This document shows positions 1 to 64,000 of a stretch of 64,000 bases of DNA, piece by piece; position 1 is the first letter of the stretch; each line of letters begins with the position of its first letter. Source of the DNA: Myxococcus stipitatus (GTDB taxonomy: Bacteria; Myxococcota; Myxococcia; Myxococcales; Myxococcaceae); assembly GCF_037414475.1 (NCBI RefSeq), contig NZ_CP147913.1:3100001-3164000 (forward strand), in the 5' to 3' direction. The position numbers and the translations under genes are program-made. The notes beneath the pieces were generated by a model that was not told where the DNA came from, did no database searches, and worked only from the letters and a program-made list of their open reading frames with translations.

Positions 1-1
1 G

Positions 2-394
2 GGCATGCTCCCGGCGCTGCGGCTGCTCCAGGAGATCAAGGGCTGGCTGCCGCCCGAAGGCCTCCGGCTGGTCGCGAAGCACCTGGAGGTCACTCCGGAG
101 CGCGCCTACGAGGTCGCCAGCTTCTACGTGATGTACCACCTGAAGAAGCCGGGCAAGTACGTCATCGACGTCTGCACGAACCTGTCCTGCTCGCTCTGGG
201 GCGCGGAGAAGATGCTCGCCTACCTGGAGGAGAAGCTCGGCCTCAAGGCAGGTGAAGCCAACGAGAAGTTCACCTTGCGCGAGACCGAGTGCCTGGCCTC
301 CTGCGGCACCGCACCGTGCCTGCAGATCAACGAGGATCACCACGAGAGCCTCACCCGCGCCAAGCTGGACGCCATCCTGGCCAAGCTGAGCTGA
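2..394 (+). CDS. nuoE: NADH-quinone oxidoreductase subunit E (5' end outside window)
   Basis: NuoE is the 24-kDa peripheral-arm subunit of respiratory complex I and carries the N1a [2Fe-2S] cluster next to NuoF. The thioredoxin-like fold is recognisable from the four cluster ligands: CTNLSC in the middle and ECLASCG near the C-terminus. About 130 residues are visible against a usual 150-170. The reading frame is open to the window edge, so the ATG at 5 is probably internal and the true start lies upstream. It is followed 38 bp later by nuoF on the same strand, consistent with one operon. Confidence 0.95.
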   Translation, partial: GMLPALRLLQEIKGWLPPEGLRLVAKHLEVTPERAYEVASFYVMYHLKKPGKYVIDVCTNLSCSLWGAEKMLAYLEEKLGLKAGEANEKFTLRETECLASCGTAPCLQINEDHHESLTRAKLDAILAKLS

Positions 395-432
395 AGCCCA
401 CTCCTTTCACTTCTCAGGTAGGACGTCATCAC

Positions 433-1769
<1,337 letters not shown>

Positions 1770-1773
<4 letters not shown>

Positions 1774-2279
1774 ACATCGAGCTCATCCTTTTCGGGGCGT
1801 TCGCGCTCCTGACGCTGTTGTCGGCCGGGACGGTCATCTTCGCGCGGAGCCCCATCAACTCCGCCATGGCCCTGGTCTCCACGTTCTTCTTCCTGGCGGG
1901 CCTGTACGTGCTGCTCTGGGCGCACACCGTCGCGGTGCTGCAGATCATGGTCTACGCGGGCGCCATCATGGTGCTCTTCCTGTTCGTCATCATGCTGCTC
2001 AACCTGGGTGAGTCCCCCACGCGTGGAAAGCCCACGCTGGCCCGGGTCCTGGGTGGCGCGGCGACGGTGGGCCTCCTGGTGGTGCTGGCCATCGTCCTGC
2101 TGAAGCTGCCTGCGGGCGCGCCCCCGACGATGAGCGCCGCCACCCAGGCGACGTTCGGCACCATGGCCACGCTGGGTCAGACCATCTTCACCCAGTGGCT
2201 GCTTCCCTTCGAAGCGGTGAGCTTGCTGCTCCTGGTGGCGATGGTGGGCGCGGTGGTGGTGGCCAAGTCGCGAATCTGA
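1770..2279 (+). CDS. nuoJ: NADH-quinone oxidoreductase subunit J
   Basis: NuoJ is a small membrane-arm subunit of complex I. The 169-residue product has about five hydrophobic segments and the typical early stretch IFARSPINSAMALVS, followed by the VYAGAIMVLFLFVIML helix that is conserved in the family. The start is TTG at 1770, overlapping the nuoF stop by 4 bp (TTGA), which implies translational coupling. Canonical operons have nuoG, nuoH and nuoI between F and J; they are absent here. Confidence 0.93.
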
Positions 2280-2303
2280 TCGCCCCGACCCGACAAAACT
2301 TTC

Positions 2304-2314
2304 TGTGCTAGATG
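2304..2314 (+). promoter_or_regulatory. possible internal promoter (extended -10-like) between nuoJ and nuoK
   Basis: The 74-bp nuoJ-nuoK gap is the longest in this operon and contains a short A/T-rich island followed by TGTGCTAGAT, which resembles an extended -10 element (TG-N-TAnAT). No good -35 hexamer is visible at the usual distance. If used, transcription would begin roughly 30 bases before the nuoK start. This is a pattern match only. Confidence 0.2.
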
Positions 2315-2353
2315 GCGGCGCAGGTCGCCCGCTCGCGAGGCCCCGATTAGGCC

Positions 2354-2656
2354 ATGGTCCCCATCCCCTACTACCTCCTGCTTGCCGCCGCCCTCTTCTG
2401 CATGGGCATGTTTGGCGTGATGGTGCGCCGCAACGCCCTCGTGGTCTTCATGTGCGTGGAGCTGATGCTCAACGCGGCGAACCTGACGTTCCTGGCGTTC
2501 GCGCGCATGCACGGCGACGTCATCGGACATGTCTCCGCCTTCTTCGTCATCGCGGTGGCGGCCTCTGAAGCCGCCATCGGATTGGCCATTGTCATCGCCG
2601 TCTTCCGGAGCCGAGGCAGCGTCCTGGTGGAAGACCTCCGGACCATGAAGCACTGA
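2354..2656 (+). CDS. nuoK: NADH-quinone oxidoreductase subunit K
   Basis: NuoK is the smallest antiporter-like (MrpC-related) membrane subunit of complex I and takes part in proton translocation. The 100-residue protein has three predicted transmembrane helices, the family's usual length. The two membrane glutamates known to matter for proton pumping are present, in CVELMLNAANLTF (helix 2) and ASEAAIGLAIVIAVF (helix 3). It is followed by nuoL after 22 bp. Confidence 0.96.
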   Translation: MVPIPYYLLLAAALFCMGMFGVMVRRNALVVFMCVELMLNAANLTFLAFARMHGDVIGHVSAFFVIAVAASEAAIGLAIVIAVFRSRGSVLVEDLRTMKH

Positions 2657-2678
2657 CGGACCCGCCAGGAGCCCACTC

Positions 2679-4913
2679 ATGACCTCCCTCTCGGAATTCC
2701 TGCAGGTGGCGCCGGTCGCTCCGGATGTGCTGGCGCCGTCGCTGTGGCTCATCATCGCCCTGCCTCTCCTGGGCGCGTTCATCTGCGGCGTGTTCGGCAA
2801 GACGCTGGGCCGCGCCAACGTGCACCTCATCGCCTGCTCGGCGGTGGGTGGCGCGTTCGTGCTGAGCGTGCTGGCCTTCTGGGCCACCAGCAGCATGGAC
2901 CTGGAGAGCCGCCGGCTCTTGTCCTTCTTCGTCAACCCGTTCGGCCAGGACCGGGACTACGTGCGCTACGCCATCGCGCACGACTACGGCACCTGGTTCT
3001 CCGCGGGCGACTTCCGCGTGAACTTCGGGCTGATGGTGGACCATCTGTCCGGAATCCTGCTGCTGGTCATCACCGGCGTGGGCTTCCTCATCCACCTGTA
3101 CTCCACCAGCTACATGGAGCACGACCCGGCCTACGCGCGCTTCTTCGCGTACCTGAACCTGTTCGTCGCGGCGATGCTCGTGCTGGTGATGGCCGACAAC
3201 CTGGTCCTGCTCTTCGTGGGCTGGGAAGGCGTGGGCATGGCCAGCTACCTGCTCATCGGCTTCTGGTACGACGACCCGGCGAAGGCATGGGCCGGCCGCA
3301 AGGCGTTCGTCACCAACCGCATCGGTGACTTCGCGTTCCTCATCGCCACCTTCCTCATGGTCCTCACCGTGGGCGCCTTCACCCGCCAGGCGGATGAGCG
3401 CGACTACACGTCGGTGGGCACCAGCAGCCAGCGCTACGCGTCGGCGCTCGAGGACAAGGGGCCCGTCACCTTCCTGGGCCTGCAGAAGATGGCCGAGGCG
3501 CTGCCCGACGGCGGCCCTGGCAAGGTGAACCTGTCCACGCCCATCGATTCCGGCCCGCTGGAGGGCTACACGTTCGGCGGGGTGATGACGGCCGCGCTGC
3601 TGCTGTTCCTCCTGGGCGCCGCCGGCAAGAGCGCGCAGCTGCCGCTGTACGTGTGGCTGCCGGACGCGATGGCCGGCCCGACGCCGGTCTCCGCCCTCAT
3701 CCACGCCGCGACGATGGTCACCGCGGGTGTCTACCTGTTCAGCCGCATGTCCGCGCTGCTGGTGCTCAGCCCCACGGCCATGGCCACGGTGGCCATCATC
3801 GGCGCGCTGACCTCGCTGCTCGCGGCGCTCATCGCCTTCGCGCAGGACGACATCAAGAAGGTGCTCGCCTACTCCACGGTGTCCCAGCTGGGCATCATGT
3901 TCATGGGCGTGGGCATGGGCATCTTCTGGGCGGCGGTGCTCCACCTGGTGACGCACGCGTTCTTCAAGGCGTGCCTCTTCCTCGGCGCCGGCAGCGTGAT
4001 GCACGGCAACGGGGATGAGACGGACATCAAGAAGCTGGGCGGCCTGCGCCACGAGATGAAGTGGACGTGGGGCACGTTCTTCGTCGCCACGCTGGCCATC
4101 ACCGGCATCGTCCCGCTCTCCGGCTTCTTCTCCAAGGACGCCATCTTCCACGGCGTGCACCACAACCACCTGGAAGGCCTGCACTGGGTGTCTGGCGCCG
4201 TCTACTACCTGGGCCTGCTCATCGCCGCCTGCACCGCGTTCTACATGACGCGGCTGTACCTGCTGACCTTCGAGGGACCCCGCTCCAAGGAGGCCCGCGT
4301 GGCGCACGCGCACGAGAGCGCGTGGCAGATGACGCTGCCGCTGGTGGTGCTGGCGTTCCTCAGCGTGGTGTCCTCCGTGTACGCGTGGCCGCTGTTGAAG
4401 GCCTCCAGCGACGGCCGGCCGCAGCCGGTGTTCGAGAACTTCCTGAGCCCTGTGTTCGCCGCGATGAACCGCGTGGTGGCCACGGGCAAGACGGTGGAGC
4501 TGGACACCAGCGTCCCGGCGATGGGCGACTACGTCTTCGCGTGGCTGGTGGCCGTGTCCGGCGGCGCGCTGGCGGGCTTCCTGTACCTGAAGTTCTTCCC
4601 GGCCCGCGCGGGCCAGCCGGTTCCGGCCTTCGCCCGGGCGGTGCGCCGCGCGGCGCAGAACAAGTTCTACGTGGATGAGCTGTACGAGCTGGTCATCATC
4701 CGGCCCGTGAAGTTCACGGCCTTCATCCTCTTCCGCGTGGTGGACGCGCTCCTCATCGACACCGTGGCGGTGCGTGGCACGGCGTGGGTGACGGCGCGAG
4801 TGGGCAGCGCGCTGCGCTACGTCCAGTCGGGCGACGCCCAGGCCTACGCCGCAGTGATGGCCCTCGCTCTTCTGGGCGGCGTGGCTTACGCCCTCATCCA
4901 GGTGCTGCAATGA
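2679..4913 (+). CDS. nuoL: NADH-quinone oxidoreductase subunit L
   Basis: NuoL is the distal antiporter-like proton-pumping subunit with the long lateral helix. The 744-residue protein shows the proton-channel glutamate in LLFVGWEGVGMASYLLIGFW and the lysine/histidine region LPDAMAGPTPVSALIHAATM. It is clearly longer than the ~613-residue Escherichia coli protein. Part of the excess is a polar insertion of roughly 50 residues after the VTNRIGDFAFLIATF helix (around residues 233-290). The final helix (ALLGGVAYALIQVL) is present, so the piston arm should be complete. Its stop overlaps the nuoM ATG. Confidence 0.96.
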   Translation: MTSLSEFLQVAPVAPDVLAPSLWLIIALPLLGAFICGVFGKTLGRANVHLIACSAVGGAFVLSVLAFWATSSMDLESRRLLSFFVNPFGQDRDYVRYAIAHDYGTWFSAGDFRVNFGLMVDHLSGILLLVITGVGFLIHLYSTSYMEHDPAYARFFAYLNLFVAAMLVLVMADNLVLLFVGWEGVGMASYLLIGFWYDDPAKAWAGRKAFVTNRIGDFAFLIATFLMVLTVGAFTRQADERDYTSVGTSSQRYASALEDKGPVTFLGLQKMAEALPDGGPGKVNLSTPIDSGPLEGYTFGGVMTAALLLFLLGAAGKSAQLPLYVWLPDAMAGPTPVSALIHAATMVTAGVYLFSRMSALLVLSPTAMATVAIIGALTSLLAALIAFAQDDIKKVLAYSTVSQLGIMFMGVGMGIFWAAVLHLVTHAFFKACLFLGAGSVMHGNGDETDIKKLGGLRHEMKWTWGTFFVATLAITGIVPLSGFFSKDAIFHGVHHNHLEGLHWVSGAVYYLGLLIAACTAFYMTRLYLLTFEGPRSKEARVAHAHESAWQMTLPLVVLAFLSVVSSVYAWPLLKASSDGRPQPVFENFLSPVFAAMNRVVATGKTVELDTSVPAMGDYVFAWLVAVSGGALAGFLYLKFFPARAGQPVPAFARAVRRAAQNKFYVDELYELVIIRPVKFTAFILFRVVDALLIDTVAVRGTAWVTARVGSALRYVQSGDAQAYAAVMALALLGGVAYALIQVLQ

Positions 4914-6649
4914 GCTTCTTCGACACCCACCTGCTCAACCTCGTCGTCTTCCTGCCGCTGGTCTTCGCGGCGCTGGTGCTCCTGCTGCCCGCGGGAGAGT
5001 CCGGGCAGATTCGCACCGTCACGCTCATCGGCATGGTCGTCGACATGATCGCCGGCGTGTGGACGTACCTCCGCTTCGAGACGGGCGGTCCGGAGTTCCA
5101 GCTCGAGTACCGGGTGCACTGGTTCAAGGAGTTCGGGCTGAGCTACCACCTGGGCGTGGATGGCTTGGCCGTGAGCCTGCTCCTTCTCACCGTCTTCCTG
5201 GGCCCCCTGGTGGTGCTGGCATCCACCACGTACATCAGCCACCGCATCAAGGAGTTCCACCTGGCGCTGCTGGTGCTCCAGACGACGATGCTGGGCGCGC
5301 TGGTGTCGCTGGACGTGCTGCTCTTCTACATCTTCTTCGAGGCCATGCTCATCCCCATGTACCTCCTGGTGGGTGTGTGGGGCGCCGAGGACCGCCAGAT
5401 GGCGGCGGTGAAGTTCTTCCTCTACACGCTGGTCGGCTCGCTGCTGATGCTGGTGGCGCTCATCGCCGTGTACTTCATCGCCTCGCCCCCGGGCGCGCGC
5501 TCCTTCGACTACGCGAGCATCTACAACGGCCTGCTGGACGCGAACCGTCAGCTCTCCGCCTGCAAAGCGGGCCCCGCGGGCGCGTGTGACTCTCTCACGG
5601 GCATGGCCGCGACGCTCTACACGTGGGGGCCGTGGCTGTTCGCCGCCTTCGCGCTGGCGTTCGCCATCAAGGTTCCGATGTGGCCGGTGCACACCTGGTT
5701 GCCTGACGCGCACGTGCAGGCGCCGGTGGCCGGCTCCATGATTCTGGCCGGCGTGATGCTGAAGATGGGCACCTTCGGCTTCTGGCGCTACGCGATTCCG
5801 CTCTTCCCGGTGGCCGCGCAGCAGGCGCGCCCGTTCCTGGCGACGCTGTCCGTGATTGGCATCGTCTACGGCGCGCTGATGTGCCTGGCGCAGCGGGACA
5901 TCAAGAAGCTGATTGCCTACTCGTCCGTGAGCCACCTGGGCTACTGCATGCTGGGCATGCTGGCGGTGACGGCCGAGGGCGCCACGGGCAGCGCGTACCA
6001 GATGCTCAACCACGGCATCTCCACGGGCGCGCTGTTCCTCCTGTTCGGATTCCTCTACGAGCGCCGCCACTCGCGGCTCATGGCGGACTTCGGCGGCATC
6101 GCCAAGGTGATGCCGGTGTTCACCGTGGCCTTCATCATCATCACGTTCTCCTCGGTGGCGGTGCCGGGCACCAACGGCTTCATCGGTGAGTTCCTGGTGC
6201 TGCTGGGCACGTTCAAGAGCGACCTGGGCGCGGCCGCGGGCAACCCGCACCTGACGACGGTGTTCGGCGCGTTCGCCACGCTGGGCGTCATCCTGGGCGC
6301 GGCGTACATGCTGTGGATGGTGCAGAAGGTGTTCTTCGGCAGCCTCACGCACCGGGAGAACCAGCACCTGACGGACATGAACCTGCGCGAGATTCTCACG
6401 GTGCTGCCCTTCATCATCCTCGTGGGTGTGATGGGGCTGATGCCGCAGCCGTTCCTGGACCGCATCGAGCCGTCCACCGAGCGCTTCATCGCCCGCGCCC
6501 GCGTGGGTACCCCCAGCTTCAACCTCCGGATGGACCAGCTGCGCGTGGAGGTGATGTCCGTGCCCCCCGACCCCACCGTGGCCCTGCCGGGTACGCCCAC
6601 TCCTTATGCCGCGCGGGCTGTTCCTTCGACTCGGCCGTCCGCCGACTGA
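4910..6649 (+). CDS. nuoM: NADH-quinone oxidoreductase subunit M
   Basis: NuoM is the middle antiporter-like proton-pumping subunit of complex I. The conserved channel motifs EAMLIPMYLLVGVWG and LPDAHVQAPVAGSMILAGVM are intact. The ATG at 4910 overlaps the nuoL stop (ATGA) and starts with the expected hydrophobic helix; upstream sequence in the same frame belongs to nuoL. At 579 residues it exceeds the ~509 of E. coli because of an inserted loop near residues 195-235 holding CKAGPAGAC (Cys218, Cys226) and a proline-rich hydrophilic C-terminal tail of about 50 residues. Confidence 0.95.
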   Translation: MSFFDTHLLNLVVFLPLVFAALVLLLPAGESGQIRTVTLIGMVVDMIAGVWTYLRFETGGPEFQLEYRVHWFKEFGLSYHLGVDGLAVSLLLLTVFLGPLVVLASTTYISHRIKEFHLALLVLQTTMLGALVSLDVLLFYIFFEAMLIPMYLLVGVWGAEDRQMAAVKFFLYTLVGSLLMLVALIAVYFIASPPGARSFDYASIYNGLLDANRQLSACKAGPAGACDSLTGMAATLYTWGPWLFAAFALAFAIKVPMWPVHTWLPDAHVQAPVAGSMILAGVMLKMGTFGFWRYAIPLFPVAAQQARPFLATLSVIGIVYGALMCLAQRDIKKLIAYSSVSHLGYCMLGMLAVTAEGATGSAYQMLNHGISTGALFLLFGFLYERRHSRLMADFGGIAKVMPVFTVAFIIITFSSVAVPGTNGFIGEFLVLLGTFKSDLGAAAGNPHLTTVFGAFATLGVILGAAYMLWMVQKVFFGSLTHRENQHLTDMNLREILTVLPFIILVGVMGLMPQPFLDRIEPSTERFIARARVGTPSFNLRMDQLRVEVMSVPPDPTVALPGTPTPYAARAVPSTRPSAD

Positions 6650-6658
6650 GTTCCCACC

Positions 6659-8221
6659 ATGATCCTGCCCAATCTCACCCTGGCAGACTTCCTCCCGCTG
6701 ATCCCCGCCATCATCCTGGCGGTGGGGGCCTGCGTCCTGTTGTTGTCGGAGGTGTTCCTCAGCGCCACCTCGTCGCGCTCGTATCAGGCGGTGCTCGCCG
6801 TGGTGGCGTCGGTGGCGGCTGGCGCCGTGGCCGTGACCTCCATGTTCGAGCCGGCGGGCGAGGTGTTCCTCGGCTTCGGCGTGATGGACCCGTTCTCCAG
6901 CTTCCTCACCTTCGTGGTGTGCCTGGGACTGGGGCTGGCGTCGCTCAGCTCCGTGAGCTTCCTGCGCAAGCGGGGCGCGGAGCGCGGTGAGTTCTACGCG
7001 CTGATGCTCTTCGCTGGCGCGGGCATGAGCCTGCTGGCGCTGTCCAACGAGCTCATCACCCTGTTCGTCAACATCGAGGTCCTCTCCATCGCGACCTACG
7101 CGCTGACGTCGTACCTGCGGCGCGGCACGCGGCCCTCCGAGGCGGGCTTCAAGTACTTCATCCTGGGCGCGTTCTCCTCCGCGGTGCTGCTGTACGGCGC
7201 GGCGCTGGTCTACGGCGCCACCGGCACCACCAAGCTGACGGCGATGGCCGGCCCCCTGGCGAGCGCGCTCGCCACCCAGCCCGCGCTGGTCTACACGGGC
7301 CTCATCCTCCTGGGCGCGGGCTTCGCCTTCAAGGTGGCCGCGGTGCCGTTCCACATGTGGACGCCGGACGTCTACGAGGGTGCCCCCACCCCCGTCACCG
7401 CGCTGATGAGCGCGGGTGTGAAGGCGGCGGCCTTCGCCGCGCTGGTGCGCGTGTTCCTCACGATGGGCAAGGGAATCGACCCGCACCTGCCCCTGGTGCT
7501 GTTCTCCACCATGGCGTTCCTCACCATGGTCGTGGGCAACCTGCTGGCGATTCCGCAGCGCAACGTGAAGCGCATGCTGGCGTACTCGTCCATCGCGCAC
7601 GCTGGCTACCTGCTGGTGGGCGTGGCGGCGCTCTTCGTCACCGCGCCGGGTGAGCAGTTCCGCCTCCTGGGCCCGTCCGAGCTGACGGGTGGCACTCCCC
7701 TGGAGCTGGCCCGCTCGCAGGCGCTGCGCGGCATCCTGTTCTACCTCCTGGCCTATACGTTCAGCGCGGTGGGCGCCTTCACCCTGGTGTCCGTGCTCGA
7801 GCGCCGCGAGGACGAGGAGAAGGGAACCGCGTGGGACCTGGAGCGCTTCAGCGGCCTCGCGCAGCGCCGTCCGGGTTGGGCGGTGGCCATGGCCGCGTTC
7901 ATGCTGTCCTTGGGCGGGATTCCTCCCACCATCGGCTTCATGAGCAAGCTGCTCATCTTCCAGAGCGCGGTGGACTCGGGCCTCATCGGCCTGGCCATCG
8001 TGGGCGTGCTCTCCAGCGCGGCGGGCGTCTATTACTACCTGCGCGTGGTGGTCTACATGTTCATGCGCCCGGTGCCCGAGGGCGCCCAGACGCTGGAGCG
8101 CAGCTGGTCCACCGAGCTGGCCCTGGTGCTCTCCACCGCGGGTGTCATCATCCTCGGCATCCTCCCCGGACCGCTCACCAGCTGGCTGGTGCAGGCCAGC
8201 AGCATCTTCAGCGGCCAGTAG
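6659..8221 (+). CDS. nuoN: NADH-quinone oxidoreductase subunit N
   Basis: NuoN is the third antiporter-like subunit of the complex I membrane arm. The 520-residue protein contains the family signature TPDVYEGAPTPVTALMSAGV with the following K-A-A-A-F-A segment, and the channel glutamate in LFVNIEVLSIATYALTSY. About 14 hydrophobic helices are apparent. It lies 9 bp after nuoM and is the last gene of the operon, followed directly by two GC-rich hairpins. Confidence 0.96.
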   Translation: MILPNLTLADFLPLIPAIILAVGACVLLLSEVFLSATSSRSYQAVLAVVASVAAGAVAVTSMFEPAGEVFLGFGVMDPFSSFLTFVVCLGLGLASLSSVSFLRKRGAERGEFYALMLFAGAGMSLLALSNELITLFVNIEVLSIATYALTSYLRRGTRPSEAGFKYFILGAFSSAVLLYGAALVYGATGTTKLTAMAGPLASALATQPALVYTGLILLGAGFAFKVAAVPFHMWTPDVYEGAPTPVTALMSAGVKAAAFAALVRVFLTMGKGIDPHLPLVLFSTMAFLTMVVGNLLAIPQRNVKRMLAYSSIAHAGYLLVGVAALFVTAPGEQFRLLGPSELTGGTPLELARSQALRGILFYLLAYTFSAVGAFTLVSVLERREDEEKGTAWDLERFSGLAQRRPGWAVAMAAFMLSLGGIPPTIGFMSKLLIFQSAVDSGLIGLAIVGVLSSAAGVYYYLRVVVYMFMRPVPEGAQTLERSWSTELALVLSTAGVIILGILPGPLTSWLVQASSIFSGQ

Positions 8222-8231
8222 GCCCAGCCCC

Positions 8232-8257
8232 AGCCACGGGCCTTGCGTCCCGTGGCT
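8232..8257 (+). terminator. first hairpin after nuoN
   Basis: A perfect 9-bp inverted repeat, AGCCACGGG and CCCGTGGCT, separated by 8 bases, begins 11 bp after the nuoN stop. No T-run follows directly, so it may act together with the next hairpin. It lies between convergent genes. Confidence 0.6.
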
Positions 8258-8262
8258 CACTC

Positions 8263-8303
8263 CGCCCGCCCCAGCCTCGTGCTCGGGCGGGCGTTGTCGT
8301 TTT
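8263..8303 (+). terminator. intrinsic terminator of the nuo operon
   Basis: CGCCCGCCC (8263-8271) pairs perfectly with GGGCGGGCG (8285-8293) and is followed by TTGTCGTTTT, the layout of a Rho-independent terminator on the plus strand. It sits between nuoN and the convergent GNAT gene and may stop both transcripts. Confidence 0.75.
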
Positions 8304-8321
8304 GGAAGGCTCCTCGGCCTG

Positions 8322-9176
8322 CTACGGCGACAGTTCGGGGAGCGCGCCACGCAGCTCGAAGGTCTCCAGGGAGACCTCCGCGCCCAGCTCACGCAGCCGC
8401 TGCTCGAGCGGCGCGTCATCCGTCACCACCACGTTCAGGGCTGGTTGGGACTCCCCCAGCAAGGAGAAGGCGCCTTCCATCAGCGCCCGGGCATGCCCGA
8501 GGGACGCGGCGAAGAAAGGGAAGAGCAACCGGCTTCCAGCGCGGAAGTCCATCAAGCCCAGGGGACTCGCTGACTCGCCGTCCTCGCGCACCAGCCGCAG
8601 CAGCCGGTGCGAAGACTGAGTCCCGAAGCGGGCCAGCTTGCCGGGCACCATCCGCCAGGTCTCCGTCAGCGGCTCGCAGTGGCTCGGCTCGAGGGGAACC
8701 ACCGCGAGGCCCGAGGGCACGGGCGGCAGCTGAGACAGGTGGGCTCGCGTCACCTTCAGGTTGGTGCCCCACCGCTCGCGCCGCATGCCCATGGACGTGT
8801 ACAGCCCGAGCGCCGCGACGTTGTCCCGCTTCACGTTGAGCACCCAATACTGGCACCCGTGAGCGCGGAGGCGCTGGGCTGCATGGCGCATCAACCACCG
8901 CCCCAGGCTCTGGCGACGCGCGAAGGGCGCCACCACGAGCTGCCCCACGTAGCCCCACGCCCCCATCACATCCGTCGTCAGGTAGCCGGCCACGCGCCCA
9001 TCCGGCCCCTCCGCGAAGCAGGTGCGAGAGGCCATGTCTTCCACCCACATCGACTCGGGAGGTGGCGGCTCCTCCAACCCGAGCTCCTTGAAGAGCCGCG
9101 CGTACGTCGCGTACTCGTCAGGGCGTCCAGGCCGCAGCACCCACGGGCACGGCAGGCTCCCCACATCCACCGCCAT
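8322..9176 (-). CDS. GNAT-family N-acetyltransferase, two-lobed
   Basis: This 284-residue protein carries a recognisable GNAT fold in its N-terminal half. The acetyl-CoA-binding stretch is ARRQSLGRWLMRHAAQRL, followed by the usual beta-strand/turn region with N-V-A-A-L-G-L-Y and MGMRRERWG. The C-terminal ~130 residues look like a second, degenerate GNAT lobe, a layout seen in tandem-GNAT enzymes. The acceptor substrate cannot be inferred. It is a single gene converging on nuoN, with a long leader region (9177-9599) upstream. Confidence 0.8.
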   Translation of the reverse strand: MAVDVGSLPCPWVLRPGRPDEYATYARLFKELGLEEPPPPESMWVEDMASRTCFAEGPDGRVAGYLTTDVMGAWGYVGQLVVAPFARRQSLGRWLMRHAAQRLRAHGCQYWVLNVKRDNVAALGLYTSMGMRRERWGTNLKVTRAHLSQLPPVPSGLAVVPLEPSHCEPLTETWRMVPGKLARFGTQSSHRLLRLVREDGESASPLGLMDFRAGSRLLFPFFAASLGHARALMEGAFSLLGESQPALNVVVTDDAPLEQRLRELGAEVSLETFELRGALPELSP

Positions 9177-9468
9177 CAGGCACTCCTTCGAGGAAGGTTG
9201 GAGTGAAGCCCGACGCGAGGCCTGTTCAAAGCCCGACGGTGCACAAAAGAAGGCGGCCCGACACTCCAGGGGAGGGCCGGGCCGCGGGTCTTCTGAAGGT
9301 GACTCACCGGAAGTGCTGAAGGGGTGGGGGGGAACCGCCTTCAGCCTCGCTTCGATGTGTCCCGCGGGAACCTATAGCAGTCGTCGTGCCACGAGACGTT
9401 TTGAGGCGAACACCCGTCTTTTCATGCACTTAGCGCTCTACCTAACCTTGTCCAACCTCGGCGATTGC

Positions 9469-9484
9469 ATTTCAGCCCTGAAAT
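9469..9484. promoter_or_regulatory. operator-like palindrome upstream of the GNAT gene
   Basis: ATTTCAG-CC-CTGAAAT is a perfect inverted repeat in the A/T-rich part of the region, about 290 bp upstream of the GNAT start. It is flanked by TTGCA-like half sites (GATTGC before, TTGCAATT after). This is the form of a dimeric repressor site, but no regulator can be named. Confidence 0.3.
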
Positions 9485-9561
9485 CGACTTGCAATTCTGA
9501 AAAGCCCCAATGATTCCGGCCACTTGAGCTTTTCACCGATGAAGAGGCGGTGGGGATCGAA

Positions 9562-9581
9562 ATCCAGGGGTGCGCCTGGAT
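9562..9581 (-). terminator. hairpin after the response regulator
   Basis: ATCCAGG and CCTGGAT form a perfect 7-bp stem with a 6-base loop 19 bp beyond the response regulator stop. On the minus strand it is followed by TTTC. It is a plausible weak terminator for the hslO-to-response-regulator run. Confidence 0.45.
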
Positions 9582-9599
9582 GCGACCTTGGGCGCCACC

Positions 9600-11041
<1,442 letters not shown>

Positions 11042-11045
<4 letters not shown>

Positions 11046-13558
11046 GGGAAGGAGGGGGGCTGCGAGAGGGGAAGCCGGAAGGTGAAGGTCGTACCGCGAC
11101 CCGGAATGCTATCCACGGCGATTTCGCCGCGGTGCTCCTCGAGGATGCGTTTGACGACAGCCAGGCCCAGGCCGGTGCCCTGGGCCTTCGTGGTGAAGAA
11201 AGGTTCGAAGACGCGGTGGAGCAGCTCGGCGGGAATCCCCGGCCCCTGGTCCGCCACGTCGATGCGCAGCTGCTCGCGGCCCGCATGGGCCTCACGGCGA
11301 GCCCGCACCTGCACCCGCCCGCCGTGCGGCATGGACTGAATCGCGTTGACGGCCACGTTGACGAGCGCCTGGCGGATGAGCCGCCGGTCCATGGGCACGG
11401 GCGGCAGTCCCGGCTCCACCTCCGAGTCGATGTGGACAGGCCGGTCCGGTGCCCCACCCTGCACACGCGCCGCCTCCAGTGAGTCCTGGAGCACGCGGCT
11501 CAGGTCCTCGTGCTGAAGCACCGGGTCCCTGGGACGGGTGTAGTCGAGCAGGTCCCCCACCATGCGGTTGAGACGGTCGCTCTCCTCACCCAGGATGTCC
11601 AGCAACATGGCCGCGTCTCCCGCGGGCTCCAAGAGCCGGCGCAGCGACGCCACCGCGTTGAAGATGACCCCGAGGGGATTGCGCACCTCGTGGGCGACGA
11701 TCGCGGACAGCTCGCCCAATGCGGCCAACCGCTCGCGCTTCACCATCTCCGCGCGCGTGGCGGCCAGCTCCGCGTAGCTGGCCCACAGCGATTCATACAG
11801 GCGCGCGTTGGCGATGGAGAGCGCGAGCTGGCCACAGGTGGCCTCCGCGAGCTCCACCAGCTCCGGACCGAAGGGACGCGCGCGGCGCGTATCGTCCACC
11901 AGCACCACGCCGATGAGCTCCTCGCGCGAGGTGAGCGGCAACGCCAGCAGCGCCTTCTCTCCGAAGCGCTGCACCAACTGCGCGTTGAAGCCCTCACCCG
12001 CGGACGCCACGTCCTCGATGGCCACGGGCCGCCGCTCTCGCGCCGCGCGGGCCGCCACGGTGTCGCTGCCCAGTGACACCGTCACCGTGCGGAAGAAGTC
12101 CCGATGCGCCGCCGACGCCGCCGCGCCCCGGAGCGCCTTGGAGCTCTCGTCGTAGAGCATGATGTAGCAGTTGGACACGTCCAGCAGGTGGACGAGGAAG
12201 TCCGACGCCACGTCGAGGATGCTCGAGGTCTCCAGCACACCCGACGTGGTGCGCGCCAGGTCCAGGAGCAGCCGCGTCTCGGTGAGCTGGCGCGCGGACT
12301 CCGAGCGCAGCCGGCGCTGCTCCAGCAGCGTCATCAACAGCTCCGCCAGCGTCCCCAACAGCCGCACGTCCCGCGCGTCGAAGGACCGCCCGGGCGCGCG
12401 CAACACCTGGAGCACACCGCACACCTCGCCGCCGCGAGCCAGCCGCACCGCCGCGCCACTGCCCAGCGTTCCCCTCGAGGCCTCGGACAGGAGCGAGCCC
12501 TCGGCCGCATTGCCCAGGTTGCCATCCAGCGCGTCAGGCACCGACGCCCCCATCACCCCGCCCAGCCGCTCGACATCCCCGCCCGGCCCCACCGCCTCCG
12601 CCAGGCCCACGTGGGCCGACAACACCAGCGGCCCCTTCGGGCCCTGCGTCAAATGCAGCGCCGCGGCCTCCGCGAGGAGCAGCTCCGACACTCGCGACAA
12701 GAAGTCCTCGGGCGTCGGAGGAATGGGCCGCGCCACGAAGCGCGCCATCTCCGCGACGGCGCCCACTTCCCACCGGCTGCGCGTGCCATCCGCCTGCACG
12801 CGAGCATCCGCCAGCGCCGCCTCCACCACCTTCGCGAAGAGCGTCAGCACCGAGCCATGGCGGGGCGCCACCCACGGGCCCTCCACCCGCAACACCTCCA
12901 CCTGCGGCCCGCCCACCGGCAGGTACACATGCGTGGGCGAGGCCAGCTCCGCCCCACCGAACACGGGGCGCCCGTCCGACAGCGCCTCCAATCCCAGGTG
13001 CACGTCAACAGGCGGCAAGCCTCCGTCGAGCGCGTTCAAACGCAGCCCATCCCAACGGAAGAGGCGTCCTCGAAAGCCCGCGGCCTCCAGGCCCTTGAGC
13101 GCCACGCGGCGCACCGCCTCTTCCGAGTGCGCGGAGACCAGGCCCGCGGACGTCTCCACCAGGCGCTCCGCCATGGACAGCTCGGCGGGCCGGTCCGACA
13201 GGGGCAGCAGGTTGAGCAGCAGCGCCTTGCGTCCACCCTCCAGGGGAACATGGGACGCGAAGAGGGCCACCTCGCGCGTGACGCCGTTCGCGGAGGGCAC
13301 CTGGTAGATTTGCGTGCTCCGGTCCATCGGCACGCCCGACTCCAGCAGGCGATAGCGCTCACTGAGCCGGCTGCGCTCCTCCGGCTGGACGAAGTCCATG
13401 ACGGGGCGCCCCTCCACCCTCTCCCGGGGAAGCCCCAGGAGCGCCAGGTAGGCGTCATTCGCCGCGCACACCCGTCCGTCCACCACCGCGAGCACGGGGT
13501 TGTCGAAGGGCTCAAGGAGGGCGCGCAGGGACGCCTCGTTGTGTGGCTTCGTGCTCAT
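11042..13558 (-). CDS. soluble PAS-GAF-GAF sensor histidine kinase
   Basis: The 838-residue kinase has no obvious membrane helix, so it should sense a cytoplasmic signal. Domains in order are a PAS fold (about 15-110), two GAF-like regions (about 285-410 and 430-585), a dimerisation/phosphoacceptor helix with H623 in IVAHEVRNPLGVIF, and a HATPase domain with N-box, G1 box DQGPGIP, F-box FEPFFTT and G2 box GTGLGLAVV. The ATG overlaps the selB stop, and the kinase stop overlaps the response regulator start, making a tightly coupled two-component pair. The ligand is unknown. Confidence 0.93.
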
Positions 13559-15471
13559 CCGCGACGCAGCACCCGCTTCTCGCCCACCCGGAGCGTCACC
13601 TTCTCCCGGTCGAAGTACTCGGACAGCGGAATGACGAACTTGCGGCTCTGTCCCACCAGTTCCTTGAAGGCCTGGGTGCTAATCTCCTTCTTCTCGCGAA
13701 GGTGGGCAACCAGCCGCTCTCGCAGCCCCCCCAACGCCGCCGCGTCGAAGCACAACTCCTCGCTCACGCGCACCACCCGCCCCTCGGACGCCAGGACCTT
13801 CAGGAGCTCCCTCAACCGGGGCACGGGCAGCTCGAGCTTCCGCGACAGCTCACCCTCCGTCGGAGGCGCAAGCCCACCCGAGGACAGCTCCGCGGCGAGC
13901 CGCACCCGCGCCGCCTCGTCTCCCAGCGTCAGCGCGCGAGCACGCCCCTTCAAGCGCGCGAGGTCCTTCTCCACGTCCAGCTTCCCGGCATCCACCAGCC
14001 CCTGCAACACCCGCTGGAAGACTCGCGCATCCAGCTCGGCCGACAAGCGCTGGCGCAGCTCCTCGCGGGACAGGCCCTCGCGCAAGGGCTCCCGCTCATG
14101 GAAGGCGGCCAGCAGCGCGAGCGCACGCCCCTGCAACCCCTCCAGCACCTCGCCCGACACGTACAGCCGCCGCTCGCGGTCCACCAACTGCACCGCGCCT
14201 CGAGCCCCCTCGCGCTCCAGCGTCCGCGTCAGCACCCGAGGCCCCAGCCCCGAGCGTCCGAACAACTCCTGCTGCGTCAGGCCCCGGTAACCCGATTGCC
14301 TGAGCAACCACGATACCTGTCCCGCCGGGTCCGCCTCCCGCAGCGGCGCCACCACCGCCAGCGCGCCCTTGCGCCGCCTGGGTGAATCAATCGCCAGCAC
14401 GCGCCCACCCGCGAGCGTCGCCCCCCGCCCCGGCAACACCCGCGAGCCGCGCAGGATGAAACGCTGCCCCACCAACGCCCCCACCGGAGCGTCCAACCGG
14501 AGCTGCGCCAGCGCCGTCTCACCGGGCTCCATCCGATCCACATCCAACAGCGCCACCGTGGCCTCCACCTGCGCGGTGCCCAGGTGCAGCAGCAGCTTGC
14601 GGCGGCGCGGCAACGGAGACTCCGCCGAGGGAAGCAGCGTCAACTCCACGTCCAACATGCGCGTCTCGGGCAGCTCTCCTGCGCGCGTCAGCACCTGGCC
14701 CCGGTGGAGCGACTCGGCCTCCACGCCCGGAAGGTTCACCGCCGCGCGCTGGCCCGCCTCCACCTTCTCCACCGCGCGCCCATGCACCTGCACACCTCGC
14801 ACGCGCAACGGCCCGAGGGTTCCCGGAAGGAGCGACACCGCGTCCTCCACCGCCAACGCGCCGGAGAGCAACGTGCCCGTCACCACCGTGCCGAAGCCCT
14901 TCAGCGTGAAGACGCGGTCCACGGGCAGGAAGGTGGGCCCCTCGACGGGCCGCTTCGCCAGCGTCCCCGCGGCCTTTCCGAGCGCCCCGCGCAGCGCCTC
15001 CAGCCCCTCCCCTGTCCGCGAAGAACAAGCCACCACCGGCGCGCCCTCCAGGAACGAACCAGCGGTGAGCGCCGCGAGGTCCGCTTCCAGCAGCGCCCGC
15101 CAATCCGGCCCCAGCTCCGCGAGCAGGTCCGACTTGGTCAGGGCCACCACTCCCGCGCGCACGCCCAGCAACCGGCAGATGTCCAGGTGCTCGCGCGTCT
15201 GGGGCATGACGCCCTCGTCCGAGGCCACCACCAGCACCGCCAGGTCCACGCCTCCGGCGCCCGCGGCCATCGCCTTCACGAAGCGCTCGTGGCCGGGCAC
15301 GTCCACCACGCCCGCCACCGAGCCGTCGTCCAACGTCAGGTGCGCGAAGCCCAGCTCCAGGGTGATGCCTCGGCGCTTCTCTTCCTGGAGCCGGTCCGTG
15401 TCGATGCCGGTCAGCGCCTTCACCAACGACGTCTTGCCGTGGTCGATGTGGCCCGCCGTCCCGACAATCAT
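13555..15471 (-). CDS. selB: selenocysteine-specific elongation factor SelB
   Basis: SelB delivers Sec-tRNA to UGA codons marked by a SECIS hairpin. The 638-residue protein (E. coli 614) begins with a GTPase domain: G1 [10 protein letters not shown], the switch region [14 protein letters not shown]3 DVPGHERFV and G4 LTKSDLL. EF-Tu-like beta-barrels follow, and then a C-terminal series of winged-helix modules, the SECIS-binding part of the family. It lies 19 bp after a phosphoribosyltransferase gene and overlaps the histidine kinase by 4 bp. No selA, selD, tRNA-Sec or UGA-containing selenoprotein gene was seen in this window, so the rest of the pathway must be elsewhere. Confidence 0.94.
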
Positions 15472-15490
15472 CGCATCACCGCGGCGCCGC

Positions 15491-16273
15491 TCACGCCCCG
15501 GCCTTGTCCGGGTCCTCGTCGAAGCGGGCGTCGCCCACGCCGGGCGCGTAGTCCCACGGGAAGACCACCAGCGAGCCCGTGGTCAGCCCCGAGAAGTCCG
15601 GCGCATACCCCTCCGGCTTCGCGACCAGGCACGCCGTCGTCACCTTCGTGGCGCCCGCCTCGCGCGCCAGCTTCGTGGCCAGCTCCAGCGTGTCTCCACT
15701 GGACGCCACGTCGTCGACGATGAGCACGCGCCGGCCCTTGAGCTCGCTCGGCATCTCTCCGCTCGTCTTGGGGCCGCCGCGAGGACGTGCGTCGTCGCCT
15801 CTATCCCTGCTGCGGCGGCTGATGCGCACCGGGAAGAACGCGCAGCCCAGCGCCGAGGACAGCGCGCCGCCGACGAAGACACCGCCGTGCGCCACGCCCA
15901 CCACGGCTTGAGGCTTGAAGGACTGGCGGATGGATTCGGCCAGATGATGCACGGCGCGGTCGAACTCCGCCCACGTCAACTCCCGCACGCCCACCGAGCG
16001 CTTGCGCGACTGGTCCTTGCCCGTGGGCTGACGGGGCACCTCCACCTGGGGCGCCAACACCAGGTCCGAGGGAATGGAGATGAGCTTCTTGGCTCCCTTG
16101 CGGGCCGACGCGGACGCCGGCGCCACACGGGACTTGGGAGAAGCCTTCTTGGGAGAAGTCTTCTTCGAGGAGGATTTCGCGGTGGGCTTGCGCTTGCCCT
16201 GGGCCTTTAGCCCGGGCGCTGCCCGCTTGGTGGCCACGGCGGTGAGGCTCCGGCTGGGGTGCGGCCCCGTCAT
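15491..16273 (-). CDS. phosphoribosyltransferase-family protein with basic N-terminal tail
   Basis: The C-terminal ~170 residues form a type I phosphoribosyltransferase domain with the PRPP-binding signature [17 protein letters not shown] and an upstream [13 protein letters not shown] loop, resembling xanthine/hypoxanthine (Gpt-like) enzymes. The first ~60 residues are Lys/Ser/Pro/Ala-rich (repeats such as [12 protein letters not shown]) and are not part of the enzyme fold. The ATG at 16273 is the first start clear of the neighbouring gene; a GTG at 16237 is an alternative giving 248 residues. Purine salvage is the likely role, but the substrate base is not certain. Confidence 0.8.
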
Positions 16274-16367
16274 ACCCCGAGGACCGCGCCGTGGCCATAT
16301 CCCGCCCACACCCCACCCGTCCCCTGGCTCATGAAACACGCGGGGACGGGCCACATCCTGGCGCCAC

Positions 16368-17399
16368 TCAGGCCGCCAGCTTCTCCTCGACCATGCGGTC
16401 GGCCACCTGCTCGGGGCGCAGACCGGACTCCTTCGCGCGCCGCAGCAAGGTGTCGATGGTGTCGAAGATGTTCGAGGCCCGGGCGTACGCCTTCTCCCGG
16501 TCATACCCCGCCCACTCCTGCGCCACGTTGATGAGGCCACCGGCGTTGGCCGCGTAGTCCGGCACGTACAGGATGCCGCGGCTGGCGAGCTGCTCGCCGT
16601 GTCGCATCGTGAGCAATTGGTTGTTCGCCGCCCCGCACACCGCCTTCACCTTCAAGAGCGGCAACGTGGTGTCGTTGATGGCGCCACCCAGCGCACACGG
16701 CGCGTAGATGTCCGCCTCCATGCGGTGCAGGGTGTCCGCGTCCACCGCGGTGGCGCCGTAGTGCTTCACCGCGTGCTCCACGCTGGCGGCGTTGATGTCG
16801 CTCACCCACACCTTGGCGCCGCGCTCGTGCAGTTCCTTCACGAGGTACATGCCCACGTGGCCCACACCCAGCACGGTGACACGCAGGCCCTTCAGGTCCG
16901 CGCTGCCGAAGACGTTCTTCGCCGTGGCCTCCATCGCCCGCGCCACGCCGAAGGCCGTCACCGGCGACGGGTCTCCGCTGCGCTCCTTCAAGCCCACGAC
17001 GTACTTCGTGTGCTTGCGCACGTGCTCCATGTCGTCCGTGCTGGTGCCGCTGTCCTCGGTGGTGATGTAGCGACCACAGAGCGACTCCACCGCGCGGCCG
17101 AACGACTCGAACAGCTTCGCGCGGTCGAAGTTGCCACGAGGCAACATGATGACCGCCTTGCCGCCTCCGTGCGGCAGGCCGGCGAGCGCCGCCTTGTATG
17201 TCATGCCTCGCGCCAACCGGAGCGCGTCCGCGACGGCCTCCTCCTCGGAGGTGTAGGTCGACAGGGCGCGCGTGCCGCCCAGCCCAGGACCCAGCCGCGT
17301 GTTGTGCATCCCCACAATGGCCTTCAGGCCCGTGCGGGAGTCGCTGAGCAGATGGACGGCTTCATAGCCGCCTTCGAGCAATTGCGTGAAGTAACTCAT
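16368..17399 (-). CDS. leucine/phenylalanine/valine-type amino acid dehydrogenase
   Basis: This 343-residue protein belongs to the Glu/Leu/Phe/Val dehydrogenase superfamily, which oxidatively deaminates branched-chain or aromatic amino acids with NAD. The substrate pocket lysines are in MTYKAALAGLPHGGGKAV (Lys69 and Lys81, matching the catalytic pair of leucine dehydrogenase). A Rossmann motif, VLGVGHVGMYLV, starts the nucleotide domain. Length and motifs fit leucine dehydrogenase best, giving branched-chain keto acids, which myxobacteria use for iso-fatty acids. The gene lies 34 bp after hslO in the same direction. Confidence 0.88.
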   Translation of the reverse strand: MSYFTQLLEGGYEAVHLLSDSRTGLKAIVGMHNTRLGPGLGGTRALSTYTSEEEAVADALRLARGMTYKAALAGLPHGGGKAVIMLPRGNFDRAKLFESFGRAVESLCGRYITTEDSGTSTDDMEHVRKHTKYVVGLKERSGDPSPVTAFGVARAMEATAKNVFGSADLKGLRVTVLGVGHVGMYLVKELHERGAKVWVSDINAASVEHAVKHYGATAVDADTLHRMEADIYAPCALGGAINDTTLPLLKVKAVCGAANNQLLTMRHGEQLASRGILYVPDYAANAGGLINVAQEWAGYDREKAYARASNIFDTIDTLLRRAKESGLRPEQVADRMVEEKLAA

Positions 17400-17433
17400 G
17401 GCGCGCGGCCTCTATCGGGGCCACGCACCCAAG

Positions 17434-18324
17434 TCAAACCGTGCCGCTCTCCAACATGCTCCGGATTTCATCTCCCGGAATGACATAGCGCGTCGTGCAG
17501 AACTGGCACGTCGCCTCCGCTTGTCCTTCCTTCTCCAGGAGGTCCTGAAGCTCCTCGCGTCCCATGGCCAACAACGCGCGCTTCACGCGGTCCTTGCTGC
17601 ACGAACAGCCAAAGCGCAGTGGATAACGCGACATCACCTCGAAGTCGGAGTCGGGGATGAGCGCGCGCAGCACCGCGGAGGCTCCCGACGCGGCGTGCGC
17701 CTGGAGCGTGGCGGCCACATCGCGACGGATGCGCTCACCCAGGGCCTGGAAGGCCTCCATGTCCGCGCCCGGCAGCGGCTGGACGAGCACCCCGGCGACG
17801 ATGCCCAGGGGCTCCGTCGTGCCCTCGGACTTGGAGGGGAGCTGGATGAGCATCACGTGTGAGGGGAGCTGATCCGACTGGTGGAAGTAGCGCTCCAGGT
17901 CACCGGCGAGGTCGAAGCGCTCCAGCTCCACCGAGGAGCGGTAGTGCTCGCCGCCCCCCAGGTCCCTCAGCACGGAGAGGAAGCCCTTGTTCCCCAGCAC
18001 GGGACGCCAGTGGTACTGGTCGTCGCTCCCCACGTACTCCACCAGGGTGTTCTTCACGTAGCCGCGCACGAGGCCGGACGTGTCGCCGTCCACGAAGAGG
18101 CCGCGCAGGGGCCCGTCGCACTCCACCTGGAGGTTGACGCGGGAGGCCTCCCCCTTCTGGAGGGAGCCCAGCAGGGCGGCGGCGGTGAGGGACTGGGCCA
18201 GCAGCACCGCGGCGGCGGGGGCCGTCTTGTGAGTGGCCCGGGCCTCGCGGGACAGGTTCGTGGTGAGGGCCAGCACCACCCGGACATCCGACTGCTTCAA
18301 CAATCCACTGACGAGCTCATCCAT
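17434..18324 (-). CDS. hslO: redox-regulated chaperone Hsp33
   Basis: Hsp33 is a cytosolic holdase activated by oxidative unfolding. The 296-residue protein carries the C-terminal zinc-binding redox switch: CSC in RFGCSCSKDRV and CQFC in ATCQFCTTRY. The ATG at 18324 begins MDELVSGLLKQSDVR, matching family N-termini; upstream codons in frame do not look conserved. It is probably the first gene of the run leading to selB and the two-component pair, and is divergent from sdhC across 255 bp. Confidence 0.95.
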   Translation of the reverse strand: MDELVSGLLKQSDVRVVLALTTNLSREARATHKTAPAAAVLLAQSLTAAALLGSLQKGEASRVNLQVECDGPLRGLFVDGDTSGLVRGYVKNTLVEYVGSDDQYHWRPVLGNKGFLSVLRDLGGGEHYRSSVELERFDLAGDLERYFHQSDQLPSHVMLIQLPSKSEGTTEPLGIVAGVLVQPLPGADMEAFQALGERIRRDVAATLQAHAASGASAVLRALIPDSDFEVMSRYPLRFGCSCSKDRVKRALLAMGREELQDLLEKEGQAEATCQFCTTRYVIPGDEIRSMLESGTV

Positions 18325-18579
18325 GGCAGGGCGATTAGCGTGCCCGAGCCCATCTTGCCCACCAACGTCAGAAGGCGGACGCACCGTCGCATGGCGGCCC
18401 GGCAGCAGGCCCACCCAGGGTGACACATAAGTCCAGCCTTATGCCTCCGTGCGCGGCGGCTGGGATACGGGGGTGCGGAAGAAATCCAGCGTCCCGGCCG
18501 GAACGGCTATAACCCGCCCTCCGACAGTCACCTGACTTGGGGCGCGGTCTCTTACCCGCGCGCCATCGCTGGAGAACCG

Positions 18580-19257
18580 ATGAGCACCCAGGCCGCTACA
18601 GCCGACGCCGTTCCCAACAAGACGCCGCTCCTCAAGTCCCGCCTGGGCTCGTTCCTCGCGGTCGTCCCCTTGAGCATCTGGGTGGTCAACCACCTCTGGG
18701 ACAACCTCTCCGCCTTCTACGGCGCCGACGCGTGGCAGAAGTCCGTCACCACGTACTCGAACCCGTACGCCGAGGTCCTGACGTTCCTGGTGGTCATCCT
18801 GCCCCTGCTGTTCCACACCGGCTGGGGAATCATCCGGCTCTTCAGCTTCAAGCCGAACAACGGCCGCTACAACAACTACGGCAACCTCAAGTACATCCTC
18901 CAGCGCATCACCGCCCTGGGCGTGCTCGCCTTCCTGGGCGCCCACATCTGGCTGGCGTTCCTGCGTCCGCGCCTGCTTTTGGGCCACCCCGAGGTGTTCT
19001 CGGACATCGCCCAGCAGATGCACTTCCACACGCCGACCCTGTTCGTCTACCTGCTGGGAACGCTGGGCACCGCGTTCCACCTGGCCAACGGCCTCCAGGG
19101 CTTCGCGATGGGCTGGGGCCTGCTTGGCACCGAGCGCTCCATGCGCCGCTTCGAGCCGTTCGTCCTCATCATCTTCGCGCTGCTGACGGCGATGAGCTGG
19201 GGCGTCATCTACGCGCTCTACACCGCGGGCGCCGCGTTCGGCCCCCCCGCCGCCTGA
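18580..19257 (+). CDS. sdhC: succinate dehydrogenase/fumarate reductase cytochrome b subunit
   Basis: The 225-residue membrane protein has five hydrophobic helices with spaced histidines (LLFHTGWGII, GAHIWLAF, FHTPTLFVYLL, AFHLANGLQGF), the pattern of the single-polypeptide di-haem cytochrome b of type B succinate:quinone oxidoreductases. It anchors the enzyme and passes electrons to quinone. The start is preceded by GGAG eight bases upstream. Genes for the flavoprotein and iron-sulphur subunits do not follow; instead there are three repeats and then ssb on the other strand. Confidence 0.87.
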   Translation: MSTQAATADAVPNKTPLLKSRLGSFLAVVPLSIWVVNHLWDNLSAFYGADAWQKSVTTYSNPYAEVLTFLVVILPLLFHTGWGIIRLFSFKPNNGRYNNYGNLKYILQRITALGVLAFLGAHIWLAFLRPRLLLGHPEVFSDIAQQMHFHTPTLFVYLLGTLGTAFHLANGLQGFAMGWGLLGTERSMRRFEPFVLIIFALLTAMSWGVIYALYTAGAAFGPPAA

Positions 19258-19306
19258 TGATTCGCGGGGCACCGCTTCCCAGGTGCCCCTGTCACAGCCG
19301 TTGAAT

Positions 19307-19351
19307 GCACGTCGGCCGCCCCCGAGAACTCCCGGGAGCGGCCGATTCGTT
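19307..19351 (+). repeat. ~91-bp repeat, copy 1 (hairpin-forming)
   Basis: Copy 1 of a three-copy series after sdhC. The core forms a 14-bp stem with 12 matched pairs (19313-19326 with 19331-19344) around an AACT loop, followed by ATTCGTTTT, so it could terminate sdhC. The core is almost identical to copy 2. Confidence 0.7.
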
Positions 19352-19397
19352 TTCAGCGGTGCCTCGAAGCCAGGGGCATCCATCACCGCCACTCAAA

Positions 19398-19442
19398 GCA
19401 CCTCGCCCACCCCGAGGACTCCCGGGAGCGGCCGATTCGTGT
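19398..19442 (+). repeat. ~91-bp repeat, copy 2 (stem degraded)
   Basis: The core (about 31 bases from 19410) differs from copy 1 at one position, and the following TTC-GC-GTGCCT segment is also shared. The left arm has diverged, so the long stem can no longer form fully. It lies 91 bp after copy 1. Confidence 0.7.
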
Positions 19443-19487
19443 TCGGCAGTGCCTTGACCGGGGAGCACGAAGCATCGGGCCCTGAAA

Positions 19488-19532
19488 GCACACCGGCCGC
19501 CCCCATGAACATGTTGGGGAGCGGCCGGTTCG
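19488..19532. repeat. ~91-bp repeat, copy 3 (hairpin-forming)
   Basis: The outer arms CCGGCCGC (19493-19500) and GCGGCCGG (19521-19528) pair perfectly with further inner pairing. The loop differs from copies 1 and 2, suggesting compensatory drift. It lies 90 bp after copy 2 and 30 bp beyond the ssb stop, so it may be the ssb terminator on the minus strand. Confidence 0.65.
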
Positions 19533-19561
19533 CTTCAGGAGGACTGTGTGAGGCGCGGTGC

Positions 19562-20071
19562 TCAGAACGGGATGTCTTCGTCGTTGTTGCCGCCGCCACC
19601 GCCACCACCGCCCATGCCGTCATCCATGGGGGGCGGCTGACCGTAGTCGTTGTCCATGCCGCCGCGCTGCTGCTGGCCACCGAATTGCCGGCGACCACCG
19701 CCACCACCACCCCCGCCGCCCATGCCGTCCCCGGCGTCACGGCCGCCCAGGAACGTCACCGCGTTGGCGACGACTTCAGTGGTGTAGTTCTTCCGGTTCT
19801 CCTTGTCGGTCCACTCGCGAGTCTGCAGGCGCCCCTCGACGTAGCACTGCCGTCCCTTCTTCAGGTACTCGCCGCAGAGCTCCGCGAGCTTTCCCCAGAC
19901 GACGATGCGGTGCCACTCCGTGCGCTCCTGCTTCTGGCCGTTCTTGTCGTTCCAGCTCTCGCTCGTGGCGATGCGGAAGTTCGCCACCGCCTGGCCGCCC
20001 GGGGTGAATCGCACTTCGGGATCCGCCCCCAGGTTGCCGATGAGGATGACCTTGTTCACGCCACCTGCCAT
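19562..20071 (-). CDS. ssb: single-stranded DNA-binding protein
   Basis: SSB coats single-stranded DNA during replication and repair. The 169-residue protein starts [21 protein letters not shown], the standard OB-fold opening (residues 1-~110). A low-complexity Gly/Gln/Asp linker with two long glycine tracts follows, and the canonical acidic tip DEDIPF recruits partner proteins. The ATG at 20071 is chosen because the family begins here; upstream in-frame sequence is unrelated. Confidence 0.96.
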
Positions 20072-20295
20072 GACTGCTCCCTCTGCCTTTCGGTCGAGGT
20101 CCCACCCACCACGGGAGGGACACGGCCCGCCGGGTATCAGCCCTGGCGGGTTGCCTTCCACGTATAGCAGCGCCCCCTGACATTTCCAGAAGGCGGACCC
20201 TGGCGTGGGGGGTTGGCCGGACGGCCACTCCCCAGGCGGGCCCCAGGTGTGAGAGCGCCTCACCCCGGGAGTCGCCCGGAGACAGGCGGGAAGCA

Positions 20296-22599
20296 CTACC
20301 CTCCCGGACGCGTCTCCGTGCGCGCCTCCGGGGCGCTTCCAGCGGGACGAGGCGGAGGCGGCGGAGGCGGAGACCCTCCAGCGGGCGCCACCACCTGCAC
20401 CGCGCCACCGCCCTCGGACGGACGGGGCGCCTTGGCCTCGGCCACCTTCTGCGACAGCGTGGAGTCCAGCCCCTTGGCGAAGGCCGCCACCTGAGGGTCG
20501 GCGGCGCCCAGCATCCGGCGCAGCGACTTCCAGAAGGGGTGGTCTCCCTGCCCCGCCTCCACCAGCGAGCGGGCCAGCAGCGTCGTGGCCGCCTCGCGGT
20601 CAGCGGGCAAGGCCGTGCGCAGCGCCACCACCAGGGCCTCCGGCGCCGTGCGAGCCACCTCCCCCAGCGCCACGGACAACTCACCTTGCGCCTGCACGTC
20701 CGCGCCCGTCGCGCCCGCGAGCTCCAGCACGCGCGCCAGCGCCTCCGTGTTCCCGGCCGCGGCCAGCTCCACCATGCTGGTGACGCCGGGCACCTCCACG
20801 GACAACACGCGCGCCACTTCCCTCAGCCGGCCATACACGTCGTTGCCCGCCGAGTAGCTGTCCAGGAGCGTGCGCGCCCCCAGGTAGTCATGCGGGTTGG
20901 ACTGGTAGAGGCTCTCCGCCAGCACCGCGCGCACCGCCGGGTCCCTCTCGCTGCGCCACGCGGTGCGCAGGAAGCCCAGGTTGCGCGAGTCGCGCTGCCG
21001 CCCCAGCTCCAGGTACGTCTTGATGCGGGCCGCCACGTCGTCGATGGCTCCGGACGACTTGCCGCCCTCGGCCAGCGCCGCCACCGCGCTCGACGGTCCC
21101 AGGCTGGAGCCCGTGGCCGCCACGGCCGCGCCCAACGCATCCAGCCCCGCCACGATGGGGCCCGCGCGTCCGGCGAAGTCGTTGACCATCATCGAGAAGG
21201 AGAAGCGCTCGCCTCCCGCGCTCGTCACGTAACCGCTCAGCGCGGAGACACCCTCCAGGGTGCCCGTCTTCGCGCGCAGGCGGCCCACCGCGTCGCTGCC
21301 CTCGAAGCGGTACTTCAACGTGCCGTCCTTGCCCGCGATGGGCACCGAGGACAGGTACTCCGGCGCGAACGGGAAGCGCCCGTACATGTAGCGAAGGAGC
21401 TTGTTGATCTGCGTGGCCGAGAAGCGGTTGGCGTCATTCAGCCCGCTGCCGTTCTTCATCACGTACGTGCCGCGGGAAATGCCCACCTCGCGCTCCAGGA
21501 ACTGCTCCACCACCTCCACGCCCTTGGCGAACGAGCCCGGCGCGCCCCGGCCCTCCGCGCCCAGCGTCTTGAGGAGCTGCTCCGCGACGAAGTTGCTGGA
21601 GAGTTTGTTGAGGCGCTTGAGCAACACGTCGAACGTGTCCGACTGCGCCACGTACACCATGCGCGCCGCGGACGGCGTGAGCCCCTGCCGCACCCGCCCC
21701 CGCACCTTCATGCCCCGCGTGCTCAAGAGCTGCTTGAGCGTCTGGCCGAAGTACATGGGCGGGTTGTCGATCTTCTTCCACTGACTGGTGGCGCCCCCGC
21801 GCTCGGGAGGAACCTGACCGCGCACCACGATTTTCTGCTGCGCGCCCACCGGGTCCGACGTCACGGACACGCGCCTCGCGCGGCGAGCCCCGGTGGAGAG
21901 CTGGTTCTCCACGATGAAGTAGTCGCTGGGCGGCTCCATCTCCACGATGCCCTTGGCGCCAGGGCTCGCGCCCGGCCGCACGTAGATGGCCACCGCGTTC
22001 CAGTTGAGACTCAGCGCGCCCGTGGGCGCCATGTACGCGCGGTCCGAATCCTCCTGGTCATACCCGGGCGGCGTGCGCTCCGCGTCGAACCAGGCGTCGT
22101 CCACGACGATGTCGCCCACTTCGCGCACGCCCGCGTGCCACAGCTCCGACGCCACGCTCCACAGGCGCTCGGTCGTCACGGAAGGGTCACCCTTGCCGCG
22201 CACGTAGAGCGTCTTCACCTTGCCGTCCGCGCCCAGCCCCGAGTCCACCAGGAACTCCGTCTCGAAACGGAACTCCGGCCCGAGCACCGCGAGCGCCGCG
22301 GCGGACGTGACGAGCTTCACGTTGGACGCGGGGTTGAGCAGCTCGTCCGCGTTGTGGGTGAACACCACCGAGCCGTCATCCAGGCTCTGCATGTGCACCC
22401 CCACCCGGCTCACCTTGAGCGAGGGGCGTTGGAGCACCTGGAGCAAGGCCGCGCGCAGGGCCTCGCGGTCCGCTCGCTTCTCGGCGGAGGGCGCCGCCAG
22501 GGAACCCAAGGGAAGCAGCAGGGAAACGATGGCCGACGCGGCCAAGAGGTGTCTGGCTCGATGAACCTGCACGCACGCTCCAGTGAAATCGACGGCCAT
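20296..22599 (-). CDS. dacB: D-alanyl-D-alanine carboxypeptidase (PBP4/DacB type) with C-terminal extension
   Basis: A periplasmic peptidoglycan carboxypeptidase/endopeptidase of the S13 family. A signal peptide is visible (hydrophobic core [20 protein letters not shown], residues 18-37). The nucleophile motif is SNVK (Ser92, Lys95), the NGSGLN segment lies in the middle, and the KTG triad is at Lys444. S13 enzymes usually end soon after. Here a further ~270 residues follow: an Ala/Leu-rich helical region with HEAT/TPR-like periodicity (about 490-730) and a proline-rich tail. The ATG at 22599 opens the signal peptide; it faces dtd across a 198-bp divergent gap. Confidence 0.9.
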
Positions 22600-22797
22600 T
22601 ATGGGGAAGGGTGCGAAAGCACGGCAAGGGTGAGGGGACGCGGCCGTCCACGGCTGGGCGCTCGCTCTACCGCCAAGTGGAAATTGGCCGTTGTCACTTG
22701 TGGACTTCCATTCACTGAGAACATTCCAACGCGCAAGATGCCGGCCATCCCAGGGCGAAGCATGTCGCGCGCCCCTGACAGTCCGGAGGAAGTGTCG

Positions 22798-23259
22798 ATG
22801 CGAGCCGTGGTGCAGCGGGTGCTGGAAGCGTCGGTGACGGTGGATGGGCAACGGGTGAGTGACATCGGCCCCGGCCTGCTGGTGCTCCTGGGCGTGGGCA
22901 AGGGTGACACCGAGGCGGACGTGGCGTGGATGGTGGAGAAGCTGGCCACCTTGCGCATCTTCGAGGACACCGCCGGGAAGATGAACCTCTCGCTGGAGGA
23001 CACCTCCCGCCAGCTCATCGTCGTCAGCCAGTTCACGCTCTACGGCGACGCACGAAAAGGGCGGCGCCCCAGCTTCATCGACGCGATGGAGCCTGCTGCC
23101 GCCAAGGCCCTGTATGAGCGCGCCTGCGAGAGCCTCCGGCAGCGCGGGCTGAGCGTGGGCACCGGCATCTTCGCCGCGGACATGAAGGTGGCCCTCGTCA
23201 ACGACGGCCCCGTCACCCTCGTCCTGGAGAGCCCCGGCCCCGCGGCGCCCAAGCCCTAG
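22798..23259 (+). CDS. dtd: D-aminoacyl-tRNA deacylase
   Basis: DTD hydrolyses D-amino acids (and misacylated glycine) from tRNA. The 153-residue protein begins [17 protein letters not shown] and shows both family signatures: [17 protein letters not shown] and the Gly-cisPro motif [11 protein letters not shown]. The frame is open far upstream through sequence antisense to dacB, but the ATG at 22798 gives the standard length and N-terminus. Its stop shares a CTAG tetramer with the convergent downstream gene. Confidence 0.96.
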
Positions 23260-24101
23260 ATGCGGACGCTGGTGCCCTTGGTGACGAGCGCGGCCAGGCC
23301 CTGCTTCCCCAGCGCCGCGCGGCGGATGTGGGACGTCAGCGCGCCCAGCTCCCGAATCCAGTGGGCCGCTCGAGGCCCCAGCCCCGAGAACGCCACCGTC
23401 AGCGGGGGCGGCTGGGCCTGCTTCCCCAGCCAGTAGCCCAGCACCTCGTCACGCTCGGGCAGCGACGGCAGGCGCATCCGCTCCTGCTCGCGCAGCATCA
23501 ACCGCTCCAGCTTGCGCGGCAGGTTCACCTGCCAGTGCGCCACCGCGCGCGCGGGCCTCCAGGCCCAGTCCGCGAAGGCGAAGCGCTCCGAGGGGAAGTA
23601 CTCGCCCCGGCCCTGGGTGCTGAAGACGCGGTCCGGAGGGAACTCGGGGAAGGGGTCCCAGTGCCCCGCCAGCAGCGAGGCCAGCCCCATGTCCGCCAGC
23701 GGCCGGAAGCGGAAGCCATCGCGCACCTCGCGGGCGCCCCGCGGGTCCCAGTAGGGGTAGTTGGGCTCCTCCAGCATCAGCGCCAGGTGCAGCGCCTCGT
23801 CCCAGGCATCCGCGTAGCCCGCCTGGTCGCCCCCGACCTCCCAACCCGCGGCGCCCTCCTTCCAGGACAGGAAGGCCAGCCTATCCACCAGGTCCGCCCA
23901 GGGGTCCGCGTCCACGGAGCCCAGGCCGCCGGGCAGCGCCGTGGAAAGCATGCGCTCGCACAACATGCGCGAGTGCCCGTCCCCCAGGGAGTCCAGGAGC
24001 GACTCCAGGGCCCCGCTCGCGTCGCCCATGGCGCGCGCGAGGAACGGCAGCACCTGCTCGTGGAAGAACCGGTCGTTGATGGGCCGCAACACCACGTCCA
24101 T
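23256..24101 (-). CDS. uncharacterised protein (281 residues)
   Basis: I do not recognise this family. The product is soluble, rich in Trp, Pro, Leu and Arg, with no signal peptide, membrane helix or obvious catalytic motif. The N-terminal part is acidic and helical ([20 protein letters not shown]), and the centre carries a Trp/Pro-rich stretch ([26 protein letters not shown]). Strong G/C bias at third positions and close spacing (23 bp) behind ptsN support it as a real, co-transcribed gene. The immunity-like or enzyme roles one might guess from composition are not supported. Confidence 0.75.
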
Positions 24102-24124
24102 GTGGGTCCCCCGCGGGACGGCCT

Positions 24125-24586
24125 TCAGGGCCGTGCGTCTTCCTGGATGATGAGCGCGTGGATGTCCGCGGCCGTGGGTGCCTCGAGGATGGAGGCCCGG
24201 AACCGGGGGTTCTTGAAGAGGCGGGAGATGCGCGCCAGCGCCTTGAGGTGGACGCCCGCGCTGTTCTCCGGGGCCACCAGCGCGAAGAACAGGTGGGTGG
24301 GCTTGCCGTCGATGGCCTCGAAGTCCACGCCCGCCCGGGACACGCCGAAGGCCGCCTGGAGCTGCGTCATGCCCGACAGCTTGCCGTGGGGAATGGCCAC
24401 CCCCTCGCCGATGCCCGTGCTGCCGAGCTTCTCGCGCTCACGCAGCACCTCCACCAGCCGCTCCTCCTGGAGCTGGGGGTGGGCCCGCACCAACGTGACA
24501 CTCAGCTCGCGCAATACCTCGGGCTTCGTCCGCGACTGCATGTCCGCGATGACGGCTTGGGGGCTGAGGAACTCGGCGATTCTCAC
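24125..24586 (-). CDS. ptsN: nitrogen PTS EIIA-type protein
   Basis: PtsN (EIIA-Ntr) is a phosphocarrier of the nitrogen-related phosphotransferase system with regulatory rather than transport functions. The 153-residue protein shows the active-site histidine in GIGEGVAIPHGKLSG and the family C-terminus (LKALARISRLFKNP). A GTG at 24586 with GGGAG just upstream fits the usual N-terminus VRIAEFLSPQAVIADM; an ATG at 24634 is possible but adds an unconserved segment. Its placement downstream of rpoN and hpf is the classical synteny. Confidence 0.92.
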   Translation of the reverse strand: MRIAEFLSPQAVIADMQSRTKPEVLRELSVTLVRAHPQLQEERLVEVLREREKLGSTGIGEGVAIPHGKLSGMTQLQAAFGVSRAGVDFEAIDGKPTHLFFALVAPENSAGVHLKALARISRLFKNPRFRASILEAPTAADIHALIIQEDARP

Positions 24587-24818
24587 TGACGCTCCCGCGC
24601 TGGCGCTCCTGAGATGGCCGCAATTACTCCTCACCCTTCATTAGTGCAAGGGTCGCATGCCATCCCGGCACCACGGCCGCTCACTGCGCGTCAGGGACCC
24701 GGGGGCCCTGGGCCACCCCTGCCCGCCTCCCCTCCCGTACCCGGGGGCGATATGCACTCCCCAGCCTGCCGTTTCCCAGGGGAGTCCAACACGAATCCAA
24801 GAAATCGGAGCGCGCGGC

Positions 24819-24929
24819 ATGAGGCCCCTGAGTTCGAGCCTCATCCTGTTGACAGTCTCCGCGTGGTCCCTCGGCGAGACGGCCGATTGGCTGACGCGGG
24901 CGCGGGTCGAAGGCCGTGGCTCCCGCTGA
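24819..24929 (+). CDS. possible small secreted or membrane peptide (36 residues)
   Basis: A short ORF starts at ATG 24819 with GGAG eight bases upstream, encodes MRPLSSSLILLTVSAWSLGE followed by a charged 16-residue tail, and stops at 24929. The N-terminus resembles a short signal peptide or single helix. A hairpin with a T-run follows 35 bp later on the same strand, so ribosome site, ORF and terminator line up. No homologue is known to me; chance occurrence cannot be excluded. Confidence 0.35.
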   Translation: MRPLSSSLILLTVSAWSLGETADWLTRARVEGRGSR

Positions 24930-24963
24930 GCTGAAACGGAAGCCCCACGTCCGGGCTCCACCG

Positions 24964-25008
24964 AGCGCGCTCCATCTCCCGGGGGAGAGGTGGAGCGCGC
25001 TGTCTTTT
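24964..25008 (+). terminator. intrinsic terminator 1 of the ptsN-hpf intergenic region
   Basis: AGCGCGCTCCA (24964-24974) pairs with TGGAGCGCGCT (24991-25001), with further inner pairing TCTCCC/GGGAGA, and the stem is followed by GTCTTTTCC. The T-run is on the plus strand, implying a plus-strand transcript, possibly from the small ORF at 24819. Confidence 0.65.
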
Positions 25009-25173
25009 CCGGCGGGTCGATATGCGCCAGGGAGACAGGACGTTCCTCCCGCTGGATGCACCCGCTCCGGACACCGGAGTGGGGGGGACCCGGTGCACGT
25101 GGCCGACCACGGGCACCGAAACGCATCCATCGCAGCAGGGGACTACGCCCTCACCACATCGGCCGAGGGCGTT

Positions 25174-25216
25174 CGCGCTCCGCCTTCTCGAGGGAGAGGC
25201 GGAGCGCGATTCTTTT
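25174..25216 (+). terminator. intrinsic terminator 2 of the ptsN-hpf intergenic region
   Basis: CGCGCTCCGCCT (25174-25185) and AGGCGGAGCGCG (25197-25208) form a perfect 12-bp stem, followed on the plus strand by ATTCTTTT. It is similar in sequence to terminator 1. It also lies just past the hpf stop and so could act on hpf from the minus strand. No coding sequence is apparent between the two hairpins. Confidence 0.65.
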
Positions 25217-25222
25217 GGGCGC

Positions 25223-25888
25223 TCAGGTGCCCGTGGCGGCCGCCATCGCGGGCGGCTCGTGGGGCTCGATGAGGCCGTACTGGCCATCCTTGCGCCGGTA
25301 GATGATGCCCAGCGCGTCCGACTCCACGTTGTGGAACACGTAGAAGTCGTTGTTCATCAAGTTCATCTGCATCACCGCCTCATCCACGGACAGCGGCTTG
25401 ACGGTGAGCTGCGTGGCGCGCACGACACGCGTCGCGGCGGGCGCCGGCTTCGCGGTCTCCACGACCTTGGCCACGGGGGCCTCGGGCGCGGGCTTCGCGC
25501 CGAGCTCCGTCAGCTCCTCCGCGTCCGGCACTTCGAAGACGGCGTGGCGCACCTTCAGGTGATTCACCAGGTCCTGCCGGTGGTGCACGCGCTCGCGGCC
25601 GTGATGCGTCTTCAGCTTGTCCCGGTACCGGCGCAGCTGGCGCTCGATTTTGTCCATCGCCAGGTCGATGGACGCGTACATGTCATCGCTCTTGTCGCGC
25701 CCGCGAAGCACCCAGGCGCCGGAGTGGATGGTGATGTCCGCGTGGTGGAGGTGACGCTCCAACGACAGTACGACGTGTGCCTCTCCTGCTCTGTCCAACA
25801 GCTTGTTCACCCGCTCGACCTTCTCGCGTGCGTACTCCTTGAGGGAATCCGACGCCCCGAACTGACGGAAGGTGATGTTGAACTGCAT
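25223..25888 (-). CDS. hpf: long-form ribosome hibernation promoting factor
   Basis: Long HPF binds the 30S subunit and dimerises ribosomes into 100S particles in resting cells. Residues 1-~105 form the S30AE domain (MQFNITFRQFGASDSLKEYA and DDMYASIDLAMDKIERQLRR). The C-terminal ~60 residues are the dimerisation domain (LSVDEAVMQMNLMNNDFYV ... DGQYGLIEP). The two are joined by an Ala/Pro/Val-rich linker. The ATG at 25888 has a strong AGGAGG site nine bases upstream. Two overlapping palindromes lie 42-66 bp upstream of the start. Confidence 0.95.
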   Translation of the reverse strand: MQFNITFRQFGASDSLKEYAREKVERVNKLLDRAGEAHVVLSLERHLHHADITIHSGAWVLRGRDKSDDMYASIDLAMDKIERQLRRYRDKLKTHHGRERVHHRQDLVNHLKVRHAVFEVPDAEELTELGAKPAPEAPVAKVVETAKPAPAATRVVRATQLTVKPLSVDEAVMQMNLMNNDFYVFHNVESDALGIIYRRKDGQYGLIEPHEPPAMAAATGT

Positions 25889-25929
25889 GCGTGGCTGCCT
25901 CCTAGGGTGAGGGGAGCTGCGTGACAGAT

Positions 25930-25954
25930 CAGAAACTTTCTGACGTCGAGAAAG
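25930..25954. promoter_or_regulatory. overlapping palindromes in the hpf promoter region
   Basis: CAGAAACTTTCTG (25930-25942) is a perfect 13-bp palindrome, and its right half is reused in CTTTCT-N7-AGAAAG (25936-25954), whose centre GACGTC is itself symmetric. The repeated AGAAA/TTTCT half sites 42-66 bp before the hpf start look like two alternative or cooperative binding sites for a dimeric regulator. Confidence 0.45.
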
Positions 25955-26096
25955 CAACCCATCCCCCCGGGTTGACTCTTCCCAGGAACTCCACCCGTCC
26001 GGGGCCTGACATCCCAACATCACACCCCGTCGCTGGCACGGGTCCATGCGGGGCACAAGAATCTTGGCCCCTTGGATTCACGCGTCGCGCCACGCG

Positions 26097-26130
26097 CCCG
26101 TGAAACACGCCGGGTGGCGTGAGACACGGG
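26097..26130 (-). terminator. hairpin after the lipoprotein gene
   Basis: CCCGTG and CACGCC (26097-26111) pair with GGCGTG and CACGGG (26116-26130) around a small internal loop, 43 bp beyond the lipoprotein stop. No clear T-run follows on the minus strand, so confidence is moderate. Confidence 0.45.
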
Positions 26131-26172
26131 CACAGGCGAGCAGCCGTCCTCCCTGAATCCTCCCCACCGCGA

Positions 26173-26958
26173 CTACTGCACGGCGACGACCTGCTCCTGG
26201 GAATGGAAGAGGGTCCCGCGGCAGCCCGCCACGCCCACGCACTGGCTCACCTGGGCGCCAACCTCTCCCTTCAGCGTCAGGAGGTGCGTGGCGGGCCCGA
26301 GCTGCGCGGGCACGGTGAAGGAGATGCGATTGTCCTCGCGCAAGACGACCATCTGCGCCGTCACCACGCCCCCCTCGGGCAACAGCGACGCCCCCGCAGC
26401 AGTGAGTCCCTCACCCGCGGGCGACCAGAGGAACGCGTACGTCTGCCCTCGCAGCATCCGTTCCAGCGGATTGGGGGTGCCATCGAACTTGAACTCGCGC
26501 TTGGCCTGGCCGTTCTGCACCACCATCGTGACGGTGTGGCTCGCGTCCTGGATGACGACCCGAGCCTCCGCCGGAGGCAGCTTCGCCCACTCATCCGGGT
26601 TGAAGTCGAAGAAGGCCCGCGTGGGCATGCACACGTCGCGACCCGCCGTACCATCGACTCCGCCCTGCTCCAGCTTCATGGGCTGGCCGTTGAACGTCGC
26701 GGTGGCGCCGTCCTTCAGGCGGGTGCAGCGGTCTCCGCCCGCCTGGGAGAAGGTGACGGTGACGCGGTGGGAGCCCGGGGCCTGGGGCACCTCGAACAGG
26801 TCCACGTCCGCGAGCGAGTACGTGAGCGTGCGCTCCGAGAGCGCCGACAGCTCCACATGCTCCGTGGTCAGCGAATCACCACAGCCAGCCAGAAGCCCCA
26901 CCGCGACCAGGACACCCGGCACCACGCCGGCGGCAAAACGACGAGAGGAAGAGTGCAT
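26173..26958 (-). CDS. putative outer-membrane or periplasmic lipoprotein
   Basis: The 261-residue product begins with a type II signal peptide (MHSSSRRF, hydrophobic core, lipobox GLLAGC), so Cys25 is the likely lipidation site. The mature part is predicted beta-rich with no domain I recognise. Four later cysteines (CTRL, DVCMP and the close pair CVGVAGC) may form disulphides. It lies between a GNAT gene and hpf within the rpoN block. Function is unknown; beyond secretion and lipidation nothing can be claimed. Confidence 0.8.
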   Translation of the reverse strand: MHSSSRRFAAGVVPGVLVAVGLLAGCGDSLTTEHVELSALSERTLTYSLADVDLFEVPQAPGSHRVTVTFSQAGGDRCTRLKDGATATFNGQPMKLEQGGVDGTAGRDVCMPTRAFFDFNPDEWAKLPPAEARVVIQDASHTVTMVVQNGQAKREFKFDGTPNPLERMLRGQTYAFLWSPAGEGLTAAGASLLPEGGVVTAQMVVLREDNRISFTVPAQLGPATHLLTLKGEVGAQVSQCVGVAGCRGTLFHSQEQVVAVQ

Positions 26959-27041
26959 ACGCGGCCACCCTATACCCGCCGCCTCGGGGAACTGGGAGCG
27001 GAACGCAACGCCCCGTCCCTTTCTCCACCCCCGCCCGCTCG

Positions 27042-27689
27042 CTAGGCCCCTTGCTGAAGGAAACCCTCCAGGCGGGCCTTCACCTCGGGCCACTCGGTGT
27101 CGATGACGCTGTAGTAGGCGCTGTCGCGCACCACCCCACCTCGCACCAACATGTGGTTGCGGAGGATGCCCTCCAGCTTCCCGCCCATCCGCTCGATGGC
27201 CGCCCGAGAGCGCGCATTGCGCCGGTCCGTCTTGAGCTGCACGCGCATCACGTCGAGCGTCTCGAAGGCGTGGCGAAGGAGCAGGTACTTGCACTCCGTG
27301 TTGACGCGCGTGCGCCACACCCGGCGGCCCAGCCACGTCCAGCCAATCTCCAACGTGCGGAAGTTCCGCTGGATGTCGAGATACCGCGTGGTCCCCACCG
27401 GCGCCCCCGTCTCGCGCTCCACGATGACGAAGGGGCGCTCGGTGCCCTTCTCCGCGGCCTCGAGCGCACGGGTGATGAACGCCTCCACGTCCCCCTGGGT
27501 GCGCAGCACCACGGAGAAGAACGTGAAGAGGGAGTCCTCACATAGCGAAGCCAGGGCCGGGGCGTGCTCCAAGCCCAACGGCTCCAGCCTCACGCAGCGC
27601 CCCTCCAGGACGACGGGGGGCGCCACCAAGGGAATCAGCTCCCGGCGAGGGACACCGGCATCGGTCTCGAAAGCAATCGGGGCGCTCAT
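27042..27689 (-). CDS. RimJ/RimL-type GNAT acetyltransferase
   Basis: The 215-residue protein matches the RimJ/RimL (acetyltransf_3) group of GNATs: an N-terminal strand LEGRCVRLEPLGLEHAPALA, the central IGWTWLGRRVWRTRVNTEC with the cofactor loop, and KTDRRNARSRAAIERMGGKL near the end. Relatives acetylate ribosomal proteins or small molecules; the substrate here is unknown. The ATG at 27689 has AGGGG five bases upstream and is preferred over an upstream TTG at 27728. It follows rpoN by 57 bp and is probably co-transcribed. Confidence 0.87.
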   Translation of the reverse strand: MSAPIAFETDAGVPRRELIPLVAPPVVLEGRCVRLEPLGLEHAPALASLCEDSLFTFFSVVLRTQGDVEAFITRALEAAEKGTERPFVIVERETGAPVGTTRYLDIQRNFRTLEIGWTWLGRRVWRTRVNTECKYLLLRHAFETLDVMRVQLKTDRRNARSRAAIERMGGKLEGILRNHMLVRGGVVRDSAYYSVIDTEWPEVKARLEGFLQQGA

Positions 27690-27746
27690 GGCGCCCCTGA
27701 ATGTGTCCGCCAGCCACCCGGCGGACAAGAGCCACTTGCCGGAAAC

Positions 27747-29264
<1,518 letters not shown>

Positions 29265-29310
29265 GAGACACGGTCTCCCAAGTGATTCAGTCCCTCGACA
29301 GCGCGGGACC

Positions 29311-29327
29311 AATCAAAGACCGTGCCA
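29311..29327 (-). promoter_or_regulatory. sigma-54-like -24/-12 element upstream of rpoN
   Basis: On the minus strand TGGCACGGTCTTTGATT matches the -24 half (TGGCACG) exactly and the -12 half as TTGAT rather than TTGC, so the usually invariant GC dinucleotide is GA. A start site about 12 bp downstream would give a leader of roughly 35 bases before rpoN. One mismatch at a key base keeps this tentative. Confidence 0.3.
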
Positions 29328-29442
29328 ACGTAACAAGGCACCCTGTCTACGTCTAGTGGCGGAAACGTGGTCCCTTGCTTGCATACTCAGAATTCCGCAA
29401 GGAAACCCATAACTTACATACGCTCCGTACAGCGCGGGCGTG

Positions 29443-29471
29443 TTGGCCTGTCGACGCAAAAGCGAGGCCAA
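29443..29471. promoter_or_regulatory. inverted repeat between lptB and rpoN
   Basis: TTGGCCT and AGGCCAA form a perfect 7-bp inverted repeat with a 15-base spacer, upstream of the rpoN promoter region and just after the lptB hairpin. It could be part of the terminator or an operator; nothing more can be said. Confidence 0.25.
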
Positions 29472-29487
29472 TCAGAGTCTATGCATT

Positions 29488-29508
29488 CGGTTGGCCGAAG
29501 GCCAGCCG
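29488..29508 (-). terminator. hairpin after lptB
   Basis: CGGTTGGCC-GAA-GGCCAGCCG pairs over 9 bp with one G-T pair and starts three bases beyond the lptB stop on the minus strand. It lacks a T-run but probably weakens read-through into rpoN. Confidence 0.5.
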
Positions 29509-29511
29509 TCC

Positions 29512-30258
29512 TTAGACAGGCTCCTGGAGACGGAACCGCTCCCCCAGGTAGACGGCCCGGGCGCGGGGGGACGCCGCAATCTCGGCGGGGGTCCCCTCCT
29601 CCAGGATCTGCCCCTGTGTGATGATGTAGGCCCTGTCACAGATGCCCAGGGTGTCCTGGACGTTGTGGTCCGTGATGAGGACGCCCAATCCGCGCTCGCG
29701 GAGGAGGAAGATCTGCCGCTGGAGGTCGCCCACGTTGATGGGGTCCACGCCGGCGAAGGGCTCGTCGAAGAGGATGAACCGGGGGGACGGCAAGAGGCTC
29801 CGGGCAATCTCGGCGCGGCGCCGCTCGCCGCCGGAGAGGGTGCCGCCCAGGGACTCGGCCACGTGGGAGAGGCCGAACTCCTCGATGATGGCGCTGGCGC
29901 GGGTCTCGCGCTCGCGCTTGTCCAGGCCCTTCTGGAGCTCCAGCACGGCCAGGAAATTGTCGCGCACGGTGAGCTTGCGGAAGACGGAGGCCTCCTGAGG
30001 CAGGTAGCCCACGCCCCGGCGCGCGCGGCGGTGCATGGGCAGGTGCGTGAGGTCCTCGTCGCCAATGCGCACGCGGCCCGCGTCGGGTGTCACCAGGCCC
30101 ACCACCATGTTGAAGCTGGTCGTCTTGCCCGCGCCGTTGGGGCCCAGCAGGCCCACCACCTCGCCCGGGGACACGGTGAAGGAGACGCCGTTGACCACCT
30201 GGCGGCCACGGAAGGCCTTCTTCAGCCCCTCGGCGTACAGCTTCGCGTCGTCGCTCAT
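29512..30258 (-). CDS. lptB: LPS export ABC transporter ATP-binding protein
   Basis: LptB powers extraction of lipopolysaccharide from the inner membrane with LptFG. The 248-residue ATPase shows Walker [10 protein letters not shown], the signature [13 protein letters not shown], Walker [14 protein letters not shown] and the switch histidine in [10 protein letters not shown]. The ATG at 30258 overlaps the lptA stop (ATGA). The long in-frame extension upstream is antisense-like and not part of the family. It sits directly before rpoN as in many Proteobacteria. Confidence 0.96.
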
Positions 30259-30851
30259 CGCGGGTTCGCCTTGCCAGGCTCGGACGGCGCGGGGGTGGCG
30301 CGGCCAGGCGCGGCCGCGCCCTTCCGCTTGGACGGCGCGGGGGAGGAGGCCGGCGGGGACTCGAAGATGATGACGGCGTTCTCCACGTCGAGCCGTTCGC
30401 TCCCCAGCGTGAGGCGAACCTTCGTCCCACGCATGTACGTGGTTCCCTGGCGCGCTTCCGGTGAGCCGGTGACGACGAGCACCCCAGTGGCCACGTCGTA
30501 CTCGGCGCGCTCGCCCCGGGCCATGCGGTCCCCGTCCACCGCGTTCACCCCGCCGGTGCACACCACGCGCGTCACCACGCGCGGTTGGGTGAAGTAGGCC
30601 GTCATCCGGTCGCACTTCAGGACGAGCGTCCGGTGCGTCACCTTCACGTTGCCGGTGAGCGTCGCCTGCGACTTGCCGCCCTCGATGAGGTCGGCGGTGA
30701 TCTGCACCGGCTCCTTCAGGTCCACCGGCCCCAGGGGCCCCTGGCTCGCGCTGCCCGCATCCGCGGCCGGAGGAGTCCCACCATCCGTGGGCGCGGCGGC
30801 GGCCGGCATCGGCTGCGCCACGAAGAAGGCCATCACGAGGAACTCAATCAC
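30255..30851 (-). CDS. lptA: LPS transport periplasmic protein LptA
   Basis: LptA forms the periplasmic beta-jellyroll bridge between LptC and LptD. The 198-residue protein has a signal peptide ([20 protein letters not shown]), a short acidic linker, and an OstA/LptA core beginning [20 protein letters not shown], with the repeating strand pattern ([27 protein letters not shown]). The C-terminus is basic and Pro-rich. It overlaps lptC by 8 bp and lptB by 4 bp. Confidence 0.9.
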
Positions 30852-31401
30852 GCTCAGCCGCTCCCAGCACGGTCTCCACCGAGCCCGCGAAGGTGAATGT
30901 CTCTTCCGGGAAGGACAGCTCGAAGCGGTCCGCCCGCAGACGGTAATCCGGCCCCCGCACCACCACGCCCTCGTTGCCGTGCGCCCCCTTCTCGATGGCG
31001 TCGTAGGTCAACCGAGGCGTTTCCACCACCATGCCATCCCCCGTGCGCACCACCACGCCGCCCGAGGCCACCATTTGCTTCGACGCCAGGCTGCCCTCCA
31101 TATTCGGGGCGCTGATATCCATCCCCTTCTCGGTCCCCACCGACATGCCCTCGTCGGTGGTGCCCGGGGGGACACGCAGCGTGGCGTTGGTGGCCAGCAC
31201 GTCGCCGCCCGCGCGCTGATACGTCAGCCGCTCGGCCTGGCCGGACAGGGTGAGGCGCTCGCCCTCGTAGGACATCATGCGCGCGCCATGCAGCACCACC
31301 TGGGGCGGAGGCTCTTGCGAGCCGCCCTCCGCCGGGCGGCGGGGCTTACACGCGGCGACGGACAGGCACACGGCGAGGAGACAGACGGACATGCGCGGCA
31401 C
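30844..31401 (-). CDS. lptC: LptC-like LPS export protein with a lipobox
   Basis: Position (before lptA-lptB) and the repeated beta pattern of the core (VVLHGARMMSYEGERLTLSG, then YQRAGGDVLATNATLRV) identify it as an LptC-family protein, usually the inner-membrane anchor that receives LPS from LptBFG. The N-terminus differs: MPRMSVCLLAVCLSVAAC is a short lipoprotein signal with a Cys18 lipobox rather than a simple transmembrane helix. Length (185) is normal for the family. Confidence 0.82.
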   Translation of the reverse strand: MPRMSVCLLAVCLSVAACKPRRPAEGGSQEPPPQVVLHGARMMSYEGERLTLSGQAERLTYQRAGGDVLATNATLRVPPGTTDEGMSVGTEKGMDISAPNMEGSLASKQMVASGGVVVRTGDGMVVETPRLTYDAIEKGAHGNEGVVVRGPDYRLRADRFELSFPEETFTFAGSVETVLGAAERD

Positions 31402-31414
31402 GAGGGGCCTTCTA

Positions 31415-32380
31415 TCACCCGGCCGTCGCCCGCGCCGCCTCCGCGAGCACGGGTTGTGTGTCGGCCGTGGGACGCGTCTTCCAGCGCTGGTGCATCCACA
31501 CCCATTGCTCAGGGGTGCGGCGGATGGCCGCCTCGATGCGCTCGGACAGGGCCCGGGTGAGCTCCAGCGCGGCCGCCTCGCGGTCCTCCAGCGCCGGCAC
31601 GGGCACCTCCTCCATCGTCAACCGGTAGCCGCCCTCCACCCGGTGGCAGAAGCCCGTCACCACCGCCGCGCCCGTGCGCACCGCCAGGTCCGCCGCCGCG
31701 CGAGGCGTGGCCGCCAGCTCCCCGAAGAACGGCACGAAGAGCGACTGCACCTTCGTGTCCTGGTCGATGAGCAGCCCCAGGATTTCGCCCGCGCGAAGCG
31801 CGCGCAACATGGCCCGCGCCGCGCCGTCCTGACCACGCCAGATGCTGCGCACCCCGCCGCGCGCCCGGAATTGCTCCACGAGCGTGGTGAGGCGCGGGTC
31901 CGTGGTCTCCTTCGCGATGCTCTGGCTCGGATACCCCGCGCGCGCCACGCGCCGGGCCAGCAACTCCCAGTTGCCCACGTGGCCGGAGACGAAGACGACG
32001 CCCTTCTTGCGCGCCAGGGCCGCCTCCAACACGCGCCTGTCTTCTTCGGGCCATGCGACCAACTGCTCGAGCCCGCGGTCCAGGGCCCCCGTGCAGGCCA
32101 CCTCCAGCGCCGCCGCGCCCAGGTGCCGGAAGCAGGCGCGCGCCAGGGCTTGCCGCTCCGCGTCGGACTTTTCAGGGAAAGCCACGCCCAGGGACTTCAG
32201 GGCCTTGCGGCGCTCTCCACCCGCCAGGCCGTAGGCCCACCCTCCCAGGAGGAAGCCCAGCCCACGGGCCCACCGGAGCGGGAGGGGTTGAAGGCACAAC
32301 AGGACGCTCCGGATGAGCACGTACCGGAGGAAACGTTTCAGGCGCTTTGTTAAGGGTGGACGCTCCACAAGTCGCTCCAT
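31415..32380 (-). CDS. lipid A biosynthesis lauroyl/myristoyl acyltransferase-like protein
   Basis: The 321-residue protein belongs to the LpxL/HtrB lysophospholipid acyltransferase family, which adds secondary acyl chains to lipid A. The catalytic HX4E motif is in VFVSGHVGNWELLARR, the second conserved block is LGLLIDQDTKVQSLFVPFFG, and the C-terminus carries QWVWMHQRWKTRP. A membrane-associated N-terminus is present (YVLIRSVLLCLQPLPLRW). It is the first gene of the run into lptC-A-B, fitting LPS assembly. Its start is only 5 bp from the divergent astB start. Confidence 0.9.
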   Translation of the reverse strand: MERLVERPPLTKRLKRFLRYVLIRSVLLCLQPLPLRWARGLGFLLGGWAYGLAGGERRKALKSLGVAFPEKSDAERQALARACFRHLGAAALEVACTGALDRGLEQLVAWPEEDRRVLEAALARKKGVVFVSGHVGNWELLARRVARAGYPSQSIAKETTDPRLTTLVEQFRARGGVRSIWRGQDGAARAMLRALRAGEILGLLIDQDTKVQSLFVPFFGELAATPRAAADLAVRTGAAVVTGFCHRVEGGYRLTMEEVPVPALEDREAAALELTRALSERIEAAIRRTPEQWVWMHQRWKTRPTADTQPVLAEAARATAG

Positions 32381-32385
32381 ACCCC

Positions 32386-33708
32386 ATGCGCGAATACAAC
32401 TTCGACGGCCTCGTCGGTCCTACCCACAACTACGCGGGCTTGTCGCCCGGCAACCTGGCGTCCCAGAGTCACGTCGGAGAGCCCAGCCATCCCCGCGAAG
32501 CCGCGCTTCAGGGCCTGGAGAAGATGCGCTTCGTCTCCGGCCTGGGTGTCGGGCAGGCGGTGCTTCCGCCGCAGCCCCGCCCGTCGCTGCGCGCCCTGCG
32601 GACCCTGGGCTTCACCGGCTCGGACGAGGAGGTCATCACCCGCGCCGCGCGCGAGGCCGAGCACCTGCTGCGGCTCACCTCCAGCGCCTCGTCCATGTGG
32701 ACGGCCAACGCCGCCACCGTGGCCCCCAGCGCCGACACGGCCGACGGCCGCGTGCACCTGACGCCCGCCAACCTGTCGCAGATGTTCCACCGCGCCCTGG
32801 AGGCGGACACCACCCACGCGGTGCTGCGCGCCATCTTCTCCAACGAGAAGCACTTCGCGGTGCACGCGCCGCTGCCGCCCGGCAGCCACTTCGCCGACGA
32901 AGGCGCGGCCAACCACACCCGTCTGGCCACGCCCGGACACGCCGGTGTGCACCTGCTCGCCTGGGGCCGCAGCGCGTGGCAGGACGTGCAGGGCCCCAAG
33001 CGCTTCCCGGCCCGCCAGACGCTGGAGTCGAGCCAGGCGCTCGCGCGGCTCCACCAGCTCGACCCGCACAACGTGCTCTTCCCCCAGCAGCACCCGGACG
33101 GCATCGACGCGGGCGCCTTCCACACAGACGTGCTGGCGGTGGGCAACGAGCGCTTCCTCATGCTGCACGAGCTGGCCTTCGTGGACCACCCGGGGCTGCT
33201 CCAGGTGCTGCGCGAGAAGCTGGGCCCGGACTTCCGCGCGGTGGTGGCCAGCAACGCGGAGCTGCCGGCCAAGGACGCGGTGAAGGCCTATCCGTTCAAC
33301 TCGCAGGTGTTGACGCTGCCGGATGGCTCCATGGCCATCATCGCCCCGGTGGAGAGCCGCGAGACCCCCACGGCGCGCGGCTTCCTCGAGCGCGTGGTGG
33401 CCGAGGACACCCCCGTCAAGGCGGTGCACTACCTGGACGTGCGCCAGTCCATGAACAACGGCGGTGGCCCCGCCTGCCTGCGCCAGCGCTTGTGGCTCAC
33501 GGACACCGAGCGCCACGCCATCGACGCCGACGTCTTCTACTCTCCGGCCCTGCACGAGTCGCTCGCGGCCTGGGTGCGCCGCCACTACCGCGACATCCTC
33601 CGGCCCGGCGACTTGCAGGACCCGCAGCTCGCCCGCGAGACGATGACGGCGCTGGATGAGCTGACGCGAATCCTCAAGCTGGGCAGCGTCTACGACTTCC
33701 AGCAATAA
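32386..33708 (+). CDS. astB: N-succinylarginine dihydrolase
   Basis: AstB hydrolyses N2-succinylarginine to succinylornithine, ammonia and CO2 in the arginine succinyltransferase pathway. The 440-residue protein (E. coli 447) begins with the family N-terminus MREYNFDGLVGPTHNYAGLS and carries conserved segments such as SSASSMWTANAATVAPS, HTDVLAVGNERFLMLHE and MNNGGGPACLRQRLWL, the last with the catalytic cysteine region. The ATG at 32386 is chosen by that N-terminus. No astA, C, D or E gene is seen nearby. Confidence 0.96.
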   Translation: MREYNFDGLVGPTHNYAGLSPGNLASQSHVGEPSHPREAALQGLEKMRFVSGLGVGQAVLPPQPRPSLRALRTLGFTGSDEEVITRAAREAEHLLRLTSSASSMWTANAATVAPSADTADGRVHLTPANLSQMFHRALEADTTHAVLRAIFSNEKHFAVHAPLPPGSHFADEGAANHTRLATPGHAGVHLLAWGRSAWQDVQGPKRFPARQTLESSQALARLHQLDPHNVLFPQQHPDGIDAGAFHTDVLAVGNERFLMLHELAFVDHPGLLQVLREKLGPDFRAVVASNAELPAKDAVKAYPFNSQVLTLPDGSMAIIAPVESRETPTARGFLERVVAEDTPVKAVHYLDVRQSMNNGGGPACLRQRLWLTDTERHAIDADVFYSPALHESLAAWVRRHYRDILRPGDLQDPQLARETMTALDELTRILKLGSVYDFQQ

Positions 33709-33844
33709 GGGCCGGGGGCTTGCTCCCTCGTCCTCGCGCCAGGCCAGCGGGCCCACGGTGGAATGCCGTGGCCCCGAGGGACGCGGGGTGCCGTGGTCGA
33801 AGCCGCCGGGGTGACACACCTTTTCGTCCAGGAGGTGACGTCCC

Positions 33845-34381
33845 GTGATTCCGGCTTCCATCCAGCACTATCTCCAACGCAACCGCGTCCTCTACGAGCG
33901 CTACTGGCACCCGCGCGCCGTCACGGCCCAGGAGCTGGCCCAGGCGCTCCACGTCTCGGGCTGGCGCGTGGCCAAGTCCGTCATCGTGATGGCGGACCGG
34001 CAGCCCTGGATATTCGTCGTCCCCGCGGCGGGGACACTGGACCTCTCGCGGGTCCGGGAGCTGCTGGGAGCCCGCACCGTGAGGCTCGCCAGCGAGCGCG
34101 AGTTCCGAGACCGATTCCCCGACTGCGAGGTGGGCGCCGAGCCGCCCTTCGGTGAGCTCTACGGCCTGCCCGTCGCGGTGGATGAGACCCTTAGCCTGAC
34201 GGAGCACCTGCTCTTCCGCGCGGGCTCACATGAAGAAGCCGTGGAGATGCGCTTCCAGGACTTCGCCACGCTGGAGTGGCCCCTCGTCGCATCGTTCATC
34301 CACGAGCGGCTCCGGCCTCAGCCCGCGGTGGTGCCCATCCCACCCGTCTTCATGGAGCAGGACGCCTCCATGCCTTCGTGA
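33845..34381 (+). CDS. YbaK/ProX-type aminoacyl-tRNA editing domain protein
   Basis: The 178-residue protein matches the YbaK/EbsC fold, free-standing trans-editing enzymes that deacylate mischarged tRNAs (Cys-tRNA-Pro or related). Features are AKSVIVMADRQPWIFVVPAA with the conserved Lys of the active pocket and FGELYGLPVAVDETLSLTEH. The GTG start at 33845 is preceded by an almost perfect AGGAGGTGA site six bases upstream, which fixes the start. The C-terminal ~50 residues look like an added tail. Confidence 0.85.
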   Translation: MIPASIQHYLQRNRVLYERYWHPRAVTAQELAQALHVSGWRVAKSVIVMADRQPWIFVVPAAGTLDLSRVRELLGARTVRLASEREFRDRFPDCEVGAEPPFGELYGLPVAVDETLSLTEHLLFRAGSHEEAVEMRFQDFATLEWPLVASFIHERLRPQPAVVPIPPVFMEQDASMPS

Positions 34382-34397
34382 AACACAAGGCGCGGGT

Positions 34398-37013
34398 TCA
34401 CGGTTCGACGGCGGGCGCTCGCGAGTCGCCCAGCAGGTGCTCCAGCTCCTGCGCATTCGGGTCGTCCACCAGCTCCTTGCGACGCGTCTCCACCCGGGTC
34501 CGCTCGGCGGACTCCAGCCGCGTCACCCAGGCGCGCGCGGACTCGCGCCCGTCCGGCGGCAACAACTCCAGGCCCTCGCGCACGGAGCGCGCCGCCGCGT
34601 CATAGCGACGCAATGTCTCTTGCAACCGAGCTACCGCGAAGAAACCCTCCGCGCTGGGCACCAGCCGCGCCGCCGTCTGGCGCCGCTCCACCGCGCGGGA
34701 CAGGAGCCCCTCGCGCTCGAGCGCCTCCGCCTCCATCGACAACATCCGCGCCCGCTGACGGTAGTCCGTGAGGAGGCTCCCCACGACATGGAGCGTCTCA
34801 CGAGCCCGCCGCGTCAGCCCCGCCTCGAGCTGCCAGGAGGCCACGGTGAAGGCCAGCTCCACGTCCATGGAGTGCCGCGCCCGGAGCCCCTCCACGGCTC
34901 GCAGCGCGGCCTCGTGCTCCCCGCGCCCCCGCAGCACCTCGGCGCGCAGCAGCGCCGTCTCCAACCGCTCCGACTCGAGCCGCTCCACCTGCGCGCACGC
35001 CGCCTCGGCCTCCTGCAATTCCTTTCGACCGAGCCGCAGCCGCGTCTCGCGCGTCCACAGCCCCACCACACCCGGGCGGCCATCGAAGTGCGCCCTCGCC
35101 CAGGCGTTGTAATCCAGCGCCAAGGGCACGCGGCCGAGGGCCTGGCTCAACACATCCACGAACTGGCCCGCCACCTCCGGTGAGTCCGGCGTCATCGCCA
35201 CCAGGTCCTCCACCGAGCGCGCCCGGCGCACCGCCTCACCTCGGAGCACACCCAGGTCACCTGCCTGGTATGCGAGCCGGTACTCCAGGAAGCCTTGCGA
35301 GCGGCGCCCCATTGACAGCAACGCGTCCGCGGCCACTCGATGCGATACGGCGTCCTGCGGGGCCAGGGCCAGCGCGCGGTTGATGAAGGCCAGCGCCTCG
35401 CCCGCGCCGTCACCGCCTCGTGCCGCGTGTGCGGAGGCCACCAGCCGGTACAGCAGATAGTCCGACGGATGCCGGTCGATGAGCTCCAGTCCTCGAGCGC
35501 GCACCGTGTCGATGGGTGCGCGCTCCCGGACGAGCGTCGCCAGCTCCGCCTCCGCGTCCTCGAGCCGATGCGCCCCGGGCACCAGGGCCACGAGCCCCAC
35601 CACCGTCAGCGCGACGCCCACGCCCCCAAGCGCCCACGAAGGCGAAAGACACACCTGGGGCCCCGTCTCCTTGCCGCGCTCCCGAGGCCGCGCCACCGAC
35701 CCCAGCACCACCAGCACCGCCACCGCGCAGGCCGGGAGCTCCAGGCTGAAGTCGAAGAGGTTGTGCAGTCCCAGCGCCGCCACGCCCGCCAGCGAAGCCC
35801 ACTCCAGCGCGTCCAGTCCCTCGCGGCGCAGCAAGCCGATGAAGGCCCACACGGCCACGGCCAAGAGCAGCAGACCGGGCACACCGAACTCCGCCAGCGC
35901 CTGGAGCACCGCGTTCTCGGGATGCGTGAGCGTGTTGGGATTGGGCTCGGATTGATAGCGCGGGAAGGCCGCCTCGAACGCACCGCGCCCCATGCCCAGC
36001 ACTGGGAAGGCGCTGGCGGCTCGCGCCATCATGGGCCAGAGCGACACCTTGGACTGGCTCAACTTCTCCAGGCTGTCCGCGGAGCGCGCCTCGGCCCAGA
36101 GCGCGTCCGTCACGGCGTAGGCCCCCACGGCCAGCACCGCCAACAACCCCATGAGCGCGGCGGTGCTCCGCGTCCAACCGTGGTGGAGGTTCCCTCTCGA
36201 CTCTTCTCGGCGCTGGCGCGCGAGCCACAGCACCAGCAGCACCTGCCCGAAGACGAAGAAGGCGATACCTCCGCGAGACAGCGACAACACCACGCCCAGC
36301 CCGCTCACCCCCGCCGCCAACGCGAAGGGCAGCGCCTTCGAGCGGGGCCGCGTGGTGAGCGCCAACCCCACGCCCACCGTGGACGCCAGGCCCAGGAAGC
36401 CCGCGAGGTGATTGGGATTGGCGAAGAACGTCATCAGCGGCGGGCGCGCGTGCTCCCAGGCCCTGAACCCCAGGAGCGAGGAGACACCCAGCAGCGCATG
36501 CCCCATGCCCACCAGCACCACCGCCGCGCCCGTGAAGGCCACCACCGCGAGGAGCCGCCGCCGGCTCTCCCTCGACCGGCTCACCTGCACCGCGGCGAGG
36601 AAGGTCAACAGATAGGCCAGGTGCTTGGACAGCTCGCGCCACGTGGCCGAAGGCTCCAGCGACACCGGCCGCGCCCCCGTGAGCCCCAAGGGCTCCAACG
36701 CGAACTCCCGCAGCGAGGCGGCCTCCGGACTCAGCACCCGCAGCACCCCCTCCGGCAGGGGCACGAGTTGCACCGCGCACAACACCGCGCCCACACCCAG
36801 GGGCACGGCGAGCAGCGGGACTCGCAACGACTGCCCCATCCGCCTCGCGCCGATGAACGCGAACAGCGCCGCCATTCCCGCGAGCACCATCAACGGCCAG
36901 GACACCCCACGCGCCGCGCCACCGAGCGCCAGCGGACACACCACGACGAGCGCCGCCAGACCTACTTCGGCGAGCCGGGTGTACCGGGAGCTGTTGCGAG
37001 ACGCGGAAGCCAT
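34398..37013 (-). CDS. O-antigen ligase/polymerase (Wzy/WaaL) fused to TPR-like C-terminal region
   Basis: The 871-residue protein has about ten transmembrane helices in its first ~440 residues with the Wzy_C-type periplasmic loop (SLSRGGIAFFVFGQVLL, then FPVLGMGRGAFEAAFPRY and HPENAVLQALAEFGVPGLL). The C-terminal ~400 residues are soluble helical repeats of TPR character (EALAFINRALALAPQD, AEAACAQVERLESERLETA). It should polymerise or ligate a lipid-linked glycan at the outer face of the inner membrane. By position beside rpoN and the glycan locus it may correspond to the Myxococcus biosurfactant-polysaccharide polymerase; this is from memory. Confidence 0.87.
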   Translation of the reverse strand: MASASRNSSRYTRLAEVGLAALVVVCPLALGGAARGVSWPLMVLAGMAALFAFIGARRMGQSLRVPLLAVPLGVGAVLCAVQLVPLPEGVLRVLSPEAASLREFALEPLGLTGARPVSLEPSATWRELSKHLAYLLTFLAAVQVSRSRESRRRLLAVVAFTGAAVVLVGMGHALLGVSSLLGFRAWEHARPPLMTFFANPNHLAGFLGLASTVGVGLALTTRPRSKALPFALAAGVSGLGVVLSLSRGGIAFFVFGQVLLVLWLARQRREESRGNLHHGWTRSTAALMGLLAVLAVGAYAVTDALWAEARSADSLEKLSQSKVSLWPMMARAASAFPVLGMGRGAFEAAFPRYQSEPNPNTLTHPENAVLQALAEFGVPGLLLLAVAVWAFIGLLRREGLDALEWASLAGVAALGLHNLFDFSLELPACAVAVLVVLGSVARPRERGKETGPQVCLSPSWALGGVGVALTVVGLVALVPGAHRLEDAEAELATLVRERAPIDTVRARGLELIDRHPSDYLLYRLVASAHAARGGDGAGEALAFINRALALAPQDAVSHRVAADALLSMGRRSQGFLEYRLAYQAGDLGVLRGEAVRRARSVEDLVAMTPDSPEVAGQFVDVLSQALGRVPLALDYNAWARAHFDGRPGVVGLWTRETRLRLGRKELQEAEAACAQVERLESERLETALLRAEVLRGRGEHEAALRAVEGLRARHSMDVELAFTVASWQLEAGLTRRARETLHVVGSLLTDYRQRARMLSMEAEALEREGLLSRAVERRQTAARLVPSAEGFFAVARLQETLRRYDAAARSVREGLELLPPDGRESARAWVTRLESAERTRVETRRKELVDDPNAQELEHLLGDSRAPAVEP

Positions 37014-37368
37014 GCGGGGGCGCGGAAAGTATGACACGGGCTTTGAAACACTCTGCTTTCTGGCTCGAAGCCCTCGGCCGGCAGCAGACAGGGCCTCCGG
37101 GCGAGTGTGAACCCCTTCGCGCCGCGATGCCTCCAAGGCCGTATCAGGGTCAGGACAACCCGGTCTCTCCCGACCTCCGAACGGCCCGCACGGACAGCCC
37201 CACGTCGAGTGATGGAACCTTCCCCTCCCCGGAGCGCTGCGTCGAAGCGCCAGGCCCTCCAAGGGCCCTGGAGTCAGGCCGGGCAAGCGGGCCCGACCCC
37301 CCGTTCATTCACGCCCAGGCCCGGAGTTGGCTTGCATCCGGAAGACCTTCTGGCATGTTCGCCGACCC
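37014..37368. other. divergent intergenic region
   Basis: A 355-bp gap between the divergent Wzy/TPR gene and the small lipoprotein gene. No ORF is convincing. The part next to the Wzy gene (about 37030-37075) is A/T-richer than its surroundings and reads GTCATACTTTCC on the minus strand, where CATACT could serve as a -10 element. Nothing else is recognised. Confidence 0.4.
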
Positions 37369-37659
37369 ATGCGCCGCTTCTTCCTCGCCACCGCCCTCCT
37401 CTGCGCCACCCTGTCCGGACTCACCGGCTGCAAGGGCTCCTGCCGCGAGCTGTCCGAGAAGCTGTGCGACTGCGCCATCAACTCGGTGGAGAAAGAGCAG
37501 TGCCTCCAGCGCGCCGCTCAGCAGGAAAGCAACGTGGAGCCCACGCCCGAGGACGAGGCCGTCTGCGAGGCGAAGCTCGACGGCTGCGACTGCCGCAAGA
37601 TTGAGACCCCCGAGGGCAAGCGCGAGTGCGGCATCTCCCGCGAGGGCGGCATCAACTGA
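37369..37659 (+). CDS. small cysteine-rich lipoprotein
   Basis: The 96-residue product begins MRRFFLATALLCATLSGLTGC, a type II signal peptide with lipobox LTGC. The mature peptide has the lipid-accepting Cys plus eight further cysteines in pairs (GSC, KLCDC, QC, VC, GCDC, EC), enough for four disulphides. The family is not recognised. It is a plus-strand monocistronic gene inside a minus-strand glycan block, facing an acyltransferase gene 14 bp past its stop. Confidence 0.8.
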   Translation: MRRFFLATALLCATLSGLTGCKGSCRELSEKLCDCAINSVEKEQCLQRAAQQESNVEPTPEDEAVCEAKLDGCDCRKIETPEGKRECGISREGGIN

Positions 37660-37673
37660 CCTTGGGGTGGGGC

Positions 37674-38840
37674 TCACGCCCCTGGCGCCACCGAAGTCCT
37701 TGGCGTTCCCGCTTCCGCGGCGACCCAGGGCTGCAGCCTCTTGCGCACCCGTGAGCGCAGCGGCGTCTCCACGAAGTGGTGCGCTAGCAGGGACGCGGGG
37801 ATGACCAGGAGCAACACCAGCCCCAGCTTCCCCCACGACGAAAGCCACGGCTCGAGCTTCGCCACCGCTTCGCCCACGGGGAACTGCAACAGATACAGCG
37901 CGTAGCTGGCCGCCCCCAACCGCACCACGCTCGGGCGCGACAAGCCCCAGCCCAGCCAGCCACCACCCCGCGCCAGCCCGTACACGAGCAGCCCCGACGC
38001 GGGCGCCAGGAGCGCGTTGTGCATCAGCGGATAGGGAATCCGCTCACCCGCCGCTCCCGCCGCCATGAGCAACGCGGCGCCGAGCAAGGCCAGCGCTCCT
38101 CCCGAGCCCTTCGCCTCCCCCGCCGCGCGCTCACGCACGAAGCACCACCCCAGCACCACACCGAAGAGGAACTCGGGCAGGCGCGTCAGCGGGGTGAACT
38201 TCATCAGCGCAAGCCACGTGCCCCACGAATGGACATCCACCGTGTCCAGGCCATCCGGCCGCAGCACCAGGTAGAGCAACGGCGGTGCCAGGCCGAGAAT
38301 CCACAGCCCCGCGAGCACCCCCGGCATCCAGGAGGGCCGCAGCCGAGGCAGCCACCGCGCCAGCCGGGGGAAGAGCGCGTAGAAGAACGCCTCCACCGCC
38401 ACGGACCAGCCCGGGGGATTCCAGTACAGCGCCAGCCGGGGCATCCACGCCTGCAACAGCGCGAGCGTCGCCACCGCCGCCACGGCCAGCTTCATCGCAG
38501 CCACCTTCCACCCGTTGTCCACCACGGACGCGAGCATCGTGGGCGGCGCGGACAGGAGGAACGTCAGCAGATAGACGGGATAGACGCGGGCCACCCGGGC
38601 CGCGAGGAACGCGCGTGTCCCCGTCTCCATGCGCCCGTCGGTGTCCAGGTAGTTCCAGGCGAGGACAAAGCCAGACAGGACGAAGAAGACACCCACGGCC
38701 GAGTAGCCCGAGCCCACCAGGCTCCGCAGCCACTCCGGCGCCGGGTCCAGGACCGGGCGCGCGAAGTGGAACAGCACGACATGCAGGGCCGCGAAGAAGC
38801 GCAGCCCCGTCAGCGCATCGAGTGAACCGCCTCGGCTCAC
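37674..38840 (-). CDS. membrane acyltransferase (acyltransferase_3 family)
   Basis: The 388-residue integral membrane protein with about ten helices matches the acyltransferase_3/OafA family that O-acetylates or otherwise acylates glycans. The N-terminal motif LDALTGLRFFAALHVVLFHF has the conserved His used by these enzymes. The GTG at 38840 overlaps the ugd stop (GTGA), so it is translationally coupled to ugd and should decorate the same glycan. Upstream in-frame codons are antisense to ugd and excluded. Confidence 0.88.
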   Translation of the reverse strand: MSRGGSLDALTGLRFFAALHVVLFHFARPVLDPAPEWLRSLVGSGYSAVGVFFVLSGFVLAWNYLDTDGRMETGTRAFLAARVARVYPVYLLTFLLSAPPTMLASVVDNGWKVAAMKLAVAAVATLALLQAWMPRLALYWNPPGWSVAVEAFFYALFPRLARWLPRLRPSWMPGVLAGLWILGLAPPLLYLVLRPDGLDTVDVHSWGTWLALMKFTPLTRLPEFLFGVVLGWCFVRERAAGEAKGSGGALALLGAALLMAAGAAGERIPYPLMHNALLAPASGLLVYGLARGGGWLGWGLSRPSVVRLGAASYALYLLQFPVGEAVAKLEPWLSSWGKLGLVLLLVIPASLLAHHFVETPLRSRVRKRLQPWVAAEAGTPRTSVAPGA

Positions 38841-40138
38841 CGGCGGCCGATGCCGAAGTACGTGAAGCCCAGCTCGCGCATGCGCGCCGGGTCGAACACG
38901 TTGCGACCGTCGAAGATGACCGGCGCCTTCATCAGCGCCTTCATGCGCTCGAAGTCCGGGTGGCGGAACTCGTTCCACTCCGTCACCACGAAGAGCGCGT
39001 CCACGCCCTCGAGCGCCTCGTAGGGGACGCTGGCGTAGCGGATGCGGTCGCCGAAGACGCGCTTCGCCGAGTGCGTGGCCACCGGGTCGTGCGCCACCAC
39101 CGTCGCGCCCTTGCCGATGAGGCCCTCGATGACGTCGATGGACGGCGCCTCGCGCATGTCGTCCGTCTTCGGCTTGAAGGCCAGGCCCCACACGCCGAAC
39201 TTCTTGCCCTCCAGTGAACCGCCGAAGTGCTTGGTGGCCTTGTTCACCAAGAGCTTCTTCTGCCGCTCATTGGTGCGCTCCACGGCGCGCAGCAAATCCA
39301 GCTCCAGGCCGAACTCGCGCGCGGTGGCGCCCAGCGCCTTCACGTCCTTGGGGAAGCACGAGCCGCCGTAGCCCACGCCCGGGAACAGGAACGGGTAACC
39401 GATGCGCCGGTCCGAGCCCAGGCCCTTGCGCACGAAGTCCACGTCCGCGCCCACCTTCTCGCAGAGCGCGGAGATGTCGTTCATGAACGAGATGCGCGTG
39501 GCGAGCATCGCGTTGGCGGCGTACTTGGTCAGCTCCGCCGAGCGCGTGTCCATGAACAGCACCGGGTTCTCCGTGCGCACGAAGGGGGCGTACAATTCGC
39601 CCATCACCTTGCGCGCGCGCTCGGAGTCCACGCCGATGACGACGCGGTCCGGCTTGAGGAAGTCGTCCAGCGCGGCGCCTTCCTTGAGGAACTCCGGGTT
39701 GGAGACGACGTCGAACTCGATGCTCGTCACCTTGCGGATGCTCTCGCGAACCTTGTCCGCGGTGCCCACCGGCACGGTGCTCTTGTCGACGACGACCGTG
39801 TACTGCTTCATCGCCTTGCCAATCTGCTCGGCGGCGGCCAGCACGTACTGGAGGTCGGCGTCGCCGCTCTCACCCTCGGGCGTGCCCACGGCGATGAAGA
39901 CGACGTGCGCGTTGGAGACGGCCTCCGGCAAGTCCCGCGTGAAGAACAGGCGCTTCTCGCGCACGTTCTTCTTGATGAGCTCCTCGAGACCCGGCTCGTA
40001 GATGGGCACCTCGCCCGCCTGGAGCATGCGAATCTTCCGCTCGTCGATATCCACGCACGTGACGTCGTTGCCCGAGTCCGCGAAGCAGGTGCCCGCGACC
40101 AGGCCGACGTAGCCCGTTCCGATGATGGCAATACGCAT
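38837..40138 (-). CDS. ugd: UDP-glucose 6-dehydrogenase
   Basis: Ugd oxidises UDP-glucose to UDP-glucuronate with two NAD. The 433-residue enzyme shows the NAD-binding MRIAIIGTGYVGLVAGTCFA, the catalytic Lys204 and Asn208 in AELTKYAANAMLATR, and the nucleophile Cys261 in GVGYGGSCFPKDVKAL. All key residues are intact. It provides an acidic sugar precursor for the surrounding glycan genes and is coupled to the downstream acyltransferase. Confidence 0.97.
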   Translation of the reverse strand: MRIAIIGTGYVGLVAGTCFADSGNDVTCVDIDERKIRMLQAGEVPIYEPGLEELIKKNVREKRLFFTRDLPEAVSNAHVVFIAVGTPEGESGDADLQYVLAAAEQIGKAMKQYTVVVDKSTVPVGTADKVRESIRKVTSIEFDVVSNPEFLKEGAALDDFLKPDRVVIGVDSERARKVMGELYAPFVRTENPVLFMDTRSAELTKYAANAMLATRISFMNDISALCEKVGADVDFVRKGLGSDRRIGYPFLFPGVGYGGSCFPKDVKALGATAREFGLELDLLRAVERTNERQKKLLVNKATKHFGGSLEGKKFGVWGLAFKPKTDDMREAPSIDVIEGLIGKGATVVAHDPVATHSAKRVFGDRIRYASVPYEALEGVDALFVVTEWNEFRHPDFERMKALMKAPVIFDGRNVFDPARMRELGFTYFGIGRR

Positions 40139-40239
40139 TGAAAGAGTCCCAGTGTGGCGGTGTCTTGGCTGGAACTCATACGCCGGGACGCGCTCGGAAA
40201 GAAAGCCCGTCCCAGGGCTGGCCGGGCAACCGGGCGGGC

Positions 40240-41211
40240 CTACTGTCCAGTGAGCAGACGCCGCACTCTTTCCAATCCCTTGAGAGCCGACGTCTGCCCG
40301 GGGGTGCTGATTGGACCCACCACCGTGCGGTCTAGAAGTTCACGGGTGGCTCGGCGCAGGGGAGGCAGCGCGGCGGTGGCGTCCGGGGCGGCCTCGGGGA
40401 AGAGGCGGGCGACGATGGACAGCGACGTGTAGAGGGCGCGCTCCAGGCGCCACTCGGAGGCGCGGGCGAGCAGCGCCGGGATGTCGAGCGGGCGGGAGTA
40501 CACACCCCCCATCCACTTGGCGCCCGTGACAAGTTCGCGAAGGTCGATGAAGGACAGCCAGGGTACGTCATACCCCTGACGTGCGTGCTCCAGGCAGACG
40601 AGCAGGACGGAGTCCTCGAGGTCCGCGCGGAACATGGAGGGCCCGTAGACCTTCATGGGTTTCGCGCGGTCGATGATGCCCAGGGCCTGCTCGCGGCGCT
40701 GGGGGCCGAGGATATCGGAGTAGAGGGAGATGGAGGTGCGGCCGTCGGTGACGACCTTGGTGGCGCCGCTGTGCGAGGGGACCGAGTCGGGGCGGAACTC
40801 GTGGTTGGAGAGGAAGCCGGCGAAGCCGTCCACGTCCATGCGGCGCATGAGGAGCTGGAGGTCGAGGACAGGGCGGAAGCCGATGTGCGGGTAGAGGGCC
40901 TCGGCGAAGGCGGCGGCGCCCATGAGAACGAGCTTGCGGCCCTGGAGCTCGTCGACGACCTGCTTGAAGTTGACGAGCTTCATCACGTTGTCGTTGACGG
41001 AGCCCTGGTAGACGGCGAGGAGCCGGTCACGAGCCCACTCGGGGGCGGCGGTGGGGCCCAGGCGGTACTCGAGGTTGTAGGCGGCGAGCGGCGCCAGGCC
41101 CTGGGCGATGGCCCAGTCGACATACTCATCCCAGGGCGCGCCCTTGAGGGCACCTCGCGGAGGGTCGAACGAGGCGAGGACGCGGAAGGTGTCGAGCAGG
41201 CTGAGCGGCAT
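40240..41211 (-). CDS. nucleotidyltransferase-fold protein (PF14907-like), catalytic residues degraded
   Basis: The 323-residue protein aligns with its neighbour at 41723-42745 around KLVLMGAAAFAEALYP and RPVLDLQLLM. In the neighbour this block reads LLKGYGLSRRLYP and RDVDLLV, the nucleotidyltransferase signature. Here the Lys before Gly is Met97, and the second Asp of the DxD pair is Gln119 (Asp117 remains), so it may be a non-catalytic partner. The ATG at 41211 is the first in a conserved context (MPLSLLDTFRVLASFD). It lies in the glycan block, minus strand. Confidence 0.72.
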   Translation of the reverse strand: MPLSLLDTFRVLASFDPPRGALKGAPWDEYVDWAIAQGLAPLAAYNLEYRLGPTAAPEWARDRLLAVYQGSVNDNVMKLVNFKQVVDELQGRKLVLMGAAAFAEALYPHIGFRPVLDLQLLMRRMDVDGFAGFLSNHEFRPDSVPSHSGATKVVTDGRTSISLYSDILGPQRREQALGIIDRAKPMKVYGPSMFRADLEDSVLLVCLEHARQGYDVPWLSFIDLRELVTGAKWMGGVYSRPLDIPALLARASEWRLERALYTSLSIVARLFPEAAPDATAALPPLRRATRELLDRTVVGPISTPGQTSALKGLERVRRLLTGQ

Positions 41212-41318
41212 GGTGGCCCCCTTTAACGGGCTCACCGCATGGCCTGCAATCACTGCCTGAGTCCCCCGGGGCGCGGACAGTGGCGGACACCGGACAGTGC
41301 CCGGCCCCCGAGTGCGAC

Positions 41319-41621
41319 TCAAAGGGCCCTCAGCCACTCCTCAATCAGCCCTCCCCATTCCGCCCGGATGAAGGCCATCAACGCCAGGTACGGGATGACG
41401 GACAACGCACAGGTCAAGAGCCAGAGGAACGCGAAGAGTTGATGGTGACGCGCGCGGATGGGGCCCTTCGCGAAGAAGTACCGGCTCAACTCGCTCGAGC
41501 GTCGAGGCAGCCGCCCGACAATCGCGGCCCCTCCGAAAATCCGCGCGCCCGCGACTCCCATCAGGGCGCCCAGGAAAGCCCCGGTCCCCATCACCCCTGA
41601 GAACAGTGCTTCGAGTGTCAT
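41319..41621 (-). CDS. small membrane protein of unknown function
   Basis: The 100-residue product from the ATG at 41621 (GGAG nine bases upstream) has two hydrophobic regions: a Gly/Ala-rich N-terminal helix (LFSGVMGTGAFLGALMGVAG) and a stronger one near the C-terminus (LFAFLWLLTCALSVIPYLAL). They are joined by a basic loop (GRLPRRSSELSRYFFAKG). An upstream ATG at 41681 adds 20 residues but lacks a ribosome site. It sits between two nucleotidyltransferase-fold genes in the same direction; no family recognised. Confidence 0.6.
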   Translation of the reverse strand: MTLEALFSGVMGTGAFLGALMGVAGARIFGGAAIVGRLPRRSSELSRYFFAKGPIRARHHQLFAFLWLLTCALSVIPYLALMAFIRAEWGGLIEEWLRAL

Positions 41622-41722
41622 CGTGCTGCTCTCCGTCACATCCGGCGCAATGACACTACCTTGGGGACCCTCCATCTTCATCCGTCATGGGGGCAGAGAG
41701 TGGAGGCACTGTAGCGAGTGAC

Positions 41723-42745
41723 TTAACGCCCCTCTCTGAACGCGGTCTCCAGGCGACGCAGGGCATAGCGCGCCATCGCGGTGGGCTTGGGTGCCAGGAG
41801 CAGCTTCGCGGCGACCCAGGCGGGCTTGCTGTGCACGAGCTCCGCGCCCACCAACCGCGGCTCCGTGAAGAAGCGCTCCGCCAGGATTCGCTGCCACACA
41901 GGCGGAGCCAGCGCTGACAGCACCGTATCCGGAACGGTTGCCCCGAGCAGCCGCCTCGCGGCGTCCCAGGCGTACCAGACCATCAGCGGCAGCTCCGTGC
42001 CCTGGGCTCTTTCGACCACTCGAGCCCAATCCAACGCGTGCCCCGCGAGCAGCTTCAAATCGAAGAGCCACGCCATCCGCTGCAAGAGGTGATTGCTCGC
42101 GTGCAGCGCCAGGTACACGGCTTCGTCCTCGGGGCGCAGCCACTTCACACGACGCCCCTCGAGTTCACCCTCCGCCGCTCGCGCCACCAGCGCATCACCC
42201 TCCAACGCCTGCCCCCATCCCGCGAGCGCTCGGAAGTGCAACTCCACGAGCCCCGCTGGCCCTTCCATCTCGATGTGGTGTGAGTCGGCCTCCGCGTACT
42301 TTCCATCACGCGAGGCTCGGACGGTCAGCCCCAATCCCGAGAGGGCTCGCGTCGCCGTGGGCACATCATGGCGCGACACCAACAGGTCCACGTCTCGCGT
42401 CGCACGCTGGAGCGGATCCGGATACAGCCTCCGCGACAACCCATAGCCCTTGAGCAACACAGGCACCACGCCCTCGGAGGCCAGGGCGTCCAGGCTCCGC
42501 AGCAACAGCGCCTTCACCTGGAGCACACGCGCCGCGCCCGTGAGCGACTCCCTGCGCAGCAACGCGCTCGCATCCGTGGGCAACTCCCAACCCACCTGCC
42601 CCACCGCATGGGCCACGAAACCCGCCAGCCCGTGACGTACGGCCGCGCGCACGAACTCGGTGGCCGCGGCCCCCTCGGGCGCACGTGTGTCCGGTGGCAA
42701 CGGCCAGGACCGCAGCAAGTCCACGAGGGCGTGCGAGCCCGCCAT
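41723..42745 (-). CDS. uncharacterised nucleotidyltransferase (PF14907-like), motifs intact
   Basis: The 340-residue protein shows the nucleotidyltransferase-fold signature PVLLKGYGLSRRLYPDPLQR followed by ATRDVDLLV (Lys99, Asp118, Asp120), typical of the uncharacterised NTP_transf_5 group found in polysaccharide and peptide-modification clusters. The middle carries HHIEMEGPAGLVELHFRAL and HASNHLLQRMAWLFDLKLL, also seen in the group. The reaction is not established for the family. The gene starts 3 bp after the PHPT gene, so the two are almost certainly co-expressed. Confidence 0.8.
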   Translation of the reverse strand: MAGSHALVDLLRSWPLPPDTRAPEGAAATEFVRAAVRHGLAGFVAHAVGQVGWELPTDASALLRRESLTGAARVLQVKALLLRSLDALASEGVVPVLLKGYGLSRRLYPDPLQRATRDVDLLVSRHDVPTATRALSGLGLTVRASRDGKYAEADSHHIEMEGPAGLVELHFRALAGWGQALEGDALVARAAEGELEGRRVKWLRPEDEAVYLALHASNHLLQRMAWLFDLKLLAGHALDWARVVERAQGTELPLMVWYAWDAARRLLGATVPDTVLSALAPPVWQRILAERFFTEPRLVGAELVHSKPAWVAAKLLLAPKPTAMARYALRRLETAFREGR

Positions 42746-42748
42746 TGC

Positions 42749-44233
42749 TCAGCGCCTCAAGACAACAACCCGCGCGGGGTCCGCGTCGGCGAGCGCGAGC
42801 AGCCGCGAGGAGCGCTCGGCCACCGCGTCCGCCACCAACTCCAGGGCCAGTTCTTCATCGCGGCTCGTGCCGTTGCGTCCGTTGGACCATGCCAGCGACA
42901 ACGCACCAATCACCACGTCCCCGTCCTTCACATCGAGGCGCAGGTCGAACGACAGCGATTGGCTCGGGGCACGCTGAGTCTCGAAGACGATGCCCTCGGT
43001 GAGCTCGTCCCGGACGTGCTGGAAACGAAGCTCGAGCCTCGACACCTCGAGTCCGTCCGCCAGCGCTCGGACCGCGTTCCAGACCTCTTGCAAGGAGCGC
43101 GCGGCACGGACCGACGCGGAGACTTCCTTCACCAGCGAACGCAACCGGATGTTGCGCTGACGGGCCTGCTGCATGTCCCCGGCGCGCGCCAGGTCCAGGT
43201 AGCCCAGCTTGCGCATCAACACCACGATGACCACGCCCATGCCGCTGAGCAGCAGTGCGCTCTGCACGCTGTTGGCGAAGTTCAAGCCCAGCGCCGTCAA
43301 CGTGAAGAGTCCGCACAGCCCATAGAGCACCAACACCGTGGAGCGGTGGCTGAGCACCATGCGGCTCATGATGCGGTGGTGGATGTGCTCCTTGTCCGCG
43401 CTGAACAGCGGGCGCCCCATGAGCGAGCGGCGCACCACGGCGAGCAGCGTGTCCATGATGGGCAGGCCCAACGCCATCACGGGCACGAGCATGGCCACGG
43501 CCGTGCCGCTCTTGGTGCTCGTCTTGATGGACACGGCCGCAAGCACGAAGCCCAGGAACATGCTGCCCGTGTCCCCCATGAAGATGGAGGCCGGGTTGAA
43601 GTTGAACACCAGGAACCCGAGGATGGCGCCCGCGAGCGCCGCCATCAGCAGGCACAGCAGGATGTCCCCTCGGGCGAGCGCGAGGATGAAGTTGGTGCTG
43701 ACGCCGAAGAAGGCGACGCCACCCGCGAGCCCATCCAGACCATCAATCAGGTTGAGCGCGTTGACGACGCCCACCATCCAGAACACGGTGAACGGCAAGC
43801 CGAGCACGCCCAGGGACAACTCCGGGCCGAAGGGATTGGCGATGACCTCGATGCGGAAGTCGAGGGCATACAGGCCGAGCGCCACCAGGAACTGCACCGT
43901 GAACTTGAGCCGGGCGTTCGCGCCGCGAAGGTCGTCATAGAGCCCGAGCGCCGCGATGGCCGCGCCGCCCAGGAAGAGGCCGTAGACGAGCTCCGTGTGG
44001 AGGCGGAAGTGATGCCCCACGCCGGAGTCCACGAGGAACAGCGCGCACAGCGGGGCGAAGAAGCCCGCGACGATTCCGATTCCACCCAGCCTCGGAATGG
44101 GCCGGACATGGACCTTGCGGCTGGAGCTGACCGGGTCCATCCACCCCCGGGCACGGGCCTGATTGCGCACGAAGTACGTGAGCAACAGGGCCACCGCCAG
44201 AGAGAGAAGGAATGCGACGAAGAACGTGATCAT
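42749..44233 (-). CDS. polyprenyl-phosphate N-acetylhexosamine-1-phosphate transferase (WecA/MraY family) with GAF-like C-terminus
   Basis: The enzyme moves a HexNAc-1-phosphate from a UDP-sugar to undecaprenyl phosphate, the first step of glycan repeat assembly. Family motifs are all present: HVRPIPRLGG (42-51), Asp100-Asp101, NLIDGLDG (161-168), GDTGS (220-224) and HIHH (283-286). WecA proteins end near residue 360. Here about 130 more residues follow, with an alpha/beta pattern and a closing helix (SRDEELALELVADAVAERSS) resembling a GAF domain. The ATG at 44233 opens the first membrane helix. Confidence 0.9.
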   Translation of the reverse strand: MITFFVAFLLSLAVALLLTYFVRNQARARGWMDPVSSSRKVHVRPIPRLGGIGIVAGFFAPLCALFLVDSGVGHHFRLHTELVYGLFLGGAAIAALGLYDDLRGANARLKFTVQFLVALGLYALDFRIEVIANPFGPELSLGVLGLPFTVFWMVGVVNALNLIDGLDGLAGGVAFFGVSTNFILALARGDILLCLLMAALAGAILGFLVFNFNPASIFMGDTGSMFLGFVLAAVSIKTSTKSGTAVAMLVPVMALGLPIMDTLLAVVRRSLMGRPLFSADKEHIHHRIMSRMVLSHRSTVLVLYGLCGLFTLTALGLNFANSVQSALLLSGMGVVIVVLMRKLGYLDLARAGDMQQARQRNIRLRSLVKEVSASVRAARSLQEVWNAVRALADGLEVSRLELRFQHVRDELTEGIVFETQRAPSQSLSFDLRLDVKDGDVVIGALSLAWSNGRNGTSRDEELALELVADAVAERSSRLLALADADPARVVVLRR

Positions 44234-44681
44234 CGAGTTGTGCCGCGCCGCCCATGGTGGAGGCTGGCGTCACGGCGCGTCAATGAATGTCCTTGTGCGA
44301 CATAAGCGAGTGCGTCCAAGTTGACCCTCCCACGAGCGAACGTCACGCATTAGGTACACGCGCCCGCGCATGGCCTGAGCGGCACCGCCGGACTCCGGCG
44401 AAGTCCATCCCTGTAAGGTTCCTGGCCGATTGGAAACGGGCGTCTTCGAGCCTCCCGCCTGCCCTGCGACCAAGCCCTTCTCTGTCCGCTGTTGACGCCT
44501 TCGCGACGGGGGACAGAATGCGCCTCCTGCTTGTCCTCATGCGTTCCCGGTCCCGCGACACCCAACGAGTGCGTCACCCAGCAGGTCGCGCCACCCGAAG
44601 CACATCGACTCGCCGGGGCGCGGCGGTGCCCGCGTCGTGGGGTGCGGTCGACTGCCCGCTTTCAGATGGTGGAGCCGTTCG
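44234..44681. other. divergent intergenic region of the glycan locus
   Basis: A 448-bp gap between the divergent PHPT and acyltransferase genes. It probably holds both promoters, but no clear -35/-10 pair or sigma-54 element was found. A short plus-strand ORF from 44518 after a G-run (MRLLLVLMRSRSRDTQ) has no other support. No tRNA or riboswitch was recognised. Confidence 0.4.
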
Positions 44682-45791
44682 TTGACGCACGCTTCTGAAC
44701 GCAGAATGGATGGGCTGGACCTCCTGCGCGCCATCGCCATCCTGGGCGTGCTGGTCTTCCACGCGCCCAACGTCGTCCATGAGGCGGTGCCCTTCACGCT
44801 CAGGGCCGCCTTCGCGCATGGGTGGATGGGCGTGGACCTCTTCTTCGTCCTCTCCGGCTACCTCATCGGGCGGCAGGTCTTCGCGCCGGAGACCGACACG
44901 CCCCTGGGCTCGCAGCTGCGCACGTTCTGGATGAAGCGCTGGATGCGCACCCTGCCGCTGTACTTCGTGGTGCTCGCGCTCTACGCGCTCAAGCCCTGGG
45001 TGGTGGGCACGCCCTTCGTGGGCGGAGGCTGGCACTACGCGCTGTTCCTCCAGAACTTCTCGCTGCCGCGCGACTTCGTGCAGAGCTGGTCCTTGTGCGT
45101 GGAGGAGCACTTCTACGTGGTGCTGCCCTTGCTCGCCTTCGCATTGGGAGGGCGGCGCTGGCCCGCGTGGGCCTGGCTGGTGCCCGTGGGGCTGAGTGTC
45201 CTGGCCCGAGCCCTCTACGTCCGGGACCTTCCGCCGAACGAGCACCTGTCGACCTTCCCCGAGTTCGTGCCCTGGTCCACCGAGCAGCATCTGGACGGAC
45301 TCGCCATCGGCGTGTTCCTGGCACGGACCGCGCCGACTTGGAGACAGTGGCCGAGCCGCTGGCGCATCACCTGCGCCGCCGTGGGCGCGGTCCTGTTGGT
45401 GCTGACCGTGGCATGGCATGGCGCGTTCGTGACGACGACGAGCCATGTCTGGATATTCGGCGCGCTCGCGGCCGGCTTCGGCGCGGTGCTGGTGGGAATC
45501 GAGACACTGCGGCTTCCCCAGTGGCTCCGCTGGGGCATCTACCCGACGGCGCTGCTCTCCTATGGCGCCTATCTGTGGCATGGGCTCGTGGTCCGAGTCC
45601 TCGAACGTCTGGATTTGAGGCTGGGCGCGTGGGGGCTGGACCTCCTCGTGTTCCTGGCGCTCACGCTGGGCGTCTCGTGGGTGACCTATGTCACGGTGGA
45701 GAAACCCTTCCTCAAGCTCCGGGATGCGCTGCTCGCCCGAGGGGATGACGTGCGAGGAGCGCCGCGAGCCGGCATGGAGATACAACGATGA
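44682..45791 (+). CDS. membrane acyltransferase (acyltransferase_3 family)
   Basis: The 369-residue integral membrane protein has the N-terminal motif RRMDGLDLLRAIAILGVLVF followed by HAPN, and later LFFVLSGYLIGRQVF, defining features of glycan O-acyltransferases; about ten helices are visible. The conserved motif includes the Met at 44706, so the start is more likely the TTG at 44682, which has GGTGGAG seven bases upstream; ATG 44706 is the alternative. It is the first gene of a plus-strand trio and overlaps the following glycosyltransferase by 4 bp. Confidence 0.87.
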   Translation: MTHASERRMDGLDLLRAIAILGVLVFHAPNVVHEAVPFTLRAAFAHGWMGVDLFFVLSGYLIGRQVFAPETDTPLGSQLRTFWMKRWMRTLPLYFVVLALYALKPWVVGTPFVGGGWHYALFLQNFSLPRDFVQSWSLCVEEHFYVVLPLLAFALGGRRWPAWAWLVPVGLSVLARALYVRDLPPNEHLSTFPEFVPWSTEQHLDGLAIGVFLARTAPTWRQWPSRWRITCAAVGAVLLVLTVAWHGAFVTTTSHVWIFGALAAGFGAVLVGIETLRLPQWLRWGIYPTALLSYGAYLWHGLVVRVLERLDLRLGAWGLDLLVFLALTLGVSWVTYVTVEKPFLKLRDALLARGDDVRGAPRAGMEIQR

Positions 45792-46753
45792 GCCAGCCTG
45801 GCGTCACCTTGGTCATCCCCACGTACAACGGCGCGCGGCGTGTCGAGGCTCCGCTGCAGGCGTTGCTCGCGCAGCAGGCGCCGAGTGACTGCTTCGAGGT
45901 CGTCGTCGTGGACAACAACTCGACGGACGGCACGTCGCGCGTGGTCGAAGCGAGCCCGTCCGTGGCGGGGTTGCGTCAGCGAGGCGTCGAGGTCCGGGTC
46001 GTCTCCGAGACCCGGCAGGGGCTTCTCTTCGCGCGGCTGTGCGGCATCCAGAGCGCGCGCCGGGACGTCGTCTGCTTCCTCGACGATGACAACGTCCCCG
46101 AGCCGAACTTCGTCGCGGATGGGCTGGCGCTCTTCCAGGACGAGCACGTCGGCGTCGTGGTGTCGCGGCTGTATCCTCGCTACGAGACGCAGCCGCCTCC
46201 GAGCATCTCCCGGCGGGAGCATCTGCTCGCCATCAACCATCGGCTGGGGGATGCCCCCATCGACTTCGGCGCGGCGGCCACGATTGCCCCCACGATTGGA
46301 GCCGGGCTGTGGTTGCGCCGAGCCGCGTTCCTGGAGGCGGTGCCCTGGCGTACGCCGGAGCAGCTCATGCCTGACCGGCTCGGCGAGCAGCTCTTGAGCG
46401 GTGGGGACATCGAGTTCGGTTACTTGCTGGGCAAGGCCGGACATCGGCGCGTCTATTCTCCAGCGCTGAAAGTGTGGCACCTCATCCCCCGCTCGCGATT
46501 CGAGACCCGGTACTTCCTCCGGCTCATCGTGGGAGTGGTGCGCAGCGAGAAGACGCTCGAGGCGCGCTACCTGGGCCGAACGTCCGCGGGCACCGGTCGG
46601 TTGAAGAACTGGGCGCGACTGGTTGGCGCGGGGCTCGCGAGTCCCGCGCTGGCACTGCGAGGAGACGCGGTCCGCGAGATTCTCTTCGTGCTGGCGAGCC
46701 GCTGGGCACAGGTGCAAGGGCCGTATTCACAGCTCCACGAGCCACGGCCATGA
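45788..46753 (+). CDS. glycosyltransferase family 2
   Basis: The 321-residue protein has a GT-A fold: the opening VTLVIPTYNGARRVEAPLQA, the nucleotide region VVVVDNNSTDGT, and the metal-binding acidic motif FLDDDNVPEPNF. It transfers a sugar from a nucleotide donor; neither donor nor acceptor can be told. The ATG overlaps the acyltransferase stop (ATGA) and its own stop overlaps the next acyltransferase start, so the three are translationally coupled. Confidence 0.9.
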   Translation: MSQPGVTLVIPTYNGARRVEAPLQALLAQQAPSDCFEVVVVDNNSTDGTSRVVEASPSVAGLRQRGVEVRVVSETRQGLLFARLCGIQSARRDVVCFLDDDNVPEPNFVADGLALFQDEHVGVVVSRLYPRYETQPPPSISRREHLLAINHRLGDAPIDFGAAATIAPTIGAGLWLRRAAFLEAVPWRTPEQLMPDRLGEQLLSGGDIEFGYLLGKAGHRRVYSPALKVWHLIPRSRFETRYFLRLIVGVVRSEKTLEARYLGRTSAGTGRLKNWARLVGAGLASPALALRGDAVREILFVLASRWAQVQGPYSQLHEPRP

Positions 46754-47835
46754 CCCTCTCGTCCCGCCCCACCTTGCGTGAGTGCATCGAAGGCCGGAGC
46801 AACAACCTGGACTTCCTTCGCTTCGCGGCGGCGTCGGGCGTCATCATCAGTCACGCGTTTCCGCTGGGAGAAGGTCCGAAGGAAGGAACAGAGCCGCTGA
46901 CTGTCTTCACCCATGGACAGGTGAGCCTGGGGATTGTCTGCGTTGCGGTGTTCCTGGTCATCAGCGGGGTCCTCATCTCGCGAAGCTGGGAGCGAGGACA
47001 GGACGCCCGTGGGTTCCTCCAGGCGAGGACACTGCGCATCTTCCCGGGGCTCGCGGTGTCGCTGGTGCTGACGGCCTTCGGACTGGGGGCCGCGTTCACC
47101 ACCTTGCCGTTGCGCGAGTACTTCGCGGCCTCGGAGACGTACACGTTCATCCTCCGCAACCTCACCCTGGTCGAGCCGCAGTGGGCGTTGCCGGGGGTGT
47201 TTCAATCGAACGTGTACGCGAGCGCGGTCAATGGCTCGCTGTGGACGTTGAAGTACGAAGTGGGCTTCTACCTGGTCGTTCTGGGGCTGGGGTTGGCGAA
47301 GCTGCTCAAGAAGGAATGGGCGCTCGCGGGGTGGTGCCTCACCGCGGGAGTGTCATTCCTTCACATTGGACGTTTGGGATTCTGGCCGGAGCTCGGGCTC
47401 TACTTCGGGGGCGGGATGGTGCTCTACCTCTGGAGGGACCGGGTGAGGATGAGCCCCTGGCTCGCACTGGCGTGTGTCGCCGTCCTGGCCGCCACTGCGA
47501 TGGCGGGCACGGGGCTCAAGGTGGCCATGGGTTCATGCGGGGCGTACATGGTGCTCTACCTCGCGTTCATCCCGAGCCGGCTCGCACACTTCGGACGCCA
47601 TGGGGACTTCTCCTACGGCGTCTACATCTATGCCTTTCCCGTGCAGCAAGCCGTCACGGCACTGGTGGGCGGCCCCATGCCGTGGTGGCAGAACGCATTG
47701 CTCTCGTTTCCCCCCACGCTGCTGCTTGGATTCCTGTCGTGGAGGTTCGTCGAACGTTGGGCCCTTCGGGTGAAACGGCGGTCGGGTGAAACATCCAAGC
47801 CGGCCGCCCTCCCCTCTCCCGGCCAGTCGATGTAG
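46750..47835 (+). CDS. membrane acyltransferase (acyltransferase_3 family)
   Basis: The 361-residue membrane protein contains RSNNLDFLRFAAASGVIISH followed by AFPLGEGPKEG, and VSLGIVCVAVFLVISGVLIS, matching glycan acyltransferases with the conserved His. The ATG at 46750 overlaps the GT2 stop; upstream frame is a shadow of that gene. It is the third acyltransferase_3 protein in 10 kb, suggesting a heavily O-acylated polymer or several glycans. It ends 58 bp before the convergent ROK gene. Confidence 0.88.
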   Translation: MTLSSRPTLRECIEGRSNNLDFLRFAAASGVIISHAFPLGEGPKEGTEPLTVFTHGQVSLGIVCVAVFLVISGVLISRSWERGQDARGFLQARTLRIFPGLAVSLVLTAFGLGAAFTTLPLREYFAASETYTFILRNLTLVEPQWALPGVFQSNVYASAVNGSLWTLKYEVGFYLVVLGLGLAKLLKKEWALAGWCLTAGVSFLHIGRLGFWPELGLYFGGGMVLYLWRDRVRMSPWLALACVAVLAATAMAGTGLKVAMGSCGAYMVLYLAFIPSRLAHFGRHGDFSYGVYIYAFPVQQAVTALVGGPMPWWQNALLSFPPTLLLGFLSWRFVERWALRVKRRSGETSKPAALPSPGQSM

Positions 47836-47893
47836 GGCGCCCACCAGGGTCGGCGCTCACGCTTCTCTCCCACGTCCCCACCCGGCGCACGGG

Positions 47894-48922
47894 TCAATGC
47901 AACGGGGGCTCAGCCAGGAGTGCGGCACCAATGGCGCCCGACAGCTCTCCGAGCTGCGCGAGCACCACGGGCGGCTGGCGCTCGGGAACGAAGACATGGG
48001 GGCGCATCGCTTCGTAGATGCGGTCGGCGTATTCGATTCCCAGCCGCGTCCCCAAGCCACCTCCGAGGATGACGGCATCCACATCCAGGATGTTGATGGC
48101 GGACGCGATGCCCACCCCCAACATCAGCACCGCATTGTCGATGAGCCGCGTCGCCACGACATCGCGCTCATCGAGCGCCTTCTTCCAGATGCTGCTGGTC
48201 AACCGGGTCCGGTCCTTCTTTCGCATCCACTCAAACAGCATCGTCTTCTCGCCCCGCCGCACCGCCTTGCGGACCTTGTGCTCCAGACACCCGCGTCCCG
48301 CGTAGGCCTCCATGCAGCCACGGCGCCCACAACCACATCGCGAGCCGCCAGGATTCACCACCACATGGCCTATCTCTCCCGCCGCGCCTCGCCCTCTCCA
48401 GGGGACACCATCCAGCACCAGTCCTCCCCCCACCCCTGTTCCCCACCACACCCCCAGCACCGAGCGATACGGAGTGCCCGCCCCCAATCGGTACTCGGCG
48501 GTCACCGCGACCTGGACGTCATTGCCCAACACCACCGGGCCACGCACCAGGTCCGATAGCGCGCCCGCCAGGGGATACGGCTCCGTCCATCCCTTGCCCA
48601 CGTTGCTCACCCGGGCCAGCGTCCCCATTTGGATGTCCACCGAGCCGGGTGCCCCCACGCCCACTCCAGCAAGGCGCCGCGGCGCGAGCCCCGCGGACCG
48701 CGAGGCATCTTCCAACGCATCGAAAATCGCTCGGACCACGTCCTTCGGCCCGGCATCCCCCGGCGTGGGATGCCGGGCATTCCCCAAGGGCCGCCCCACC
48801 GCGTCGACAACCACCGCCTCTATCTTCGTCCCGCCCAGGTCCACCCCTCCCCAGGCACTCCCCTTCACCTCGGATGACCGCGACCCTCGCTGGGCCTCTC
48901 CTCCTCTGCGAGCCTCGTCCAT
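47894..48922 (-). CDS. ROK-family sugar kinase
   Basis: ROK kinases phosphorylate glucose, N-acetylmannosamine or related sugars. The 342-residue protein shows the ATP-binding WGGVDLGGTKIEAVVV near residue 22, a catalytic aspartate in VVLGNDVQVA, the sugar site GEIGHVVVNPGG, and the zinc-binding ROK signature CGCGRRGCMEAYAG. No DNA-binding domain precedes it, so it is an enzyme, not an NagC-type regulator. The ATG at 48922 gives a normal length. It lies downstream of the GT2-Wzx block and may feed activated sugars to it. Confidence 0.9.
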   Translation of the reverse strand: MDEARRGGEAQRGSRSSEVKGSAWGGVDLGGTKIEAVVVDAVGRPLGNARHPTPGDAGPKDVVRAIFDALEDASRSAGLAPRRLAGVGVGAPGSVDIQMGTLARVSNVGKGWTEPYPLAGALSDLVRGPVVLGNDVQVAVTAEYRLGAGTPYRSVLGVWWGTGVGGGLVLDGVPWRGRGAAGEIGHVVVNPGGSRCGCGRRGCMEAYAGRGCLEHKVRKAVRRGEKTMLFEWMRKKDRTRLTSSIWKKALDERDVVATRLIDNAVLMLGVGIASAINILDVDAVILGGGLGTRLGIEYADRIYEAMRPHVFVPERQPPVVLAQLGELSGAIGAALLAEPPLH

Positions 48923-49028
48923 CCCGTGCCTCCGGAGCGCGTACACACTTCCCTTGTCAGGAAGATGCACAGCGCCTCCCGATTCACACGAACACGCCCG
49001 AGGAACAGCCAGGGTGTCAGGCCCGCGA

Positions 49029-49946
49029 CTAACCGCGCTGGACGCTCCGAAGCACGCCACGCACGGCCATCTTGGGGAGGAACCCCAGCATGTACCGCCA
49101 ACGCGGAACCTCCAGATGGTACGGCAGGCTCCGTCGATACAGGTCCAGCGCGAGGTCCATCCGGCCGTGGTCGACCAGCACATGCGAGACATGCCGGGTG
49201 GCATAGAGCAGCATCTGCAACCGCTCGCGCCTCCGCTCGGCCCCACCCGGGTAACGGGCCAGGCGCTCCTGCATCAACTGGTACGCCATTCCCCGGTGCG
49301 CTGACTCCAGCATCGTGGACTCAGAGCCCTCGTGCTTCCGGTAGCCCACCACGAGCGGCGCTCGCACCCAGGCAAACCCTGGCTCGGTCCCCAGGCGATA
49401 CAGCAAATCGTAGTCCTCGGCGACGATGCGCAACGGCGTGAATCCCTCCACCCGCCGCAGCGACTCCGTCCTCACCGCCAGGACACACGCCGTGCGCGGC
49501 GTCGTATCCCCCGCGCTCGCCAGATAGTCCTGGAACGGCACCACCTTCAGCGGCTCTCGCGAGACCCGCGCCAGCTCGTCCTCCCGCTGGAAGGTCACCG
49601 ACGAGCCCATCACCACCGCGGGCATCCCCTGCTCTCGCAACACCTGCCGGTACACCGCGAGTGTCCACGGGAACCACAGGTCATCGCTGTCCAGGAACAC
49701 CACGTACTCGCCTCGGGCCTCCTGGATGCCCAGGTTGCGCGCGGCGCCCGGGCCCGCGTTGGCCTGCTGGAGCACCCTCACCTTCTCGCCGTACCCCGCC
49801 AACACCTCCAGCGTGTCGTCCGTGGAGCCATCGTCCACGACGAGCACCTCGTAATCCCTCTCCTCCTGCGCGAACACCGACGCGAGCGTCCGCTCCAACA
49901 GCCGCGCCCTGTTGTACGTGGGGATGACAACCGAGAAGAACGGCAT
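49029..49946 (-). CDS. glycosyltransferase family 2
   Basis: The 305-residue GT-A enzyme opens MPFFSVVIPTYNRARLLERT, has EVLVVDDGSTDDTLEVL, the GPGAARNLGIQEARGEYVVF stretch and the metal motif FLDSDDLWFP. Sugar and acceptor are unknown. The ATG at 49946 lies 1 bp after the preceding gene's stop. Upstream in-frame sequence is a shadow of that gene. Confidence 0.92.
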   Translation of the reverse strand: MPFFSVVIPTYNRARLLERTLASVFAQEERDYEVLVVDDGSTDDTLEVLAGYGEKVRVLQQANAGPGAARNLGIQEARGEYVVFLDSDDLWFPWTLAVYRQVLREQGMPAVVMGSSVTFQREDELARVSREPLKVVPFQDYLASAGDTTPRTACVLAVRTESLRRVEGFTPLRIVAEDYDLLYRLGTEPGFAWVRAPLVVGYRKHEGSESTMLESAHRGMAYQLMQERLARYPGGAERRRERLQMLLYATRHVSHVLVDHGRMDLALDLYRRSLPYHLEVPRWRYMLGFLPKMAVRGVLRSVQRG

Positions 49947-49947
49947 G

Positions 49948-50898
49948 TCAGACCCGCGCCCGCAGGCCCATCTCGGAGATGCGCAGGAACGTCGCGAGCT
50001 GCCTGCGGAACTCCGGCAGCTCCATCCGCCCTCGCAACAACGTCTGCGCCAGCACCATCGAGTTGTACGGCAACGTGCCCACCAGGATGGCTCGCAACAT
50101 CCACTCGTGCAGCCGGCCATGGTGCTTGCGGAAGTACGCCACCCGAGTGCGCCACAATTCCACCCGCACCTTGTCCGGCCCCGTGACCGAAGGTCGGAAC
50201 GAACGGCTCGACAGGTGCGTAATCACCGCCTCCGGACAGAACGCCACCTCCCAGCCCGCCTTCCACGCCCGCACACACCAGTCCGTGTCTTCCGTATTCC
50301 CCAACGGAGACATCGCCTCGTCGAGCAGCCCTACCTCCGCCAGCGTCTCCTCACGCACGACGATGCAGGCCCCCAACACCCAGTTCACCCGGGCCTCCTC
50401 ATGCCCGTACTGCGCCGGGTCGATCTCCATCCGCTTCAGGAAGTGCAACGGACGCGGCAGGAAGACCAAATCAAACAACTGCCCCGGCAACGACATGGGC
50501 CGGAACGTGCAGTTCTGCACCGTGCCATCCGCGTTCAACAGCCGCGCCCCCGCCATCCCCACCCGCGGATTCTCATCCATGAAGCGCACGAGCGCGTCGA
50601 ACGCCCCCTCGTGCACGATGGTGTCGTCGTTGAAGATGCAGATGTAGCGGCCCTGCGCCTGCCTCAAGACTTGATTGTGATTGGCGGAGAAGCCCTTGCG
50701 CTCCGTGTTGAACAACCAGCGCACCTGCGGGAAGTCGCGGCGCATCGCCTCCACGCCCCGCCCGTCCGTCGCGTTGTCCACGACCCACACCTCGAAGGTG
50801 CAGTCCCGCGTCGTCTCGAAGAGCGTACGCAAGCAGTCATGCAGCAGCTCCGGATTGCTGTGATTGACAATGGAGATGATCAGGTCGGACTTCGCCAT
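49948..50898 (-). CDS. glycosyltransferase family 2 (rhamnosyltransferase-like)
   Basis: The 316-residue protein has LIISIVNHSNPELLHDCLRT, VWVVDNATDGRG, the GFSANHNQVLRQAQGRYICI segment and metal motif FNDDTIVHEGAF, then GACIVVREETLAEVGLLDEA with NTEDTDWCVRAW, all typical of the GT2 group that includes rhamnosyltransferases. The ATG at 50898 has GAGG six bases upstream; a GTG at 50910 that overlaps the Wzx stop by 4 bp is an alternative. Confidence 0.92.
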   Translation of the reverse strand: MAKSDLIISIVNHSNPELLHDCLRTLFETTRDCTFEVWVVDNATDGRGVEAMRRDFPQVRWLFNTERKGFSANHNQVLRQAQGRYICIFNDDTIVHEGAFDALVRFMDENPRVGMAGARLLNADGTVQNCTFRPMSLPGQLFDLVFLPRPLHFLKRMEIDPAQYGHEEARVNWVLGACIVVREETLAEVGLLDEAMSPLGNTEDTDWCVRAWKAGWEVAFCPEAVITHLSSRSFRPSVTGPDKVRVELWRTRVAYFRKHHGRLHEWMLRAILVGTLPYNSMVLAQTLLRGRMELPEFRRQLATFLRISEMGLRARV

Positions 50899-50906
50899 CG
50901 AATGCC

Positions 50907-52409
50907 TCACATCCCTGTTGTGGCGGCCCGCCGCGAACGGACGAAGGCCAGGATGTCGCGCAGCACGCCCAGGAGCGACAACGTCCCGGGAACCCGCTCG
51001 CGAACCAGCAGCAACACCGTGAACACCCCCACGCCCGCGACCCACCGCACCAGCGTCCCTTCGACCACCCACATCTGCGCCACCGCCACCGCCGCCGCCA
51101 ACAACATCCCCACGAAGACCACGGGCTCCACCACCTGGAACACCAACCCACGCAGCGCCGGATTCAGCCGGGACACCAACCACGCCGTCACCCACACCTC
51201 CAACAGCGAGACGCCCACGCCCATGGGCCCGATTCCCGCCAGCCCGAAGCGCTGGATGGCCCACGTCCCCACGCCCCACTTCGCCACGCCCACGCCCACC
51301 ACCACCACCAGCCGCTCCCAGGGCCGGCCTCCCGCGTTCTGCGCCGTCGCCAACAGCCCCGTCAACGTGACGAGCAGACACTCCAGGCTGAACCACTGCA
51401 CCAGCGGCACCGCCTCGCTCCACCGGTCGCCGAAGAACAGCGGCACCAACACCGGCATCCCCATCACCGCCACCGGGAGCGCCAGGAGCAACACCGCGGA
51501 CAGCCGCCGCAGCGACGTCCCCAGGTACTCCGCGAACCCCGCCGGGTCATCCTGCAACCGGCAGTAGGCGGGGAACGCCACGCGGTTGAGCACCGCGCTC
51601 AACATCATCGGCGTCGAGGCCAGCGCCCAGGCCCAGTTCACCAGCCCCACGCTCTCCTTGCCGAGCACATGCCCCACCACCAACGGCACCCATCCCGCCA
51701 CCAGCGCCGCCACCAACGGCGGAAGCTGGAACGCCAGCCCGAACCCCAAGAGCCGCCGAAGCACCTCCAGCCGGAACACACCCCGCGGACGCCAGGGCGA
51801 CGCCCACCAGATGCACCCCAACCCCACGACACCTCGGACCAACGCGCCCAGCGCCAGCGCCCAGGCCCCCAACCCCGCCCACGCCAACACCAACGTGCAG
51901 GCCACCTGCGCCAGGTTCTCCACCAGCTCCGCGCGGGCAATGGCAGGAAAGGCCAGCTTCCGCTCCAACGCCATCAGCGGAATGACTCGCAGCGATGACA
52001 GGAACAAACCCAGCGCCAGCGCACACACCATGGGCACCGCGCCAGGCCCCAGCGCGTAGCCCTCCGTGAGCCGGGGCGCCAACGCACACACCGCCGCGAC
52101 GATGACGGCCGTGAGTGCCTGATGACACCAGAAGATGGTGAACGTCTCGTCCTGGGTGGGCTCATGGGGCTGGCGCACCAGCGCCGCGCTCAGGCCCAGG
52201 TCGCCCAGGAACACCCCCAGCGAGGCCGCGTACGAGACGATGCCGAACAAGCCGTAGTCCGACGGGAAGAGCAGACGCGAGAGCACCAGGGCGCTCACGA
52301 CGCGCAGGCCTTGCGAGGCCAGCGTGCGCGCCACCAGCACAATCATGCCCTTCAGGGCACGGGCCCTCACCTCGCCAGTGTCCACCTCGGGTGCCGCGGT
52401 CGCGTTCAT
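50907..52409 (-). CDS. polysaccharide flippase (Wzx, MOP superfamily)
   Basis: Wzx flips undecaprenyl-linked repeat units across the inner membrane. The 500-residue protein has about 12-14 hydrophobic helices and the family opening RALKGMIVLVARTLASQGLR followed by SALVLSRLLFPSDYGLFGIV. The first ~20 residues are a polar cytoplasmic lead. It heads a minus-strand block with two GT2 genes and is divergent from a methyltransferase gene across about 200 bp. Confidence 0.92.
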   Translation of the reverse strand: MNATAAPEVDTGEVRARALKGMIVLVARTLASQGLRVVSALVLSRLLFPSDYGLFGIVSYAASLGVFLGDLGLSAALVRQPHEPTQDETFTIFWCHQALTAVIVAAVCALAPRLTEGYALGPGAVPMVCALALGLFLSSLRVIPLMALERKLAFPAIARAELVENLAQVACTLVLAWAGLGAWALALGALVRGVVGLGCIWWASPWRPRGVFRLEVLRRLLGFGLAFQLPPLVAALVAGWVPLVVGHVLGKESVGLVNWAWALASTPMMLSAVLNRVAFPAYCRLQDDPAGFAEYLGTSLRRLSAVLLLALPVAVMGMPVLVPLFFGDRWSEAVPLVQWFSLECLLVTLTGLLATAQNAGGRPWERLVVVVGVGVAKWGVGTWAIQRFGLAGIGPMGVGVSLLEVWVTAWLVSRLNPALRGLVFQVVEPVVFVGMLLAAAVAVAQMWVVEGTLVRWVAGVGVFTVLLLVRERVPGTLSLLGVLRDILAFVRSRRAATTGM

Positions 52410-52610
52410 CGCCAGAGTGAGGCCCGCTCCCGGCCTCCGCTCGCGCTCCAACGCGCGAAAGGTGGCCGGATGGTACGAGGCCCACCCCGGCCTCACAAGC
52501 AACGAGAGCAGCGCACCAAGTCCCACCAACAGCCAGGGCTCGGCTGTCCGGCCGCCACCTCACCACGAAGGTTGCTCCTCACGGAGCCGCGAGGCTACGG
52601 TCCGTCGGCC

Positions 52611-53279
52611 ATGTCACCGAGCCAATCCCTCATCCAGTTCCTCAAGCGCGAGGTGTTCGTCGGCGAGCACGAGGTCTTCCACCGTGCCTTGCGCGAAGCC
52701 CTGGTCGGCTCCTGCGACAGCGTGCTCGACATCGGCTGTGGTTCGGGCTCGCCCCTCCGCCACATCACCCAGCACTTCTCCCGCTCGGTGGGCGTGGATG
52801 GCTATCAGGTCAGCATCGAGCGCAGCCGCGCCGCGGGCATCCATCAGGAGTACCACTGCATGGACCTGCTCGAGGCGGGCAAGCACTTCGCCCCCAAGAG
52901 CTTCGACGCCGTCGTCGCCCTGGACGTCATCGAGCACTTCGACAAGCCCGAGGGCTTCAAGCTCCTGGAGATGATGGAGTCGCTGGCGCGCAAGCGCGTG
53001 GTCATCTTCACGCCCAATGGCTTTCTTCCCCAGGACGAGTGGGACAACAACGTCCACCAGGTCCACCGCTCGGGCTGGGAGGTCTATGACTTCGAGCTGC
53101 GAGGCTATCGCGTCACCGGGATGAGCGGCTGGAAGCCCCTGCGCGGGGACTTCGCCTACCCGACCATCAAGCCGTCGCGCCTGGGCAGCCGGCTGTCCAT
53201 CCTCACCGAGCCCTTCGCCACGCGCTTCCCGCGGCACGCCTTCCAGCTCCTCGCCGTCCGCGACATGGAAGCCTCCTGA
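52611..53279 (+). CDS. class I SAM-dependent methyltransferase
   Basis: The 222-residue protein has the SAM-binding motif I SVLDIGCGSGSPLRHI, motif II SVGVDGYQVSIERS, and motif IV FDAVVALDVIEHF, a typical small class I methyltransferase. The acceptor is unknown, but position at the head of a glycosyltransferase operon suggests glycan O-methylation or end-capping. The ATG at 52611 is the first plausible start after the divergent gap; the Shine-Dalgarno sequence is weak. Confidence 0.88.
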   Translation: MSPSQSLIQFLKREVFVGEHEVFHRALREALVGSCDSVLDIGCGSGSPLRHITQHFSRSVGVDGYQVSIERSRAAGIHQEYHCMDLLEAGKHFAPKSFDAVVALDVIEHFDKPEGFKLLEMMESLARKRVVIFTPNGFLPQDEWDNNVHQVHRSGWEVYDFELRGYRVTGMSGWKPLRGDFAYPTIKPSRLGSRLSILTEPFATRFPRHAFQLLAVRDMEAS

Positions 53280-53282
53280 ACC

Positions 53283-54434
53283 GTGGCGCCCTCCCGCGAG
53301 GACTCGCCTCGCTCCTGGCACCTGCTCACCGGTGAGTACCCGCCCCACCCGGGCGGAGTCAGCGACTACACCCGGCTCGTCGCCCAGGCGCTCGCACGGG
53401 AGGGCCAGGACGTCCACGTCTGGACCTCCGGTGAGCCCGGTACCCAGGTGGAGAATGGCGTCACCGTCCACCGCGCCCCGGGCCTCTTCCTGCCGCGAGG
53501 GCTGCGGTGGATGTCGCGCGAGCTGGACCGTTGCCCGGCACCGCGCAGGCTGTTGCTCCAGTACGTCCCCCACGCCTTCGGAATGAAGGCGATGAATGTG
53601 CCCTTCTGCGCGTGGTTCGCCTCGCGCGGGCAGGATGAGCGCTGGGTCTTCTTCCACGAAATCGTCTACCCCTGGAGCCTGTCCGCGAAGCCTCGGCATC
53701 AGGTGCTCGCGGGCGTCACGCGGGTGATGGCGCGGCTCGCGGGCGGCTCGGCGGACCGCGTCTTCGTGTCCATCCCCTCCTGGGCGGAGCATCTGCCATC
53801 GAGCATCCGCGCTCGCGCGGAGTGGCGTCCCGTGCCCAGCACGCTCCCCACCTCGGTGCCGGCTGTGGCGCTCGCGGCGGTGCGTGCGACGCTGGGCCCA
53901 GGTCCGTGGCTCGGTCACTTCGGGACCTACGGCTCCGCCATCCGAGTGCCCCTCGAAGAGGTCCTGGTGCCGCTGCTTCGCGCGGATGCACGGCGCAAGG
54001 TGCTGCTCCTCGGACGCGGCAGCCAACAGGTCTCGAAGGAGCTTGGGGCTCGCCATCCGGAGCTGGAGGCTCGCGTTCTCGCGCGGGACTCGCTCGCGCC
54101 GGAGGACCTCGTGGCCCACCTCGCGGCCATGGACCTCCTGGTCCAACCGTATCCCGATGGCGTGAGCGCACGCCGCACGACGGCCATGGCGGGGCTCGCC
54201 CTGGGATTGCCGCTCGTCACCCAGCCAGGGCACCTCACGGAGCCGCTCTGGAAGGACTCGGGCGCTGTCGCCCTCGCGGAGGGCCTCACGTCTCGCGCGC
54301 TCATCAACGCGGCTGAAAAGCTCCTCGCCCATCCCGAGCAGCTCGCCGCGCTGGGGGCTCGCGCGGCCCGCGTCTATCGCGAACACTTCGCCCTGGAGCG
54401 CACGGTGGAGACACTGCTGCGGCCACCTTCGTGA
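53283..54434 (+). CDS. glycosyltransferase family 4-like (GT-B)
   Basis: The 383-residue GT-B enzyme starts with GTG 3 bp after the methyltransferase. The N-terminal domain has WHLLTGEYPPHPGGVSDYTR with the glycine loop of family 4. The C-terminal domain has GHFGTYGSAIRVPLEEVLVP and the MDLLVQPYPDGVSARRTTAM region, where the usual E-x7-E donor motif is not clear. It probably transfers a hexose to the lipid-linked intermediate. It overlaps the next gene by GTGA. Confidence 0.87.
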   Translation: MAPSREDSPRSWHLLTGEYPPHPGGVSDYTRLVAQALAREGQDVHVWTSGEPGTQVENGVTVHRAPGLFLPRGLRWMSRELDRCPAPRRLLLQYVPHAFGMKAMNVPFCAWFASRGQDERWVFFHEIVYPWSLSAKPRHQVLAGVTRVMARLAGGSADRVFVSIPSWAEHLPSSIRARAEWRPVPSTLPTSVPAVALAAVRATLGPGPWLGHFGTYGSAIRVPLEEVLVPLLRADARRKVLLLGRGSQQVSKELGARHPELEARVLARDSLAPEDLVAHLAAMDLLVQPYPDGVSARRTTAMAGLALGLPLVTQPGHLTEPLWKDSGAVALAEGLTSRALINAAEKLLAHPEQLAALGARAARVYREHFALERTVETLLRPPS

Positions 54435-55576
54435 CGACCTCCCCGCCCCTCCGGCTCGCGCTGCTCATGGACCCTCGCGAGGAGGGCTGGCCCAGCATGG
54501 ACCTGGTGGGCGAGGCCCTCCTCGACGGCCTCGCCTCACATCCCCACGAGGTGTCCGTCCAGGGACTGCGCCCTTCCCTGCCCACGCTGGTCCGACGTCT
54601 GCCCCGCCTGGGCGAACGACGTGCTTCGTTCAACGCGGACCGCATGCTCGGCCGCTTCGCGCGCTACCCCGTGCACGCGCTGCTCGCGCGACAGCGGTTC
54701 GATGCGTTCCACATCGTGGACCACACCTACGCGCAGCTGGCGCACGTGCTCCCCGCCTCGCGCACGGGTGTCTATTGCTTCGACCTGGATGCGTTCCGCT
54801 CTGTCATGGAGCCCCACCGCGACCCTCGCCCCGCGTGGTTCCGGCTGATGGCGAAGACCCAGCTCCGAGGCCTCGAGCGCGCCGCCATCGTCTTCCACCC
54901 CACGCAGACCATTCGCGACGAACTGCTCGCGCACGGACTGGTGGACCCGTCCCGCCTCGTGTGGGCTCCGCTCGGCGTCTCGCCCGAGTACCGACCGGAG
55001 CCCACGGCGGGAGACCAGAGCCGGCAGGTGCTCTCCGCGCTGGGAGGACGGCCCTACTTGCTGCACGTCGGCAGCTCGATTCCCCGCAAGCGGTTGGATG
55101 TTCTCTTCGAGGTCTTCGCCGCGCTACGAGCCCGCCATCCCGACTTGCGGTTGGTGCAGCAGGGTGGCGCGCTGACACCTTCCCAGCGCGAGCAGGTGTC
55201 GCGACTGGGTATCGGCGAGGTGCTGCTCCAGCCTCCGTTCCAGGAGCGCGCCACGCTCGCGGGGCTGTACCGCAACGCGAAGGCCGTGCTCATCCCCAGC
55301 GAAGCGGAGGGCTTCGGGCTCCCGCTCGTCGAGGCCCTCGCCTGCGGTGCTCCCGTGGTGGCCAGCGATTTGCCCGTGCTCCGAGAGGTCGGCGCGGAGA
55401 CCTGCCTGTACTGCCCTGTGGGGGACATCCCCGCCTGGACGCGGACCTTGGACGCGCTGCTCACGGGAGACACGCGGGGTCCCTCGCTCGACCTCCGACT
55501 CGAGAGGGCCTCGCGCTTCACCTGGGCCGCGCACGCCCGCACCGTGCTGGACGCCTATCTGCGGCTCGTGGCCTGA
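54431..55576 (+). CDS. glycosyltransferase family 4/1 (GT-B)
   Basis: The 381-residue enzyme shows the C-terminal GT1/GT4 donor-binding signatures: PYLLHVGSSIPRKRLDVLFE, then AVLIPSEAEGFGLPLVEALA with the E-x7-E pair, and CGAPVVASDLPVLREVG. The GTG start overlaps the preceding stop by 4 bp. It closes the plus-strand methyltransferase-GT-GT operon and ends 12 bp before the convergent kinase gene. Confidence 0.92.
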   Translation: MTTSPPLRLALLMDPREEGWPSMDLVGEALLDGLASHPHEVSVQGLRPSLPTLVRRLPRLGERRASFNADRMLGRFARYPVHALLARQRFDAFHIVDHTYAQLAHVLPASRTGVYCFDLDAFRSVMEPHRDPRPAWFRLMAKTQLRGLERAAIVFHPTQTIRDELLAHGLVDPSRLVWAPLGVSPEYRPEPTAGDQSRQVLSALGGRPYLLHVGSSIPRKRLDVLFEVFAALRARHPDLRLVQQGGALTPSQREQVSRLGIGEVLLQPPFQERATLAGLYRNAKAVLIPSEAEGFGLPLVEALACGAPVVASDLPVLREVGAETCLYCPVGDIPAWTRTLDALLTGDTRGPSLDLRLERASRFTWAAHARTVLDAYLRLVA

Positions 55577-55588
55577 GCTCGGCTCACG

Positions 55589-57010
55589 TCATGAATGCAG
55601 GACGGCCCAGCCGCCCACCATCACCACCACGGCGACCACGCTCACCACCCACCACCATCTGCGTGGGCGCGGGGGGCGCAGGCTCGGAGCATCGAGCGTC
55701 GTCGGCGCCATCACCATCGTGGGCGTCGCCTTCGGGTCCGTGGCCTCCGGACGCGCGCCACGCCGAGCCTCTCTCACGTGCCGCTCACGCCGTCCCTGTC
55801 GTGGCGGCTTCACCTGGGTCGGCTCGGAGGAGGCGTGCGACTCCGCCGCCATCGCGGGAGACATCCGCGTGACGCCCTCGGTGAGCGACGAGAGGATGAG
55901 CTTCAACTCACGCCGCACGGCCTCGGCGGAGGATGGACGCTGCGCGGGCTCCTTCGCGAGCAGGCGCAGCACGAGGGCCTCCAACGCGGGGTTCACCTCG
56001 ACGAAGGTGGAGGGGCGCGGCGGCGGCGTGCGGACATGTTGCACGACGATGGCCATGGGTGATGCCCCGTCGAAGGGCAACCGGCGCGTCAGCATCTCGT
56101 AGGCGATGATGCCCACCGAATACAGGTCCGTCTGCGGACTCACCTGCTGACCACACGCCTGCTCCGGCGCGATGTACTCCGGCGTGCCGACCATCGAATT
56201 GGCGTGCGTCTGCGGCGTGCTCCCATAGGGCGCTTCGGTGCGCTTGGCGATACCGAAGTCGAGGACCTTCACGGTCTCCGCGCCGTCCTCATCGCGCACG
56301 ATGTAGACATTGCCCGGCTTGAGGTCCCGGTGGATGACTCCGGCCGCATGCGCCGCGCCCAGCGCGCTGAGCAGCACATCCAGCACCCGGAGCACCTCCG
56401 AGTCCGGCATGGGCGCGCGCTGATGGATGACCTCGTCCAGCGGCGTGCCCTCCAGGTACTCCATCACCAGGTACTGGCCGACGTCTGGAATGACGCCAAA
56501 GCCAAAGATGTCGATGATGCCCCGGTGGCGAATGGCCGAGGCCGCGCGAGCCTCCGTCGCCAGGTCCCTGGCGCGTCCGCCTTCCACGAAGTCCGGGCGG
56601 AGGACCTTGATGGCCACGCGCTGTCCAATGACCGCGTGCTCACCCTCGTAGACGATGCCCATGCCGCCGCTGCCGATGCGGCGCTTGAGCACGTAGTCAC
56701 CCACCTTCGTGCCCACCAGCATGTCGCGGGTGACGGACTCCTCCCACTTCAACATCCGAGCCGCGTTCACCACGGGCGAGTTCGGCGCGGCAGGCTTCGC
56801 TGGAGGCACCAGCGCGCTCCGCTGGCTCTTGAGCGTGTCTCCGTCCGTGTCCTCTTCCGAGTCACCCGCGCGATACGGGCCGCCCGACGCGACGACGTCC
56901 GCTCGAAACACCTCTTTCGGGCAGACCGTCACACCCAGGCGGTGCTTCGCCCCACAACGGGGACACGTACGCGGAGGACTCATCGTCGGCCGCATCATCC
57001 CCGGCCGCAT
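55589..57010 (-). CDS. membrane-anchored Ser/Thr protein kinase with N-terminal zinc-ribbon-like motif
   Basis: A Hanks-type kinase of 473 residues. The N-terminus has CPRCG-x9-CP (Cys16, Cys19, Cys30), a zinc-ribbon-like knuckle lacking an obvious fourth Cys. The kinase domain (about 106-375) has the Gly loop GSGGMGIVYEG, Lys135, catalytic HRDLKPGN (Asp229), DFGIAKR (Asp251) and GTPEYIAPEQ, so it should be active. A Pro/Arg-rich linker leads to one C-terminal helix (WWWVVSVVAVVVMVGGWAVL) with almost nothing outside, so it is tethered facing the cytoplasm. It sits inside the glycan locus. Confidence 0.94.
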   Translation of the reverse strand: MRPGMMRPTMSPPRTCPRCGAKHRLGVTVCPKEVFRADVVASGGPYRAGDSEEDTDGDTLKSQRSALVPPAKPAAPNSPVVNAARMLKWEESVTRDMLVGTKVGDYVLKRRIGSGGMGIVYEGEHAVIGQRVAIKVLRPDFVEGGRARDLATEARAASAIRHRGIIDIFGFGVIPDVGQYLVMEYLEGTPLDEVIHQRAPMPDSEVLRVLDVLLSALGAAHAAGVIHRDLKPGNVYIVRDEDGAETVKVLDFGIAKRTEAPYGSTPQTHANSMVGTPEYIAPEQACGQQVSPQTDLYSVGIIAYEMLTRRLPFDGASPMAIVVQHVRTPPPRPSTFVEVNPALEALVLRLLAKEPAQRPSSAEAVRRELKLILSSLTEGVTRMSPAMAAESHASSEPTQVKPPRQGRRERHVREARRGARPEATDPKATPTMVMAPTTLDAPSLRPPRPRRWWWVVSVVAVVVMVGGWAVLHS

Positions 57011-57179
57011 CGCCAGACGCCATCACCGACGACGTCGCTCCATTTCGTGTCGCCACACGACGCACCGCGAACACAGCTCCGTCTCGAATTCCAGATTTAT
57101 TTCCTGACGTGACCGCCCCCTCGGGGAATGCGGGGAGCAGGATTGACGGGTCCACAGGGGTCTGATTCGGTCCGGGTGC

Positions 57180-58406
57180 GTGCGAGTCCTGTTCCTCAAC
57201 CCGGTGGGTGTCGTCGGCGGGGCCGAGCGTGCGCTGCTCGATTTGATGGCGTGCTTGCGGCGGTTGGACTCCGGCCTGTCGCTCCACCTGCTCGCGGGAA
57301 CCCCGGGCCCGCTGTTGGATGAGGCGCGCGCGCTGGGTGTCGACGCGAAGCTCCTCGCGCTGCCTCCCGCGTTGTCCGCGCTGGGGGACAGCGCGCTGCG
57401 AGGACGAGGTCCTCGTGAGGCCTTGCGCTTCGCGCGAAGTCTGGCGCCCGCACCCGCGCTCCTCGCGGGTTATGGCCGCACGTTGCGCCGTGAGGTCGTG
57501 GACCTGCGGCCGGACGTCCTTCACTCCAACGGCATCAAGACGCACCTGTTGAGCGCCACCACCGTCGGGCTGCGATTGAAGCGCGTCTGGCACATCCACG
57601 ACTTCCTCGGCGAGCGCCCGTTGGTGCGCCGTGCCTTGAAGGCGTTGGCGCCGCTCGGCTCCGCGGCCGTCGCCAACTCGCGCGCGGTGGGAGAGGACGC
57701 CCGGACCGTGCTGCGAGGCGTTCCCATCCATGTCGTCTACAACGGGGTGGATGTCGCCCGCTTCGCTCCTTCAGCGGAGGCTTGCGCGGACCTTGACTCG
57801 CTCGCGGGCCTGCCTCGCGCACCGGAGGGAACGCTGCGGGTGGGGCTGGTGGCCACCTATGCACGATGGAAAGGCCACGACGTCTTCCTGGATGCGGCGG
57901 CGGAGTTGATGCGCTTGGAGCCCGCGCTCCCGGTTCGCTTCTATCTGGTGGGAGGACCGCTGTACCAGACACCCGGCTCACAGTTCTCCTCGGATGAACT
58001 GCGGCAGCGCATCGCCCACTTGAAGCTCACCGGACACGTGGGGCTGGTGCCGTTCCAGCCCGAGCCCGCGTCGGTCTACCGGGCCTTGGATGTCTTCGTT
58101 CACGCGAGCACGCGGCGGGAGCCATTTGGCCTCACCATCGCGGAGGCGCTCGCCTGCGCGCGGCCCGCCATCGTCTCGAGTGAGAGCGGCGCGGCCGAGG
58201 CGCTCACGGACGGCGTGGATGTCCTCGCCATTCCTCCGGGAGACTCCCGCTCCCTCGTGGATGCGCTTCGCACGCTGCTGCGCGACGAGGCGCTGCGCAC
58301 GCGACTCGCCCAGGCCGCGAGGCACACGGCCGTGGAGCGGTTCTCTCGCGAGCGCTACGCACGAGAGATGCTCACCGTGTACCGCTCGCTCCTGAACAGC
58401 GGTTGA
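57180..58406 (+). CDS. glycosyltransferase family 4 (GT-B)
   Basis: The 408-residue enzyme begins with GTG: MRVLFLNPVGVVGGAERALL, the typical family 4 N-terminus with the GGAE acceptor loop. The C-terminal domain has RVGLVATYARWKGHDVFLDA, DVFVHASTRREPFGLTIAEA with the E-x7-E motif and ARPAIVSSESGAAEAL. No Shine-Dalgarno sequence is apparent upstream. It is divergent from the kinase gene across 169 bp that include an A/T-rich patch. Confidence 0.93.
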   Translation: MRVLFLNPVGVVGGAERALLDLMACLRRLDSGLSLHLLAGTPGPLLDEARALGVDAKLLALPPALSALGDSALRGRGPREALRFARSLAPAPALLAGYGRTLRREVVDLRPDVLHSNGIKTHLLSATTVGLRLKRVWHIHDFLGERPLVRRALKALAPLGSAAVANSRAVGEDARTVLRGVPIHVVYNGVDVARFAPSAEACADLDSLAGLPRAPEGTLRVGLVATYARWKGHDVFLDAAAELMRLEPALPVRFYLVGGPLYQTPGSQFSSDELRQRIAHLKLTGHVGLVPFQPEPASVYRALDVFVHASTRREPFGLTIAEALACARPAIVSSESGAAEALTDGVDVLAIPPGDSRSLVDALRTLLRDEALRTRLAQAARHTAVERFSRERYAREMLTVYRSLLNSG

Positions 58407-58494
58407 CCCGCGCGGGCACCACCGTCACGGGGCGCACCCTTTAGTTGACCCCTCCATGCGGGTCTGTTTGGGTCCACCGCATATCGGAGCAGCC

Positions 58495-59643
58495 ATGCAG
58501 CGGCCTCGCAGACTCGTCACCGTCTCGCATTCATATGTCGTCACCCTCAACCGGCGCCTCGCCAATGAGATGGCGCGTGTCGGGGGTGGCAACTGGGACG
58601 TCAGCGTGGTGGCGCCTCGCTTCTTCCGAGGAGAGCTTCGCCCCATCCAGCTCCAGCAGGAGCCCGGTGAGCCCGCCAGGGTGCGCGCCGTGCGCGGCTA
58701 CTTCAGCCGCATCCCGCATGCCTTCGTCTACGGCCCCGAGCTGCGCGACGTGCTCCGAAGCAATGTGGACCTGGTCCATGCGTGGGAGGAGCCCTTCGTC
58801 TTCGCGGGCGTGGAGGTGGCGATGCTCACACCGCGCCGCGTGCCCCTGGTCTTCAGCACGTACCAGAACCTGTCCAAGCGCTACCCGCCGCCTTTCGCGC
58901 AAGCGGAGCGCTACGTCGTCAGGAGCTGCGCGGGCTGGATTGCCGGCGGAGAGACGGTGAAGGAGAACCTCCTCGGCAGGCCCGGCTATGTGTCGCGCCC
59001 CGCCTGCATCATCCCCATGGGCGTGGACACGGAGGTCTTCCAGCCGGACCGCGCGGCCGGGGACTCCGTGCGAAGCGAGCTGGGCTGGACGGAAGAAGGA
59101 CCTCCGGTCATCGGCTACCTGGGACGCTTCGTGTCCGAGAAGGGCCTGCCCCTCTTGATGGAGGCACTCGGACAACTCCAGACACCGTGGCGCGCGCTGT
59201 TCGCGGGAGGAGGCCCCATGGAACCGGAGCTTCGCGCGTGGGCCGCTCGCCACGCGGACCGCGTTCGCATCCTCACCGGCGTCCCCCATGACCGGGTCCC
59301 CCGCGTACTCAACGCCATGGATGTGCTCTGCGCGCCCAGCCAGACGACTCCTCGGTGGAAGGAGCAGTTCGGGCGCATGCTCTCGGAAGCCTTCGCGTGC
59401 GGAGTGCCTGTTCTCGGCAGCGACTCCGGGGAGATTCCTCACACCATGGGCGATGCCGGAATCGTGCTTCCGGAAGCAGACACCGCCGCGTGGACCCGGG
59501 CCCTCGCGGACCTGCTCGAGAGCCCCGAGCGCCGCCGCCAACTGGCCACACGCAGCCGAGAGCGCGCCGTGATGCGCTTCTCCTGGCCCGTCATCGCCCG
59601 CGCGCACCTGGACTTCTTCGACACCCTGCTCGCCAGACGCTGA
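58495..59643 (+). CDS. glycosyltransferase family 4 (GT-B)
   Basis: The 382-residue protein has PPVIGYLGRFVSEKGLPLLM, then MDVLCAPSQTTPRWKEQFGR leading to MLSEAFACGVPVLGSDSGE, the GT4 donor site. The ATG at 58495 is preceded by GGAG at the right distance; an upstream in-frame ATG at 58456 lacks a ribosome site. It converges on the next glycosyltransferase gene with 6 bp between stops. Confidence 0.92.
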   Translation: MQRPRRLVTVSHSYVVTLNRRLANEMARVGGGNWDVSVVAPRFFRGELRPIQLQQEPGEPARVRAVRGYFSRIPHAFVYGPELRDVLRSNVDLVHAWEEPFVFAGVEVAMLTPRRVPLVFSTYQNLSKRYPPPFAQAERYVVRSCAGWIAGGETVKENLLGRPGYVSRPACIIPMGVDTEVFQPDRAAGDSVRSELGWTEEGPPVIGYLGRFVSEKGLPLLMEALGQLQTPWRALFAGGGPMEPELRAWAARHADRVRILTGVPHDRVPRVLNAMDVLCAPSQTTPRWKEQFGRMLSEAFACGVPVLGSDSGEIPHTMGDAGIVLPEADTAAWTRALADLLESPERRRQLATRSRERAVMRFSWPVIARAHLDFFDTLLARR

Positions 59644-59649
59644 AGGCGC

Positions 59650-60792
59650 TCAGCCCTCGCGCTCCATCAACCGCACGAGCGCCTGGGCCATGTCATCCCA
59701 GGTCCACGCACGCAACTCCTTGGACAGCGCCGCCACGTGCGGCGCCCACTCGCCCTCGTGTGCCCGCCAGGACTCCAGCGCGCGGACGAGCCCGTCCACG
59801 TCATCCGGGTCCTCGAGCAACAACCCACGCAGCGCCTCCGGATAGCGCTCCGCCACCCCCGCCGAGCGGCTCACCAACGCGGGCAGCCCCGTGCACAGGG
59901 CTTCGTGGACTCCCAGCCCATACGCCTCGTACCGCGTGGGAGCCACCAACAGGTCCGCCGCCGACAACAACTTGGGCACATCGCGACGGAAGCCGAGGAA
60001 CTCGATGCGGCCCGACAGCCCTCGGGCGCGCGCCTCCTGCTCCCACGTCTCACGCTGGGCGCCCACGCCCACCACCTTGAGGTCCACGCCCCAATCCGCG
60101 TTCGCGTACAGCCGGGCCCACGCCTGGAACAACGTATCGAAGCCCTTGCGGCGGTCCCCCAGCGCGCCCACGAAGAGGGCCACGCGGCGCTCCTCCGGCC
60201 AGCCCAGCGCCGCTCGCGCCACGCCGCGTTCCTCGGGCGACACGGGATGGAAACGCTCCGGGTCACTGCCGTAGTAGACGACGTGCACCCTCGCCTTGGG
60301 CACACCCGTGGCCGCCACCAGGTCCGCCTTCGTCCGCTCCGAGTTGGCCAGGATGACCCGCGAGCGCCACAGCGCCTTGCGCTCGTCGCTCACGTAGCGC
60401 TGGTGACTCACGCGTCCCTTGAGCCGGCGCAGCAGCCCACCCACCGGCTCCGAGACATACGCCCCATGGACGTAGTGCACCCAGTTGGCGCCAGGTACGG
60501 CGCAGTTGCCACCGTTGGCCAGGACACGGCCGCCCTCCGCCCGCGTGCGCAGCGCCCACGCGCGCCCCACGACGTTCAGGAGCGGCTCGCCCAGCAGATA
60601 GGCGTTCGCGGGTTTGGGCACGTGCACGAAGCGCACGTTGGGGAAGGCTCGCAACTCGTCCGCGACCCGGTGCGCCACCAGCCGCACGGGGCCGCCCTGC
60701 TTCGCCAGCCACAACGCCAACGCGAGGTTGGCTCGGTCCATGCCGCCAGTCGCGACGAAGTCACCGGCGATGAGGGTGTAGGGTCTTCGCAT
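59650..60792 (-). CDS. glycosyltransferase family 4 (GT-B)
   Basis: The 380-residue enzyme opens MRRPYTLIAGDFVATGGMDR (GGMD in place of the GGAE loop), with NSERTKADLVAATGVPKARV and VALFVGALGDRRKGFDTLFQ in the middle, and LLVAPTRYEAYGLGVHEALC with the E-x7-E donor motif. The ATG at 60792 is preferred to a TTG at 60807; either way it overlaps the end of the upstream Wzy-like gene by more than 30 bp, implying coupling. Confidence 0.92.
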   Translation of the reverse strand: MRRPYTLIAGDFVATGGMDRANLALALWLAKQGGPVRLVAHRVADELRAFPNVRFVHVPKPANAYLLGEPLLNVVGRAWALRTRAEGGRVLANGGNCAVPGANWVHYVHGAYVSEPVGGLLRRLKGRVSHQRYVSDERKALWRSRVILANSERTKADLVAATGVPKARVHVVYYGSDPERFHPVSPEERGVARAALGWPEERRVALFVGALGDRRKGFDTLFQAWARLYANADWGVDLKVVGVGAQRETWEQEARARGLSGRIEFLGFRRDVPKLLSAADLLVAPTRYEAYGLGVHEALCTGLPALVSRSAGVAERYPEALRGLLLEDPDDVDGLVRALESWRAHEGEWAPHVAALSKELRAWTWDDMAQALVRLMEREG

Positions 60793-62242
60793 GTGTCCAG
60801 GCGCCAAAGAGCGCCGCGTTGAGCAACCAGAACTCCATGCCCACCTGGCTCATGAAGAACGGGTAGCTGAAGGTCAGCGCCAGTGCTCCCAGGTTGTACG
60901 CGAAGATGACGCTGCCCCACAGCCAGAACTCTTCGCCCAGGTCCTCGCGCCGCCGGGCCGCCTGGAAGACCCAGGCCATCGACACCAACACGCCCAGCGG
61001 GTACAGCAGCATCACCAGGGCCCCGCCGTCGTAAACCCACGCCGTCCACTGAATCTCCGCCCACAGCGACGGGTACTCCGGGTCGGAGTTGTCGCCAAAG
61101 TACGCGTTGGCCATGCCGTAGCGGCCCAGCCCCGCGCCCAGCGGGTACTCCGGCAACAGGTGCTCGAACGTCCCCTCCAGGAAGTGACCCCGGTTGCTGC
61201 GATAGACGTCCTCGGGCTTCGCCTCGAACAAGCTGTTCCAACGCGACTGCACCGCGTCCCCGCCCACCGCGACGGCCCACCCGAAGGCAAACACGGCCGC
61301 CGTCCCCACCACCGCGACCAGTTTCACCAGCCGCGCCAATCGCCCGCTCAACATGAGCACGAAGGACATCGCTGCCAGACAGACACCCAGCGTCAGCGCG
61401 ATTGCTCGCACCTGGCAGAGATAGAGGCTGACCAGTCCCACCAGGATGCCCCCGGCGCTCACCCAACGCGCCGCCCCGCGACGCGAGGACAGCAGGAAGC
61501 CACTGCCCAGCAACACCGCGTAGAAGGCCCCCGTCGCCGCGCCACCCGGCATGTCCGTCAGCCCCATGGGACGGAAGACGCGCGCGCCGCTCGCGGTCTC
61601 GAACTCCAGGCTGCGCAGGTACGAATCGCCCTGCGACTGCACCGCGGAGGAGATGACGGGCTGGAACCGGCCCGGGAAGTAGACCTGGAGCACGCCCACC
61701 GCCGCGCTCGCCGCGTTGAAGAAGAACAGCAGCGCCAGCGTGAGCCGGAACGTCTTCGAGTCGATGGACAGCCGCGTCACCCAGAACAGCGGCGCCATGA
61801 TGGAGATCTGGATGGCGAGCTGCGCCGCGCCTCCCAGCGGACTCACCGTGCCCGGGTTGAAGAAGTTGAGCGCCGTGACCCCCATCGCCCCCAGCACGAA
61901 GGGCAGCGCCGGATGCTTCAAGGCACGCCCCGGCACGAGCACCAACAACCCAAGACTCAAACCAAACGCCAGGATGCGCACCACCATGCGCAAGGGCGCG
62001 ATGGCATCCACCAGCAGGACCAGCTGACAGCCGATGAGCAGCGCGACGAACATCGGAACCAGCTTGCTCGACGACAGCAGCCCCGGCTTCTTGGCGGAGC
62101 GCCGCGGGAGCGCCGGCTCCGAGGGCTGCTCCCCCACCACCTCCAGCGGAGCATCCGGAGCCCGCCGCATGTACCTGCGCCCGAGCACCCCGGGGCCCTG
62201 AAGCGGAGGCCTCCCCGGGTGAGGCGGGCGCAACGGACTCAC
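60761..62242 (-). CDS. Wzy-like O-antigen polymerase/ligase membrane protein
   Basis: The 493-residue integral membrane protein has about 11 hydrophobic helices and a periplasmic loop between late helices (RSNRGHFLEGTFEHLLPEYP, LGAGLGRYGMANAYFG) that resembles the Wzy/WaaL family. The GTG at 62242 overlaps the upstream glycosyltransferase stop (GTGA) and is preferred over the ATG at 62170, although the first ~50 residues are polar. It is the second Wzy-like protein of the locus and, unlike the first, has no TPR region. Confidence 0.83.
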   Translation of the reverse strand: MSPLRPPHPGRPPLQGPGVLGRRYMRRAPDAPLEVVGEQPSEPALPRRSAKKPGLLSSSKLVPMFVALLIGCQLVLLVDAIAPLRMVVRILAFGLSLGLLVLVPGRALKHPALPFVLGAMGVTALNFFNPGTVSPLGGAAQLAIQISIMAPLFWVTRLSIDSKTFRLTLALLFFFNAASAAVGVLQVYFPGRFQPVISSAVQSQGDSYLRSLEFETASGARVFRPMGLTDMPGGAATGAFYAVLLGSGFLLSSRRGAARWVSAGGILVGLVSLYLCQVRAIALTLGVCLAAMSFVLMLSGRLARLVKLVAVVGTAAVFAFGWAVAVGGDAVQSRWNSLFEAKPEDVYRSNRGHFLEGTFEHLLPEYPLGAGLGRYGMANAYFGDNSDPEYPSLWAEIQWTAWVYDGGALVMLLYPLGVLVSMAWVFQAARRREDLGEEFWLWGSVIFAYNLGALALTFSYPFFMSQVGMEFWLLNAALFGAWTHAKTLHPHRR

Positions 62243-63366
62243 GAAGCCGCCCCCGTAACGACGGTGCGCAGGTCCTCGTCCAGGCCACGCAGGAACACGT
62301 CGGCGCCACAGAGCATCGCCGCGCGAGCCGGGCCCGCGGCGCCAAGCCTGCGCCGAGCCTCCGCGTCGACCACCAGCCGCAAGAGTGCGGACGACAGCGC
62401 CCCCGCATCGGGCGCGACGAGCTTCCCACACGTCGCGTCCACGATTTCCAGCGGCCCTCCCAGCGCGGTCGTCACCACCGGCAGGCCCGCCTGGAGCGCC
62501 TCGATGAACGCGAGGCCGAAGGGCTCTGGCGACGTGTTGGGCTGACAGTGCAGGTCCGCCGCGCGCATCAACCGGGGCACATCCGAGCGCTGCCCCAGGA
62601 ACCGCACCCGGCCCTCCAACCCCAAGGCCTTGGACTGGGCCACCAGCCCATCCAGATACCGCACCTCTTCCTCTCGCTGAGCACCGCCCACCATCCACAG
62701 ACGCCAGCCGCGCGCCTCGCGCATGCGGCCCAACGCCTCCAGAAGCAGCCGGTGCCCCTTCCACTCCTGCATGCGGCTGGCGTGGATGATGACCACGTCA
62801 TCCTCGCTCGCGCCGAAGTCGGCCCGCAGGAGCATCCGCTCCGTCGCCTCCTGCACCGGCGCCGCCTGGGGCGCGAGCGGATGGCGCACCCGGTATTGCG
62901 CTCGAGGATAGACATTCACCAACGAGCGCGCCGTGTAGTGGCTGTTGGCCAGCACCAGCTCCGGCGAGGTGACACTCGCCCAGCGCTCCAACCAGTGCGC
63001 GCCCGACAGCGCGTCATGCTGGAAGAACACCAGCGGCACACCAGCTGCGCGGACCACCGGACCGAACAGGGCCTGAGGCCACGCCGCATGACAGACGGCC
63101 GCTGAGTAACCCCCTTGCCGCATCAAGGACCGCAACGCCCGGCGCGCGGTCCACACCGTCCAGGGGCGCCCCACCCTCGCTGCGCCCAACGGGTGCACCA
63201 CCGCGTTCGCCGCGCGGAGCTCATCGGCCAGCCGGCCCTCGAAGCACAGCGCGAACTCGTGCGCCGTGTCCGACGGGGCCTTCGCCGATTCGCGCGCGAG
63301 CGAGACCAGGAAGGACTCGATGCCTCCGAAGAGATTGCCGCTGTAGACGTGCAGCACGCGCATCAT
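62239..63366 (-). CDS. glycosyltransferase family 4 (GT-B)
   Basis: The 375-residue enzyme begins MMRVLHVYSGNLFGGIESFL, with the family 4 GGIE loop. The C-terminal half has VVIIHASRMQEWKGHRLLLE, DLHCQPNTSPEPFGLAFIEA with the E-x7-E donor motif, and GLPVVTTALGGPLEIVD. Two tandem ATG codons exist at 63366 and 63363; the first overlaps the preceding stop (ATGA). It is coupled on both sides within a four-gene minus-strand block. Confidence 0.93.
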   Translation of the reverse strand: MMRVLHVYSGNLFGGIESFLVSLARESAKAPSDTAHEFALCFEGRLADELRAANAVVHPLGAARVGRPWTVWTARRALRSLMRQGGYSAAVCHAAWPQALFGPVVRAAGVPLVFFQHDALSGAHWLERWASVTSPELVLANSHYTARSLVNVYPRAQYRVRHPLAPQAAPVQEATERMLLRADFGASEDDVVIIHASRMQEWKGHRLLLEALGRMREARGWRLWMVGGAQREEEVRYLDGLVAQSKALGLEGRVRFLGQRSDVPRLMRAADLHCQPNTSPEPFGLAFIEALQAGLPVVTTALGGPLEIVDATCGKLVAPDAGALSSALLRLVVDAEARRRLGAAGPARAAMLCGADVFLRGLDEDLRTVVTGAAS

Positions 63367-64000
63367 GACGCGCCCCGGACACTCGCTTCCGCGGAGACCT
63401 CGTGAGGAGCGGCTTCGACCACCACCGGCGCGGGCCTCCCCAACGCCTCCGAGTACAGCGTGAGGCAGCGCGTGGCCATGACGTCGTCCCGGAACTCGGT
63501 CTCCGCGCGAGCCCGCGCACCCCGCCCCAGTTGCTCCGCCAGGCCCGGTGTCTCGAGCAGCCGCCGCGCCGCTCGCGCGAGCGCGTTCGAATCCCCCACC
63601 GGCACCGTCAGCCCCGTCTCCTCGTGCTTGCTCACCCAGGGCACTCCCGAGTGGGGAATCGCCGTGTTGAGCACCGGGAGACCACTCGCCATCGCCTCGA
63701 CCTGAGACAGGCCATAGGCCTCGCTGCGGGCATTGCTCGGGAACCACAGCGCGGTCGCCGCGCGGAACGCCCCCATGAGGGACTCCGGAGGCAGATACCC
63801 CGCCCACGTCACGCGCGACTCCACGCCCAGCGCCTTCGCGCGCGCGCGGCCTTCTTCCTCCAGCGGCCCCACGCCCACCACCACCAGACGCCCCGGCACT
63901 CGCGCGAGGGCCTCCAGCGCGGTGAACAAGCCCTTGTAGTAGACGAGCCGCCCCACCATCAGCCACAGCGGCACGCCCGCGTATTCCTCGCGCCAGCGCG
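63363..64000 (-). CDS. glycosyltransferase family 4, C-terminal part (5' end outside window)
   Basis: The visible ~212 residues are the donor-binding domain of a GT-B enzyme: LWLMVGRLVYYKGLFTALEA, ATALWFPSNARSEAYGLSQV followed by the conserved Glu and MASGLPVLNTAI. The frame is open to the window edge (residues RWREEYAGV precede an in-frame GTG), so the N-terminal acceptor domain lies beyond 64000. It is the first visible gene of the terminal minus-strand block. Confidence 0.9.
   Translation of the reverse strand, partial: RWREEYAGVPLWLMVGRLVYYKGLFTALEALARVPGRLVVVGVGPLEEEGRARAKALGVESRVTWAGYLPPESLMGAFRAATALWFPSNARSEAYGLSQVEAMASGLPVLNTAIPHSGVPWVSKHEETGLTVPVGDSNALARAARRLLETPGLAEQLGRGARARAETEFRDDVMATRCLTLYSEALGRPAPVVVEAAPHEVSAEASVRGAS

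Follow-up and report, generated by a model that had tools for sequence, protein, structure and literature searches.

The analysed window, a 64,000-nt stretch of DNA to which all coordinates refer, carries on its minus strand, in the order PNPT, A, T, B, Ugd, acyltransferase and Wzy_C protein, the following features (evidence in brackets):

42749-44233, minus strand: PNPT, WecA/MraY-type (PF00953), 494 aa (Pfam, 137.6 bits)
41723-42745, minus strand: gene A, PF14907, 340 aa, with an intact motif (Pfam, alignment, AlphaFold model)
41319-41621, minus strand: T, a 100-aa two-helix membrane protein between A and B (ORF analysis, distribution)
40240-41211, minus strand: gene B, a degenerate PF14907 protein, 323 aa (Pfam, alignment, AlphaFold model)
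40139-40239, minus strand: the B-Ugd spacer (alignment, promoter and terminator scan)
38837-40138, minus strand: Ugd, a nucleotide-sugar dehydrogenase of UDP-glucose 6-dehydrogenase type (TuaD-like), 433 aa, the neighbour of B (profiles, synteny)
37674-38836, minus strand: acyltransferase, PF01757 (Pfam, synteny)
34398-37286, minus strand: Wzy_C polymerase/ligase-type protein, PF04932 (Pfam, synteny)

The open reading frame listed for B runs from 41337 to 40240; relatives align from an ATG at 41211, which conservation marks as the true start and which gives the protein of 323 aa. The listed acyltransferase frame extends to 39191, overlapping Ugd, and its true start probably lies downstream of Ugd. 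Matches to the Wzy_C protein begin near residue 85 in most relatives, so its true start is probably internal.

The initiating enzyme upstream of A, described as a PHPT in a sequence-only reading of this DNA, contains PF00953 only and has no PF02397 domain in Pfam. It is a WecA-type polyisoprenyl-phosphate N-acetylaminosugar-1-phosphate transferase (PNPT) that starts the repeat unit, with a match to the NCBIfam WecA-like model that falls below the cut-off. After the WecA-type domain a C-terminal extension of ~155 residues (42749-43230) has no Pfam match, and is GAF-like in appearance by eye. The PNPT, acyltransferase and Wzy genes are ordered as in the biosurfactant polysaccharide (BPS) Wzx/Wzy locus of Myxococcus xanthus (MXAN_1025-1052; PMC7484181, PMC7310880), and M. 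xanthus AM003 (L121) has them arranged likewise about A, B and Ugd. By synteny the locus is of the BPS type and its PNPT orthologous to that of the M. xanthus BPS locus, in keeping with the link to glycan synthesis first drawn from the sequence; the wider gene content varies from lineage to lineage. MXAN_1043, MXAN_1049 and MXAN_1052 are described in PMC7484181, neither A nor B is discussed in the passages on the BPS locus in these two papers, and nothing useful on PF14907, NTP_transf_5 or MXAN_1044-1051 was found in the literature searched.

Folds and active sites of A and B

Both A and B match PF14907 (NTP_transf_5) over its full length, at 133.8 and 90 bits respectively against a curated Pfam cut-off of 31.2 bits, and the original description of two such proteins flanking a 100-residue membrane protein stands. 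NCBIfam holds no names for A, B or T, a sequence search of solved structures returned no relative of A or B, and no established reaction for PF14907 was found in the literature searched. The AlphaFold models of A (pLDDT 91.0, pTM 0.90) and B (pLDDT 91.9, pTM 0.92) show the nucleotidyltransferase (MNT/pol-beta) fold, and both match solved nucleotidyltransferases with a Foldseek probability of 1.00. The best solved-fold match is MenT1 (VIA-align Z 12.9, rmsd 2.9 and 176 aligned for A; Z 12.2, rmsd 3.2 and 175 aligned for B), followed by ANT(2'')-Ia, LnuA and MenT3/4. A and B differ from these closest solved folds (the MenT/AbiEii-like proteins, ANT(2'')-Ia and LnuA) in having less than 20% identity to them, extra N- and C-terminal helices and a polysaccharide context, with no toxin-antitoxin arrangement seen. 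FKRP, a LicD-like alditol-phosphate transferase, has a nucleotidyltransferase-type core and performs phospho-transfer from CDP-alditol to glycan; it has no shown sequence relation to A, and its weak fold match (Z 5.5), no better than unrelated folds can score, is a lead only. Weak matches of the models to VOC/fosfomycin proteins were not taken as relatives.

The active-site motif of A comprises K99-G, R114, D118, D120, E168-x-H170 and D229. Its Lys99-Gly and Asp118/Asp120, picked out on first reading, are confirmed by Pfam and alignment, and its third acid is Glu168 of a VELH motif. K99, G100, R114, D118, D120, E168, H170 and D229 are invariant in 17 A orthologues; the Lys and both Asp are kept in 13/13 A and in 23/23 other Myxococcota PF14907 proteins, with Glu or Asp as third acid in all, and the whole catalytic motif (Lys-Gly, Arg, Asp-x-Asp, third acid-x-His) is the same in the 23 other members except for one Gly to Ser. 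Judged by its residues A looks active. It would be a metal-dependent nucleotidyltransferase-fold enzyme. Motif, fold and gene order suggest that its probable task is to attach a nucleotidyl or phospho-substituent to the lipid-linked repeat unit that the adjoining PNPT initiates.

B shares the full-length family match and the fold but not the three features (Lys, second Asp, third acid) kept by A and the other Myxococcota members. The protein in the window has no Lys, keeps the first Asp (D117), and carries Gln (Q119) in place of the second and Ser in place of the third acid. Among 31 B orthologues, positions 97 (L18 F5 V4 M2 I2) and 98 (G24 D4 S2 A1) are never Lys, position 117 holds Asp or Glu throughout, position 119 varies (R17 Q9 H2 S2 E1), and position 162, equivalent to Glu168 of A, is never acidic; the combination of Lys, second Asp and third acid that marks a catalytic member is found in 0/31. 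The sequence-only reading numbered the residues correctly, was right about Asp117/Gln119 and the missing Lys, and erred in equating Met97 with Lys99 of A: gap-free anchoring on the Y-P....R segment places Gly98 there. The loss of the third acid adds to the changes it had listed, making the degeneracy stronger than stated. As the loss is clade-wide, whereas A and other Myxococcota members keep the residues, chance is excluded, and the evidence supports B as a bona fide degenerate (pseudo-)nucleotidyltransferase-fold protein. B has invariant polar residues of its own, namely H109, R113, D/E117, E199, D223, R225 and E226; the positions of R113 and D223 are conserved throughout PF14907, and some of the set may be structural.

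Selection, distribution and phylogeny of B

B is under purifying selection. Its dN/dS is 0.07-0.22 against four relatives, compared with 0.15-0.35 for A, and its dS is 0.18-0.36 versus 0.48-0.81 for A, less than half the value for A and closer to that of its neighbour Ugd. The frame is open, without stops, in all listed family genomes, and B is single-copy in 92/96 family genomes, even in those of 2.1-2.7 Mb. The loss of catalytic residues might in itself point to a decaying pseudogene or neutral remnant, but this is contradicted by such selection and retention; we reject the idea, to which we attach next to no probability.

Outside this family, B is present in 22/24 genomes of the Anaeromyxobacter-like family f3 and occurs patchily in f6-f9; searches of f2, f4, f5 and the rest of the phylum did not find it. 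A phylum search outside the order gave one weak match only, a canonical PF14907 member, and scanning the species-genome collection for the signature returned myxobacterial loci only, bar mislabelled or loosely named records. Record BNCN01000002.1 (L129), labelled Comamonas sp. KCTC 72670, contains a myxobacterial locus with the same gene order and 66-93% protein identity, and is probably a mislabelled genome.

In the PF14907 tree, rooted by midpoint only, all B sequences are monophyletic (support 100/99) and A lies on a separate branch, the split (95/90) having catalytic relatives on both sides. The simplest history is that catalysis was lost once in B, in an ancestor within the order, and not through duplication of A. 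A recent duplication is rejected both by this placement and by the similarity of the two proteins, which reaches a BLASTP E of 0.009 only.

Two gene couples and the neighbourhood of B

Two conserved gene couples meet at this locus. The first is PNPT-A: A directly follows PNPT in 21/23 named loci that have A, one exception being at a contig edge and the other L144. The second is B-Ugd. Among 57 named loci, 56 of which have room downstream of B, Ugd lies directly downstream (<200 bp, same strand) in 41/56 and within 3 kb in 3 more; UbiA takes the directly downstream position in 6/56, and neither Ugd nor UbiA is found in 6/56. Anaeromyxobacter PSR-1 is among the loci with an Ugd or UbiA neighbour. 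The B-Ugd gap is ~90-140 bp in Myxococcus, Corallococcus, Archangium and relatives, and where a genome (G034) has three Ugd-like genes the best match is the one beside B. The Ugd protein reaches 458.6 bits against TIGR03026, the general nucleotide-sugar dehydrogenase profile (cut-off 189.8), and 547.4 bits against NF047673 (TuaD), under the cut-off of 700; because the latter is not reached, UDP-glucose is given here as its putative substrate. The spacer between B and Ugd is conserved in Myxococcus and Corallococcus, where CTTTCTTTC followed by GGCGTATGAG forms a promoter-like segment, possibly Ugd's own promoter. It also holds a weak terminator-like hairpin (40219-40204), the terminator count being not above shuffles; in the promoter and terminator scan as a whole, signals were at or near shuffle level.

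Basal Myxococcaceae assemblies show a wider arrangement, i.e. GT2, polysaccharide deacetylase, Ser/Thr kinase, FHA/sigma54 activator, B, Ugd and UbiA, with spacers of tens of bases around B. The UbiA genes beside B in basal genomes score 260.3 and 255.6 bits against NF008977 (cut-off 234), a profile that assigns them to the decaprenyl-phosphate phosphoribosyltransferase type. In L146, L148, L151 and L155 (about 4500-13300) the cluster of deacetylase, kinase, FHA/sigma54, B, Ugd and UbiA is conserved, which suggests a phosphorylation-controlled polyprenyl-phosphate sugar pathway. Relatives in Anaeromyxobacter can have a GT2-methyltransferase before B, or a GT2 and a DUF2304 protein separating B from Ugd. 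Three reduced f1 genomes (G084-G086) keep B and give no Ugd match at E 1e-80; together with the six named loci that have neither Ugd nor UbiA beside B, they show that Ugd cannot be the only partner of B. In reduced 2.1-2.7 Mb Cystobacterineae (L099, L100, L165, L167) B is accompanied by a Ser/Thr kinase, an FHA/sigma54 activator, a TPR protein and a KpsF-like gene, with no Ugd. Its place beside the kinase and activator in those of the reduced f1 genomes that were read indicates a role wider than Ugd alone.

Partners and possible roles of B

The sequence-only reading joined A, B and T as an active enzyme, a pseudoenzyme partner and a membrane subunit. T is a real-looking ORF, with a GC content by codon position of 0.62/0.51/0.81 and two hydrophobic segments, and it is 56% identical to its G070 counterpart at a dN/dS of ~0.45. 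It lies between A and B in only 3/92 family genomes, i.e. the window and two close relatives, weaker relatives of T occurring elsewhere in a few genomes of the same genus. T is an incidental, lineage-specific local insertion, and we reject it as a subunit of any module. A and B for their part are not a dedicated pair. They are not sisters in the tree; within the family they can be as close as 61 bp or as far apart as ~57 kb, and the genes separating them change, while B and Ugd stay ~90-140 bp apart in the genera named above; and A is absent or kilobases from B in many genomes. One of the two conditions that the sequence-only reading set for its own refutation, a lack of adjacency elsewhere, is thus borne out. 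Indeed B is the only PF14907 match in G143, G148, G085 and G086 (completeness 94-99%) and in five less complete genomes, and in G001, G034 and G035 it is joined only by weak matches of ~30 bits or less. An obligate complex of the three proteins, for which the gene order of the window and its two relatives speaks, is excluded by this distribution, i.e. by B without another PF14907 protein, the variable A-B distance and the rarity of T, and its probability is very small. A looser association, in which B would be a secondary partner of A in a facultative heterodimer at Myxococcus-type BPS loci and work alone elsewhere, is quite improbable. It is favoured by the closeness of the genes, which are <200 bp apart in 15 of the 57 named loci and <10 kb apart in 8 more, with both on one strand of a shared polysaccharide locus. 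Against it, the A-B interval differs in length and gene content from genome to genome, each gene has a steady neighbour of its own (PNPT beside A, Ugd beside B), and co-location is to be expected when both couples belong to one locus. Treating the neighbours A and B as a dedicated pair is tempting but wrong, and is corrected here. In the locus L049 (G063) the variable A-B interval holds a second A fragment downstream of A (5120-5431), a C-terminal part with 63% identity.

Conserved, confined to the order and linked to Ugd, B is a pseudo-nucleotidyltransferase that has been kept as a single-copy gene after losing the Lys, the second catalytic Asp and the third acid. As the metal-binding acids and Lys are gone, B most likely works without nucleotidyl transfer. 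We tentatively favour a reading in which the PNPT-A and B-Ugd couples meet in a BPS-type locus and B is a non-catalytic helper of sugar-nucleotide or lipid-linked-sugar supply together with Ugd, although somewhat more of the probability lies elsewhere. B would then bind a ligand and serve as a regulator or scaffold in the supply of sugar nucleotides or polyprenyl-phosphate sugars, together with or close to the UDP-sugar dehydrogenase Ugd, on which it would act physically or by regulation. This is consistent with the confident, intact fold, the loss of the motif in 31/31 and the adjacency to Ugd in 41/56. A precedent is EcpK, a tyrosine pseudokinase of M. xanthus EPS synthesis proposed to be a scaffold (PMC12004946). 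It has been retained in a Wzx/Wzy pathway without the catalytic activity of its enzyme family, as B probably has, though with a kinase fold, a PCP partner and no sequence relation; it shows that dead enzymes serve polysaccharide pathways of this kind in M. xanthus. In the eukaryotic MiD51 and MAB21L1 a nucleotidyltransferase fold whose active site is altered or silent serves to bind nucleotides or protein partners (PMC4897736); they belong to another subfamily, and the comparison with B is functional only. The helper reading is weakened by the genomes and loci in which B lacks Ugd, by the conserved promoter-like segment between B and Ugd in Myxococcus and Corallococcus, and by the invariant H109, R113, D/E117, D223, R225 and E226, which also fit a different chemistry.

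That different chemistry is the main rival. B could be a re-purposed enzyme whose site has been rebuilt around D/E117, H109, R113 and D223-x-R225-E226 for another transfer, e.g. glycosyl or phospho-transfer from a UDP-sugar that Ugd supplies. In its favour, the residues named vary little or not at all among B proteins of different families, B is conserved more than A, and the neighbours include glycosyltransferases, Ugd and the phosphoribosyltransferase-type UbiA; PsmN, which is annotated as a nucleotidyltransferase and attaches hexoses to a lasso peptide that carries a phosphate (review PMC9266682), offers a possible analogy. However R113 and D223 are family-wide and so some of the residues may be structural, and a position 119 that is R, Q, H, S or E, with a freely variable third-acid position, would be unusual for a metal site. 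We consider this rebuilt enzyme rather unlikely, if deserving of serious attention. A sharper form of the helper reading, which we put forward as an unlikely conjecture, is that the disarmed site of B serves as a sensor for a nucleotide or nucleotide-sugar and that B controls the committed step to UDP-uronate catalysed by Ugd, with links in ancestral operons to both an FHA/sigma54 activator and a polyprenyl-phosphate pentose branch. If this is so, such a sensor acting over Ugd would be a new kind of regulator in bacterial glycan precursor supply. More strongly conserved than its active relative despite the apparent loss of catalysis, this branch offers a direct way into the use of the fold in glycan loci, and the near-constant neighbour Ugd in a genetically tractable group makes dead-enzyme control of myxobacterial sugar-nucleotide supply a testable question.

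One further protein encoded in the window (23259-24101) belongs to an unnamed family with no NCBIfam match, and its homologue in L153 has no Pfam match. A homologue of this protein directly follows UbiA near B in basal genomes; here the gene lies 16 kb from B.
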